This document shows positions 1 to 64,000 of a stretch of DNA of 64,000 nt, in pieces; within the stretch, counting starts at the first letter, position 1; the number at the start of each line of letters is the position of its first letter. The stretch comes from Cercospora beticola. Lineage: Eukaryota > Ascomycota > Dothideomycetes > Mycosphaerellales > Mycosphaerellaceae. The stretch spans positions 3,472,001 to 3,536,000 of the forward strand of contig NC_088939.1 of assembly GCF_033473495.1 (NCBI RefSeq), read 5' to 3'. Below the pieces are notes generated by a model. It saw nothing but the letters and a program-made list of their open reading frames with translations, did not search any database and was not told the origin of the DNA. The translations under genes were made by a program, and so were the position numbers.

Positions 1-3000
1 AAGCCGCTAATTTAATATTTCTAAACTATATACGACAACCTAATAACTATTAAGCCTAGACTGCTAATCTTACTCTAGCACGATACTAACGTAATAAACT
101 AGCTTATCCTTACTTACTAAGATAGGCCGGAGTATTAAGTAGTATTGCTAGGTAACTACGAGTTATTAGAGGCTCTAATTACCGCTATACGAACGTCTAT
201 TACTACCTAGTTAAATATTAATAAGGTATAATCGTCTAACTAGTTTATTACCGATAGACGATATAGAAGGAATACTAGCAACTCTCGTAATAACCGAAGA
301 TAATAGAATAGCTACTAGTAACGACAACTATAGAAGAAGTGCTTTGTCTATAATAAACTAGGTTATTAGTTAAGTAATTATATACGCTAAGAACGTAATA
401 AGGCACGAGAACGGTTCACTAAGGATAATCGAGTATACTACTAGTACCTCCTTAATTACGAAGGCGAAGGATTACCTAATAGCGACGACGACTCTAACTA
501 ATTAGATAGCTAATAATTCCTTATAGAGTTTAGTACTATTATACCGGAGATAGCGAAAATGACACTTTTAGCGCTATTAGACAATTCCGCCTATTATGCC
601 TTTACTCTATACGATCTATTTACTATATTCGCTACGGTTCTAATTAAGTAGATCTTTATAGCTAATCGCTATTCGAGCGCTATATTCTAAGGTATCTTAC
701 CTAATACCGGAGCCTCTAGCGTATTAACCGCCGGAATTAATTAGGTTAAGGCTCTTTAGCGATTAATGCCTAATATCTAGCTAAACTAGTCGATATAAGG
801 TACTTACTATATTAAATTCGGAGCTAGTAACGCCTCCTCCTTAGGATCTATTATCGTACTAATACTATTCGGAGATATCTAGTTCGAGGCTATTCTAACC
901 GATATACCGTTCCTCTAGTATATATAAGATATAGACAAGCTAGATATTATACTTAATAACCGGAAGAACCTACTAATCTAAGGCGACAATAAGGTTACTA
1001 TACCTATTGTTCGTAAATAGAGTTACTCTTAGCTATTACTCGACGAATATACCTACCTAGCTATATATAACCTCTCTAAGAGCGAGTTGAGAACGCTATA
1101 CCGCCGATTCGGCCACCTCTCTATTAATAAGCTAGCCGCCGTACTAGACCGAATTAGTACTAAATACGATAAGTATACCCTCTAGCGTATTACTAAGTAC
1201 TATAGGTTATGCCAATTCTATAGACAAGCACCTAGGCGATTTAAATTCACCCTCTATAACGATAATATTAACTTTAATACGGAGGTTATCGTTAATATTA
1301 TATACCTCGGACAGCCTAAACGACTAGTTCTATACGTCGTTAATACGGCTACTACTTTCTAAGCCGCACGATTCTTACCTAATATAACGGCTAAGACAGT
1401 CTAGAATGCCTTACGTACCTACTAGATTAACGTATATTAAGGGCTACCGGAACGTATTATCTACGACGCTAGTACTAACTTCCGTACGGACGAATTCTAG
1501 TAGTATATAGCGGCTATAGATATTACTACTAAAGAGGTACCTATAGAGGTATATAATAGTATTAGTAAGGTCGAACGATACTATATACTACTACGACGAG
1601 CGTTCGATATTATTAAATCGGAAACTAACCTTCCGAACGATACGGTATTGCAAATAGCTATTAAGGCTATTAATAATACTACTAGACCTCGAGGTTTAGT
1701 ACTAACCTTGCTAGTATTCGGTATATATCTACGACTACTATTAATAAGTATACTAACGCCGGATATTAAACAACGAGCCCTCGCTATCTATAAGGCTATA
1801 GCTAAACTTAAACGCCTTTAATCGGAACGTCTAATCCGTAATACTCTAAATACTCGCAATAGCTCTAATTTACTCGTAGTAAAGAAACTACTACTAGGGG
1901 ATAAGGTACTCGTTTAGCGTAAATTAGGTTAATAGACTAGCCCTTACCTACTAAACCGTATTAAGGACGAAGACTATACCGTAGAACTACCTAGTAGACT
2001 AACCCGATTTAGAATTACTTTAGTTAAGCTATACCTAAGTAATAATAACGAGATAGAGGTAGAAGCTAATAACTCCGAGTATAATTAACTAGAACCTGCT
2101 AATAACGATAGCGACTACGAACTAGAGCTAGAACCTCCGATAGTACCTCGGAAACGTAGAAGGCTAAAAGGATTAAAGAATAAGCTAAAACTAATACTAG
2201 CAGAAGCGACTACTATAGTTAATACTAAGGAATAGCGTACTATAGACGAATTAATTAAACTAAGAGCTACTAAGGTTATTATAGAACTAGGCCGTCTATT
2301 TAAGGCATTAACTAAGGCAGAGATTAAAGGGCTAATTAACCGAGTTATCGTGTTTGAACCTTATAACTAATAGAGGTACGGTAACTACCGACTGTTCAAA
2401 TCACGTATAGTCTATAAGGTTAAGAAGCGTAGTAACGGACAACCCTACGAGAAATTAAGGCTTATTATTTAAGAATATAACGACCGTAATAAGGAAACGA
2501 TTCTAATATAGTTACTAATAATCTAGCGAGTATTATAGCGAGTAATTATTAGCCTCGCTACGAGTCTAATTAAGCAAGGTTTTACGCTAGAATTACGCGA
2601 TATTAGCTAAGCGTATATATAGTTAACTACCGAACTAAACCGAGTCGTTCTAGCGTTACTACCTAAGGAACTAGAGTATAACTACTACGGCATAATTATA
2701 AGAGTTATCCTACCGCTCTATAGACTAGCGGAATTAGGTACCTATTAGTTTAATACGTATAGTAACTACTATAAGGACAAACTCTATATAGTAACTAGCT
2801 CGTTTAATCTATACTTACTAATTACTACCTCGGAATTACCTAGAACTAGAATCGTCGGAATACAAACCGATAACACGCTAATCCTCGCTAACTAAGAGTT
2901 CTAGCGTACGGAGGCTAAATACCTCGTATTTACTAGTAAGCCTAAGGAACGACTAATAGCCGATACGCCCCTAACTTTTAATAGATATACTATATCGCTA

Positions 3001-3840
3001 AGTACTACTAGAACTATTCGTATTATACTAAAAGGCTAAGGTAAACAACTAAGCCTTATCTACGATACCGATAGCTACGTAGTATAGCGTATACGAGGCG
3101 CCTACCTAGCGTCTATATACTAACTAGAGGCTATATTTGACCTCTTAGTAGTAGCTTAATCTAAGGTACTAACCTCTAACGATATTAAGGCCCTTAATAA
3201 GCGAATCTAATAGCAAATAAACAACCTTAACTATAGTTTAATATACTAACTACTAAACCTTAATTCGATAGTATTATATATCTTTATTAACGGCTTATTC
3301 GCAAATAATAAGGACTTCTTATTACAAATCGGTTACCTAATCGTTATTAGTACCGAATTAACCGCTACTAGCTTATTTACCGTAACTAGCAATATCGTCT
3401 ATTAGAGCTTAACTAAGAGTAAACGCGTAATACGCTTAGTCCTTATATTAGAGATATATACTATTAGCTACGGTATTAATATAGTATTTAGTATTAATAC
3501 TACCCTATCTATAATCTTATAGCGACTAGACAAACCGGCCTTACTATTAATCGTCTATACTAACTTACTCTCGCTTTACGAATATATAGTTAAGCTCGGT
3601 ACTACTAAGGAGAAACGCTTAATAATCGATATTATAGTACTAAGGCAGATATACGAGGCTAGAGAGGTTTGTAAGGTACGCTAGATTAACGGAACTACGA
3701 ACCCTGCCGATGCTATAACTAAGACAATACCGAACAAGGCCTTAATAACTCTTATTAATTAAGGAACTATAATATACGGTATCTAAGGATAGGTTAAAAG
3801 GTAAATCTACGCGGTAAGGCGATACGGATTTAGATACGAA
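1..3840 (+). mobile_element. RIP-degraded Ty1/copia retrotransposon, gag-pol region, 5' end outside the window
   Basis: Reading the plus strand with TAG/TAA taken as former Gln or Trp gives a continuous copia polyprotein. In order: a gag zinc knuckle beginning CFV (about 340-380), a protease motif NTGASS (703-720, ancestral D of DTG changed to N), the GAG-pre-integrase segment RRFGHLSINKLA (about 1,100), an integrase core (about 1,300-1,750), a reverse transcriptase (about 2,250-3,000, with an active-site-like GIQTDN in which D became N), and RNase H ending with PADAITK (3,702-3,722). Domain order integrase before reverse transcriptase is the Ty1/copia order. The 5' LTR and first part of gag lie outside the window. 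All lesions seen fit C-to-T at CpA on either strand, so the copy cannot encode a working protein. Confidence 0.92.
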
Positions 3841-3880
3841 CGGCTAGCGGCTAATTATAGGCTAGAGATATACTATTAAC

Positions 3881-4104
3881 TGTTAGAGGTATTGTTTTAT
3901 TGCGTTTTTAGGCGAGTTTATACGAGAAAGAGAGATTGCTAGTATCGGTTTAGCTATAGTAGCTACCTCGTATAAACCGGCTTAAGCTCTAACTACTAGA
4001 ATATAGATATTCCGTTCCGGTAGTAGTATATATAGCTAGCTCGTTCGCTACCTTCTCTTAAATTATAATATAAATCTTTATATACTACCTTTTATTACCT
4101 AACT
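3881..4104 (+). repeat. Probable 3' LTR of the copia element
   Basis: The segment begins TGTTAG, about 40 bp after the end of the RNase H frame, and runs to CCTAAC near 4,103. The two ends form a short inverted repeat (TGTTAG/CTAAC), as expected of LTR termini. No partner LTR is in the window, so the borders are inferred and the 3' edge may be off by a few bases. Confidence 0.5.
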
Positions 4105-5580
4105 AAATACCCTCTATAGAGGAGGCTACCTATAATATTATTCTTAAATAAAACGTCTAGCTCGGTAAATCTATTTCTATAATTAGTCTTATTTATACTT
4201 AACGATTATATTACTAGCTTATAGGCGTCCTTTAGGCTCTAGAAGTCGAAAATATCTATATAAAGTTAGTTAAAATATAGAAAAACTTTAATATTAGTAT
4301 CGATACTCTACTTATATCTCGATTAGATATAATAAATATAACTCTAACTAAAAGAAGTCTATACTTATTCTCTAGTTCTAGGCCGAAGAATTTAGCTATT
4401 AAGTTATAAGAATATTTATAATAATTTCTAAGATATTATATATATTTCTCGTAAGTACTATTATCTTATTACGAAGTAGAGTTAAAGACAATTCTACGAC
4501 GAAAGAATAGTATACTAGCCTAATCGAGATATTATATACTAAGATATAGATTATAAGTATAGATCTAACTCTCTAATTAAAGCTAAAGTAATTCTTCGAA
4601 GCGAGTTCTAAAAGAGTCTCTAGTATTAAGTAGACTATTATATCTACTTAACTCTAGATATAGAGTATATAATAGCTAAACTAATTAATTAGAAACTAAG
4701 AGAGAATAGTTCTAACGAATTCTATAGTAGTTTAAATTAGAGTTATAGAGAAGGTATTTAAAGAATCTAGCCTAGCCTATTTATAGAAGTATATCGAGAA
4801 GCCTAATTATATATCTACTATATAGGATTTAGATCGCCTATACTATATAATAGATTTCTATATAGTATAAGTTTATACCTCGAAAATATATACTATAACT
4901 AGAAGTAGCTTCTTTCTTCTATTTAATAGCTATAGTATATACTATTATACTAACTATCTAATTAATATCGAAGTTCGGATCTAATCTCGTTATTAGATAG
5001 AGTAGACTATATTTAGCTTCTACCTTTCTATTCTTTCGAACTAGCTACTAGAGAGATTCTAGAGCTAGAGCTATAATAAGTATTAATAGTATAAGCTAGA
5101 TCTACTAAAGAGTAAATAGTAACCTATATACTAAGCTACTCTACTTATCTACTATACTTTTAAGAATACTACTAGCGATAAATTATTCTATTATCTAGTA
5201 AAGATTTATATAGGTTATTAAGTAAGTATATAAAATAATAGAATAGACCTCGATAGCGTAAGAAGTAGTAAGCGTTTACTAGAGCGAATATAAGTATTAG
5301 TAGCTCGATTAATCTAGAAATATAAAGAGGTACTTATAAATACTCTCTATACTATACTATAAAGTACCTCGTCTATAGCTAGTATAAATAGATTCTATAT
5401 AAAGAATAGGATAAAAATAAAGCTAGTAAGTAGAACGAGCGCTAGTATAAGCGTCTTCCTATACCTAATCCGATCTATAATAAGCTCTATAAATATTAAG
5501 CTCTCTCTATAAAAAGTACTATTATTTAATCTAGCTTACTATAGTATAGACAATTAGTAAGACCCGTCTATTTAAAGGTT
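4105..5580. other. RIP-saturated DNA, origin not recognised
   Basis: The stretch is almost free of CpA/TpG and rich in TpA. I could not restore any recognisable protein frame on either strand. It is probably older repeat DNA next to the copia element. CA and TG dinucleotides reappear between 5,580 and 5,880, marking the edge of the next island. Confidence 0.5.
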
Positions 5581-5880
5581 ACTAAAGCGTCTAGCAAATG
5601 CCGGCTGTCCGTATAAGCCGCTAATAAGTACTAGGTCGAATCCTTCTATTATTAAATATATAGAGATAGCTGCTAACTACGCTACGGCTTTCGGGTAGAG
5701 CCTAAGCCCTTGCTAAAGAGTTATTGCTTTCTCTACCTTCGTAGCAGCACTCGCATCGAGCGCGGCATTAACCTCGATAAATGCAATAGACGCTTTATAC
5801 AGACCTTTGTCGCTACAAGTACGCACGTCTGACTAGACCGGCTTCGGCATACTAAAATCAGCAGCGTAAGGATTTTGATA

Positions 5881-7190
5881 CTGAGAAGTGAGATGTCGTC
5901 TTAAACGAAGTGGCTGATCTCAGGCAAGCTTGCAGGCTCTTGCACGCCACAAGGCTATACAGGTAGTTATGAGTCTACGCCCGTGGCCAGAGCACGGAAG
6001 AACTCGAGTTTGTGATCGCACGGCATCGAGACCTAGTCTAGGTGTGCATTGCGCCTCGAAATCGCGCAAAAAGTATGAAACCCTCGCAACTGCAGTAACA
6101 TGCACAAATTGCTGGAGACCATGGTTTTCTCCTCCAGGATTTCCCCGGATTTGTGTAGACTAGACCGGAGACCCATGTGTCGAAAAAGGTTCATCAAGTC
6201 GGGTTTCCTCATCATCCACGCCCGTCAAGGCACTCGGAGGAACTGACCTCTTTCGACACTTCCGCACGAACATGACCAGAAAGGTCCTAGTCAAGTTGTG
6301 AGTACTGTCAACGTCTGTCGGCGTGGTTGTGCATTGTAACTTGCTGCGGCGAAACTTCATCCCTGGTCCCGATCTCGAACCGAACAAATGCACACGGCGG
6401 CACTCTCTCTGCGCCGGGTAGTTCACACGAGCGCCCGAGATCGACGGCATCCCTACTCGGATCTGCATATCGACCATTTCCCCGAGGATATGCTGCGCCG
6501 AGGAGGGGTCAAGTGGGATACGATACTCCGTCGCTTGTAGCCAGCATTCCCCGCTCCAAGGCCTGACTGCTGCTGGGCTACGATATCCCAGCTTCCCCAC
6601 GTCGACTGTGAACAAACACCCTCTGATCCCCGCCTACACGAGGTGAGTCGCGGAGCAGCGCTAGCGAAGCTCTGCATTTGAACTGTATCGCGTGAAACCC
6701 GAAGTAGTTCAAGACAAGGTCTACTTGCACCCCACTTCTTCAATCTGCAACTGCAGTTCGTCTGACTTAGGTAATTACGTGCCAGTGCGATGATGGATGA
6801 TTTTCAAAAGGTTACGCCGTAATACCGGCAAAATTATCTGTCCACCCAATGGATGTCGATGTCGGCAGCCGAGGCTTTGCAGAATCCTGGCCGTCATGGC
6901 AGTGTCTTCGTGCGACTCTTTCCGGGGCTCCCGCGTGCACACTCTTGAAGCGCGGACGACGTTTCGAGCATGCGCAAGGACGCTTGAAGACGATGGAATC
7001 CCGCCGTCGCCCTCGGAACACGAAAAATGGCCGGAGAAACGAGTGGTGGTCCTACCGACAGCCCTGTACGTGGTCGACCTCCACCGGTCTGGGACTGCCT
7101 CCGCGCTCGCTTCGGACACCACGCATGTACAGTGACCTCTCAAAAGTCTGTCCTCTGACGTCAGAAATTCGCGTGTTTTTGAACGCGTGT
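5881..7190. other. Non-RIP island without a recognisable gene
   Basis: Base composition is ordinary and CA/TG dinucleotides are common, unlike both flanks. Open frames up to about 150 codons occur on the minus strand (for example 6,160-6,615) and about 120 codons on both strands near 6,775-7,199. They overlap on opposite strands, and I see no motif or domain in them. The sequence may be a gene remnant or intergenic DNA. Confidence 0.4.
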
Positions 7191-7329
7191 TTTCTATAGG
7201 ATTAATTCAAACCACAACATAAACACGCCACGCACGCCTCTAAGGCCTATCTCTTATAATTACGTTTATAATTATGAGTTCAGTCTATAGTATAGAGCTT
7301 AGATATATAGTATAGCGCGTAGTAGCCTA

Positions 7330-9330
7330 GTAATCGCTAAGATTATAGAGCTAGAAAACGCGCTTCTAAACTCTATACGTAAGGTTATTTAGAACGTCTA
7401 TAATACTAGTACTATACTCTTAAAACTACGTATAGGACGACTAAAGGCTCTTAATAGATATAGCTAGCGAAAGCTTATAAATCTAGTTAGAAGGAACTCT
7501 AAAATTATATATACTAGCCTTAAACGCGAGCTTAGCCTTACTATATCTACCTCTACTCTCCGACGCGTTCTCGACGTATATAATATCCGTTCTTAGAAGA
7601 TAGTACGTAGGCCTATATTATTAGAGGTTTATACTACTCTTAGACTATCGTTCGCTAAAAAATATATCTATCTAATAGTAGTAGACTAGCTAAAGTTCGT
7701 ATTTTTAGACGAGTGTTCTATAGAGAGAGGCAGCGGCAAGAAACGCGACTAGGTATTCTATACTCTATACTAGAAATAGAATTAAGAGATAATCTAAATA
7801 TACTCTAAAGATAGAGGTATCTCTATTATAGTTTAGGCTATAATTAGGAGTAGCCTACGAAGTCCTATTATATACCTCTACGTAGTCGTAGGTAGAAATA
7901 GATAGCTTCGGCTATACTAGTAAAGTATAGAGTAGCTAGATACTTATAGAGATAGAAAGAAAGCGATAAAAAGTCTAGAATTTCGACCTAGAGAGATTAG
8001 AGAGCTCCTAAGAATACGAAGACGACGCTAGCGCGGTATAACTACTATAAGATTCTAATACTCGACTATAGGATAGCCCTTCTAGGTAGTAAATACTACT
8101 ATAGATCTAGAGGCTAGAGTAGTAACCTAGGCTTTAAATAGGCTAAAGAGAAGGAACTAAATATACCTAAAAGAAGGCTTTAATAAGAAAGAGTAAGGAT
8201 AGTAGAAATAGAAGAAAGGAATAGTAGTACCTCTATAGATACTAGGACAATTAGCTACTAGGAGCCTTTTATCTAAAATAGAAGACTCTAAAGTAGACTA
8301 GTCCTTCTACTCTAGAGCTCTCTAGAAACCTTAAGTCTAAAGGCAGAGTATCTAATATAAGCTATCTAACTCTATACTATACTTAGAGCTATCTATAAAG
8401 ACACCTACTACTATTCTAGATATTCTATAAAAACTAGAATTTCTCTAGATATAGGTTATATAACTAGGTACTAAGGAAGGTTAAAATCTAAGTAGGATTT
8501 ATATAGAAAGATACCTACTCTAGGAACTAGTAAGAAAGAGTTAGATATAGGATTAATATAGATACTAGTATAGAGATAAAGACTATATATATAGGCTAGA
8601 GTCCCTAAGCTAGTAGGCAAGAGGATCGGGCTCCTAAGTACTTAATAATATAAGAAATAACTAAGGAAAACTATATTATAAAGGATCTAATAAACTATTA
8701 AGATAATATAAATTATCCTAAGGAGAACTAGAAACTATAGAAGCAGTAGGCTATATAGAGCTTACTATAAAATATAAAGACACGAGGAGGTTTTTCTACT
8801 AGAGTACTAGTACGAGAGCTTTTCTACCTACGAAAAATATAGGGCGTACTACTTACTCTAGTTAAAAGAGATAGACTAGCGTATAAGAGTTATCTATCTA
8901 TCTATAATTAGGAGTAATTCTAATAGGTTAGAGTTAGTTATTATAAAGAGAGATCTAGAGTTATAGAAGAGTAGCTATTTAGCTATATCCTATCTCTAAA
9001 CTCTAGAAGAAGGCCTTCTACTTTAAATTAAAGAAAGTTAGGTATTTATATAAGATAATATACTAATCTATACTATAAAAAAGACTAAGAACTAGTTCCT
9101 AAGAATAGGTATTAAGATACTAAAGGACTAGCCTCTATATAGCTCTAACCTTAATCTAATTAAGTACTTTTAGTAGCTTCTTAAGAATATAGTCTATAAG
9201 GTATTACCTTATTTTAACGATATAACTAATCCTAATAGATAGCGTAAGGAACTAGAACGTATATTGCTACTAGTATAGAATTAAATACTATTATACCGGA
9301 TCTATATAGTACTAGAGTTAATACTACGAA
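7330..9330 (+). mobile_element. RIP-degraded Tc1/mariner transposon, interrupted by a second element
   Basis: The plus strand restores a Tc1-type transposase in two pieces. The first (about 7,330-7,852) has a helix-turn-helix-like part and the first catalytic region FLDECSIERGSGKKRD (D and E visible). The second (8,917 to about 9,330) holds a segment like RDLE..K, then DNILIYTIKKTK (the DNAPIHT region) and LYSSNLNLIKYF (the SPDLNPIEHLW region). Between them sits a 1,049-bp insertion flanked by a 15-bp direct repeat. Stops are of the RIP type (TAG/TAA for Gln or Trp). Terminal inverted repeats were not identified with confidence; RIP-saturated flanks reach about 7,200 and 9,460. Confidence 0.85.
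7853..8901 (+). mobile_element. Short non-LTR-type element, copy 1, inserted in the Tc1 transposon
   Basis: The insertion is bounded by perfect 15-bp direct repeats CTATAATTAGGAGTA at 7,838-7,852 and 8,902-8,916. The same sequence in reverse orientation occupies 40,718-41,949, beginning with the same bases (GCCTACGAAGTCC). The 3' end here is a short (TATC)n tail. A common 5' end, a microsatellite tail and 14-15-bp target duplications together point to target-primed (LINE-type) integration. The interior, about 8,080-8,770, is almost free of CpG, unlike the transposase around it. No reverse transcriptase frame is visible, so it is likely non-autonomous. Confidence 0.72.
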
Positions 9331-9621
9331 GAATATAGGCTATTATTAATACCGAGGGCTAGTATACTAAGTACTAAGACAATAGCGACAAACTAAGGCG
9401 ACAAAGTAATAGATAAGGTACTTATTAAATTACTTAGGCAGTTTAAGAACTATATAGCGACATAGTGTTGAGAAACACACGATCAAACAAGCTTGAATCA
9501 GATGGAGAATCCATGCCAAGTCGCCAAGGTAACAGACTTTTGAGATAGTACTATACTTGCGAGTTGATTGGTCCATGTCAGGATTCTCAGAAAACGAGGT
9601 CGTTCAACAGCCTCTGCTATG

Positions 9622-10693
9622 CTATTCTACCAGATGATATCCTGCTGCCCCAAAAACAGCATCGGAAGGAATTTCTACTCGATCCCATCTCACAAGTGGA
9701 TCTGCTCGATCCTCCTCTGTAAGTTTGTGCTTGTTCACCCAAGCAAGTAATGAATCATAGTCGTGACACTTGCGTTTTGTAGCAAAGTCGAATTCTCCGG
9801 GTCCCCAGGCGGTCGGTATTACTCGAGCATCCGCTGTACACATCACACGCTCGCGCAGAATGTCGATGCAGTGATCTACACGAGTTATTCGTTCTCTTGT
9901 TCATCATCCCGTAAGCTGAACAGTGTTGAACTTACTTATGTGAGACCTGTGCTCTTCTTCCGTTTCATTCAGATGTGCACCCCGAGCCTTGTAGTAATCA
10001 TGATTATAGTATAACGATTTTCGAAGTTGATTCTGGAAGATGTCAAGGCTCGAAAGCTACTAATGGTGATGGGGCAGGAAAGGAATTTACCACACAGTGA
10101 AGATCATGAGTCGCCCAGAATTGGACTGCATATCCTTCCCGATGGTCTCCCCACTGCGGGGGCCTAACGTGAAAATAATGCTGTGGATCTAGCCCAAAGA
10201 TGTGCCCAAATTTAAGAGGAAGAAGCGTTGTGCTTTTGCCTGCGCCGATTTCGTCCCAGGCATTGTCAACATCTGGACCTGGACGGGCAGTGAAGCGACT
10301 TCTATTGTTGAACGGATCGAACGTGGAGAAGGCGCGTGTCTTTAAAGACCTGTCTACGCTCTTGTATACTTCTTCGACTATGTCGTTTTAGCTTCCATTG
10401 TTTTAGACAAGTCTTGATCCAGGCTGGGGGTACGCACTACCATCCGGGTCTTCGGAGAAAGCGCGGTAAGCTTCCAACCTGCCATACGAATATGCTATGA
10501 GCATCGAAAACAGATTGAGCGTCAGGAGTGCAAGGAATATCCAGCAGCTGGACCAGCAGTAGATCGATCGTCTTCCGCGGAGCCTCGTCTTGCTTTCCAG
10601 TGGGAGAAGGGCCTCGATCTCTTGTATCATATTGTTCGGCTTCAGTTCTTGAGTCCTGGTAACATATCTGGGGATTGAGGATTCTCGAGACAT
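9622..10693 (-). CDS. UstYa/DUF3328-family oxidase-like protein, four exons
   Basis: UstYa-family proteins act in fungal RiPP and mycotoxin pathways, in oxidative cyclisation of peptide cores. Reading on the minus strand, exon 1 (10,693-10,438) gives about 45 residues, then one membrane segment near residues 45-68 (around WIFLALLTLNLF). Introns are 10,437-10,378 (GTGCGT..TAG), 10,090-10,033 (GTAAAT..CAG) and 9,935-9,876 (GTAAGT..TAG). The first family motif, HDLHC, is residues 176-180. The second, HINHC (212-216), is assembled across the third intron. The C-terminal part has the expected Cys pattern (HCIDILRERVMC). The model totals 297 residues, normal for the family. An in-frame Met at 10,762 would add 23 residues. 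It is divergent from the repeat precursor at 11,448, which suggests one locus. The first intron is the least certain: it hides two in-frame TAA codons that could instead be mutations. Confidence 0.85.
9876..9935 (-). other. Intron splitting the second HxxHC motif
   Basis: The minus strand has a consensus GTAAGT donor (9,935-9,930) and a TAG acceptor (9,877-9,876), 60 nt apart. Without splicing the frame shows RVDHC before CID; with splicing it reads HINHC. Recovery of the family motif is strong support for this intron. Confidence 0.85.
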
Positions 10694-11447
10694 CGTAAAG
10701 CCGAGACGAAAAGGACAAAACCCACTGAGTATACCTTCTTGACAGACTATCGAAGCCGTCACCCAGATGGCAATATCATCTGTCTGTTCCAGAGAGAAAA
10801 CCTAGACTTAGTATGCAAGTTCTTAGTAACAATAGTAGTCAGGTGCCATAGTCCCGATAGAAGTACAGGCACTCCTGTTGGTTCCCCTCGCGTTCTCCGT
10901 CTGCTGGGATTCTGGCTCAATCGTCAAATTTTACGGTACATCGATTTCTCGGCGAAAATACCCTAGACGAGGAGAGGAGTCTGATGCATCCGGGGGTCTC
11001 TCAGACATTTCCTCCCTCGTTCCGAGCTCTAGCCAGAGGGTGGCGTGCGACTGACAGAACCCCGCATACTAGACGGATAAAACCTTGTGAACAAGTCTAA
11101 GCATTCCTGGTGTTTCTCCGTCCATTCTGCCTTTGCTTACATTCTTATTCGCCTGTTCAGTCTCCTAGTATATGTGTCTCTCGGTGAAACTTACTCAGTA
11201 AGACGAGGAGGAAAGTCTCAGTCCAGATTGATTGATGAACAAGGTTCCACCGACTTTGCTCAGCACTGGTCTGACCCTTGTACAGAGTTCCCGCTGGCAC
11301 GAGTCGTTTATGCCACTGCCCGAAGAGCATAAATATATAGCAAATGTCACTATCGTTTCGTTCGCCAACGCAGTCCGACCTTCTCGCCTAGACAACGCCA
11401 ACATTCTCAACGACTACACAGACTACCTGTCAAGAAAGACATTTACA
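10694..11447. promoter_or_regulatory. Divergent intergenic region between the UstYa-like gene and the repeat precursor
   Basis: About 750 bp of ordinary composition separate the two divergent starts and probably hold both promoters. Small open frames (for example 11,087-11,332) overlap no recognisable product. I identified no specific operator. Confidence 0.5.
11328..11340 (+). promoter_or_regulatory. TATA-like box upstream of the repeat precursor
   Basis: CATAAATATATAG lies about 110 bp before the precursor ATG at 11,448, a reasonable distance for a fungal TATA element plus 5' leader. It stands in otherwise mixed-composition DNA. Confidence 0.4.
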
Positions 11448-12268
11448 ATGAAGGTCGCTGTCTTCATCCTCAGCGCATTTGCCGTCAGCGTTGCTGCCAG
11501 AGCACTTCCGCTAGGCAAGCATCACGGAACAATGTAATCGCCTTCCAGACGTCACTAATCCTTGCCCTAGCCGACAACGAGCTAGCCAAGCGGACGATCT
11601 ACGGCGCTGGCAGTGCCTTCCCGTTCGGCTACAAGCGAGCTGCGGACGGTGAAGATGTCGAGAAGCGGACGATCTACGGCGCTGGCAGTGCCTTCCCGTT
11701 CGGCTACAAGCGAGCTGCGGACGGTGAAGATGTCGAGAAGCGGACGATCTACGGCGCTAGCAGTGCCTTCCCGTTCGGCTACAAGCGAGCTGCGGACGGT
11801 GAAGATGTCGAGAAGCGGACGATCTACGGCGCTGGTAGTGCCTTCCCGTTCGGCTACAAGCGAGCTGCGGACGGTGAAGATGTCGAGAAGCGGACGATCT
11901 ACGGCGCTGGCAGTGCCTTCCCGTTCGGCTATAAGCGAGCTGCGGACGGTGAAGATGTCGAGAAGCGGACGATCTACGGCGCTGGTAGTGCCTTCCCGTT
12001 CGGCTACAAGCGAGCTGCGGACGGTGAAGATGTCGAGAAGCGGACGATCTACGGCGCTGGCAGTGCCTTCCCGTTCGGCTATAAGCGAGCTGCGGACGGT
12101 AAAGATGTCGAGAAGCGGACGATCTACGGCGCTGGCAGTGCCTTCCCGTTCGGCTATAAGCGAGCTGCGGACGGTGAAGATGTCGAGAAGCGGACGATCT
12201 ACAGCGCTGGCACTGCCTTCCCGTTCGACCACAAGCGAGACGCATATAATGACAAGACTACAGAGTAA
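11448..12268 (+). CDS. Kex2-processed repeat precursor, candidate dikaritin-type RiPP precursor
   Basis: Exon 1 starts at ATG 11,448 (A at -3) with a hydrophobic signal peptide beginning MKVAVFILSAFAVSVAARA. A 56-nt intron (11,515-11,570) leads into exon 2, which stays open to TAA at 12,266-12,268; the model is 254 residues. Exon 2 is nine 75-bp repeats. Each encodes a 13-residue core, Lys-Arg, the acidic spacer AADGEDVE, and Lys-Arg. Seven cores are TIYGAGSAFPFGY; core 3 has A-S for A-G; core 9 is TIYSAGTAFPFDH. One spacer (between cores 7 and 8) has K for E. Signal peptide plus dibasic-flanked repeats is the known layout of UstA-like precursors and of Kex2-processed repeat proteins; the divergent UstYa-like gene favours the RiPP reading. 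The alternative is a secreted repeat peptide or pheromone-like precursor without modification. Confidence 0.85.
11515..11570 (+). other. Proposed GC-AG intron of the repeat precursor
   Basis: GCAAGC at 11,515 and CTAG ending at 11,570 give a 56-nt intron that restores the repeat frame. A good branch site CACTAATCC sits 10-18 nt before the acceptor. No GT donor is in phase with that acceptor. An alternative in-phase intron is 11,484-11,548 (GTCAGC..CCAG), which would change the end of the signal peptide but lacks a clear branch site. Confidence 0.55.
11588..12238 (+). repeat. Nine-copy 75-bp coding tandem repeat
   Basis: Cores begin at 11,594 and then every 75 bp to 12,194. Copies differ at few positions: synonymous GGC/GGT and TAC/TAT changes, one Gly-to-Ser in copy 3, one Glu-to-Lys in the spacer after copy 7, and several changes in the last copy. 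Copies 1 to 8 are nearly identical at DNA level, which suggests recent unequal exchange or gene conversion. Confidence 0.97.
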
Positions 12269-12657
12269 TTAAACTCAAATCGACCTCACTAACGAATACC
12301 CAAAGGTCTGCAGAATCGCGCGCGTAGGAGAAGTGCTAGACCATCGCAGAGAATGGTTCCCAAAAGGAAGAAAAAATGGATTCCCGATTTGCGTTTAGCT
12401 AAGAGTATTTAAAAGTGAATTTGAGCATGTCGTTCTTCTATGCTATCAACTATCATAGAGAAGGACATATCTAGTATGCTATAAGACCGAACATGTATTC
12501 GAGCATTTGTTCTATACTCGGATGCGTCTCAAAAACCGGTTAAGTGCGGGGAGGTTGTGGCATCGCATCCTCTCGGACTACGGACTCGGCGGTTTAGCCC
12601 TGTTTCCGACGGTGATACCCAATTCCACGTACGTGTGTTCCCTTGCAGCCTGAACAA
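12269..12657. other. Downstream spacer, nothing recognised
   Basis: Composition is ordinary. It presumably holds the precursor 3' untranslated region. I see no gene or repeat. Confidence 0.4.
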
Positions 12658-13098
12658 ATGCTGACGCGAGCTAGTTTAGAGACCTTGCTGGACATTAAGA
12701 TTGAGTCGCTAATAGCTACGTTGTTCCTACGTAAGGATTTCCTTGTCCGCATTTGCCGGGCCGCTTCGCACGCCTTAGAACGCTATACTACAGGTTCCGC
12801 AGCTCTCTAGGAACGCTCATTTCACTCGAACATCGGTAGCCTAGAGTACGATTCGCATGATTTGATAGCGCGTGTTGACTCCGCAGATAGTGTTCCTGCT
12901 GCCTATTAGGAAGTTATGCTTTTTATTAGCTATATCCTGGCTATAATTTGTGATCGTTGGACTTCGACAGCCTTGCGATGCGGCCCTCTTATCGGCAAAT
13001 TTCACGCCGTCTTAGAAAGTTGCGGTACTAGTTTAATAATATTCTATTGCTCTAAGGAACCGAATATTCCGATCGCTAGCCTTGTCTACTACTTATAA
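12658..13098 (+). pseudogene. Unknown reading frame broken by two TAG codons
   Basis: From ATG 12,658 one frame runs 146 codons to TAA at 13,096-13,098, with only two interruptions: TAG at 12,808-12,810 and TAG at 12,907-12,909. Both fit RIP of a Trp or Gln codon. The encoded text looks protein-like (LETLLDIKIESLIATLFLRK, later a hydrophobic stretch and CDRWTSTALRCG). I do not recognise a family. CA/TG dinucleotides thin out towards 13,100, where the next RIP block begins, so mutation has probably spread from that block. It could equally be the surviving end of a longer gene. Confidence 0.5.
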
Positions 13099-15690
13099 TA
13101 ACCTATAACTACGATTTTCGAAGAGCTATAGAACGGGAGCTAGAGAATAGCGCTCTCTATCGTAGGCGAAGCTATAGTATATAGGTATTAATAAGATGTA
13201 TTCTACTATAGTTAAAAGTGTTCTAGAGAGTAATCTTTCTTACTTTAGGATAGGAGATCTCCGCCTATAGGTGTTTTATATAACGCTTAGAGCTTTTTTA
13301 ATAGGCTAATCGTATAATCGACGAGCAAGTTAAGCTAGTTACTATATATAATCTCTTCGTATACGCGATATAGCTAGCTTAATACGAATAATATATAGGC
13401 TACTAGGTTATCTAGCTAAGCTTCGATCCCGCCTTTTAGCTATATTTAAAGAGTAAGACTCTCTACGATACCTATAATACTCCCTATCGTACTTTACTTT
13501 ACTATAGGCTATAACTACTTAGCTCCCGTTATAATAAAAATAGCAGATAATAAGCTTATTATTTTCGAACCTAGCGCTCGTTATCTTATAACTACTCGAC
13601 TATAGAATACTCTATCGTAAGCTTTATTAGTCGGAGGAATAGTAGCCTTTATATATAACTATTACTTACCTAGAAAATAACGTAGGCCGATTCGTATAGT
13701 ATATAAGATTAATAGAGCGTATAGAGTAGCGCGCTAGTTAGAAGTAATATCTATCTCTCGTTTCGTCCTATTATAGTTTAATTCGATTTAATACGAGCGT
13801 AGCTAAAGGGAGTTACTCGGCGAGAGTACTATTAGCGGCGAGTACGACTATACTTTCTAAGATTTAATTATATATAGTAGCTTATTTATAGCGATAGCGA
13901 TAGTATACTTAGTATTAGGTACGAGTATTATTATATTAGCTTTATTTACGGAGTAGTATTTAGTAGCCTAGATAAAATCTAGAGTAGTAAATCTACTCCT
14001 AGGCTAAGCGAGTTATTCTAAGTCTCTATAGATATATAAATAAAGATCTATATAGTATATCTAAGTATAAACTCTACTAGTAGGCTATAAAACTTTCTAT
14101 AGAATAGTAAGTAAGATATAGGGAAGTAGTCGTAGCTTTAATACCTATAATCGGCCTATTTAAACTAAATCCTAGTAATTCGAGAACTATAGGCTAGAAG
14201 ATATAAAGTACTCCGAGGGTAATAATAGTATAAATAATCCCGACTATAAGAGAGTATTCTTTTATAAATTACTTTACGAGCTCTAGAATTTTAGCTACCT
14301 TATAAACTACCCGATCTATAGCGACTTCTATAGTAGAAGCTATATCTTTCCCGGACCTTAGTAAGTCTTCTATTACTAAGAGTAGCGCTATTATAGTCTA
14401 TATATCCTACTATCCCGAGTTGCGTATAATTTCCTTAAGTACCTATATAGCTTTATCTAGTACTACTATAGCTATTAAAAGTACGCTAAGTATCTCGCTA
14501 ATAGTATTAGTATAGTCTTTCGTTAGTTCCTCTCTAAAGTAACTATAGTTCTTCTCGGCGTAGATAGTAGTTATTATATATCCTATTCTACTTTTATAGC
14601 GCCTATATATATATTCTATAATAGATATAAATATCTTTATATAAATATAGTTATTTCTAGAATAAAATTTAGAAGGATATACGAGTAGAAAGTATCTAGT
14701 ATATATTATATTCGGAGCCTATTCTAACTCTAATACTCGGATATATACTTATAACTTATATAAAGTAACTTATATAAAGTAAAGCTAAGCTATAGCTCTC
14801 TCTAGCTAACTAGTTAATATCGCGCCTAGAATATAGATATAGAGCGAAAGTAGGCGTTACGACTCGAGCTATTATAGCTTAGAGGCTTAGTAGCTAATCC
14901 TTTCCTTATACTTATATAGACTAGAGTTATATAAAGGAGAATAGATTAAGCGAAGCTAAACGAATATAGAGGATCTCTTATAGTCTTATATAGCTCGTAG
15001 CTCTTAGGTTTAATATTATAGATATAGAAGTAGCGAGCTCGACTTTAAGCTAGAATTTTATTACTACGACTAAGAATTCTAAGGAAATAGTAGTAATTAC
15101 TAGTACTTAGAACGTACTATAACGTAGCTCTATCGTTATTCGGGTAGATCGACGCTAGTAACGTAAGTTATATTAGATATAATCGACTCGCTTAAGTCCG
15201 CTAATAACTCTATACTATTAGCTTTCTATTTAATATATTCTTCGTCTATTTTTAATAATAAAGGACTAGCGCTCTAATAGATAAGTAGGTATATATAGTA
15301 GTATAAGCTATTTTCTATATCGAGCTACTATTTAAGTAATTTAGGTATTATATATATAAGGCAAGTCTAGTAATAATTAAACTCGTACTTACGTAGCTAA
15401 AATTTTACGAGATTACTATACTAATACGTATATTAGTTATTACGTACTATCTCGTAATTCGAACGTTTTATATAGTCTATTAGACGAGCGCCGGTATTAT
15501 CGCTAGTTCGTACTACGTCCTAGTATACTACTTAGGCCTTATTCGTATTTAGACTAGTATATAGTTAGCCTTAATAAGGCGCTTTCCGTGCTCGTACTAA
15601 GTGGTTATAAATAGTAGTTTGTCCGTAGAATAAGGCGTTTCTTATATTCGTATAATCCTCGCGATCTACTAAGCTTGTTTATTTACGTAT
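13099..15690. other. RIP-saturated DNA, element not recognised
   Basis: CpA/TpG are nearly absent and CpG is present. Some minus-strand frames between about 14,800 and 15,150 stay open apart from TAG/TAA, so coding ancestry is likely, but I recognise no family. Confidence 0.45.
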
Positions 15691-16073
15691 TACAAGTCGC
15701 TCTATTGCCTCCAGAAAATCTTCGCAGGACCGCCAAGCCATGCCTCTTCTACCTTGCCGTGCATCGCCTCAATGTCGAGAGATTACCTTCTATTCTAAGC
15801 TATTAAATCCCTATCACATCCCTAGCTATCACCACTGCGATATTGCTGAGCCTGCGGGATCTGGATTCATTCGACGCCTTTGGAGGCATATCGCTCTCAC
15901 ACTCAGAGCAAACGATAGTATTTGACACTTGCTAGTTATACGCGCCATTCCGCAGCGTCACGATAGGCAGCCATTCATCATCCTCTCCCGTAGCAAACTC
16001 GGTATTTAGTCTATCTGGACTTCGAAATCGTGAGACCACGAATGTTTCAACGCCAAGAGACATTTCCTCCGAA
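15691..16073. other. Start of a non-RIP island, no gene recognised
   Basis: CA/TG return from about 15,690. Short frames (15,740-15,925 plus, 15,932-16,171 minus) show no motifs. Confidence 0.35.
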
Positions 16074-16659
16074 ATGCAGCTGCGGGACCTGGAAAGTAAC
16101 TTGGGTTCAGAGCCATTCGCCATGGGCAAAACCAGCAAGACGCCGAGCTCGACTAGCGATGCTACCCCCACCGAAAGAGTTGAAGCTTGGGACTTGGACG
16201 TGCATCACGATGTACCGTACGCCTACAATACATATGTCATTTTGATGCATAACACCTAGCGTGCTATTACTCTTGGGCCGGATAGTGCGCTCCAGCTCGT
16301 GTCGATCGGTGTGGCGTCCATAGACACAAGCAATCTTTGGCAGTGCGTCTGGAAGGATGAATATTTCGGCTTCTTCAAATCAGAAAGCTTGCAAATATAT
16401 GGGTCACAACGGTACATTATTTGGCGAGAGCAGCATCTGCGCTCGCGTCTCTCATTTGAAGGGGCATGAGCTGTTTACGCCACGGCGCATTCCCAAAGGA
16501 GGCTATGAGCTGTTGTTCCCGGACTGGGGGAGTTCTTTACTGGTGGTTAGTGTTGTCGGGAAGGACAACAGGCTCGTGAGGACAAAACACGGCGACACTA
16601 CATGGGAATTTGTCAAGAGGGATGAGCTCTGCCAGAGTCCTTGCTCTCCGGACTTGTAA
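16074..16659 (+). pseudogene. Beta-trefoil (fascin-like) small protein, disrupted
   Basis: Two frames together resemble a family of small fungal fascin/ricin-type beta-trefoil proteins. The first frame (from ATG 16,074) gives AYNTYVILMHNT, meets TAG at 16,257-16,259, and continues RAITLGPDSALQL and a Trp-rich segment WQCVWKDEYFGFF. Near 16,385 the reading moves to another frame that gives YMGHNGTLFG, GGYELLFPDW and GDTTWEFVKRDEL, ending at 16,659. Repeated Gly-His/Asp-Gly turns and a final TAWEF-like strand are typical of these proteins. The stop and the frameshift suggest a dead gene; an intron near 16,385 is a weaker alternative. Family assignment is from memory of the pattern and is moderate. 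Confidence 0.45.
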
Positions 16660-16906
16660 GTCCATAGTCTGGTTCGTCTGGCTAGCAAGATGATCGGGCG
16701 AACCGAACCCCCTACTGATACATCCAGCGCAAGTTGTGGCCACCACCATGTTTTTGGTCTTGAAATGCCATGCAACGTTCGATGGCATTGTTGAAGACCG
16801 GATGTAGATAGGTTATAGACACTAAGAACAAACCTTCGGGTACAAACACGACTACTGGACGGGTGCGCAGCTACTCGTACCACTACCACTGCAAAGCCGA
16901 ACTCTG

Positions 16907-17885
16907 CTACAGTAAGAGCAAGGACGGTTTAGCTGATCTATCTGACCTCTTATAGAGTAGAAGTTGCAAAGAACTATCTTCTGCCCTACTTAACACGTAC
17001 GGTCTAGTAGACACAAGCACCACAGTAGCCGCACTCTGAGTCGCACGCTGCAAAGTCTTCTGCCTCTCGTTCAAACTCGTCATGATCGAGGAACTCATGC
17101 TTTCCAACAAGTCCGCGAGGTCGACGGTGTGATGGACTGGCACAGCCGCTTTCTCCTTGATTGCTTTACCGCCCTGGAATTTGTGCAACATCCCGACCTT
17201 CTTCTGTGCAGGTGTCGGCTGCCAGTACCGCCACCCTACTGGCGCCTCCGCCATGTGCTTTCCCTTGCTGTCGAAAGCTTCGGCCTGAGACTGCTTGATG
17301 CGTCTCTCCGTCTCCTCCACGATCTTGTTCCACCAGGCATCACAGAGCTTTGGCCGGTACACATTCCAGAGATTTGGCATGTGGATCACGTCCTGCGTGC
17401 TATAATCCAAGATTTCCTTGGCCAGTGGTCTCCGATCGAACACAGCATAGTCGCCTCCGTGCTCTGGGGCGAAAAGCCTACAACCCTTCTTCTTGACTTT
17501 GTCCTATTTCATTTTCTTAGCGCTACTAAGAGTCGAATCTCTCTCGATACATTTTGCAAGTCTATTAACATGTTTTCGGTTAGAGATCCTTGTAGTAAGC
17601 TGCATTAACTAGAGATCGCAGATTCCTTTAACACGGACGCCGTACAAAGCGTAAAGCGCGTCCGAATTATGCTAGATATCGAAAAAGACCTTAGTAATGT
17701 CTATAGACTCGAGGATCTGCTATAGCGTTCGTCTATTAGTAGCTTTTATCGTAAAAACCTCGCTATTTAGCGTAGTAACGTCGACTAAATATACTATATC
17801 TCGCGAGTATATAAGTATTATAACTAGAGAGATTATACTATAATAGGATAGATTTTTTCTCTTAAGGTTAATATATAATTTTAGT
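16907..17885 (-). pseudogene. 3'-5' exonuclease domain protein, 5' half destroyed by RIP
   Basis: The minus strand encodes a DnaQ/RNase D-like fungal exonuclease. The 3' half (17,443-16,907) is intact: FDRRPLAKEILDYSTQDV, then a Trp-rich tail (HMAEAPVGWRYW). Going upstream the frame continues through GCRLFAPEHGGDYAV, a TAG (former Trp) near 17,503, KCIERDSTLSSAKK, and KVFFDIRHNSDALYALYGVR-like text to 17,640. Beyond that it is RIP-saturated but readable: VYLVDVTTL and, at 17,878-17,850, LYINLKRKNL. The family has LYxDxEG there, so the catalytic Asp and Glu now read Asn (17,869-17,867) and Lys (17,863-17,861), each by a G-to-A change in TpG context. The upper boundary is approximate. Confidence 0.8.
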
Positions 17886-19835
17886 AGGTAGCTCTTATAA
17901 TCTAGAAGACTATCGAGAAAAGTAACGAGAGCGCTATAAGTATTAATTAAGATAGCTATTATAGCTACTATATCGATAAAAGCTCTCGAAAAGAACGAAA
18001 TATAAATATATAATCTATAGTAGCTAAGCTCTACTAGCTATACTTTAACCTAGACTAGAGCTATAGTAGCTATAAGACGAGACTAATAGCTACTACTATA
18101 CTACGACTTCTAGAACTTTCTACTTATTAACTCTAGGTACTTAAAGTAGAGTACTAGCGACTCTACGAATAATAGCTCTAGACTCTAATAAAATATAAAG
18201 TTTATATTAGATCCGTATATAGAGATAGCTATAAAGTATCGATACTAGTCGTCTTAGTCTAGCCTATAACTTTCTATAAATAAAGGTTCTTAGGTTTTAT
18301 AAGTTAATACTACTCTTTCTTCTTATTAAGTAATAATTAAACTTTTCGTTAATTAATAGAGAGGAGATCGCTATTCGTAGTAGTACTATATATATATACT
18401 CTATAGGTAGCTAGATATATAAGAAATAATATATAGTAATCGTAGATACTTATAATATTATAAACTTTATCGATATAATCTATATTTTCGAAGTAATTAT
18501 TCTCTTCTTCGACGTATCTATTAGTAAGCTTATTAGTTATATAAGTAGTATAGATAGTAGTACTACTAATAATAGAGATAGTAAGTAAAGTTAATATTAA
18601 TATATTAGTAGTAGTTATAATAGTAGTAATAGTCTATTCTATTTTAGACTTACTTTTTAGTTATTATTCCTCTATCGCGATCGTAACTATACTTCTATAG
18701 GCCTAGACTAGGCTAGAGGAATTCTAGATAGCCTACCGATACTATTATAGCTATATATAGACGCTCTAAGTACTATTATACTAGTAAACTCGAAAAGGAT
18801 ACTTCTCTCTATAGAGAGTTTATTACTCGTCTATAAGCGCGAGAGGAGAGACGTAGATATACTAGTTCTACTTAAAGTTATACTAGACCTAGTAACCTTA
18901 GTAATAGGTAGGTATAGTAAGGCTAACGTAACTACTAATATTCTTATTACTATTAAATATAACGCGAGTCGCTTATACTACTAATTAAAGAGAGACTAGC
19001 GGCGCGCTCTAGTTAAGTACATACTATAGAAGCTATAAGAAAGTATAGAATATTAGCGTTAAATAGCTCTACGTAGTATTAGTATAGTCGAGAATACTTT
19101 ATATAGATATATAGCTACTAGGTTAAAAGTAATATAAGATAAAGTAGTATACTAGTTCGATTCTTAGCTTAGAGTACTAAAGAAGAGCAAAAAGAGAGTT
19201 CGAGTAGAAAATCTTAAGTTAGTTATATAAACTATCTAGAGTTATATCGAAATAAAATAAGTACTAGTAGATAGTAGACTATTATATCTAGTTTATAGAA
19301 GAAAGTAAAATACTAAGTCGATCTCCGATCTATAGTAATATTAGCTCTATTCTTCTAAATAAGTATATAATCGGATCTTTTATATCTAATTACTAACCGG
19401 ATATCTTTATATATATATATAAGAAGCGTACTATAGTAATATATAATAATTATATCTAAGTACGACCTAGTCTCGTAGATACTATTAGTCTACTAATCGT
19501 TTAGTACTTCTAATAGAATTATTATAAACTAACCTCTTTAGAGCTATATCTATAGTAAGCCTATCTAACTCTATAGCTATATAATAATAATCGCGTTTCT
19601 ACTCTATCTCTTTACTTATAATTAGAGTTATAAGATCTACGAAGCCGCGAAATATATAGAGAGCGTAGCGTAAATAGAACTATCTATATCTATAGAGGAA
19701 TAAGTCTATAGTTTCGAGGTAGCTAGAACTCTAAATAGATAGCTACTCTATTCGCGCCGCCTAAGGCTCTTATAGTCGCTAATAGCTATAGCTATACGTT
19801 TAAGTCGTAAGCAGTACACCTAATATTAGCTACAT
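17886..19835. other. RIP-saturated DNA, element not recognised
   Basis: It lies between the exonuclease remnant and the helicase island. CpA/TpG are nearly absent. I found no frame that could be matched to a family on either strand. The right edge is abrupt, at about 19,830-19,860. Confidence 0.45.
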
Positions 19836-20263
19836 AATCGCCTAGGCGGGTTTAGGGGAGAGCTAATTAGCGCATCGCTAGTAATGTGAACACGGTAGTT
19901 CCCCCTCATCTAACTATAACAGGATGATTCATGCCTGGACGGATATGCACACCACGATCCTGTGGCTCGGCTCGCTTCCATGATAGTCTCATGGCAGAGC
20001 TGAGCAGGGCTGTCGGCCCGTGCCTTGTCGCTCATTGGGTCGACTTGATGCTCTATCGCCGCACAACCACCTTAGCGGCTATGCATGTGTTGTATACACC
20101 TGAAACGAAATTCCTGTGCCACCTGAGGGAGAGGAGGTACACGCTCGAGCTTGCCGGTTTGTTACAGCAAGTCCCACCTCGACTCTGCCTTGTGGTCAAT
20201 GTCGGAAATCCCGCTACTTCCTCACCCTCCTCGTCTCTCCATCTCGAGCCAACCACTGCTGAC
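19836..20263 (+). promoter_or_regulatory. Upstream region of the NFX1-type helicase gene
   Basis: Ordinary composition resumes here. The reading frame of the first exon is open back to an upstream ATG at 19,931, so a longer N-terminus is possible, but that part has no recognisable motif and is more likely 5' leader and promoter. Confidence 0.4.
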
Positions 20264-23200
20264 ATGGTATACTACAACAGAGGATCATTCTCCGGGAAAC
20301 GTGGAGGGCCAAGTGACCCTGGACGCAGCGCAGGTAATTCCGCGCCTAGTCGACCGATATGCTTCTACCACAAGCGGGGAATATGTACGATGGAACTGAT
20401 TCTATTCTTCCATCGATGAAGCGCTGACCGAATTTCTGTGTGTAGGCAAATATGGAAGATCCTGTACAAAGTCTCATGATCGAGACGAGAGATCGTTACA
20501 GCGAGACAAGAGGGTTGACGAAACGCTGGAGCAGCTGGAGGCTAGGGCTGGTTACAACTCCTGGAGAAGCGCTATTCGGCTACCACCTCAAGAGAATGCC
20601 AGCCTAGACAGTCAGTCGCTATGGGACGAGGCTCTTAATATCCGTATGTCGCCGTCGCCTTTCGATCATCCAGCCACCACACTAGGGAGGTCATGTACTG
20701 AATGATTGTTCTAGTCAACGGAGACGACCGAGACTGCAAGCAGAGTCTTCCGAGAGATTTGGAAAATGAAGATGACTACTTTGGTCGACAGCACATCCGA
20801 GCTCTTCTCTGCGGACGAGCGAAAGATGGTCGGTATCACAGTTTTGTTGAAGTCTCACGATCATTCTTCTTCGTTATGACGCACCCGGCCCTGGTTGACT
20901 GCCTTTCTGTGGAGACGTACGTGGGAAACTTGTACAGTTTTATTTCGGGAACGAATGGCACAAGAGCGGTTCCGTACTTTCAGCACGTCTGCGAGATCGC
21001 CGGGAGAATCCTCGCCGATCCCACCAGGAAGACGTCGGTGGAAACGATCAACTCTACCCTAGTTGGTCTCCTCGAAATCCTCTCGGAACTACTGCAACGC
21101 GAGCGAAGAGCCAGGTTCAACGAAAGTCTTCCGGAGCTACTCGATTCTTTGGAAAACTGTGCTGATACGATGCCGCAAGAGTCTCTAGTAACCTCCAGCT
21201 TGATTATCAGTCGAGTTGGAGACCTCCGCTCTGTCGTTGCGCGTGCAAATACCCTGCTGTCTACCGAAGGCGACGCGGGGCAACAGCACAAGTCGACCAC
21301 AGTCGTCCAAACATCCTACCCGCGTGATATGATAATACCAGGAGGACGCCACGACAACGACAAGGTCGACATCACGACAATGAACATATTTCCCACCCTG
21401 GATGAGATCATGAGCGACGCCAAGGAGTTCTTGCCTTCGACCGATCCCGATCAGCCGCACTTTCTCGACAACAGGCGTGAGAGATACATAGACACGTACT
21501 TCCGTCTCCTTCGGCACGATGTTCTGGGCCAGCTGAAAAACGACATTGGCAGCTTCATGAAAACTATTGTGCGAGACCCGAAGCAGATGAAAAACCCAAT
21601 GCCTGTGTTCAGTGACAGTCGTACCTACAGCTACAGCAATGCCTTCGTGAGCTACCTGCTCCTCAAAAAAAGTGGTGGCCTGCAAGCAAGAATTTCCTTT
21701 CCACAGCCTCGGTCTTTTCGCAAGAAACAAAGGCCTGATAAACGAAAGTGGTGGGAGGAGTCGAGACGTCTGGAAGAAGGCATACTGCTCTCCTTTCTCT
21801 GGATCCAGGAATCTAGTGTCCACCACCTGTTTCTCACCGTTGCCGAGAGAAACACCGACCCAAGAAGTGACAGCAGCCTAACTCACAACGAAAATATGGC
21901 GACTATCACAACAAAGCTAGCTACGCAAGATAAGCAACACGTCGAACTGCTGCTGAAGCTGAGCTGCGAGAAGGTTCACGGTGTTATGCTCGAATTTCCA
22001 CACGTGCTTCCCGCTACATTTACGCCCGTACTGAAGAGTTTACAACATATGCAGCGCCTGAATCGGATGCCTTTTCAAGAGTGGATCTTGCCACCTCGTG
22101 TTGAACAAACTGGAAACGCACTCAAAATTCCTCCGCCATTGTACGCTCGGCATGCTGGATTCGAATTCCCTCTCGATGCCGTTCTCGGTCATGGCTCGAG
22201 TGCCATGTCACTGCCTTCTATGTCAACGGATCAGGATCTCACTCTGATGGCAGAGTTGGAGACCAAGACGGGGCTTGATCGTGGACAATGTTCGGCGTTG
22301 ATCGCTGCGCTCACCCGAGAATTTGCCCTCATTCAAGGTCCTCCCGGGACTGGAAAGTCTTACGTTGGAGTGAAGATCATGCAAATTCTCCAGAGCGTAA
22401 AAGCGAGGGCCAATCTAGGTCCAATTATTGTTGTGTAAGTGTTGCATCTGCGTGCAGCACAGTCGTAGGTTGAGAACATATTGAAGAAAATGAACTAACA
22501 GCAATTCTCAGGTGTTACACGAACCATGCCCTGGACCAGTTCCTTGAGCATCTCATAGCTACAGGGATTCGCAAGATCGTTCGGATCGGAGGACAGAGCC
22601 GATCAGAAATGTTGGAGGGTCATAACCTCAGGAACGTTACAAAGTCCGAGTCGAAAAGTAGACAGGAAGGCTGGCAAGTTGCTAGTGCTTACCGCGCGCT
22701 AGAGGAACACGAAAATCGGTCGGGGCGCATTTTGGGACGAGTACACGGTGTCAGAAAGCGACCGGAATGGAGAGCTTTCCAACATCACCTCGCCCGAAAG
22801 CATCGACGCATATGCGAGCAATTCAACACTGTGGATGTTGATGGCTTCAACGCTGTTGGGCGACATCCTTTCGAAATATGGACATCTGGCATCAAGCAGG
22901 AGGACGACGCGATTACGACAAGAGCGCCATCGGCCAGAGCTGTGGATCGAACCACTATCGTCGAGAAGGCAAACCGGAATGTCCAGGCGCTCTCGTATTC
23001 CGAGAGACAGGCACTTGTTGGGATTTGGACACAAGAAATTCAAGAAGACGCAGCGGCTGAATTCTTCGAGGTTGTTGAGGATGCAGAACAGAGCCAACGC
23101 CAGCTCTCGAATGTCCATGAGGAGGTGAACCGACGTGTCCTGCAAAGTTCGGACGTGATCGGTATCACGACCAGCGGCCTTGCCAAGAACTCCTCGACTA

Positions 23201-26200
23201 TACGACGTGTACGGTCCAAGGTTGTCATATGTGAGGAAGCTGGTGAGGTAATGGAGCCGCACGTCATGTCAGCATTACTGCCTTCCGTGGAACATTTTAT
23301 CCAAATCGGCGACCACCAACAGCTGCGACCGTCGATCAATAACTTTCTCGACTTGTCCCTCGAAAGCGACCGCGGTAAGCTGCATCAGCTGGATCGGAGC
23401 CAGTTTGAACGACTCTCGGTCGGCGAGCCCGGGAGACCGTCTATCCCTCTTGCTCAGCTGAACGTCCAGAGGCGCATGCGCCCTGAAATCTCTACATTGA
23501 TTCGAGAGACAATCTACAAACGACTGGATGATCACCCAAGCACAATACAGCTGCCCAATGTCGTCGGCATGCGCAAGAACGTGTTTTGGCTTGACCACAA
23601 CAACATGGAAGATGACGGTGGCGACAGCATGAACCACCATAAGAAATCAAAGTCTAATGGGTGGGAACTCCAGATGGTACATGCTCTGGTACGCCATGTA
23701 GTTCGACAGGGCGTCTACTCTACTAGCGACATCGCTGTATTGACCCCGTATACTGGTCAGCTCCAGAGGTTACGCGCAGCGATGCGCCAAGACTTTGAGA
23801 TTGTCTTAAGCGATCGAGACGAAGAAGCTCTGATAAAAGACAGGTTCACTGCTCAAGACTCAATCATGGAAGAAGCCACTGCCGAGCAGAACAGCAAGAA
23901 AAAACCGCTGGAGAAAAAGCAACTTAGCGAGCTTCTCCGCATCGCCACCGTTGATAACTTCCAAGGCGAGGAGGCCAAGATCATCATTATCTCTCTCGTT
24001 CGAAGCAACAAATCCCGAAGAGTGGGCTTCCTCAAAACCACGAATCGCATCAACGTCCTTCTCAGCCGGGCACAGCATGGAATGTACCTCGTCGGCAACA
24101 TCGATACGTACTCATGCGTACCGATGTGGCAAAAAGTCATCGATATGCTTCGTGCTCAAGATTGTGTCGGCCCGTCTTTGGGGCTATGCTGTCCTCGACA
24201 CGTAGACACAGCGATCCAGGTGCAGCAGCCAGACGACTTTCAGAGGTGCAGCCCGGAAGGTGGTTGCCAGGAACCTTGTAAGGACCGCCTCCCGGAATGT
24301 GGACACCGATGTCAAGCAAAATGTCACTCTCGCACGATGCATGAAGTCTTTCAGTGCGAACAGCCCTGTCAACGCCGACATCAACTTTGCAACCATGCCT
24401 GCCAGAAGCCCACTTGCGGCGAGCCTTGCGGCAGATGTGTCGTCCCTGTGGATGACGTGCACCTCGAATGCGGCCATACCAAGGACAGTGTCTCGTGCTT
24501 CCGCACACAAGATCTTAGCTCCATCAAATGCGATGCCGTAGTCACGAAGACAGTACCTGGCTGTGGACACCAGGTGGTGGCACGCTGCCACGAAGATGTG
24601 CACAGCGAAACATATAGATGCTCCACCCCATGCGGCGCACCCCTTCGCTGTGGCCATACTTGTCCGGGCACATGTGGCTTTTGCAACCGCAAAACTCTCG
24701 AAGGAAATGTAACCGTGGAACATCATAAATGTACCAGGGTGTGTGGTCGGCATTTCGGAACGTGCGACCATACCTGTCCCAAACGGTGTCATGATGGGTC
24801 GGACTGTGGGCTCTGCACATCCAAGTGCGAGGTGAGTTCTTTGTCCGTCTTCATAATGCTCCTTTCTAATACTCATCCAAGGTCGCATGTAAACACTCTC
24901 GGTGCGACCTCAAATGCCACGAAGCGTGTGCCCCGTGTATCGAGCCGTGCACATGGTCGTGTTCACATCAGGGAGCGTGTACGATGCCATGCTCCGCACC
25001 CTGCAACCGCCTTCCGTGTGATGAGCGCTGCACTCGGTCACTCCCTTGTGGCCATCAATGCCCTGGATTATGCAGCGAAGACTGTCTCTCCGCATTTTGC
25101 CAAGCATGCGAAATGAAACTCGATGCTCACGTCGACATGATCGAATTCAAAGAGTATGCAAAAATCAATCTCGAGGAGACTCCTGTCGTTGCTCTTAGCT
25201 GTGGGCATTTCTTCACCACAGAGACTTTGGACGGTACGTATGGCCGTGGCCCAGATCTTGTTCACGTTTGAACCAAGATACTCAAAGATGCAGCGGACAC
25301 GCTGTTTCTGGATCTTGCTAATATGTTCGCTCTATCATGCAGGACTAATCGGACTAAACAACGTCTACGAGATCGGCCCAAACGGTAACGTCATCGGTCT
25401 GGGAGATACTTCGTCCAAGTTGTCACCAGCAATTCCGAAGTGTCCGCATTGCCAGCGACCGATCCAGCAATACACAACACATCGATACAACCGCTTGATC
25501 AACCGGGCTGTGGTCGATGAGATGTCCAAGCGGTTCATCGTCACAGGCCAGACAGCAGTACAAGAGATAGAGCGGAGACTTATCGAGATAGAAACGATCC
25601 TGCAAGCCTCTCGTCAAGATGTCTTCCGAGAGAATCTGGGCCCCACTCTAGTTGGCATACGTCAGCGAGGTATCGGAGAAGTCGCTCAGAAGCTTGTAAC
25701 ACGGTATACGCCAGCCTTGAAGCTTCGCTCTGACATCGGAAAACTACAGATGCGCACGGCAAAGCACCACCAACCTGCACACAAACTCCACGACGCTACT
25801 ATCCATGCAATAGGACGAAGTAGCGGTCTCGAGAGTGCATTTGGAGGTCTCAGGCTTGAGCACATCCCAGTCGTCAGCGAGCGCGATGACCGCATTGCAC
25901 TCAGGTTGAATATGATGCGAGTCAGGACGGATGGCGTGATCCTGGAAGACAAGCTGCGTATCGTACCGGTGGTGAGAGCTGAGTACGGCGATTCAGCTTC
26001 CTCTTTAGCATTGTTCGAACGCTCTCTGGCTCAAGCCTTTTTCCAATCTTGTGGGAAGCTCATCGCCGAGTGCAAGGACAAGGCCCTGAAGAGGATAGCG
26101 ATGGAGCTGTCACTCCTCTACGCGCAACTAATCTGTGCAGTCGACACAGCTGGACTTCGCGAGCCGGAAGACGGCGAAATGGCCAGCAGGGAACGGGACA

Positions 26201-26355
26201 ACGCTAGGAATCTGCTCGAGGAAGCAACGATACTATGCGAGCACGGATTCCACGATGCAGAGACTCTGCTAGAAGCAGTCAACCAGTCCTTGAAGCTTCT
26301 GCGAAAGGAATGGTATGCGAAGGTCACAGACCAGGAGCTTGAAGCGATCAAGTAA
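20264..26355 (+). CDS. NFX1/ZNFX1-type zinc finger helicase, six exons, C-terminus truncated
   Basis: Exons are 20,264-20,384, 20,446-20,643, 20,715-22,434, 22,512-24,831, 24,882-25,233 and 25,343-26,355. Introns are 61, 71, 77, 50 and 109 nt, all GT-AG; the lengths keep one frame, giving 1,907 residues. A CCCH finger (C-x7-C-x5-C-x3-H) forms across intron 1. The UPF1-like superfamily 1 helicase has Walker A GPPGTGKS (just before intron 3), CYTNHALDQ after it, VVICEEAGEV, GDHQQLRP, VDNFQGEEAK and RINVLLSRAQHG. Cys-rich NFX1-type repeats follow (CGHRCQAKCH, CGHTCPGTCGFC, CGHQCPGLC and others, about 24,240-25,090). Related proteins act in RNA-based silencing and antiviral responses in animals; the fungal role is not settled. 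The frame stops at TAA 26,353-26,355, before the family's last finger. Confidence 0.92.
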
Positions 26356-26576
26356 GCGATGGTGAGCGGGTCGAAAGGAATCGCAACCCACTCCGGCTAC
26401 TGGTATAATTGCGCTAATGGCCATCCGGTACGTCTTGTCTTTGGAATGTGTTGTATGCATGCTGACTGGCAGTGGATAGTTTGCTATTGGGGAGTGTGGG
26501 ATGCCGATGGAAGTTGCACGCTGTCCGGAGTGTGGTGCGAATATTGGCGGACAGCAACATGTAGCTGTGCAGGGTG

Positions 26577-26708
26577 ACTTGATACATAGCCTCAGGCTTC
26601 TGGCTTGGCATTCACTTAAGCCATTCACCTACCTGCACCTTTCCTATAGATTCTCGTCCTTTCTTGATAGACACACAATTAATCAACACACACTTGATTC
26701 CATCAACT
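26577..26708 (+). repeat. 5' LTR of the TRIM element
   Basis: It begins ACTTGATACATAGCC and ends CCATCAACT. The termini are not TG..CA, but they are placed by the GGGTG duplication and form an imperfect inverted repeat (ACTTGAT/ATCAACT). Confidence 0.8.
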
Positions 26709-27009
26709 GGTTATAAGCTCTCTGCGCTGACCTGCGCACTTCCGCACTGAACAACTCAACCGCGACAAACTGCGACACTGAACCGACTCGAGATGTCGGC
26801 CAAATTCAAAGGCACTGAGACGCCCTTAGGCGGCATGAAGCTGCTAAAAGGCGAATCAAACTACGCTACCTGGTACATTGACATTAAGGCTCTACTACGC
26901 CGCAACAGCCTCTGGAAATAAGAACGACAGCGAGAAGGTACCTTCACTCTCTCACTACGCTGAGGCACACGGAATGGAACTGGACAGATACATGACTCCA
27001 CACAACACG

Positions 27010-27077
27010 TTCTGAACTCGACACCGTTCTGAACTCGACACCTTTCTGAACTCGACACCTTTCTAAACTCGACACCT
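27010..27077 (+). repeat. Four-copy 17-bp minisatellite inside the TRIM element
   Basis: The unit TTCTGAACTCGACACCT repeats at 27,010, 27,027, 27,044 and 27,061 with two single-base variants. Further repeats follow: a block with TCCTACCGCAGCGG at about 27,135 and 27,184, and a block with CACCAGCAGGAAGCTGG three times between 27,085 and 27,315. Confidence 0.9.
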
Positions 27078-27379
27078 TATTGAACCACTGAACCTTGAAC
27101 ATCACCAGCAGGGAGCTGGGGTGCTGAAATAAAGTCCTACCGCAGCGGAATGCTATAATGTGGAGGCATTGAATTGAACTGAAATCCTACCGCAGCGGAA
27201 TGCTATAATGTGGAGGTATTGAACCACTGAACCTTGAACACCACCAGCAGGAAGCTGGGGGTGCTGAACCGAACCTTGAACACCACCAGCAGGAAGCTGG
27301 GGGTGCTGAACTGAACAACACCCTGATCTATGTGATCATTGGCAGGTAACGCGCTTGATAAGCGTTTACCTGGGGGGTG

Positions 27380-27511
27380 ACTTGATACATAGCCTTAGGC
27401 TTCTGGCTTGGCATTCACTCAAGCCATTCACCTACCTGCACCTTTCCTATAGATTCTCGTCCTTTCTTGATAGACACACAATCAATCAACACACACTTGA
27501 TTCCATCAACT
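27380..27511 (+). repeat. 3' LTR of the TRIM element
   Basis: It has the same length as the 5' LTR and near-identical sequence. One CA/TA difference places the T in this copy and two place it in the 5' copy. Confidence 0.8.
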
Positions 27512-27545
27512 GGGTGTGACTCGGGCGGCGCGAATGGAGCAATGA

Positions 27546-28243
27546 GGTTTCGTATCTATTGCGTCGGCAAGCTTCTGGGTGGATGGATGGATGGATGGAG
27601 TTTATTCCGCCTAGCGCTAAGCACCTAAAGGGCTCAGTACGAATATTACGTCATCACATTACCTCCCGAAAACTTCCTGAGCTCCAAATAGCCCATTTAC
27701 TTTGTCCTATCTCAGTCTGTCCTCCCGGTCCTCCCGTCCTACGTTGCCGGAAGCTCGTACTAGATTAGTGTTTTATAATGGAATCTGTGCTGATAGACCA
27801 GAGGAAGCTGAGTCCCTAATCGTGACCAAGCATGGGAGGTTTTTCCCCTGCACGGACCGATTCATGCCACAATATTAGCACCTCGAGGTGAACATCCCTT
27901 TCTCGGTAGAGAGCCACGTTACGAAGCGAGCCAACATGCAGAATGGGACAGCGCACGTTTTTGGCAACTAACTTGTGCGTCAGATGATCACGTAGCGCTA
28001 ATCTGCACCACTCTCTTCCTCCGCTGCCACGAGCGTTACAAGTGATGAATGGTGGTGATCGTGCTATCGTGTGATGTACTGTGTGGTGCCAATGGAAAGG
28101 ATATATGCAAAAGCGTATCAGAAAGTGAGGATCCAGCTGGTGAGAACAAAGCGTTGATACAGCCTCTATCTCGTGGAGCAGCTATCGAGTGTTCTAGCAG
28201 TCTCGGTTGAACCCTAGTGAGAAGCTCCGCCACTACCCGCAAG
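27546..28243. other. Intergenic region with a GGAT microsatellite
   Basis: Ordinary composition between the helicase tail and the BTB gene. A short (GGAT)n run lies at about 27,579-27,598. No gene is recognised. Confidence 0.5.
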
Positions 28244-28846
28244 CTACGAAACAACGCTGTAATACGCGTTCTCGGTCCCGTGGCTATGATATGAGCAACC
28301 AGCCAGCTGTGATCGAGTCCGATCAGCCCTAGTTACGAAGTCTCCGCGATCTTGCAGAAGTTCTTTGGCGAGGTCTCTAAAGAAATCGGTGTTGGTCGCT
28401 CCATCCAACCACTCTGCACGTCCGTGGAAGAAATGCATGTCGACTAGCAGCTTTTGAAGAGGCGAACTCTCCGGAGTGCCTCTGTATGCCCTATCGATAG
28501 TGGCAGACTCCGGATACCATCGCGTGTCTTGCTCGTCAGGCGTGTCGACTGCATGGATGAGAGAGTCGATAATAGCGTCCTTGAAATCATGATGCTGAAG
28601 AGCCTCGCCCCGTACGAAGGCCTCGACGAGGAGGTCGATTTCCTCTCGGTTGCCTTCAGTGTCGCTCATATCTCGGACGCTAAATATGCGACCCCTGTAC
28701 AGCCACTGGACGTAGAGTGCAAATGCAGCTGGATCGTCGTTTGGAAGCGGAACTAGTCCTTCCTGGCCTTCATTCCAGCAGTCTTTTGCGGCCGCGGAGA
28801 AATAAGGCGACTTCTGACACAGCAAATCTTTGTGCACAGTCCGCTT
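28244..28846 (-). CDS. BTB/POZ domain protein, 5' exon not resolved
   Basis: The minus strand reads KRTVHKDLLCQKSPYFSAAA, the start of a typical fungal BTB/POZ domain, followed by LPNDDPAAFALYVQWLYRGR and a C-terminal part ending with CSYHSHGTEN. BTB proteins of this fungal family are protein-interaction modules, sometimes Cul3 adaptors. There is no ATG before VHKD. A plausible 76-nt intron (28,922-28,847: GTAAGT donor, CTATTAAC branch, AAG acceptor) would put exon 1 beyond 28,923, inside RIP-saturated DNA. The first exon is therefore probably mutated, and the gene may be dead although the visible part is open. Confidence 0.7.
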   Translation of the reverse strand, partial: KRTVHKDLLCQKSPYFSAAAKDCWNEGQEGLVPLPNDDPAAFALYVQWLYRGRIFSVRDMSDTEGNREEIDLLVEAFVRGEALQHHDFKDAIIDSLIHAVDTPDEQDTRWYPESATIDRAYRGTPESSPLQKLLVDMHFFHGRAEWLDGATNTDFFRDLAKELLQDRGDFVTRADRTRSQLAGCSYHSHGTENAYYSVVS

Positions 28847-28922
28847 CTTATATCGTTAATAGGATGGCCGATGTCTATAATTTCCCCTGCAGATGAGCGC
28901 TACGAACTGGCTCTGGACTTAC

Positions 28923-31900
28923 GCACCTAGACATAGGAGATACCTATATATATTACTTTGTTAATATTCCGAATCTATACCTTAGTTATCTCGACTAGGT
29001 TAGTTAAGGTAAAAATCCTAAGCTATAATAATATAAAGTAGCGTATAGCTATATAGGAACCTAACTATATTTCTCGTACTTATACTTTATAGGATTCTAT
29101 TTCGATATATATAGCTATAAATCTGCGTAGAAAGCGTATATTCTTAGATACTTTCGATCTATTATAAAGCAAAAGTCTAGAAAGGTATAAAGTATATAGC
29201 TTATCGAGCGTTAATATAGCTTATATACTACTAGTAGTATAAAAGGCGCTTACTATAGAAGATAAATAGTATACTTAATTTAGATAATTATATTTCTTAA
29301 TATATATCTAATTTTATATAGTATAGAAACTATATACTACTAAGTAATTATAATCTAAAATTCGAGTATAGAACCGAGTATATTTATAGCTACTCTAATA
29401 CCGAATAGGCTATAGTATAAGTTAGAGGTATAGTTAATATATATACTTAGAATAAAGATATTAAGATAGTAGAGCCTATTATCGATAGAGATATAGAAAG
29501 TATATAAGCTCGGCAAATACGCGTCTTCTAGAGTACTCGTTACGAATATAAGACTAATATTTAGACGCTAGAAGCTAGAAGGCGTATTAGAGAGTATAGA
29601 CTTAGAAGCTTTACTCGCTAGCTATATAATATATAGATCGCTATAAAGAGATAGTAAAGCGAGATCGAGCGGATTATTTTAGAGTATAAGAGAGAGTAGG
29701 CTACTATATACTATTACGAACTTATAATTAAAGTACTAGGAAGAGAATAAGAAGTTAATATTTAGTAATAAGTAATTTTTCTATACTTATTATTATTAAA
29801 TAAATTAAATACTAACTCTAGTAAAATTAAATTAGTAAGTTAGCTTTAGAAAGATACTCTAGTAGTATATACGTACTCTAAAGCTCTAGTAACTAGAGTC
29901 TAGACGTTAATATCGAAGCTATAATCGATCTAAACTACTATAAGTACTACTTTTAGAGTATCTACTAAAAGTAAAATAGGAAGCTTATTATCTAACTACG
30001 AAGAGTTCGTCGTAATATATATATCTAATATAGTTTATTATATAAGCTCGGTAAGTCTAGTAGGTACTATATATTATTAAGTTTAAGTAGAAAATTATTC
30101 TAAGTATAATTAATATTACTATACTTATATTATTAAATTAACTTACGTCTACTACTACTACTATAATAGTAAGTAAGCTTAGTCGATATCTTAATAATAC
30201 TAATACTAAGTAGTAAGAGTCTCTTATTACTATCGATAACTAATCTACTAGTAATAATAGTATTTAGATCTAGAGCTTATAGAGCTTTATAAAGAAGATC
30301 GATATTCTAGAAATTATATATAAGAATATTCTAGATATAGTAGAGGTCCGAGAGTCTTACTATATCTAGTAATCGTCGAGATAGCTATAAGTAGCTATTA
30401 GAGCTTATTCTTATAAGCTAGCTTTTATATATTCTTAAGAAGTAATTTATAGTATAATTAGCCGAATATTAATAGAAGCTTAATATAGAAGTAGAGATAT
30501 ACTATAGATTCGCTCCTTATACTATATTATTCTATACGTAAAAGTATTAGATTAGTAATCGAGTATTAAGAATCCGACTATATACTTAGTTAAAAGAATA
30601 AAGTCGATATTTCTATATATTAGAGATCGACTTAGTATTTTAATTCTACCTACGAACCGAGTATAGTAGTCTACTATCTATTAGTACTAACTCGATTTCG
30701 ATAATCCTCTATAGTATAGCTAGTATTAGCTATTATATTCTAGACTAGACTAATATAGAGAGGTTTAATATATAAGAAACGAAATCTAAATACTATAGGA
30801 AGTATAGTAGTTACCTAGTCTCGTATATCTCTATTATAAATATAAGTATACTTATATTATATAGAGAGAAGATTTATTACTAAGGATCGAGTCTAGTACT
30901 AGCGATAGAGAATAATAAGTAGTAGTAAATAATATATCTTTTATAAGTAATTAGCTATTATAGCGAAGTAGATACTATATATAAGTAGGCGAGAAAGTAA
31001 CTATATATAGACGTACTATATACTAACTAGTAAATTTTAATATAACTTAGAAGCTTAATAACTTATAGTAACTAAGTATACTACTTACTCTCTCGACGAT
31101 ACTCTTACTATATAAACGTAATATTATCGCTATAGAGCTCTATTATTTACTATACTTTTAAGCTAGACGCGATAGATATAGTAAGGCTCGCTATAGATAG
31201 ACGCGCTCGAGTTAGTATATATATAGTTCTAAGTAATTCGTAGTAATATTAAGCTACTTTATAGTATTAGATTATCTAGCTTACTCTCTACGTTTGCTTT
31301 ATTTATACTATAGATAATCTTCTAGACGATAAGTAATAATATAATATCTTCTATTCTAGAGAGACTAAGTTTACTTAATCGTCTATAATATAGTAATAAG
31401 TAAGTTTACTTAGAGTTAAGAGATACTAAACGCTTATTATAACTTACTCGATTCGCTTTAGAAGATACTTTTCTATTTTATATAAATCTCTATAAGTATT
31501 AGTAAGATCTTTAGAAACGTAACTTAACTCTTACTATCTACTAGTTACGCTAACCTAAAAGAAGTTAGTTATACGTTATATAGATAGTACTAATCTAACC
31601 TAATAAGAGAGTAGTATATATAGCGCTCCGAAGTATACTTATTACTAGCGACTCTTAGCTTAGATCGTTAAAGAAAATTAAAGCAAAAATCTAGTTATAG
31701 AATTCTACTAAGCTTATAGTACTAGTCTAGGAGTATAATTTTAAAAATATCGCGAATATTATAAAGCGTCTTTTAGAAGCTAAGATCTTTTAATCTATAT
31801 CGAAAGCTAAGCTCTAATTTCTAGAACTATTCGAAGTATCTATTACCTAAAGTACTAGCTATACCGATTCTAAGTAGAAAGTCTCTAGAGTAGAGAATAA

Positions 31901-32999
31901 TAGTCTAGAAAAAGTAGTAGGAGGTTACTAACGAACCTAGATATCTATATATTTATAGATTAACTATACTAGTAAGTTAACGGCCTATAGATATATAAAA
32001 AGAGACGTAGAAAGCTAATAATTAGCTTAGAAATAGATACTATAACTTCCTTTTATAAAAGGTTATTTATAGAAATAACTACTTATCTACCGTTATTATA
32101 TCCTATATACTTACTAATAAGGACCTAGTATTTAGTAATAAATAAGCTTTAAACTATTCTAAAGAAAGTATCCTATAAGTTTAGACTTATTAAAATACTA
32201 AATTTTTTAGAAAAGTAAGAGTAGATCTATATAGAATATATTAAGCTTAATAAATAGCTAAAGATTATAGCTAATTTTAAAAGAAAGATATTAGAGTAGG
32301 CTATTAGGATTAACGATAAGCTATTATCTAGTCTTCTTATAAATATAGTATAAATCCGATATATTATAGTATATAGACTACTAGTAACTATAGACTAGAT
32401 CGAACTTTTCCTAGTTAATACTAAATCGCTCGTAAGAGTACTTAACGATAATATTCGTAGCGAGATAGTCGCGTAGTTATACTAGAGAATAAAATTTACT
32501 ATAAATAAAATTAAACGAAATAAGGACCTACTATAGTCTCGTAGCGTAGAGACGATACGGCAGGTTCGCTATAAGTAAGTAGAGCTAGAGCGCGAGCTTC
32601 GAAGAGCGATCGAAAAGATACTATAGGAAGATAATAAATTTTAGTTTATAAAGAAGAAAGCTTTAGAGTAGAAGATCTATTTAGTAGTAAATACTAAACT
32701 ATCTATAGGTTCTAAGCTAGTTAAGGAGGTTATAGAACTAAATAGTACTAACGAATCGGAGGACGTAATCTAGAAGGAATACGATATTCTAGATAACGAT
32801 ATTAACTAAGCTATAATATAAGGCCCTTTATAAATTAGACTAAGTTTCTATATTATATAGGTTATAGAGTTTAAGACGATTATTCTTATCGAAGTTTATA
32901 TACGATTATCTTAGAACCTAGAGCAGCTCTATACCTTTTCTAGTATTTGCTATTAACGAAAGGATTCTTATAGAAGCTAAAAGTAGTTTTATATTTAAT
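28923..32999 (+). pseudogene. RIP-saturated block with coherent plus-strand frames of unknown identity
   Basis: Two stretches stay in one frame apart from TAG/TAA: about 29,520-29,760 (Glu/Arg/Gln-rich, coiled-coil-like, for example IERIILEYKRE) and about 32,205-32,640 (IYIEYIKLNK, LRRAIEKIL). Former genes or element ORFs are likely. I could not assign a family to either. No LTRs or terminal repeats were found. Confidence 0.4.
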
Positions 33000-34900
33000 T
33001 AAAAAAAAATTGTCGTTCGCTAAATTCTACTAGCACGTCGAATACGATATCTAGGGCGAGTTTTATAATATCTTCTACCCCGTTCTCTATCGCTCGACGA
33101 ATATAGTCCTTTTATTAACTTTTATCTCTTATTAAAGATCGATACTATACTCTAATAGTATTAATAAATAACTTTTCGGCTACTTCTATATATACCGACC
33201 TTATTGCCTCTTTACGCTAATAATTCGAATTTCGTCGAGGCGGCTACGATATAGGGAAATTCGTAGGAATATTTAAGGGAACGCGCGTTACCGATTACGA
33301 AGGGAGGTAGTACTATATTCTAGTATAGATATTATAGGATCTAATCCTATACCGATACGAAAAGAAGTTATAATATATATACGTCGCCTACGCGTCTATC
33401 TAGACGTAGCGTAGCGCGTAATATAGACGATAGCGCGTAGATAAGTCGGTCTAGATATATAGGTATTTTGCTCCTAGAAATTTATAATCTAGTATCGTAT
33501 CGTAGGTAACTATAGACCTAAGTCTTCTATTTAATATATACCTAATATAATAGTCGAATAGTATCCGGGCGCAAATTTTAGCTTTTCTAGTATAGGTTAT
33601 TCCTTCGTAATAATACTTTTATATTAGTAGACTCGAAATAATACTTAGAAGAATTATAGAGGTAACGAGAACCGAGTAGTATATCTTTATTAATTATAGA
33701 ATTAATTAGGCAATAAATATACTACTATATACTTAGTTAATATATATATAATAGAAGCTAAGCTATACGGGTGCCTTAAGGGGACTATAAAGATAGCTTA
33801 TAGTAAAGTATATATATAGGAAAATCCTATATTACGGGATATCCTCGCTCTTAAGGTAGATAGATACGACTAGTAGTCGATTGCTCTTCTAAGCAAGCTT
33901 CTATTACTCTTTAACTAGAGCTCTAGTAGTATAGTATATTAGTAATAACTCGGTTACTTCTCTCGAGTATCCGAGTATTAAAGTCCTATAAACGTATTCG
34001 AATAGTCCTAGAGCTAAGACGTAGAAGAGCTAACGTAAAGCTATATAATACGTAAAGTAATATTAGATATAGAGATAGCTATACGACTACTTTAAGAGGC
34101 TCTTAATACGACCCGGGACGACTATCTAGATCGTATATATAGACTTTAGAGTCTTAGAGCTAAGTACCGCGAGCGATACGAGAGGATAGGAGTAATATTA
34201 GATCTAGAGATAGCTATCTAGTATCTTTAAGAGGCCCTTAATATAAGTAGACGGTAGGCCGAAAGTACTTAGAGGACGAAGGAGAACTAACTACGTAAAC
34301 TCGTCCGACGTATAGTAATACTACTATTATATAAGGTGCTATATACTAAGTATTAAGCTAGTATAGCGCTAAGTATTATTAGTAAAGCAATTAGAATAGC
34401 TTATATAGTAGCGGTATAGCTACTAGCCGCTAACCCTCCTTCGAGACTATAAGTAAGTAGAGTAGCGACGGCTATAATATAAATATCGTATATAAGAGCA
34501 AGTATAACTATCTATAATACCTACTAAATCTTCTAACTATAGACTAGCTTAATCGCGTTAATTAAACGTCTATACGGTTCTTCCGTATTAGCGAATTAGT
34601 TAATAGCTAATACTCTATTTTACGAATTAGTACGGAGAATCCTTAAGTAATCCTATAGATATAGGTATATACTTATAGTAATAAATAAATCCGTTCTTCT
34701 TAAGAAAGCTAATACTATCGTATTAAGCCCGGTGCTACTAGAAGTAGTTTAGGAGGGAAGGCGTCTATCTAATAAGGTCGATCCGAAGCCTAAATTAGCG
34801 TACTCGGGTAACTAGGCAATAGGTCGTATTATTAAGTTCGTCGTAATACTCGTTATTATAGCCTTCCTTATAACGTTTGCTATCGATAGTTACGCTATAA
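33000..34900 (+). pseudogene. RIP-destroyed TPR-repeat protein gene
   Basis: In one plus frame, two tetratricopeptide-like units follow each other at about 34,057-34,245: VILDIEIAIRLL.EALNTT and VILDLEIAI.YL.EALNIS, with RYERIG between (dots are TAA/TAG for Gln). This matches the DLETAIQ..QEALD pattern of TPR arrays in large fungal signalling and NLR-like proteins. The same frame runs on to about 34,900 with hydrophobic and Ser-rich text. Sequence from 33,000 to 34,050 also looks coding but is not recognised. Confidence 0.55.
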
Positions 34901-34949
34901 GTATAATAATCGCTCTCTTCTAGTAGAGTATTAATTATTTGTTTAGTCC

Positions 34950-35420
34950 TAGCAATTTCTAGCGTACGATCTAGACTTAAGATAACTACTTTAAACTCTT
35001 TAGGTAATTTTTTACCTAATAGAAATTTAACCTATAAAATATTAGCTATAGTAACGCTATTTAAGTATAGACTAGATATACGAAACGTACCTCGATATAG
35101 TATACTACTATAGGACTAAAGAGTAATAGTCGATCCTACGGCCGAAGTTGCTCTTTTAGGATAATTATAGCGTCTTCCGAGTTAAAAGGAATATCGCGCG
35201 TAAATACTTTCGGCTCTAATTTAATATAGAGAAAAACATATACCTTTTCTTTACGAATCTCCCTTATATAGTAGTAGTAAAGAACCGTTTTCTTGCCTTA
35301 CTTAGTAATATTAAATAGTCCTAGTAATACTACCTCGTCCGAGGTATTAACTATAGTCGCTATAAGCCCGTATCTAAAGCGAAGCGATACTAGGATAAAA
35401 AGTATTAATTTTTAATTAAA
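34950..35420 (-). pseudogene. Degraded minus-strand reading frame, unknown
   Basis: On the minus strand a frame reads VVLLGLFNITKQGKKTVLYY, REIRKEKVYVFLYIKLEPK and FNSEDAIIILKEQLR with very few stops, all explainable by RIP. It is opposite in direction to the TPR and F-box remnants on either side. No family is recognised. Confidence 0.35.
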
Positions 35421-36943
35421 GTCTATATATAAGAATATAGTAGAGCGTATAAAGATATTTATATATATAGTTACCTAGCTCTATCTAGAAAAGACTTATA
35501 TAAAAAAGAATACGTCGGGCGGCCTTAGGTAAGGCTATATAAGCCTACCTCCGAGAAAGGTATAGCAGATATATATTATAAACGATAGAAGGGGAAAAGA
35601 GAGGTATAGGTATCGCTTATTCGTCTATCGACTTATAGTATATAGATCGTTAAAAGCTCTCGAGCCTAGCCGCTCGCTACTCTCGTATATAGAATATATT
35701 CTATAAGCGTACTAATCTAAATATCGCTAGGTCTCTCTTATACTTAGGCGGAAATATATTTAGAATAAAAATCCGTACTCTAACGCTTAAGTAATAATCT
35801 ACTTCGTACTATATATATTATTATATAGCGCTCGAGGATTAGCTACTAATCCCGCCGCTATCGTCGCTAATCTCTTCTACAGAAATACGTTACCTAGGAT
35901 ATAATAATAGCTATTAGCGGCTTTAATAGCTAGTTTATAGATAGCTACCCTCGTATTTATATATAAATATATTATAGAATAATATAGAAGAACCTATATA
36001 TTATAATTTAGATACTATAGGTACGATTAAAGTAGGTAGCGAAGGACTAACGCAAATACCGGTTAGTATCTTAGCTAATTAGTAGGTAGACTAGGGCACC
36101 TATTTAAACGCTATTAAGAAATAGCGTATATAAAACTTATATCTATCTATACGGTCGATACTCTGTTTTTAAATACTTCTAGTGCCGTCTTCTATTAGCG
36201 TAGGCAGAATAGTCTTAGCGATAGGTAGAGAGGTCTTAGCAATAGGTAGAAAGGTCTTAGCGATAGGTAGAAAGGTCTTAGCGGAAGCGCTTACGAGGCC
36301 TAAACTTTAGGGAAACGCTATATAATTCGTATACGACTTTACGACTTACTAGTTTCGGCGAAGTATAAGATAGTATATTAAGAGCGTATACCCGATGTCG
36401 TATCTTAGCTATTATACTAGGTATTAGAGCGAGAGTAATAAATATATTCGGATAGGAGTAAGGTCGATACTAGGCGGATCGCGCTAGTTAAGTATACGAC
36501 TAGGCTTAATAATATCGCCGTAGGAGTACTAAGTTCGGAGGCGGAGGGAAGGGTAGTAGATTAAGAGGGCTATTAGGTAGTAACTAGAGCACGTAGTAAG
36601 AAGACGAGTTATATAGTAGCTAAGGCGCGATTAAGTATAGCTATTATTATACTACTATCGTTTAGCTTATAGTAGAATATTAAATTAGCGCTCGAATAAG
36701 AATAGGCGATCTAATACGCGGCTTTACTAAATTTGTGCCCGCTCCTACTATTAGATAATATAGCCGCCGACCCCTTCGGCTCGTCGCGCCTTTACTACTT
36801 TAGAGGTCTAGTAATTAGTATATATTTAAGTATAAATACTATAGTACTTATCGTCTCGGGTAACCTAGAGAATCTATATAGGTCTATAGAACTTATACTA
36901 CCTCGCGAGTATCTTACTCGTACGTACTTTAGAAACGTACGTA
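35421..36943. other. RIP-saturated spacer
   Basis: Apart from a 21-bp tandem repeat at 36,212-36,293 I recognise nothing. An 80-codon open frame at 36,733-36,975 overlaps the start of the F-box remnant in another frame and is probably accidental. Confidence 0.4.
36212..36293 (+). repeat. 21-bp tandem repeat, about four copies
   Basis: The unit GTCTTAGCGATAGGTAGAAAG starts at 36,212, 36,233, 36,254 and 36,275 with small changes. A period of 21 suggests a former seven-residue protein repeat. Confidence 0.8.
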
Positions 36944-38660
36944 ATAGAGAAACTATCGGTAGAGCTTCTTACTAGTATCTTCGAGTATCTCGAGAACCGA
37001 AGAGATATCCCTAATTCTCGCGTCGTCTCGTAGACGTTTAAGAGTAGTAGCTCGCGGTTCCTTATTCCGAGAGTTACTATCGCTAAGCGTCTCGGCTCCT
37101 TACGCCTCTTCCGGGATATTATTAATTACCTAGACCTTATCTAGAATATAATAGAGCTTATATAGGACGCTAGCGTCTATCGCTATTTCTCTCCTCTAGA
37201 CTTCGATAATTATATCTAGGCTTATAGAGACTCGGGAAGAGAGTTTAAATATATAGAGATAGTATAGAAGGACGGAGACTTTATAGTATTCTATTACGGG
37301 TTAGGCGTATCTTCTTCTCCTCGCCTCTTAGAGATAGAGAGCCTTAGTCTACTCGTAGGTATATACCTTAACGATAATATTATATATACTACTAGTATAT
37401 ATAGGGGCTATACTAAATACTTTAAAGAATAGGTATACTAAGGACCTTTACTACGATATTACGAATCTCGGTCTGTCCGAGTAGCTAGATAATATATTCT
37501 ATAATTAAGAATAGTCTCTAATAAGCTTGTTTTAACTCTTTTTATTAAGCTATTATACTCCCGAGATTATATAAATCCTAAGCGAGACGCTTTTCTGCTC
37601 TACTACGAGTATATTAGTACTATATCGCGATAGGAAGTACGTATATAAAGCGAGTAGTAATACGATTATATATAGTTATAGTACGACCTTTAGGTCTAAT
37701 TATATATAAGCGCTTAACCTCGGTACTACGACGCTCGTAAGGAGCAACCTTAATACGTATATCCTATATAACTATAGGAGATCTCCTCTAAGTATTATAA
37801 TAAGACAATTTGCTTAGAACTATACGATAGGCGATACGATACTTAAGACTCTATCTCTAGGCCGAGTATAGGCTATTAAAATCTCGTAAGTAGACTAGGT
37901 ATAGCTCTATATCGCGATACTATTTAAATATCGAGTTAATAGAAAAGGATAGCTCTATAGTATTCCTCTTACTAATATAGTAGGTATCGATCTAGAGCTA
38001 TTTAATCGAAGGCACGTTATTCTTAATATACTCTACAAAACCTTATACCTTCTTATACTCTATAGATTTTATGTTCCGTCTACTTTCTATATCTTCTAAC
38101 GTTACTTCTAAGTTATACTACCGGTGCGACGCGATCGCGTAAGGCGGCGGTTTATTCTATTCGTCGAACTAGCGTAATTTAAGGGTATCTACGTAGAGTA
38201 GTCGTATAGCGGAACGCGTTCGATATCGCCCGTAGCTCTTAAGTCGTCTATATATATCTATTTAAGTTCGTCTATAGTAGTCGGCGTACTATATAGTATC
38301 GAAGATCGTAAATTACGCTACGAATCTATATATCTCGAGGCGACTAGTTAAGAGGCTAAGCTCTTATATAATAGCGCGATATAGCCTCGTACTACGTATA
38401 CTAAAGCGAAATATAGTACGCGGATAAAGTGTACGACTTTATAAAGGCCGATTGCGCTTACGCGTATCGACGACTATAAGCTATCTATAGTATTACCCGT
38501 CTCTAAGCGGTATAAGTAGGATCTCTTTCGTAAGAGATTCGGGGAGTAGGACGGAGTACTAGAACTTCGTATAGCTTTATTTAGATTCCTAAGGCACTAA
38601 TCGGTAATACGGATCTAAGCTTCGTTATACGAGAGTAAGATAATAGAAAGATAAGTTAAA
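36944..38660 (+). pseudogene. F-box protein gene destroyed by RIP
   Basis: From 36,944 the frame reads EKLSVELLTSIFEYLENRRD, then SRFLIPRVTIAKRLGSLRLF and DASVYRYFSPLDF. The opening matches an F-box (LPxELLxxIFxYL), and the following text is of the kind seen in Pezizomycotina F-box proteins. F-box proteins recruit substrates to SCF ubiquitin ligases. The start codon is ATA at 36,944-36,946, an ATG changed in TpG context. Many TAG/TAA replace Gln or Trp. The frame stays readable to about 38,660, so the protein was roughly 570 residues. Confidence 0.7.
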
Positions 38661-40703
38661 TTATTTAATTAGTACTATAGTATTTTCTTCGAGTTAATAC
38701 TATTAAAATATAATAGAAGACTAATATAACTAGAACGCGTCGAGAAGACGAGCTAAAGTATATCTATCCTTACTATCTTAGTATTTTCTAAGTAAGGCGA
38801 TATCTATATCTCTTACTTTACTCTAGTATTATTACTATATCTATATCGGCCGCTACTATAGCTATCGTCTAGCTACTAGAAATAGATATAGAGAGACTAT
38901 AATCGGTTATCGAATTATTATAGATTCTTAGAATACGAATTTCGGAAATAAAGAAGTACTTTATAGAAGGAATAGAAGGAACGAAGTAGAGTTTCTAGAG
39001 AATCTATCTTCTTAGAGATCTATAGGTACCTAAAAACTAGTCCGAAAGCGAATAGTAGATAGAAGTACTAAACTCTCGTAGCTTTAGAAATATCGAGAAG
39101 TACGCGACTATACGCTATACTTTACTATATAATATATCTTAAGATAGTATAGCGCTAAAATAGCTACGCGTATATTATAGTATAAAGTTAGTATAATTAC
39201 GAGTCTTATATTATCTAACGAACTATAGATCTACTTTAGTAAATAGAGAAACTTTTAGTTCGCTTATATATTAGATAAAATTATTTCTAGAGTAGACTAT
39301 ATATCGTCTACCTAATAGACTATAGTACCTAGCCTCTAAAAGTCTACTATAATACTATAGATATACTTTAGTAGAAGCTATCTATAGAAGAGTTAATTTA
39401 TAGTATCTACTAAATAATTAATAAATAGACTACTAGAGTATATTTCTAGTAACGCTTTAGGTAGTATAAAGAGTAACCTTATAGACGATTATCGAGTAGA
39501 TAGTAGAGATATAGATACCTAGTTTATAGTAAGAGAGTCGAATATTCGTATAGTAGCTCGTTATATAGAGTAGCTTATATTATAGTAAAGGATATTACTA
39601 ACTTAGATTAAGCGCCTTCGGATTTATTAGAAGATAATCTCCTTATATTATACTACTACGATCTAACTTATAACTTAGTAGTATTATATTAGTACTTATA
39701 GAAGGTATACGTTATAGTTTTATAGATAGTATATATCTAGTAATCGATAGCTTATCTTACTATTATAAGAATTATAGGAATAGTACGAGTAAAGAGCTAA
39801 GTTATAGAAACTAGAAAGAGTATAAATCGTACGATAGTCTATACTAAGAAGCCTATATATTTCTCTCTAGTAGCTCTATAGTATATTATCGTCTATAGTA
39901 ATCTCGGACTATAGTTATATCGCTATTATTCTAAGTATTTAAAATATATCGAAAGTCTTCCTTTTTAACTAATATCTTAACTATTTTCGCTAGTATAGTA
40001 TAGCTTCTAGTATAGTACGACTAAGTAAAGATAAACTTAGAGAATTAACTTCCCTACCTTTACTAGTATTATCGGTAGGTACGTAGTACGAGCGCTATAT
40101 ACTCCGAAAGATACTAAGTATTTACCTATATTACTATTCTATATAATATTATAAATATACGATAAAGCTCTCTATTCTAAGTACCGTTTACTATAGCTCG
40201 CCTAGAGAGACTAATTTATATATATCTAGGGAAGCGCCTACTATCTACTCGTAGTCCTCTCGCTCTACTTTTATACCTTTAGATACTATAATTAGAGTTA
40301 TAAAGAATCTTAGGCTCTATAGTCGTACTAAGCTATACTACTCTATCGTAATCGATATCGTAGATACTAGATAGCTTACTATTATAAAGTAGGTCCTATA
40401 AGTCTTAGCTTAAATCTACTATAGCGCTATTAACGAATATATTAGCTATTATAGGATCCGACGTCTACCGACCGACGCCGATATAGCTCGTATATCTATC
40501 GACGACTATCGCTATAGTAGAAGTTTTCGTATATAGGTTAGTAAATATCTATTTCTTCCTATAGCTCTCTAGCTTCGGCTATAATTAGACTAAAGAATTA
40601 TAAGGCGTCTAGACTACTATATAGAGCGAAGTATTCGGCTCGATATCGTAGTAGAATACTCTATCTAGACAGTTATATATAGAGGCTATCTTACTTCCGA
40701 TAG
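38661..40703. other. RIP-saturated DNA, not recognised
   Basis: Both strands give long stretches interrupted only by RIP-type stops, so coding ancestry is likely, but no motif could be named. Confidence 0.4.
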
Positions 40704-40717
40704 TATATAAAGTAATA

Positions 40718-41949
40718 TATATATATAATTCTTATACGCTAGTCTACCTCTTTTAACTAGAGTAAGTAGTACGCTCTATATATTTCGTAGGTAGAAAAGC
40801 TCTCGTACTAGTACTCCGGTATAAAAACCTCCTCGTATCCTTATATTTTATAGTAAGCTCTATATAGCCTACCGCTTCCGCAGTTCCTAGTTCTCCTTAG
40901 GACAATTTATGTTATCTTAATAGTTTAGTTCCTTTGCAATATAGTTCTCCTTAGTTATTTCTTATATTATTAGTACTTAGGAGCCTAATCCTCTTACCTA
41001 CTAGCTTAGAGACTTAAGCCTATATATATAGTCTTAGTCTCTACGCTAGTATCTATATTAATCTTATATCTAACTCTTTCTTACTAGTCTATAGTAGGAG
41101 CTCTCTCTAATATTAAGATTCTACTCTAAACTTTCTACCTTACTTAGTATCTAAGTTACGTAACCTATATTTATAGAAATTATATTAAGTAGTAGTATTC
41201 TAAACTAGCCCTTCCGTTATAGGTAGCTTTAAGTATAGAATAAGAGTTACTTTTGTTAGATACTCTGCCTTTAGAGTTAGTTATAAGGTATCTAGGAGAG
41301 CTAGACCTTAGATAAATATCTCTATTCCTATAGTTCTACTAGTTATTACCTAATTCTGCTATAGGACCTATAAATAGGCCCTATAGACGGGGTACCTAAT
41401 CCCTTAGAATAAGTAGTTAACCTAGTAGTACTAGAGGTATATACTAGTATATAGAGGTATATCCTTCTTTCTCTCTAGAGTACTTCCTAAGAGGTTTCTA
41501 GGCCTCTTATTTAGCTTATTATCCTGCCTTCTACCTAGACTAGGACGTTTTCCTTATAGTTTTAGCTACTTTGTCTTATACTTCTCTCTACTCTTTCTAC
41601 TTTACTTTAAAGCTTTAATTATAGTATACTCCTTCCTTCTCTTTAGCTTATTTTAGTACTAGGTTACTACTCTAGCTCCTAAGCCTAGGATAGAATTTAC
41701 TATCTAGAGATTCTAGTCTAGTCTCTTAGTACTAGGTCTTATATTAGTTCTAGCCGCGCTAGCTCTAGTTTATAGTATTCGTTAGAGTTCGCCCGGTATA
41801 CGCTTCTATAGATTTCTAGACTTTCTTCTTTTTTGTCGCTTTCTTCCTATCTCTATAGGTATCTAGCCGCCCTGTACTTTGCTAGTATAGCCGAAGCTAT
41901 CTATTTCTACCTACGACTACGTAGAGGTATATAATAGGACTTCGTAGGC
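40718..41949 (-). mobile_element. Short non-LTR-type element, copy 2
   Basis: This is the reverse-complement relative of 7,853-8,901. It is flanked by perfect 14-bp direct repeats TATATAAAGTAATA at 40,704-40,717 and 41,950-41,963. Its 5' end (41,949) has the same first bases as copy 1. Its 3' end (40,718) carries an (AT)n tail where copy 1 has (TATC)n. At 1,232 bp it is longer than copy 1, so one copy has an internal indel. It also carries the CpG-poor interior. Confidence 0.72.
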
Positions 41950-41963
41950 TATATAAAGTAATA

Positions 41964-44685
41964 CTATAATTAGTACTATAGTAAGTAAGAGTCTAGTTTA
42001 TATAGTAGGAATTTCTAGTCTTCCTTTTTACTTCGTAGGAAGCGTAACTTAGCTACGAACTAACTAACTACGTCGGTACGAGCTAAGTACTAGACTCTAT
42101 TATTAGAGTCGAAAGCTCTCTATTAGTAGAAGTTATATAAAGAGATTATATCGGGAAGGAGCTTTCCTTATATAATAGCGAACCGACAGATCTATTAAAG
42201 AGTATTAGGCTACCGTTAACGTAGATACTAAAGCCTCTAGGTATAGATTACTAGTATTCTAAAGTATATATTAGAATAGAATTATTATTAGAGGAATTTC
42301 GATATAAGCTCTTAGTAGGTAACCTACCTAGTATATAAGAGAGAAGTAAGCTTCTTAGAATATAATAGAGTAGATTTATCCTTAGACTTAGATTTCTAAA
42401 GTATTTAAATAGAGGATAAAAGTAGTAGTCTATAGATAGTATCTAAGGAATTTAAGCTATTACTAGAGACCGCGTACTTTCTATAAGTACTTTCGTTTTA
42501 ATCTACGTACTCCGAGAGAGGAGTCTTAGACGGTATACGCGTACTATATTATATATATATTTAGAGTAGAGAAGCTAATACTAGTATAGTTCTTCTAAGG
42601 CCTAGAGCTTTAATACTATTTTTATTAAAACTACTTACTAGAGAGGTTATAGAGTAGAAGTAATCGAATACCTTAATATACGTATTAGTATATAGTTAGA
42701 GTAAGTTAGTTATAGAAAGTAGTCTATACGTACTAATCTTAGTCGTCGACTCGCTTAGTTATAACTAGAAACGTAAATTTTGTCGATCGAGTTATAGAAG
42801 CTAGACTACTATAAGAAGTAGCCTAAGAATATAAGTATTTACGTATAAATCTTATATTCTATTCGCTTATAGACTACGAATTACGTCTTCTTACGATCTA
42901 TAAAGTACTATAGCTAGCTTCGACGCTCTAGTATTAATAAATCTAAGTATCGTACCTATCCTACTTACTTAGTACTAGCTATCTTCTACGTAGTAGTACC
43001 GCCTCGATTATAGTATACTATTTCTAGCTAGAAGTCTAACTTAAATAAACGAATATTAAGTCGCCTCGTTTAGAAGATCTAAAGCTTAACTTTCTTACGA
43101 AGTCGCTAGTAACTAGAAACTACCTTTCTTAGCTAGAGTTTTCTACGAGTAATAAAGATACTTACCTATAATAGCTACCTATCTTTTAGGCTCTTTTATC
43201 TCTAGTTAAACGTAGCTTTCTATATCTAGAACGTCGTATATTACCTTTAAACGTTAGCCTATCTACTTAACCTTTATAATAGAGCCTATAGCTCCTACCT
43301 CTTCTAAGATCTAAATCGTATTCTAGGAGACGTAGATAGAGATATCTAATAACTATAAACCTATTAGTTATATATAAGATATAATTAGAAGAAACCTATA
43401 TCGAATTCTATATTTTTATTATCTATAATACTCTATATCTAATATTATAATCGATCGTAATATTTATCTATTTACTAGACGAGCTTAATACGATAAGTCT
43501 TAATAGCTACTAACTTCGACCGATCTATTAGAAACCTAATAAATAGAAGCTACGCGAAAATACTATTACTAGATACGAATATAATAATAGTACCGAATTC
43601 TTCTAAGTAAATAGAAGTCTTATATAGCTCTCTTAGCTACGCGCGACGGCCGGGCAAAGCTTTATCGTAATTCTAGATCCTCCTAGTCTAGCTATAGTTT
43701 TAATAGATAACTATAGAGATCGAATAGACGGCCGACTCTCCGGGAATAGATTACTACTATATAATTATAAAAGAGTACTACTAGAGGATAGAGAACTCCT
43801 ACTATATTAGTATCGTAAGATAGATATACTAACTAGGAACGATCGTCTACGTATAGCTTAGTTTTAACTCGAGAACTAGCGAACTCTCTAGCTTTTCTAT
43901 TCGAACGATATAGATTATCTACGGCTCCGATCTATTCTAAGTAATATTCTAGTAGACCTAATACGTATATCGGACTCCGGACGTAAGTAGATACGCGCCT
44001 ACTACCTCTAGTATTAATAGATAGTTAAAGTATTACTTTAATCGGATATACTTCTAGAAGTCTATAGTAAGAACGATACTAAGAGCTAGATAGCTATATA
44101 AGAATAATTCGTACGCGAACTAATAGATTAGAAGGAGAATCGCTAATAGAACTACTATAACGAAGTACTATATCTATTAGTAGAATTAGAGTATTCTATA
44201 TACGATCGATCTATAATAATACCTATAATTCTATCTTTACTTAAGATTCTATATTCTTATAGTATAATTACTATATAAATAATCTCTTAGGCTATAGCTA
44301 TAATCTCGAGTAATCTATAGATAAAGTAATACTTCTATAACGACTATTCTAATATATAGAACGCGAAACTAAGCTATCGTACTAATATAAGTAGGACTAA
44401 ATAGACGAGAGCAAGTTATCCTATATAGGCGCTAGCTTCTAAGAGACTATAGATACTATAGGAATTATATACTACTATTATAGCCTAGTAGGCGGTTAAT
44501 ATAAAAGCCTCTACCTATATCGGATTTAAGCCGATTAGATATCCTAGATAGAAAACTTATATATATACTAAGTATTATAGAACGATCTAAGAGACGGGTC
44601 GCTAGACTAATATATATAGCTATTATAAACTTCTTCGTAATAGGCCGAGTCCGATAAGCGATAGTAGAACGATAGTATAGATCTC
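41964..44685. other. RIP-saturated DNA, not recognised
   Basis: A minus-strand frame between about 42,850 and 43,500 is readable (for example VGAIGSIIKVKQIGQRLK), but the family is unknown. It is contiguous with the target of the short element at 40,704. Confidence 0.4.
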
Positions 44686-44689
44686 TTAG

Positions 44690-47600
44690 ATATATATAAT
44701 AGTATAAAAAAAAATATAAATAGCAAAGACGAAGTAACTACTAGCGATAGCTAGCAAACTAAAGAGATAGATAGAAGGGCCTCTAGTAATAGTAGCGAGG
44801 AGATAGGTAGTTAACTAAGGCCTCCGCTAGCGACGCTAAAGGTTACTCCGAAGAGCGTAATATACTCTATAAACCTAGTAACTACTATACTAATATACTA
44901 GATATAAATAGACCTAATAGATAGACTTAATAGAGCTAGATAGGTCCTCGAGACCGAAACCTTTTTACTTAAGGACTCTATCCTCTCTACTTTCTACGAC
45001 GCGTACGAAGTCGCGTCTCTACTCCTTCTCCGCTCTATCTAGAGCGACCGAATCGACTAGCTTACTAAAGAGGTAAGTAAACTCGCTACTATAATACGCG
45101 TAGTAACTCTAAAGACTACCTCTCTAGCGACTATCGAAAGAGAATAGGATACGTACTATATACCTATAGTTAGCTATATAACTATAATCTAAGTACTAGA
45201 AGAAAAGAAACGTAAAGCTCTAAAGAAAAGGTCCTATATAGATATTCTTAAGAGTATTAAAACTATAGGTAGTAATATAGTCGGAGTCTAGAAAACTCGC
45301 GATAGAGTAAGAGTATTCGTAGCTAGCGAGGCTAGCCTAAAGGAACTAGAAAAAGACGAAAAGTAGGTAACGGTTTACTTTAGAAAGTCGGTAAGAATAG
45401 AGAAGAGTAGCTTCTAGCTACTAGTATACGACGTACTAATAACTAGTATATAAATAAACGCGAACGATACGATCGTATAGTTTATCTAAAGTAATAGGAT
45501 ACTATACTCTAGCTTAGTTATCGAACGGGCCTTCTTTCTAAAAAGCCTAGCCTATAGAGTAGATAGGAAGATAACGAGCGTAGTTATCGAAGTAAATAAT
45601 ATCGAAACGGCTAGAGAAATCCGCCTACGAGGTATTACCTACGAGAGGTACTTCCGGATAGTCGAACTATACTCCTCGAAGTATAGACCTATATAATATA
45701 GGAAATATATATAATAGAGCTATATCGAGAAGTACTATAAGATAGAAGTAGAGTATAGGAAGTACGTAGGGAAATACGAGATAAGTATATATATAGCTAG
45801 TAGTAATAAGTATACTAACTATAGAGGGAAATACGTAGTATAGTAGTTAGAATACTAGGTAAAATAGATATAGAAGGAGAAGGTATAGAGAGCCTATACT
45901 ATACTATATAATATCCTCGACCGAATAACGATAAAGATAAGCCTAATAATAGAGAGTATAGCTCTACTACTACTTCTACTACTACTACCGGTACCTATAT
46001 ACGATACGGGAGATAAGCGCCTAAGAGCGGAGTCCCCGATAGATATAATACCGGCTAGGCGAGAGCTAGAGAGGCCGAGGAACGCAGATATTATATAGAT
46101 AGTAAGAGACCGTAGCTAGAGTAAGATTACGAGCTTTACGGGAAGTAAAGACTATACCTTCGACGTATATATCTCCCTCTCTAGCGCGCCTAAAACCTTA
46201 CGATATATAATACCGACTAGGAACCTAATAGATAATAATATAGTAGACGATAATAAATAGTATACCTACTCTTACTATCCTATAGTATAATATAAACTAT
46301 AGTAGAAACAAAGTAATAATCCTCTTTCTATAAGTACTCGACCCGAAGAGATACTATATAGTCGCTATTTAAGAACCTTAGATTAATCTATCTACGAAAC
46401 TAATATTCTAAATACTAGAGTACTATTATATTATCTCTAGATCGGGAACTACGAGAACGTATACGTATATCTCTAAAGAAATCGACCTCTAGACGTAGAA
46501 AGCTATAATAGTAGAAGACGATATCGTTATAGTTAAGGTCGAAATATACTACGAAAGTATAGTAGTTCTTAACTACTATAATCTACTATAACTAATAGAG
46601 AGTTACGAAAAGAGAACGCTTCTAACTATCGAGAGACTCCTCGAGGATAAATAGTAGTTTATAATAGTCGGAGACTTTAACCTATACTACTCGGACTAGT
46701 TAGAAGATAACTCTCGACTATACTAGATAGTATTAAAGCTAAGAGCTATTATAGAAACTAACGACGTATAACTAGCTATACCTAAGGGACTTATTACCTA
46801 GGAATCTCCGAGAAGCTAATAGATACTAGATCTCTCGTAGGTTAGTAGAGATATCTTCCTTAGCCTTACTTAGTATAAAGTAGAAAAGGAACTAGATTAT
46901 AGCTCCGACTACTAGCCTATAGCTATCGAACTCCTCCTATCCTATAAGTATACCTAACGTAAGCCGCGCCTATAATAGAAGAAGGCCGACTAGGAAGAGG
47001 TTAGAGAAGGTATAAGAGCGACTACGAATAAAATTACTACTCGACGCTTAGACTCTACGACGGATATTAGTAGAATAGCCGTCGACCTAACTATTACGAT
47101 TACGCTCGTAATCCGGGCAAAAGTACCGGTCGTAAAACTCTTACTATACGCTACTATATAGTAGACTACGGAATATAGCTATCTTACGAAATAGGCCTAC
47201 TAAGTAAAGCGAGCGTAGCGAAGGAGTAGAGACGTTCTTAACTACGTCCTATACCGAAAGGCCGAGAACGTAAAAAAAAGACAAATTCGACGCGATATAA
47301 TATAAGTATAGCGAGTAACCGTCCGAGAAGTTATAGCCGATAATAGCAAAGTATAGAAACTAGCGAAATAGGCGAAATAACCGAAACAAGCTACTCTCCT
47401 CTAATTCCCTTCTATTCGATCCTAAAGTAGCTACCTATAAGATAGCGATAAGGGCAAAGCGAGAGCTCTAGTAGCACACTTCTTCCCGCTACTAGTTAAT
47501 ATAGACCTAAGCGATATCTAGCTAGTTTAAACCCTAATAATCCCTATCGACTAAGAGATTATAATAGAAGACGTACTTAAGGCGATAAAACGACTTCCGA

Positions 47601-48814
47601 AAAATAAAGTACCTAGCCCGAATATAATTCTAAACGAACTCCTTAAGGCGTATACTAGTATACTCGCCCTAGCTCTATCTAATATCTTCTCTATATATAC
47701 GAGACTAGGCTTCTACTCCGAAACGTAGAAAGACTTAACTATAGTAGTTCTATAAAAGCTCTAAAAACCGGACTATATAGAGGCTAAGTTATACCGACCG
47801 ATCGCCCTACTTAATATAATAGTAAAGCTTCTAGAAGCTATTATCGCTCGACGTATATTAGCTATTACGGAAGAAAGAGACCTACTCCTAGTAATATAGA
47901 TAGGAGCCCGACTAAACTACTCTATCCTATCTATACTAGAGTTAATAACCGAATAGATCTATACGGCGTAGAGCTACCCGAAGCCGAAGGTAGTATTAAT
48001 ACTCTACCTAGATATCTCCGGCGCCTTCGATAAAGTCTTATACGACTACCTTATCTATATTCTACGCTAGAAAGGCTTCCTACTATAGCTAATATACTTC
48101 GTTACGTTATTTCTTACGGACCGTACGACGAGCCTCCGACTCGGTAACGCTATAAGTAGCAAATAAGCGATAATAATAGGAATCCTATAGAGGTCTACTC
48201 TATTACTAATCCTATTTCTATTTTTTGCGTCCGAACTCCTCCTATAGCTAGAGAGTAGAGAGATAATAGAGATAGAGTTCGTCGACGATATAGATATACT
48301 AGTAGTCGGTACTACGACCGAGAGAAACTATAAAAGGCTAGAATAGGCCTATAAGAAGTACTATACCTAGGCCGAGCAATATAGAGCTAAGTTTGCCTCC
48401 GATAAATACTAGCTAATCTATTTTATAAGGAAGAGAAAATAGAATAAAATAGTAAAAGTTACGATCGTAGAGTTTAACGGCGAACTAGTAGAATTACTAT
48501 ACTTCCTAGAGATCTAGGTAGACTCGAAGCTTAACTAGAAGGCGAATATAGAAGCTACTATATAAAAGGTAAGGGCGACTACTAAGGTACTATAGAGACT
48601 CTTATAGTCTATATAGAGAGCCGACCTACTCTATATAAGACAAATATATAATATAATTATACGAACTATACTTATATATAGTAGACTAGTATAGGCGATA
48701 TAATAGCGAACGAACGTATAACTCTTCGAAGTCGCCTAGAATATTAACCTACGCCGAATCGCCGGAGCCTACTATACTATACCGGTAGACGCGCTACGCC
48801 GCGAAATAGGCACC
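44690..48814 (+). mobile_element. Tad-like LINE, 5' part (ORF1 and most of ORF2), RIP-degraded
   Basis: ORF1 (about 44,690-46,250) ends in zinc-knuckle-like text (EKYYKIEVEYRKYVGKYEIS; Cys now Tyr). ORF2 has an endonuclease with IIVGDFNLYYSDQ (46,660-46,700; GDFN conserved), then a reverse transcriptase with LNELLKAY, YLDISGAFDKVLYDYLIYI and IEFVDDIDILVVG (the catalytic DD remains). Domain order gag-like, endonuclease, reverse transcriptase is that of Tad-type non-LTR elements of ascomycetes. ORF2 is cut at 48,814 by a gypsy element and continues at 55,963. Confidence 0.85.
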
Positions 48815-48996
48815 TATAATAGTATATAATATCGTAGTAGAATAGAAGTCGTAAGATAAGGTATCTAAGGAGAGCGCGAGAGAACGCGCGACTAAATATA
48901 AGAAACGCGTCGCGGAACGTACCGTACTACGATATATATACGGCGTTACGTGCCGTTAAGACCGTTTACTACTATATCGTAGGCGAGGTCGTAATA
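48815..48996 (-). repeat. LTR of the gypsy element (left in window)
   Basis: 182 bp, from TATAATAGTATATAAT to GGTCGTAATA. It differs from the partner mainly at C/T and G/A sites (for example TACCGTACTACG versus TACTATACCGCG). Confidence 0.85.
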
Positions 48997-51900
48997 CTAC
49001 TTCTCTCTAAACCTATCTCTATCCTTAGAGGTAGAGGTTAACTAATTAGAGCCTTAGAAATACCTCTAACTTATTATTAGCCGTACTAAACGCCCTATTT
49101 GCTAATCTAAACTCCCTAATCTAAGTCCTACTATTCTAGCGTATCGCTAACTTAGCCTATCTAGTACTTATACGCGTAGTCTACTATATCGTACTCGTTA
49201 CTAGCCTCTACTAGGCAACTACTAGTCTCTACTAGTATACTCGTACTAGAAGTACTACTCTAAGAACTAGCGCTTCTATATAGGTCTAAACTTAGTATAG
49301 GTACCTACTAATCCCCTTAGAGCCTTAGCGTAAAGTAGCTTGCCCGTATCGTAGCGTAGTCTAGAGTCGAGATAGTGCTCGCTCGTATAGAAGCTAAAGC
49401 CGACGAACGTATTATACGTCGCGTCTCTACGCTCGGAGTAATACGCTAATCCTTACTAGGTTTACTAAACTCCTTTACTTCTATCGCCTAGTTAGAGTTA
49501 GAGTATATAGATATACTATCGAGTTGCCTCGTATAAAACGCTACTAGTTCTTCGGATATACTTTAAAGAGATTCTATAGGCTCCTAAGTTAGCTTAGTAT
49601 AACCCGTCTATTTTACCTTAAATATTAGCCTCGGCTCTCTACCTAGCTATCTCTATTATCCGCGTACTAGTTACCGAATAGTACTATTAGTAATCTCTTT
49701 AACCTTCTATTCTTCCTCTATTCTATCTTCTCGCGAGACTTCGATCGGTAGTAGTAGGCCGGTTACTAGCGAGTCTTACCCTAGTAGCGGATCGTTATCG
49801 GCTTTATATAAGAGGTTAGAGTAGAAGACTAGGTATTTCTAAATATCGGGTAGCAGATTAACGCGGTAGGCGTTACGTAGAAGTACTTCTAGCACTTTAT
49901 ACGGCCTAGAGAATTTAAAGTCGAGTTTCTTAGCGGGTCTATACGTCGACTAATTCTTAGTACTAATATAAATAAGGTTACCTACTTAGTAAGTAGAGGC
50001 AGGCAGCCTATATTAGTTAGTATTATCGGCTTAAAGCACTTATACTAAGTATATATTCTATCGAACGAACTCGTAAATCTAGTTTAGCCGCGTACTATAT
50101 ATATTAGCGGCTATAAAGTCGATTCGAGGCTAGCCTAGTAGAATTACTCTATACGCGGCTTTAGTATTAGCTAAGTTAGTACTACTAGCTAGGCGTAGAT
50201 TATAACTATAGTTAGCGAAGAACGGTAAGACTATTATAACTTTAGAAGCGTAGTTATTAATCGCAAACTCGGCTATAGGTAGGAAATCTACCTAGTCTAT
50301 CTAAGTATAATTATAGAACGAACGAAGGTACTATTCTAGTCCTTTATTAGAGTTCTTAGACTATCTATCGGTTTCGGAGTAGAACGCTATAGATAGTTTC
50401 TACTTAATTCCTAGAATCGTACTAACTCTTTTAAAGAACGTCGAAAGCTAGTTAGTACCTCTATCGATTACTATAGTTTAGTATAGCCTATACTATAATA
50501 TAACGTATTTAATAAATAGGCGAGCTACGTATTTAGCGTTAAGCTTCTAGGCTAGTACGAAATGTCTCTCCTTTATTAAATAGTCTATAATTATTAGAAT
50601 ATTCTTATAAGTAACTCCCTTAACGCTTTTACTTAGTAGTAGGTCGACGATAAAGTCTATAGCTATATCCTACTATAGTTTATATAGTACCGGCAATAGT
50701 ACTAGGAGTCTACTATATACTTAGTAGGTTGCCTTCGTTATACGATATACCTTATAATTACGGATATAGCGCTTAACTATCTATTAGGCGTATAGCTATA
50801 TATACGTCCTCGTAACTAGTTCGAATGTCTTCGCGATACCCGGGTAGCCTACGAGAGTAGTATTATAATAGCTACGAATAATCTCTATACGAGCGAGATA
50901 TATCGTTTCGGAGTTAGTCGGCGAGATTAGTAAGCTTAACTCGCCGTAGTAGTTAGTAATAAAAAACCTATCTTATTATAGCCGGACTAACGCTTAATCG
51001 ATCTTATACCGACGTAGTATATCTACTATTTCGCCTTTCTAGAATTACTATAAGGCTTAAAGAACTACCGGCTCCTAGTATAGTTATTCTATTATTTTAG
51101 ATAGTAGAGAGAGTTCTAGAATATCCTCTTTAAGGGTTATTATAGCTACTACGAGTAGGTTAAGGCGGTATTCCGGAAGTAGTACCTAATTCTAATACTA
51201 ATTTCGTAGGTTATCTAGAGACGATAGGAGGTCCTAGGATCTCCTCGTTAAGCTATTAGGTTTAGTACCTTAAACGCTAGGTCTATATATAATCTTAAAG
51301 TTAAATTGCGATAAGAACTTAGCCTATCTCGCTTATCGACGATTAAGCTATTTAGTCGTTATAAAATACTTAAAGTTCTTATAGTCGGATAGTACTTAGA
51401 TATGTTTATCGTCCTAGAAACGCTCGAAGTCGCTATCTTCTTCCCCTCTCTCTATTATAAGTTTAGGGCGCTATTCTTTAAAAGCTTATACGATTACTAG
51501 TAACTTCTTATCGTAGATCTCGTAGTTATATTCCGCTAGTAATATCTTCTTAGATATATACGCTACTAGGTACTATATACCTATATCCGGGTTTTGCTAA
51601 GAGAGTACTACGGCTATAATAAAATCGGAAGTATCTATTTCTAGTATTATCTTCTAGCTAGGTCGGAATAGAGCTAGTACTAGCGCCTTAAGGAACGCGA
51701 CCTTTAGTACTTAGAAGGTAGCCTCGTACTTAGTCGTCTAGTTAAATAGTACGTACTTCTTTTTATCGGACGTACTATTAGCCTCCTTCTTAGTAAGAGC
51801 GGTTAGCGGCGCTACTAGTTTGCCGAACTTATCGATAAACTTATAGTAGAAATTCGCAAACTCTAAGAATACTTAAATATCTTTAACGTAGCTAGGTGTT

Positions 51901-54900
51901 TGCTAATCTTATATAGCTTAAACCTTCTCTAGGTCTATTCTAACGCTATTACGACTAATAATTATACTAAGGTACTTAGTTTTATATACGAAGAACTTAT
52001 ACTTATTAATATCTAGCTATAAGCTAGCGGCTCGAAGCCTCTCTATTACGCGACGAATATACTATATATACTATTCGCGTAAATTAGAGAAGACGAGATA
52101 GTTATCTAGGTAGGCTAAGTAGAAGTTATTAAGGAACTCTCTTAGCGTATTATTAATATAACTTTAGAAAGTACCTAGTACGTTATAAAGGCTAAAGGGC
52201 ATTACTATATACTTAAACTATCCGTATCTAGTAGTAAATACTATCTTCTATTTATCTCTAGTAGCGACGCGGATATAGTTAAACGCTATAATTACGTCTA
52301 TCTTAGTAAACTACTCCTTTCCGGCAATCCGGTCGAGAGTTTCCTAGACTAAGAGTATTAGGTAGCGCGACTTAATTATTAGTACGTTTAAACCCCGATA
52401 ATTAAGGTATATATAGAGTCCTCCGTTCGGCTTCTTAACGATAAGAACTAGTACTACGGCGGGAGATACGGAAGCGCGTATATTGCCCTTCTCGAGCTAG
52501 TTATTAATCTATTTCTTAATTACCTTATTCTACTACTATAATATCGAGTAAGGTCGTTTAAATAGTAGAATAGCGCCTTCCTTAAGCTTAATTTTATAAT
52601 CTAAGCCGGGACGGTACGGTAGTAGCTTATCGGCTTCGCGCCTATCGAATAGGTCGGTAAAGTCTTAGTATTCTATTAGTAGGCGGTCTATAATCGCTTT
52701 TAGATCTACCTAGTTTATAGTACTAGTTATAAACTTCTTAAAGTCGGCCGTAGCTATAGCGTTAGTATACGCTTGCCTAACGTATTAATTAATTACGATC
52801 GTAGCGGAACCTCCTCGGTATAGTATAGTTTAAGACTTAATCGTCCTTATTGCGTATATAGTTAGGCTATCGAGAGGTACTTAACGCCTCTCGTCTAGTC
52901 CGGCTATCTATATTACGTAAACCTTAGTTCCTTATTAACGCGCTATACGATATAGCGCGGTCGGACTAATCTCTTTAATATCGGTAACTAAGTTACTACT
53001 AGAGATATACTCGCTAGAAACTTCTATAGAGTAGTATACTATATATTCTCGGTAGTCTTTATATAGGAAGGTAATATAATTATCTAGCTATATAATATTA
53101 GGATTATATTAGTTAAACTATCCTTTTCTAAGTACGAGGTCGTACGTAGAGCTTAAATATATAATAAACGCGTAGAATAGCTCCCTATAGTCGCTAATAT
53201 CTAGTTTAACTTCGGCGACGGCTATAATATCTAATAGAGCGGTAACTTCCGACTCTAGTCTAAGCTTCTTAGCCTATTCGAGTAGAATTAAAGGGAAATT
53301 GTTTTTATATACGAAAGATAAGTTAATATAACGAGAGTTTGTACCGTAGTTAAAGTAGGCCTTAGCCTAGATACTATTTACTATAGTATCTATAATAAAC
53401 TAGTCGGTAATCTCTAGTATTACTCTAAGGCTCTTAGCTATACCTAATATAGTAAGTAAGTATACCTTTAGTATCTTCTTTTCCTATATATTAACTTTAT
53501 CGCTATAACCTCTACTCGTCGTACTCGAGAGGAGGTCTAGGTATTTCCCTAGTTCTAAGTAGTACCGGTAGTATTACTAGTAGTATTACTAGCGCTAGAG
53601 CCTATAGTTATAGCGTTAGCGTTAGGGCCCGTATACTTCTTAAGAACGTAAGTAGGATTACGAGAGTAGTAATCCGGTTCGCGGTAGTAGAGATAGTAAC
53701 TACTATAGATTAAACCGGCGCGCTAGTCCTCGGATAGAGACTTTAAGTTCTTATACTTATCGGGGAGGTCGGCGTACGAGAGCAGATTAGACGAGGACGT
53801 AGTATTACTACTACGTCTATTACTACGGTTACGACTATTACTACCGTTGCCGTTATTATTACTAGTATTATTATTGCCGGCGTTATTACTACTCTCCTTC
53901 TTAGAGTCCTTCTTATTCTAGTTAAGACGGGCAAAACTAGTCTCGATATTATATAGCTTATTAACGAGCTTCTTAAGGATAGTCGGCGGCGTACTATTAA
54001 CTAGTCGGTTCTAGTAATAATAATAAAGTAAATTCTCGAGTATCTATATCTCGATCTCCTTAGTTATAGCGACGTAGGAGTATAGGCTCTAGAACTTAGT
54101 ATAGTACTTAGAGAATAGTTAACTCTCCTTCTACTTAAGCTTAGATATATCTATAAAAGACTTACTAGTAACGTCGCGCTAGCTATAGCGCTCGACTAGG
54201 AAGATAAGTATCTCGTCGATAGAAGTAAATAAGTTAGTAATAGAGCTCTTTTAAACGAACGAGAAGAGGCGAGTATTAATACGGAGTTCGAGTAGTACGC
54301 GAACGTCGCCCTTAGTCGTAGTAAGGAGCTAAGTTATAGCCCGATCGGCTAATTAGAAAACGGTATTTGCTAGGAAGTAGTCTACGTTAAGAAGCTACTC
54401 GTCGAATAGAGGCTTACTATCTATACTAAACTTCTCTAGGTAACGGATACTACGAGCTATCTAAATACCGATCCTAAGAAGGAGGTCGATCTATAATAGC
54501 GTCGTTACGGCCGAGTCTACGCCTAGTATCTTAAAGCGAGGTATCTTATAGGTACTATTATAGTCGCGGCTATAAAGTAGGTCGCGGCTATTACTACGAC
54601 GGCTACTACTACGGCCGCTATTACGAGGGCGGCTAGGTAGTCGGCTAGAGCTACGACTCGAATTAGAATCGGAGTTATTAGAACCTAGATTACTATACTA
54701 GTAGCGCGACTACGGAGATAGGGAACGACGGCGCGGACGCGTATTACGATCGGAGTCGCGACTACGGCTCTCGTCGATCTTCTTCTATAGCTTCTTATTA
54801 GCCTTACTTAGAGCGGCCTTCTCCTTTATTAGAGTAGTATTATCCTTCCTTAATATAGATAATATAAGATCTATATCCTAGCTCTCTACTAACTCTTACT

Positions 54901-55780
54901 CCTTAAGCTATATAATACGTACTTTAAGCTCCTCGATATTAGCTTCGAGGTTCTTACTATAGTTATAGTAATATTTAGCTATCTCCTTAAATTCGGTAAT
55001 ATTAGCTATAAGGTCTTTAACGACCTTCTTAGTAGTATTGTCGGACGAGAGGCCTATCGTATCTTCGAGTCGCTTCCTAGACTCTTCGAGGTTATCGCTA
55101 AGCTAGGTATTCTCGGCTTCGAGGCAGTCGGCTTAATAAGAGAAGGTATAGTACTTCTCTTAATTAAGGTTATACGTAGCTTAAAGACCTTCGAGTTACT
55201 AAAGAGCTATATAGTAATCGAAGTAAAGGTAACGAATAATAGTATATATACCTTCTAAGGTAGCTCGGACTTAGTTATAGAGCTTAAAGGCGCTTAGATT
55301 CTATAGCTAGTTAGTAGAGATATAGACTTCCTTACTAGTATTATCTTAGAAAGTAATCTTGTCTTATTTAGTAAGAGTAGGTTAGAACTCGAGAAGGTTA
55401 ATAGGTTCTTCTTCTAGTTCGGTAGCTTCTTCGATAGTAGCGAGTTATTCTTTAATAGCCTTCTATCGTTAAGCGAACTTGCTATCTAGGTCGCGGCTCT
55501 AGGTCTATAATTATAACTATAACTCGACGTAGTCGTTTAAAAGCGATACGTAGAAGGAGTAGCGGCAGCTATTCTTACTACTAATACTACTCGGCTTCGC
55601 TATTATTAAGATAACGAGCGGACTATAAACTATATACGTAAAAAGAGAGTCGCGCTTAATATAGCGACCTACTATATTTATACTATATACTATATAATTG
55701 TCGATATCGCGCTTTATCGTAGCGACTTACCGTAAACCGTAAACCGTATAAACCTAGTCGTATAGATTAGTCTTACGAAG

Positions 55781-55962
55781 TATAATAGTATATAATATCG
55801 TAGTAGAATAGAAGTCGTAAGATAAGGTATCTAAGGAGAGCGCGAGAGAACGCGCGACTAAATATAAGAAACGCGTCGCGGAACGTACTATACCGCGATA
55901 TATATACGGCGTTACGTGCTATTAAGACCGTTTACTACTATATCGTAGGCGAGGTCGTAATA
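55781..55962 (-). repeat. LTR of the gypsy element (right in window)
   Basis: Same length and almost the same sequence as the LTR at 48,815. Both LTRs retain CpG-rich motifs such as GCGCGAGAGAACGCGCG. Confidence 0.85.
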
Positions 55963-56690
55963 GTACTCTACTAATTAAAGACTACCTATATAAGAAGACG
56001 TCCTAGTATATCTAGAAGATAGAAAACCTAATAGTAACGGAATATATATAGCGTTAGTACTATAAGATTAGAAACTCGTACTACCGATAATATATAGAAG
56101 ATCTTCTCTAAATAAGTAATACTTAACTCGGCTACGATATATAGGAAGAAGCGTAGCCTAACGAAGTACTAAATAGATACGATATCCGATATCTCTAGTA
56201 GAAGGAAAGCTAGAGAACCGTAGTAGTCTAACGACGGGAGATAGACCTATAGGCGCCCTCTATATAGTATATATAGACGAGAGAAGACAATAACCGATAC
56301 TAGAAATATAAAGGGCTCTCCTACTCTAAGAGTACGGCCGTAATACTACTCCGAATAGAGTATATCGGGCTTAATATATACCTATATACGAGGAATATCC
56401 TAGAGTTCGATAGCCTAGTATACGAGTATAGAGTAAGACGATAAACGGAGAAATATATCCTACTCTAGTACCCGAATATAGTATAGAGTAGGAACGAGTT
56501 TATCCGATTAATAGAGAGTATAAATATATAGACTATACTATTAACTACGAGAGGGATAAAACTAGTAGTATAACGCCTAATAGTACTTAAGTACTTCTAA
56601 TAGTTCGTATAGGTAGAGGTAGAGCCGATAATAGAGTAGAGACGAGAGAGAGAGATAGGAAAAGAAGAGAGAGAGAAGAGCCTAGATCTA
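55963..56690 (+). mobile_element. Tad-like LINE, 3' part after the gypsy insertion
   Basis: The ORF2 frame resumes directly after the target duplication: DYLYKKTSQYIQKIENLIV, then YRQYIEDLLQISNTQLGYDI and a C-terminal Cys/His-type segment (YEYRVRRQTEKYILLQYPNI) of the kind that ends LINE ORF2 proteins. Joining the sequence before 48,815 to that from the duplication onward restores the frame. Confidence 0.8.
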
Positions 56691-57165
56691 AGGAAGAATA
56701 GATACTCGAGAATCGCTAATCTACGATCGTATATAACGATAACCCGATATCTAAGGGCGCTATAACGGGCGCGATATACGAAGTAAATAGAAGATAGGTT
56801 TTATATCGCGAGACTTTTCGCTCTCTAGATAAAGATATATAGATAGCTCTATATAGACCTAGATAGGAGCCGGTTTAGGAATATAAGACTTTATCTATCT
56901 ATATATTTAAGTATAGTAGTTATAAAGTTAGAATAAAGGATAGCTAATTATAAACTTATTATATACGTTAGTTTCTATCTCTTATATAGGCTAAAGTAGA
57001 GCTCTTCTCTAGATCTATTTTAAGTAGTATTCTCTTATAATATTAGCTATAGTCGTCGATCTCTTTTTCGCTACTCTATACTATACGTATATAGTCGTTA
57101 TATAGAGCTCTAGATTAGGTTATCTATTAATTAAAATTATTTATATAGATAAGAATATTACTAAC
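56691..57165. other. RIP-saturated spacer
   Basis: It probably includes the LINE 3' untranslated region and the flank of the next copia element. Nothing else is recognised. Confidence 0.4.
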
Positions 57166-57395
57166 TATTAGAAAGTATAGTCTAGTTAGATATTCTAAGA
57201 GATACCTTAGGAATTAGGATTAGGTAATATAGGTTATATAATACTATATTATATAACCTAGCTAATACCTATCTTAGGAGTAAGATATAACCTATAACTA
57301 ACTAATATAATTAACTCGGTTAGTTCCTACTTATCGCTTCTACTTCTACTATATTATACCTATCTAACGAGTATCTACGAGAATATATTTTAATA
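57166..57395 (+). repeat. 5' LTR of the CpG-poor copia element
   Basis: It begins TATTAGAAAGTATAG (TG start changed to TA) and ends TTTTAATA (from a CA end). It contains a near-palindrome TAGGTTATATAATAC / TATATTATATAACCTA around 57,230-57,262. Confidence 0.82.
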
Positions 57396-60300
57396 GGTTA
57401 TAAGCCCGGGTTTATAGAGAGGCTCTAAGTAGAAAGAGTTAGCCTTCTTATCCTTAAAGTAATATATATTACCTCTTATAGGACCTATAGTATTAACTAG
57501 ATAGAGAAGTAGGAAAAGAGTATAAGAGAGACTAGAGGCATATCCTATCTATACTACCTTAAAGCTTTAGAAGATCCTAGTTATAAGCTAGAAGTCTCTA
57601 AAGAGTAGGTAAGATAGAGAAAAGCCTAGTAAGGTATACTCTACTTTAAAAGAAAGGTATACTAAAGGAGTATAAAGAGGAAAGGATTAGCTTTAGACTA
57701 TAGTATCTAAGTAGATAAGACTAGGCCTAAGTACTAAGTACTACTAATACCTTAGAACTAGCTAGTAGTACCTCTCTAAGAAGGTAGATCTTTTAGAGAT
57801 TCTCTACCTAAGAATCTAACTAACTCCTATAAGAGAGAAGAGTCCTTAGATACCTTAGCTAAGAGAGAAGAGTCTTAGTAACTAGAGAAGGTAGAAATCT
57901 AGAAGCTACTAATTAGATTAAAAGAGCTTATATTTCTAGAGTTTAGATTTGTTTATTTAATTTTATAGAAATAGATTTAATAAGTAAATTAGATAGAAGG
58001 AGAATACTAATTCTAATAAGAGAGAACTAGAGACTATAGTTTAAGCTATAGGAAAATATACTTAAAGAAAAAGAAATCTTCTAGATAATCTTAGACTTAA
58101 AGGGATTATTAGTACCTACTCTAGCTAAATCTAAAGTATCTAAGGCTTTATTAAGCAAAGAGAAAAGTACTACCTTTTTAGAGTTTAGCTTAAAATAGTA
58201 GAAGAATAATATAAAAGCAATCTATATTCTAATAGAAAGTCTTTATATAGATAACTAAGATAAAGTAATAGATAAGATAAGAGTATATAATATCTAGATA
58301 AAGCTATATAGGAAATATAGCAAAGTCTAATAGGTATATATAATAGCTATTATCTAAGAATTTATAACCTTTAAAATAGAACTAGAAGATATAATTAGGA
58401 AATTATAGGTCTACTTTAGTAATCTTAGAAGAAGGATTATAGAGATTAACTAGAGGGAGTTATACTATAAGACTCCTAATATAAGGATTAAGTATCTACT
58501 CTTTATACTCCTAGCTAAGTATAAAAGTATAAAGTAGACTATCTAAGCCTAGAAGAACTTAGATCCTAAAGAAATCCTCTAACTTCTTAAAGTAGAGGAG
58601 TTAATATAGTATAGATACTAGTTATAAGAAATAGTAATATTTACTAAGAGTAGAGAGATCTAAGGTATAAAGCTAAAATACTACTTCTATAAGAAGAAGT
58701 ATTTTAGAGGTATTACTAAGTATCTATACTTTAATAAAGCTAAGAGAACTATTAACTTAAGATAAGCTAGTAGAGTAGAGAAAAGAAGAATACTACCTAG
58801 AGAGAGTATATTTAGGAGGAGATCTTTACTAGATAGAGAAGTATTAAAAGAAATAGTAAAGAAACTTAACTTAAAAGTCTAATCTCTTAAGAAGAGATAA
58901 ACCTTAAGGAAGTTTTCTAAGAAGGTATATACTACCTAAGAAGATATAGAGCCTTCTATAGTATCTAAAGTATCTTAATCCCTATTAGAGGATAATAATA
59001 TTAATAAAGTTACGTACTTAACTATAGAAGCAAAAGGTAAGTATATACTATTAAGATAGCTACTTAACTCCTATACTTTATTATATATAACTAACTAGGA
59101 ATTACTTTTTAGAGAACTAAAACCTCTTTAGAGGAAAAAGTAGATTAAGGTTAGAGGTAGCTATCTAATAGCTATATATATAGGAAATATAGTAATAGAT
59201 AGGAAAAGAGGAAAATAGATTATTCTTAAGAATATTCTCTTTATACCTAGTCTAGGAGTAAATCTTGTTTCTTAGAGCTAATTTAGCTAGTAGTATAGTA
59301 TTTAACTACTAAAATTTATACTTGTTTTATTATCTAGGAAACTAGTTATCTAGATAAAACTATTAGAAGGAGTACTATTTATTAAGGAGATTAATAATAT
59401 ATTATAGGAGCTTATAATATTATACTTTAATTAGAAATAAAAGAATAAAGCCTATACCTTTAAAGCCTAAGAAAAGACCTAAGAATAGTAGGAGCTTTAG
59501 TATAGAAGACTTATATATTTTAGAGAGAGTCTTCTTAGAAATCTATATAAAGTATCTAACTTAAAGGCTTAGATTCCTATTCTAAAGGAATACTAACCTT
59601 ATAGAGTATATTCCTTAGTAAAGATAAAGAAATATAGAGGAAAAGAAACTAAAAGGAAACTCTAAAGGTTATCTCTAGTTTCTATTAATATCTATAGTTC
59701 TTTACCTATCTTAAGATTAGGATATAAATAGTAGCTTAAGATTATTAATAACTTCTTAAGAAAGAAATAGACTTTCCTAATAAAGTCTAGAGAAGATATA
59801 CTAAGTATCCTTAGAGACTAGAAGGTAAAAGCTAAGCTATAATCGGGAAATCTCCTCTAGATTATAAGGAGTAATAGAGCAAGAGAGCTTCTTACTATAC
59901 TAAAGTAGTAGGAGAAGGAATATAGAATTTCCTTCTATATAACTAAAGTATATAACTCTATCTAGAATAAAGTAGTTAAGAGGTTAATCTAAACCTCTAA
60001 AGACTATATAAGAGTAATACTAGAAGATACCTATATACTTATTAAATTCTAGCTAGAAGCCTTAGTAGCCTATATAGTTATTAGAAATTAATAGATTTAA
60101 AGTATTACCTAAGGAAGCCTTTTTAGGTATTTAACTCTTAGTATTATACTTTAGAGTTTAGAGTTATAAAGTAGTAGTCTATATAGATCCTAAGTCCTAG
60201 CTAGTAGAGATAAAATTAGATAAACTAATAAATAGAAGTAAAGATACTATATTTATTAGGTATATTCCTAATACTACTAAAATATAGCTCTTCTAGGAGC

Positions 60301-63042
60301 CTAATATAAGAGCTATTAAAGCCTATAATACTACTACTTAGTTTAAGTATAAGAAAGAAGGAGATATAGAGCTAAATATTCCTAAGCTTAATTAGATAAG
60401 TAGTATACCTATTAGAAACCTAGTTAGTAGACCTCTAAAGAAGCTAATAGTAGTTATACCTTCTATAGCTACTATATCTATAGCTATAGTAACTAAACCT
60501 ATAGGTCCTAGCTAAATACTCTTTATATAGTTACTATCTCTACTAAAGGATAAGGAGAAGTACTAGAGAATAGAGGATCTAGAAGAAGAAAACTCTAGGG
60601 AACTATAACTCTAGTAGGAGAAAAGTAGAACTACTAAACTATCTAAGCTAAGCTAGGAAGTTAATAGATAAGCTAGTCCTAGTACTAGTAGGAGACTATA
60701 TTCTAAAGTAAGAGAATTAAATATTATATAGTAGAACCTATAAGGAAATAGAGATTAGAAGGAGAACTAAGACTAAACTTATAGCTAAAAGAGAAGGAGA
60801 TTTATCTTAGATAAAGGACTAGGCCTAGAGCTAAAAGCTTATAGTATAGTAATAAGATAAGTACTTTAGAAGAGATAGAGAGAATATAGATAGAAGAAGG
60901 AGCCTAGTACTAAGTATTATAAGGCATTCCTAAGCTAAGTCTAAGGCTAAGAATAGGAGTAAATTTAGGAAGCTCTATTAGAGGTTTAGGAGTCTATATT
61001 TATAGTAATTACTCTCTAAGTCTCTATATAGAGATAAGAGGTACCTATTCTAAAGTCCTATAAAAAGGCAATTTAGAATTCTAAATAGAAATATATATAG
61101 GAGGATATAGTCTAAAAGGAACTAACTATATTAAGAAGTAATAATATCTAGATAAAGGTTATTCTACCTAAAGGAGTAAACCTTATTATATCTAAGTAGG
61201 TATTTAATATAAAGAGATTAATTAGTAGAGCTATTAAGAAGTTTAAGGCAAGACTAGTTATAAGAAGTTTCTCTTAGAAGTTTAGAGTTAATTTCTAGAA
61301 GACCTTTATACTAATAGTTAGGTATAATATCTTAAGAGTATTTATAGCTATAGTTTATAAGAAGGATCTAGAACTCTACTAAGTAGATATAAATAATATA
61401 TTTACTAAGAGCAAACTCTAAGAAGAAATCTTTATAATTCTACTACTAGGAGTTAAGATTCTACCTAATATAGTCCTATAAATTCTAAGAAGCTTATATA
61501 GACTAAAGTAAGTAGTAAGAGACTAGAACAAACTCTATATCTTAAAGTTAAAACAGATTAGGTTTATATAATTAGAAGTAGACCTATATCTTCTTATCTA
61601 CTAGGAAAGGAATATTCTAATTCTAACCTATATAGATAATATTCTAATTATAGTACTAAAGCTAGAAGATATACTTTAGTTTAAGGAATAGCTAGGCAAG
61701 ATATTTAAGATTAAAAATCTTAGAGAACTAGAGAAAATCCTTAGGATAAGGTTAATAAGAGATAGATAAGCTAGAACTTTAAAGCTTAATTAAGAATACT
61801 TTATCTAGGAGAACCTTATAAAGCTAGGAATAACTAAGGAGATAGCTAACCTAACTCTCTTACTAATAGATAGTTATAATAGCCTAAAACTAATAGGCTT
61901 ATATAATAAGAGAGGGAATAAGATAGAGTACTAAAGCTAAACTAGTACCTAGATATAGCCTATAGTTATAATAAGACTAGATATTACTTTCTCTCTTAGA
62001 AGGTTAAGCTTATATATCTTAGACCTAACTAAGAGATATATATAAGCTCTAAAGAAACTAGTAAGGTACCTAAGGTTATTCTAAGACTTAGAACTAATAT
62101 TTAGGAGAAATAGAGGAAGCCTAATAGGATATTTAGACTCTAACTATATAATAGATAAAGTAGATAGAGTCTTAATCCTTAGGAGTATCTTCTTCCTTTA
62201 TAGAGCTCTAGTTTCTTAGATAAGTAGGAAGCAAAAGTCTATTATAATATTAATAATAGAAGCTAAGTATATAGCTATAAATATATATATAAAGCAGTCT
62301 TAATTCTTAGTAGTACTCTTAAGAGAGATAGACTATATAGGGCTAGTAGGAGAATATCTATTCTAGCTAACTATTAAAGCCTATCCTAATATAGTAAGAG
62401 AGCTAAGGCTAGTATAAATTATAGGGGACAACTAGGTAGCTTTAACTCTTATTAAAGATATATATACCTATAAGAGATCTAAATATACTAATATTATATA
62501 TAACTATATTAGATATCTCTAGTAGTAAAGGAAGATTATAGTAGAATATATTCTAATAAAAGAGATAGTTACTAATAGCCTAACTAAACTAAAGAATAGG
62601 CTATAGTTTTAGGAGTTTATAAGACAACTCTAGCTTATATAGAAAAGGGCAAAAGATTCTAGCTCTAACTATAGATTAAACTCTAGACCTAGAATTAATA
62701 AAAGAGGATACTTAATTAAGAGATATATAATATCCTTAATTAGGTAATATTAAGCCTAGGAGTTATACTATAGGAGAAGTAGCTTGCTATATATAATAAG
62801 TAATTAGGATCTAGGAATCTATATATAGTCTAAAAGGGAAAAGCCTAGAGAAGAAACAAAAAGTATATACTCTAGTATTAACGTTACTATAGTACCTACG
62901 ATACTAGACTAAGGAGTTAAACTAAGATAGATTAGGTATATAGCTCTAACTATATAACTATAGTACCTAATAACTTATTATAATTTAGAGTTAGATTTAA
63001 ATATAGGAATATAGGTAGAAGACTATCTAGTCTAAGTAGGAG

Positions 63043-63272
63043 TATTAGAAAGTATAGTCTAGTTAGATATTCTAAGAGATACTTTAGGGATTAGGATTAG
63101 GTAATATAGGTTATATAATACTAGGTTATATAACCTAGCTAATACCTATCTTAGGAGTAAGATATAACCTATAACTAACTAATATAATTAACTTAGTTAG
63201 TTCCTACTTATTATCTCTACTTCTACTATATTATATCTATCCGACGAGTACCTACGAGAATATAATTTAATA
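63043..63272 (+). repeat. 3' LTR of the CpG-poor copia element
   Basis: Same organisation as the 5' LTR, with scattered C/T and G/A differences (for example CTCGGTTAG versus CTTAGTTAG). Confidence 0.82.
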
Positions 63273-63589
63273 ACTATAGTTATAAAGCTTTGTTTTCGCT
63301 ATAGAGTTAAATTACTAGAAAGGCGACCGGAAACTCTTCTTAGTAGCTACTAGATTTTAATACTAATAACCTAAGTATTATTATAACTTCCTATAACGTC
63401 TTAAGTAGTACTTCTAAAGAATAGTAGTAGAGTAAGCGTATTAACGTATACTATAAGGTTATCTAGAGTAATTACGACTACGATCTTAATATAATAAAAG
63501 AAGATAACGACTACTTCTATTTAGTTAAGAAAGATTTTAGATCTTTCTTTAGAGCTCTATTAATTACTACTAGGCCTTACTCTTTAGAA

Positions 63590-64000
63590 ACTATAGCGTA
63601 GGTTAAATTATAAAGGATAGTATAGCTTTTATCGAAAGAGGTATAGAGTAGATAGTTATTAATAAGAAAAAAGCTTCTAGATATCTTTAGTAGGCCTAGA
63701 GATAAGTATAGAAGAAATATTAAAGCTTTATTTAAAGAAATAGATAATTATATATTAGAGCTATATAGAGTTTCTACTAACGATATAGGTAGAAGAGTAG
63801 CTAAAGTAACTCGATAAATAAGTAGCTAAAATACTAAAAATCGAGTAGATTACGAGTATTATATAAAAGTAAGTTAGAATAGAAATCTAATATTAACTCG
63901 TACGTAGAGGTCGTATAGACTCTCTAGAGAGCGAGCTAAGTAATATTCGTAGCCTAGTAATAAGTATAATACTATTAGCTATAACTAGCTCTCTTTACTA
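63590..64000 (+). pseudogene. RIP-degraded plus-strand frame running off the window
   Basis: From about 63,600 to the end one frame is interrupted only by TAG/TAA. It reads VKLQRIVQLLSKEVQSRQLL (with Q for stops), FSRPRDKYRRNIKALFKEID and VSTNDIGRRVAKVTR. A coding origin is clear. The family is not recognised, and the frame continues beyond 64,000. Confidence 0.45.

What the first reader, a model, noticed from the sequence alone, without database searches (positions are those of the whole stretch)
9622..12268. Divergent UstYa-like gene and Kex2-repeat precursor: a candidate new dikaritin-type RiPP locus
Seen: a signal-peptide precursor with nine Lys-Arg-bounded 13-residue cores lies head-to-head with a membrane-anchored DUF3328 protein that has both HxxHC motifs. 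Known: precursor plus UstYa homologue is the minimal signature of ustiloxin, asperipin, phomopsin and victorin type pathways. Inference: the pair makes a modified, perhaps cyclic, peptide from TIYGAGSAFPFGY, which has four aromatic residues for ether or C-C crosslinking. I do not recognise this core. The precursor is split by an intron and has no ATG in its repeat frame, so automated gene calls would probably miss it.
Basis: partly seen in the sequence, partly recalled or inferred. Interest (0 to 1): 0.93.

Follow-up and report, generated by a model that had tools for sequence, protein, structure and literature searches.

The report
Fungal gene pair for modified peptide
A fungus related to leaf-spot fungi carries a gene for a secreted protein made of nine near-identical peptide repeats, back to back with a gene of the family that cross-links such peptides in other fungi; it looks like a new example of a known kind of natural-product pathway whose product is not yet known.

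Summary
On the minus strand, 10693-9622 encodes a four-exon, 297-residue UstYa (DUF3328) protein with one strong hydrophobic span and both HxxHC motifs; two homologues from Mycosphaerellaceae support its splice junctions. The start codons lie 754 bp apart, head to head, in a small island inside DNA heavily marked by RIP (repeat-induced point mutation). Of 22 UstYa loci scanned in this genome, two others have a repeat precursor, also head to head. Best reading: a minimal dikaritin-like RiPP locus whose peptide repeat was not found in what I could search. That is a new member of a known kind: Umemura 2020 counted 1,758 precursors with a DUF3328 neighbour. Product, modification and expression are untested, and the 13-residue stretch may be a Kex2 fragment, not the mature core. 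Extra result: all seven differences among repeat units 1-8 are CpA-to-TpA changes, the mark of RIP, which suggests that RIP edits the peptide array itself.

The parts
9622..10693 (-). UstYa (DUF3328) family gene, 297 aa; exons 10693-10438, 10377-10091, 10032-9936, 9875-9622; introns 10437-10378, 10090-10033, 9935-9876
   Evidence: PF11807 129.6 bits, E 2.1e-37; splice enumeration, several in-frame choices; the chosen junctions agree with homologues P0001 and P0002
10091..10377 (-). exon 2; holds the first HxxHC motif (HDLHC, residues 176-180) near its end
9622..9875 (-). exon 4; second HxxHC motif (HINHC, residues 212-216) formed across the exon 3/4 junction
   Evidence: PF11807 match on this exon
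10694..11447 (.). 754 bp between the two start codons, presumed shared promoter region
   Evidence: promoter role inferred
11448..11514 (+). precursor exon 1: hydrophobic signal-peptide-like leader
   Evidence: hydropathy
11515..11570 (+). 56-bp GC-AG intron (donor GCAAGC, CTAAT branch-like site, acceptor CTAG), phase 1; most likely of several in-frame readings
   Evidence: same place and, with the donors chosen there, same phase as the leader introns of two other repeat precursors in this genome; inferred, no RNA data
11571..12268 (+). precursor exon 2: end of leader, nine Lys-Arg-bounded units, short C-terminal tail, stop
11588..12262 (+). tandem array, nine 75-bp units: Lys-Arg, 13-residue stretch, Lys-Arg, 8-residue spacer (half acidic residues); the spacer of unit 9 is replaced by the C-terminal tail
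   Evidence: TRF (11588-12239, 8.7 copies, 97%); unit table

Best explanation
A two-gene RiPP locus that works like a minimal dikaritin pathway. The precursor enters the secretory route by its signal peptide (inferred from hydropathy). Kex2 protease cuts after each Lys-Arg (inferred from the sites). A carboxypeptidase trims the basic residues, giving up to nine copies of a 13-residue peptide plus spacers (inferred). The membrane-anchored UstYa-family protein, facing the same lumen, oxidises this peptide, most likely forming a cross-link that uses one or more of its four aromatic residues (inferred from the UstYa/UstYb and AprY precedents). The product is secreted (inferred). Shown here: the gene structures as sequence models, the family assignment, the repeat punctuation, the divergent arrangement, and two similar pairs in the same genome.
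For: UstYa 129.6 bits with both HxxHC motifs. Nine Lys-Arg-bounded units behind a hydrophobic leader. 754 bp between the start codons. 3 of 22 UstYa loci scanned carry a Kex2-repeat array (34 loci by my hand grouping), and in all three it points away from the UstYa match; with the donors chosen, all three leader introns are phase 1. Homologues 67% and 63% identical over 71% and 62% of the query in Pseudocercospora fuligena and Cercospora zeae-maydis (both Mycosphaerellaceae) suggest a maintained enzyme (inference). Both genes are open as spliced although the flanks are saturated with RIP. In print, DUF3328 genes are concentrated next to Kex2-repeat precursors, and almost all pheromone precursors lack them (abstract and section 7 of PMC7329392).
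Against: No expression, peptide or mutant data. No transporter, reductase, methyltransferase, tyrosinase, peptidase or regulator among 29 window ORFs scanned with Pfam; 27 of these are from the list of 94 ORFs of at least 70 aa with GC over 0.42, so the scan is partial. No P450 among the 92 of 183 candidates scored lies in the window; the nearest listed on its contig starts about 244 kb beyond the window's end. No relative of the precursor found, so conservation of the peptide is untested. The preferred precursor intron has a rare GC donor site (rarity recalled). Crude RIP indices flag the precursor (1.10 and 0.92) and the space between the genes (1.08 and 0.91) as RIP-like, though not the UstYa gene. 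The predicted structure of the homologue's domain was too poor to test the metal site (mean pLDDT 51).
Confidence: 0.72

Rival explanations
1. The precursor gives an unmodified linear secreted peptide (signal, pheromone-like or antimicrobial), and the UstYa gene is a neighbour that acts on something else.
For: 6,120 of 7,878 Kex2-repeat precursors have no DUF3328 neighbour, and the yeast mating factors among them are linear (PMC7329392).
Against: Adjacency at 754 bp in a genome with 34 UstYa loci (hand grouping) in 36 Mb; two further head-to-head pairs in the same genome; almost all pheromone precursors lack a DUF3328 neighbour.
Confidence: 0.15
2. A decaying locus: the repeat array and its leader are out of frame because of an old indel, no intron restores the frame in the cell, and RIP is eroding the array.
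For: No GT-AG intron with good sites joins leader and array; RIP-type changes in the array; precursor RIP-like by crude indices and surroundings heavily RIPped; diverged ninth unit.
Against: The GC donor lies in a good local match (TAG|GCAAGC), with a branch-like site and CTAG acceptor, at the same place and phase as the leader introns chosen for two other precursors. Array and UstYa gene as spliced have no stop in frame. RIP-type changes sit mostly at silent sites (5 of 16 silent against 2 of 40 replacement chances, post hoc p 0.016), though strand bias could also do this.
Confidence: 0.1
3. A non-coding tandem repeat that happens to be open, next to a UstYa gene.
For: The array is open in several frames on both strands.
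Against: Leader, Lys-Arg at both ends of every 13-residue stretch, period divisible by three, and the pattern shared with two other precursor genes.
Confidence: 0.03

Closest known systems
Kex2-processed repeat proteins (KEPs) accompanied by DUF3328 genes (Umemura 2020, PMC7329392)
   Same: Leader, at least 3 repeats of at least 8 aa between Kex2 sites, DUF3328 gene next to it
Asperipin-2a pathway (AprA/AprY), as described in passages of PMC6514808
   Same: One precursor and a single UstYa homologue; core with several aromatic residues
   Different: Asperipin has a hexapeptide core and also a transporter and a reductase gene; neither was seen among the 29 ORFs scanned here, and the Kex2 piece here is 13 residues
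Ustiloxin and phomopsin pathways (passages of PMC6514808, section 7 of PMC7329392)
   Same: Repeat precursor with Lys-Arg sites and nearby acidic residues, 13-14-residue Kex2 pieces (ustiloxin), UstYa-type proteins
   Different: They have two and five DUF3328 proteins, a tyrosinase and further tailoring genes; none of these extras was seen among the 29 ORFs scanned here
Epichloecyclin precursor GigA (passages of PMC9233826 and PMC6514808)
   Same: Secreted Kex2-repeat precursor; product cyclised through tyrosine
   Different: GigA has four repeats and gives cyclic nonapeptides according to the reviews; no sequence comparison made here

Membership tests
Kex2-repeat precursor with DUF3328 neighbour (descriptive class) | ER signal peptide | tested here: met
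   Hydropathy only (12-residue window 2.5); no signal-peptide predictor was on hand
Kex2-repeat precursor with DUF3328 neighbour (descriptive class) | At least 3 tandem repeats of at least 8 aa between Kex2 sites, none over 100 aa (PMC7329392 methods) | tested here: met
   Nine units, all 13-residue stretches Lys-Arg bounded
Kex2-repeat precursor with DUF3328 neighbour (descriptive class) | DUF3328/UstYa gene among the nearest genes | tested here: met
   Adjacent, 754 bp between start codons, PF11807 129.6 bits
Dikaritin (RiPP made from such a precursor and cyclised by a UstYa homologue) | Cyclised or cross-linked product made by the UstYa homologue | not testable with these tools
   Needs LC-MS and gene removal
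UstYa protein family | PF11807 domain over its curated cut-off | tested here: met
   129.6 against 25 bits, profile positions 4-220 of 220
UstYa protein family | Two HxxHC motifs (recalled as the family's likely metal ligands) | tested here: met
   HDLHC and HINHC; the second also in P0001 and P0002, the first (as HDVHC) in P0002 only, since the P0001 gene model lacks that stretch
Ustiloxin/phomopsin subgroup | Tyrosinase, S41 peptidase, zinc-finger regulator nearby (passage of PMC6514808) | tested here: not met
   None among 29 window ORFs scanned with Pfam (partial scan); not filed in this subgroup
Asperipin subgroup | Transporter and reductase genes in the cluster | tested here: not met
   None among the same 29 ORFs (partial scan); not filed in this subgroup
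Mating-pheromone precursor | Similarity to known pheromone precursors | tested here: inconclusive
   No homologue of any kind among 159 candidates; DUF3328 neighbour is unusual for pheromones

The most novel reading that the evidence does not exclude
RIP, the fungal genome-defence process that mutates repeated DNA, acts on the tandem repeats of a RiPP precursor gene and so generates new peptide variants, while selection removes most replacement changes. All 7 of 7 differences among units 1-8 (4 of 4 variable columns) are CpA-to-TpA or TpG-to-TpA, although only 7 of 47 C/G sites per unit are in that context. The diverged ninth unit, left out of this count, has the unmutated base at all four variable columns, and the changes fall mainly on silent sites. 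Two changes alter the protein: one in the 13-residue stretch, one in the spacer. Against it: the one other array measured the same way shows 0 of 2 such differences.
Probability: 0.35. Interest if true: 0.6.

Novelty: new member of a known kind. Interest (0 to 1): 0.42.

Why it matters
Very few fungal dikaritins have a known product (five in the 2022 review PMC10512285, passages), against well over a thousand precursors with a DUF3328 neighbour (PMC7329392). This locus looks small and clean: one precursor, one candidate oxidase, and a nine-copy peptide with four aromatic residues. That makes it a tidy case for asking what a single UstYa enzyme does alone. It also shows how such genes can be missed: the array has no start codon in its own frame and probably needs a GC-AG intron. 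The RIP scar in the array raises a testable question: how do repeat-coded peptides persist, and perhaps diversify, in genomes that mutate repeats?

Tried and rejected
Structure prediction for the homologue domain P0002, with six aligned sequences, gave mean pLDDT 51; it was not used and no fold search was made. Search of solved structures with P0002: 0 matches. Homologue search with the precursor: none of 159 candidates passed. Search of the paper library for fragments of the repeat: 0 papers. P450 search: nothing in the window, but only 92 of 183 candidates were scored. GT-AG introns for the precursor: donor 11534 has no in-frame acceptor before 11613, which would cut into the first unit. Six other GT-AG combinations (donors 11484 and 11490) keep the frame, at least 12 residues of exon 1 and the first unit. 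I ranked them below the GC-AG intron because of poor donors, phase 0, and no branch-like site that I saw before their nearest acceptor (11548); they are not excluded. RIP as a general feature of such arrays was measured in only one other array: in L032, 0 of 2 differences among units 1-4 are of RIP type. L031 was only listed by eye, because its units differ in length. Species: not identified. No UstYa tree was built, because the widest search listed only 7 homologues.

Full report
WHERE. The window is G000:C5:3472001-3536000 in a fungal genome of 36.07 Mb and 10 contigs. Much of it is AT-rich. In 1-kb bins the flanks of the locus have TA/AT ratios of 1.69 to 2.02 and (CA+TG)/(AC+GT) ratios of 0.01 to 0.30 (bins 7001-9000 and 13001-15000), the mark of strong repeat-induced point mutation (RIP; thresholds recalled). 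The UstYa gene shows none (0.65 and 1.25). The precursor (1.10 and 0.92) and the space between the genes (1.08 and 0.91) are mildly RIP-like by the same crude thresholds.

THE UstYa GENE. Read from 10693 to 9622 on the minus strand. PF11807 matched two stretches in the genome search (50.8 and 31.5 bits). With three introns removed the protein has 297 residues and scores 129.6 bits over profile positions 4-220 of 220. Several splice choices keep the frame. The chosen one is supported by homologues: the Pseudocercospora fuligena protein P0001 (67% identical over 71% of the query) continues with the same residues after intron 1, and the Cercospora zeae-maydis protein P0002 (63% over 62%) agrees at introns 2 and 3. 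Both species are Mycosphaerellaceae. P0001 as annotated lacks the stretch with the first motif, and P0002 is marked partial, so support for the first motif comes from P0002 alone. Both HxxHC motifs are present, and the strongest hydrophobic stretch (49-67) would anchor the protein. A wider profile search listed 7 proteins: these two, two unnamed proteins from source collections (52% over 38% and 46% over 50% of the query), and named ones from Bipolaris victoriae (37%), Aspergillus floccosus (28%) and Penicillium angulare (29%) (only the 7,999 candidates sharing most words were scored).

THE PRECURSOR. Nine units of 75 bp. Each unit reads: Lys-Arg, 13 residues, Lys-Arg, eight spacer residues, four of them acidic. 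Units 1, 2, 4, 5, 6, 7 and 8 have the same 13 residues; unit 3 has one replacement; unit 9 has four, and its spacer is replaced by the C-terminal tail. The leader starts at ATG 11448, in a different frame from the array. Combinations of GT or GC donor and AG acceptor that keep the frame were listed. The best is a GC-AG intron, 11515-11570 (56 bp), with a good donor context, a CTAAT branch-like site and a CTAG acceptor. GC-AG introns are a rare class (recalled). Six GT-AG readings keep at least 12 residues of exon 1 and the whole first unit, with donors GTCAGC or GTTGCT. Some of them would still leave a hydrophobic leader, so the leader sequence is not certain; the array is the same in all. Support for the GC-AG reading: two other repeat precursors in the same genome (L031, L032) also have an intron just behind the signal peptide, and with the donors chosen by eye for their GT consensus all three first exons end in phase 1. 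For L031 only one donor was tried, for L032 other donors also keep the frame, and neither acceptor is settled.

CONTEXT IN THE GENOME. The precursor occurs once. UstYa matches (63) group by hand into 34 loci. I scanned 22 of them (the window, 20 loci of 9.9 kb, one of 6.8 kb) for Lys/Arg-punctuated repeats: 3 of 22 have one. In all three pairs the UstYa match and the precursor point away from each other (754 bp between start codons here; about 2.1 kb between UstYa match and precursor start in the others; I did not check whether a gene lies between). Among 29 window ORFs scanned with Pfam (27 of the 94 ORFs of at least 70 aa and GC over 0.42, plus two shorter ones), the matches over the curated cut-off were AAA_12 and AAA_11 on one helicase-like ORF (22474-25113). 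Matches below cut-off were AAA-type and ZNFX1 (20702-22435), BTB (28247-28855) and a few others. No tailoring enzyme or transporter was seen. Exon-sized ORFs can hide genes and the scan was partial, so this is not proof of absence.

THE RIP SCAR. Unit 9, which differs from the consensus in 12 codons, was left out. Among units 1-8 there are seven single-base differences from the consensus, in four columns. All are C-to-T before A or G-to-A after T. Seven of 47 C/G sites per unit have this context, so the chance that four changed C/G columns all fall there is 2.0e-4. Unit 9 has the unmutated base at all four columns. Five of the seven fall on silent sites (16 chances) and two on replacement sites (40 chances), Fisher p = 0.016. 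Limits: both tests were made after seeing the pattern; units copy one another, so events are not independent; all silent sites are on the coding strand and all replacement sites on the other, so strand bias cannot be told from selection; and the one other array measured this way shows 0 of 2 RIP-type differences. A paper search combining RIP with Kex2, RiPP, DUF3328 and tandem repeats listed 15 papers (listing only); one held both the RIP phrase and Kex2, by its title a general text on trees and their fungi, which I did not read.

WHAT IS KNOWN. I read sections 5, 6 (part 1 of 2), 7 and 13 of PMC7329392, its abstract and two passages: 7,878 such precursors in 1,345 of 1,461 strains, 1,758 with a DUF3328 gene among the 15 closest genes, most often as next neighbour. 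I read passages of PMC10512285, PMC6514808 and PMC9233826. In PMC10512285 dikaritins are RiPPs from such precursors cyclised by UstYa homologues. In PMC6514808 asperipin-2a has one such protein, which is essential, and ustiloxin's precursor is thought to be cut first into 13- to 14-residue pieces. The present locus fits this kind. It is not placed in the ustiloxin/phomopsin or asperipin subgroup, because their companion genes were looked for, in part of the ORFs, and not found.

VERDICT. Observation confirmed; interpretation reasonable but unproved; a new member of a known kind. The repeat is new to the collections that I could search, but published lists of repeat types (supplements) were not open to me, so novelty of the peptide type is not established.

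Noticed in passing
window 11588-12187: All 7 of 7 differences among repeat units 1-8 are RIP-type (CpA to TpA), five of them silent.
   Followed up: partly
L032 (G000:C4:40200-50100), 7700-8240 +: Second Kex2-repeat precursor, five 84-bp units with a Tyr- and Phe-containing 28-residue repeat, head to head with UstYa matches.
   Followed up: partly
L031 (G000:C4:16200-26100), 1908-2457 -: Third Kex2-repeat precursor; eight units of two lengths sharing a Pro-Pro-Arg-Glu-Ala-Gln-Tyr ending, with many silent differences between units by eye, head to head with a UstYa match about 2.1 kb away.
   Followed up: partly
window 1-6000, 13000-16000, 18000-20000, 29000-64000: Very strong RIP signature or low GC (mostly under 0.40) around small intact gene islands; RIP indices computed only to 30 kb.
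   Followed up: partly
window 20702-26352: Large helicase-like gene (AAA_11/AAA_12, ZNFX1 match below cut-off) in the neighbouring intact island.
   Followed up: no
window 16910-17503: Open frame of 198 aa without a Pfam match over cut-off; to my eye it recalls a 3'-5' exonuclease (recalled, not tested).
   Followed up: no
G000, 34 loci by hand grouping: This genome holds many UstYa-family genes (63 exon matches); 19 of 22 loci scanned show no repeat precursor nearby, so their substrates are unknown.
   Followed up: partly
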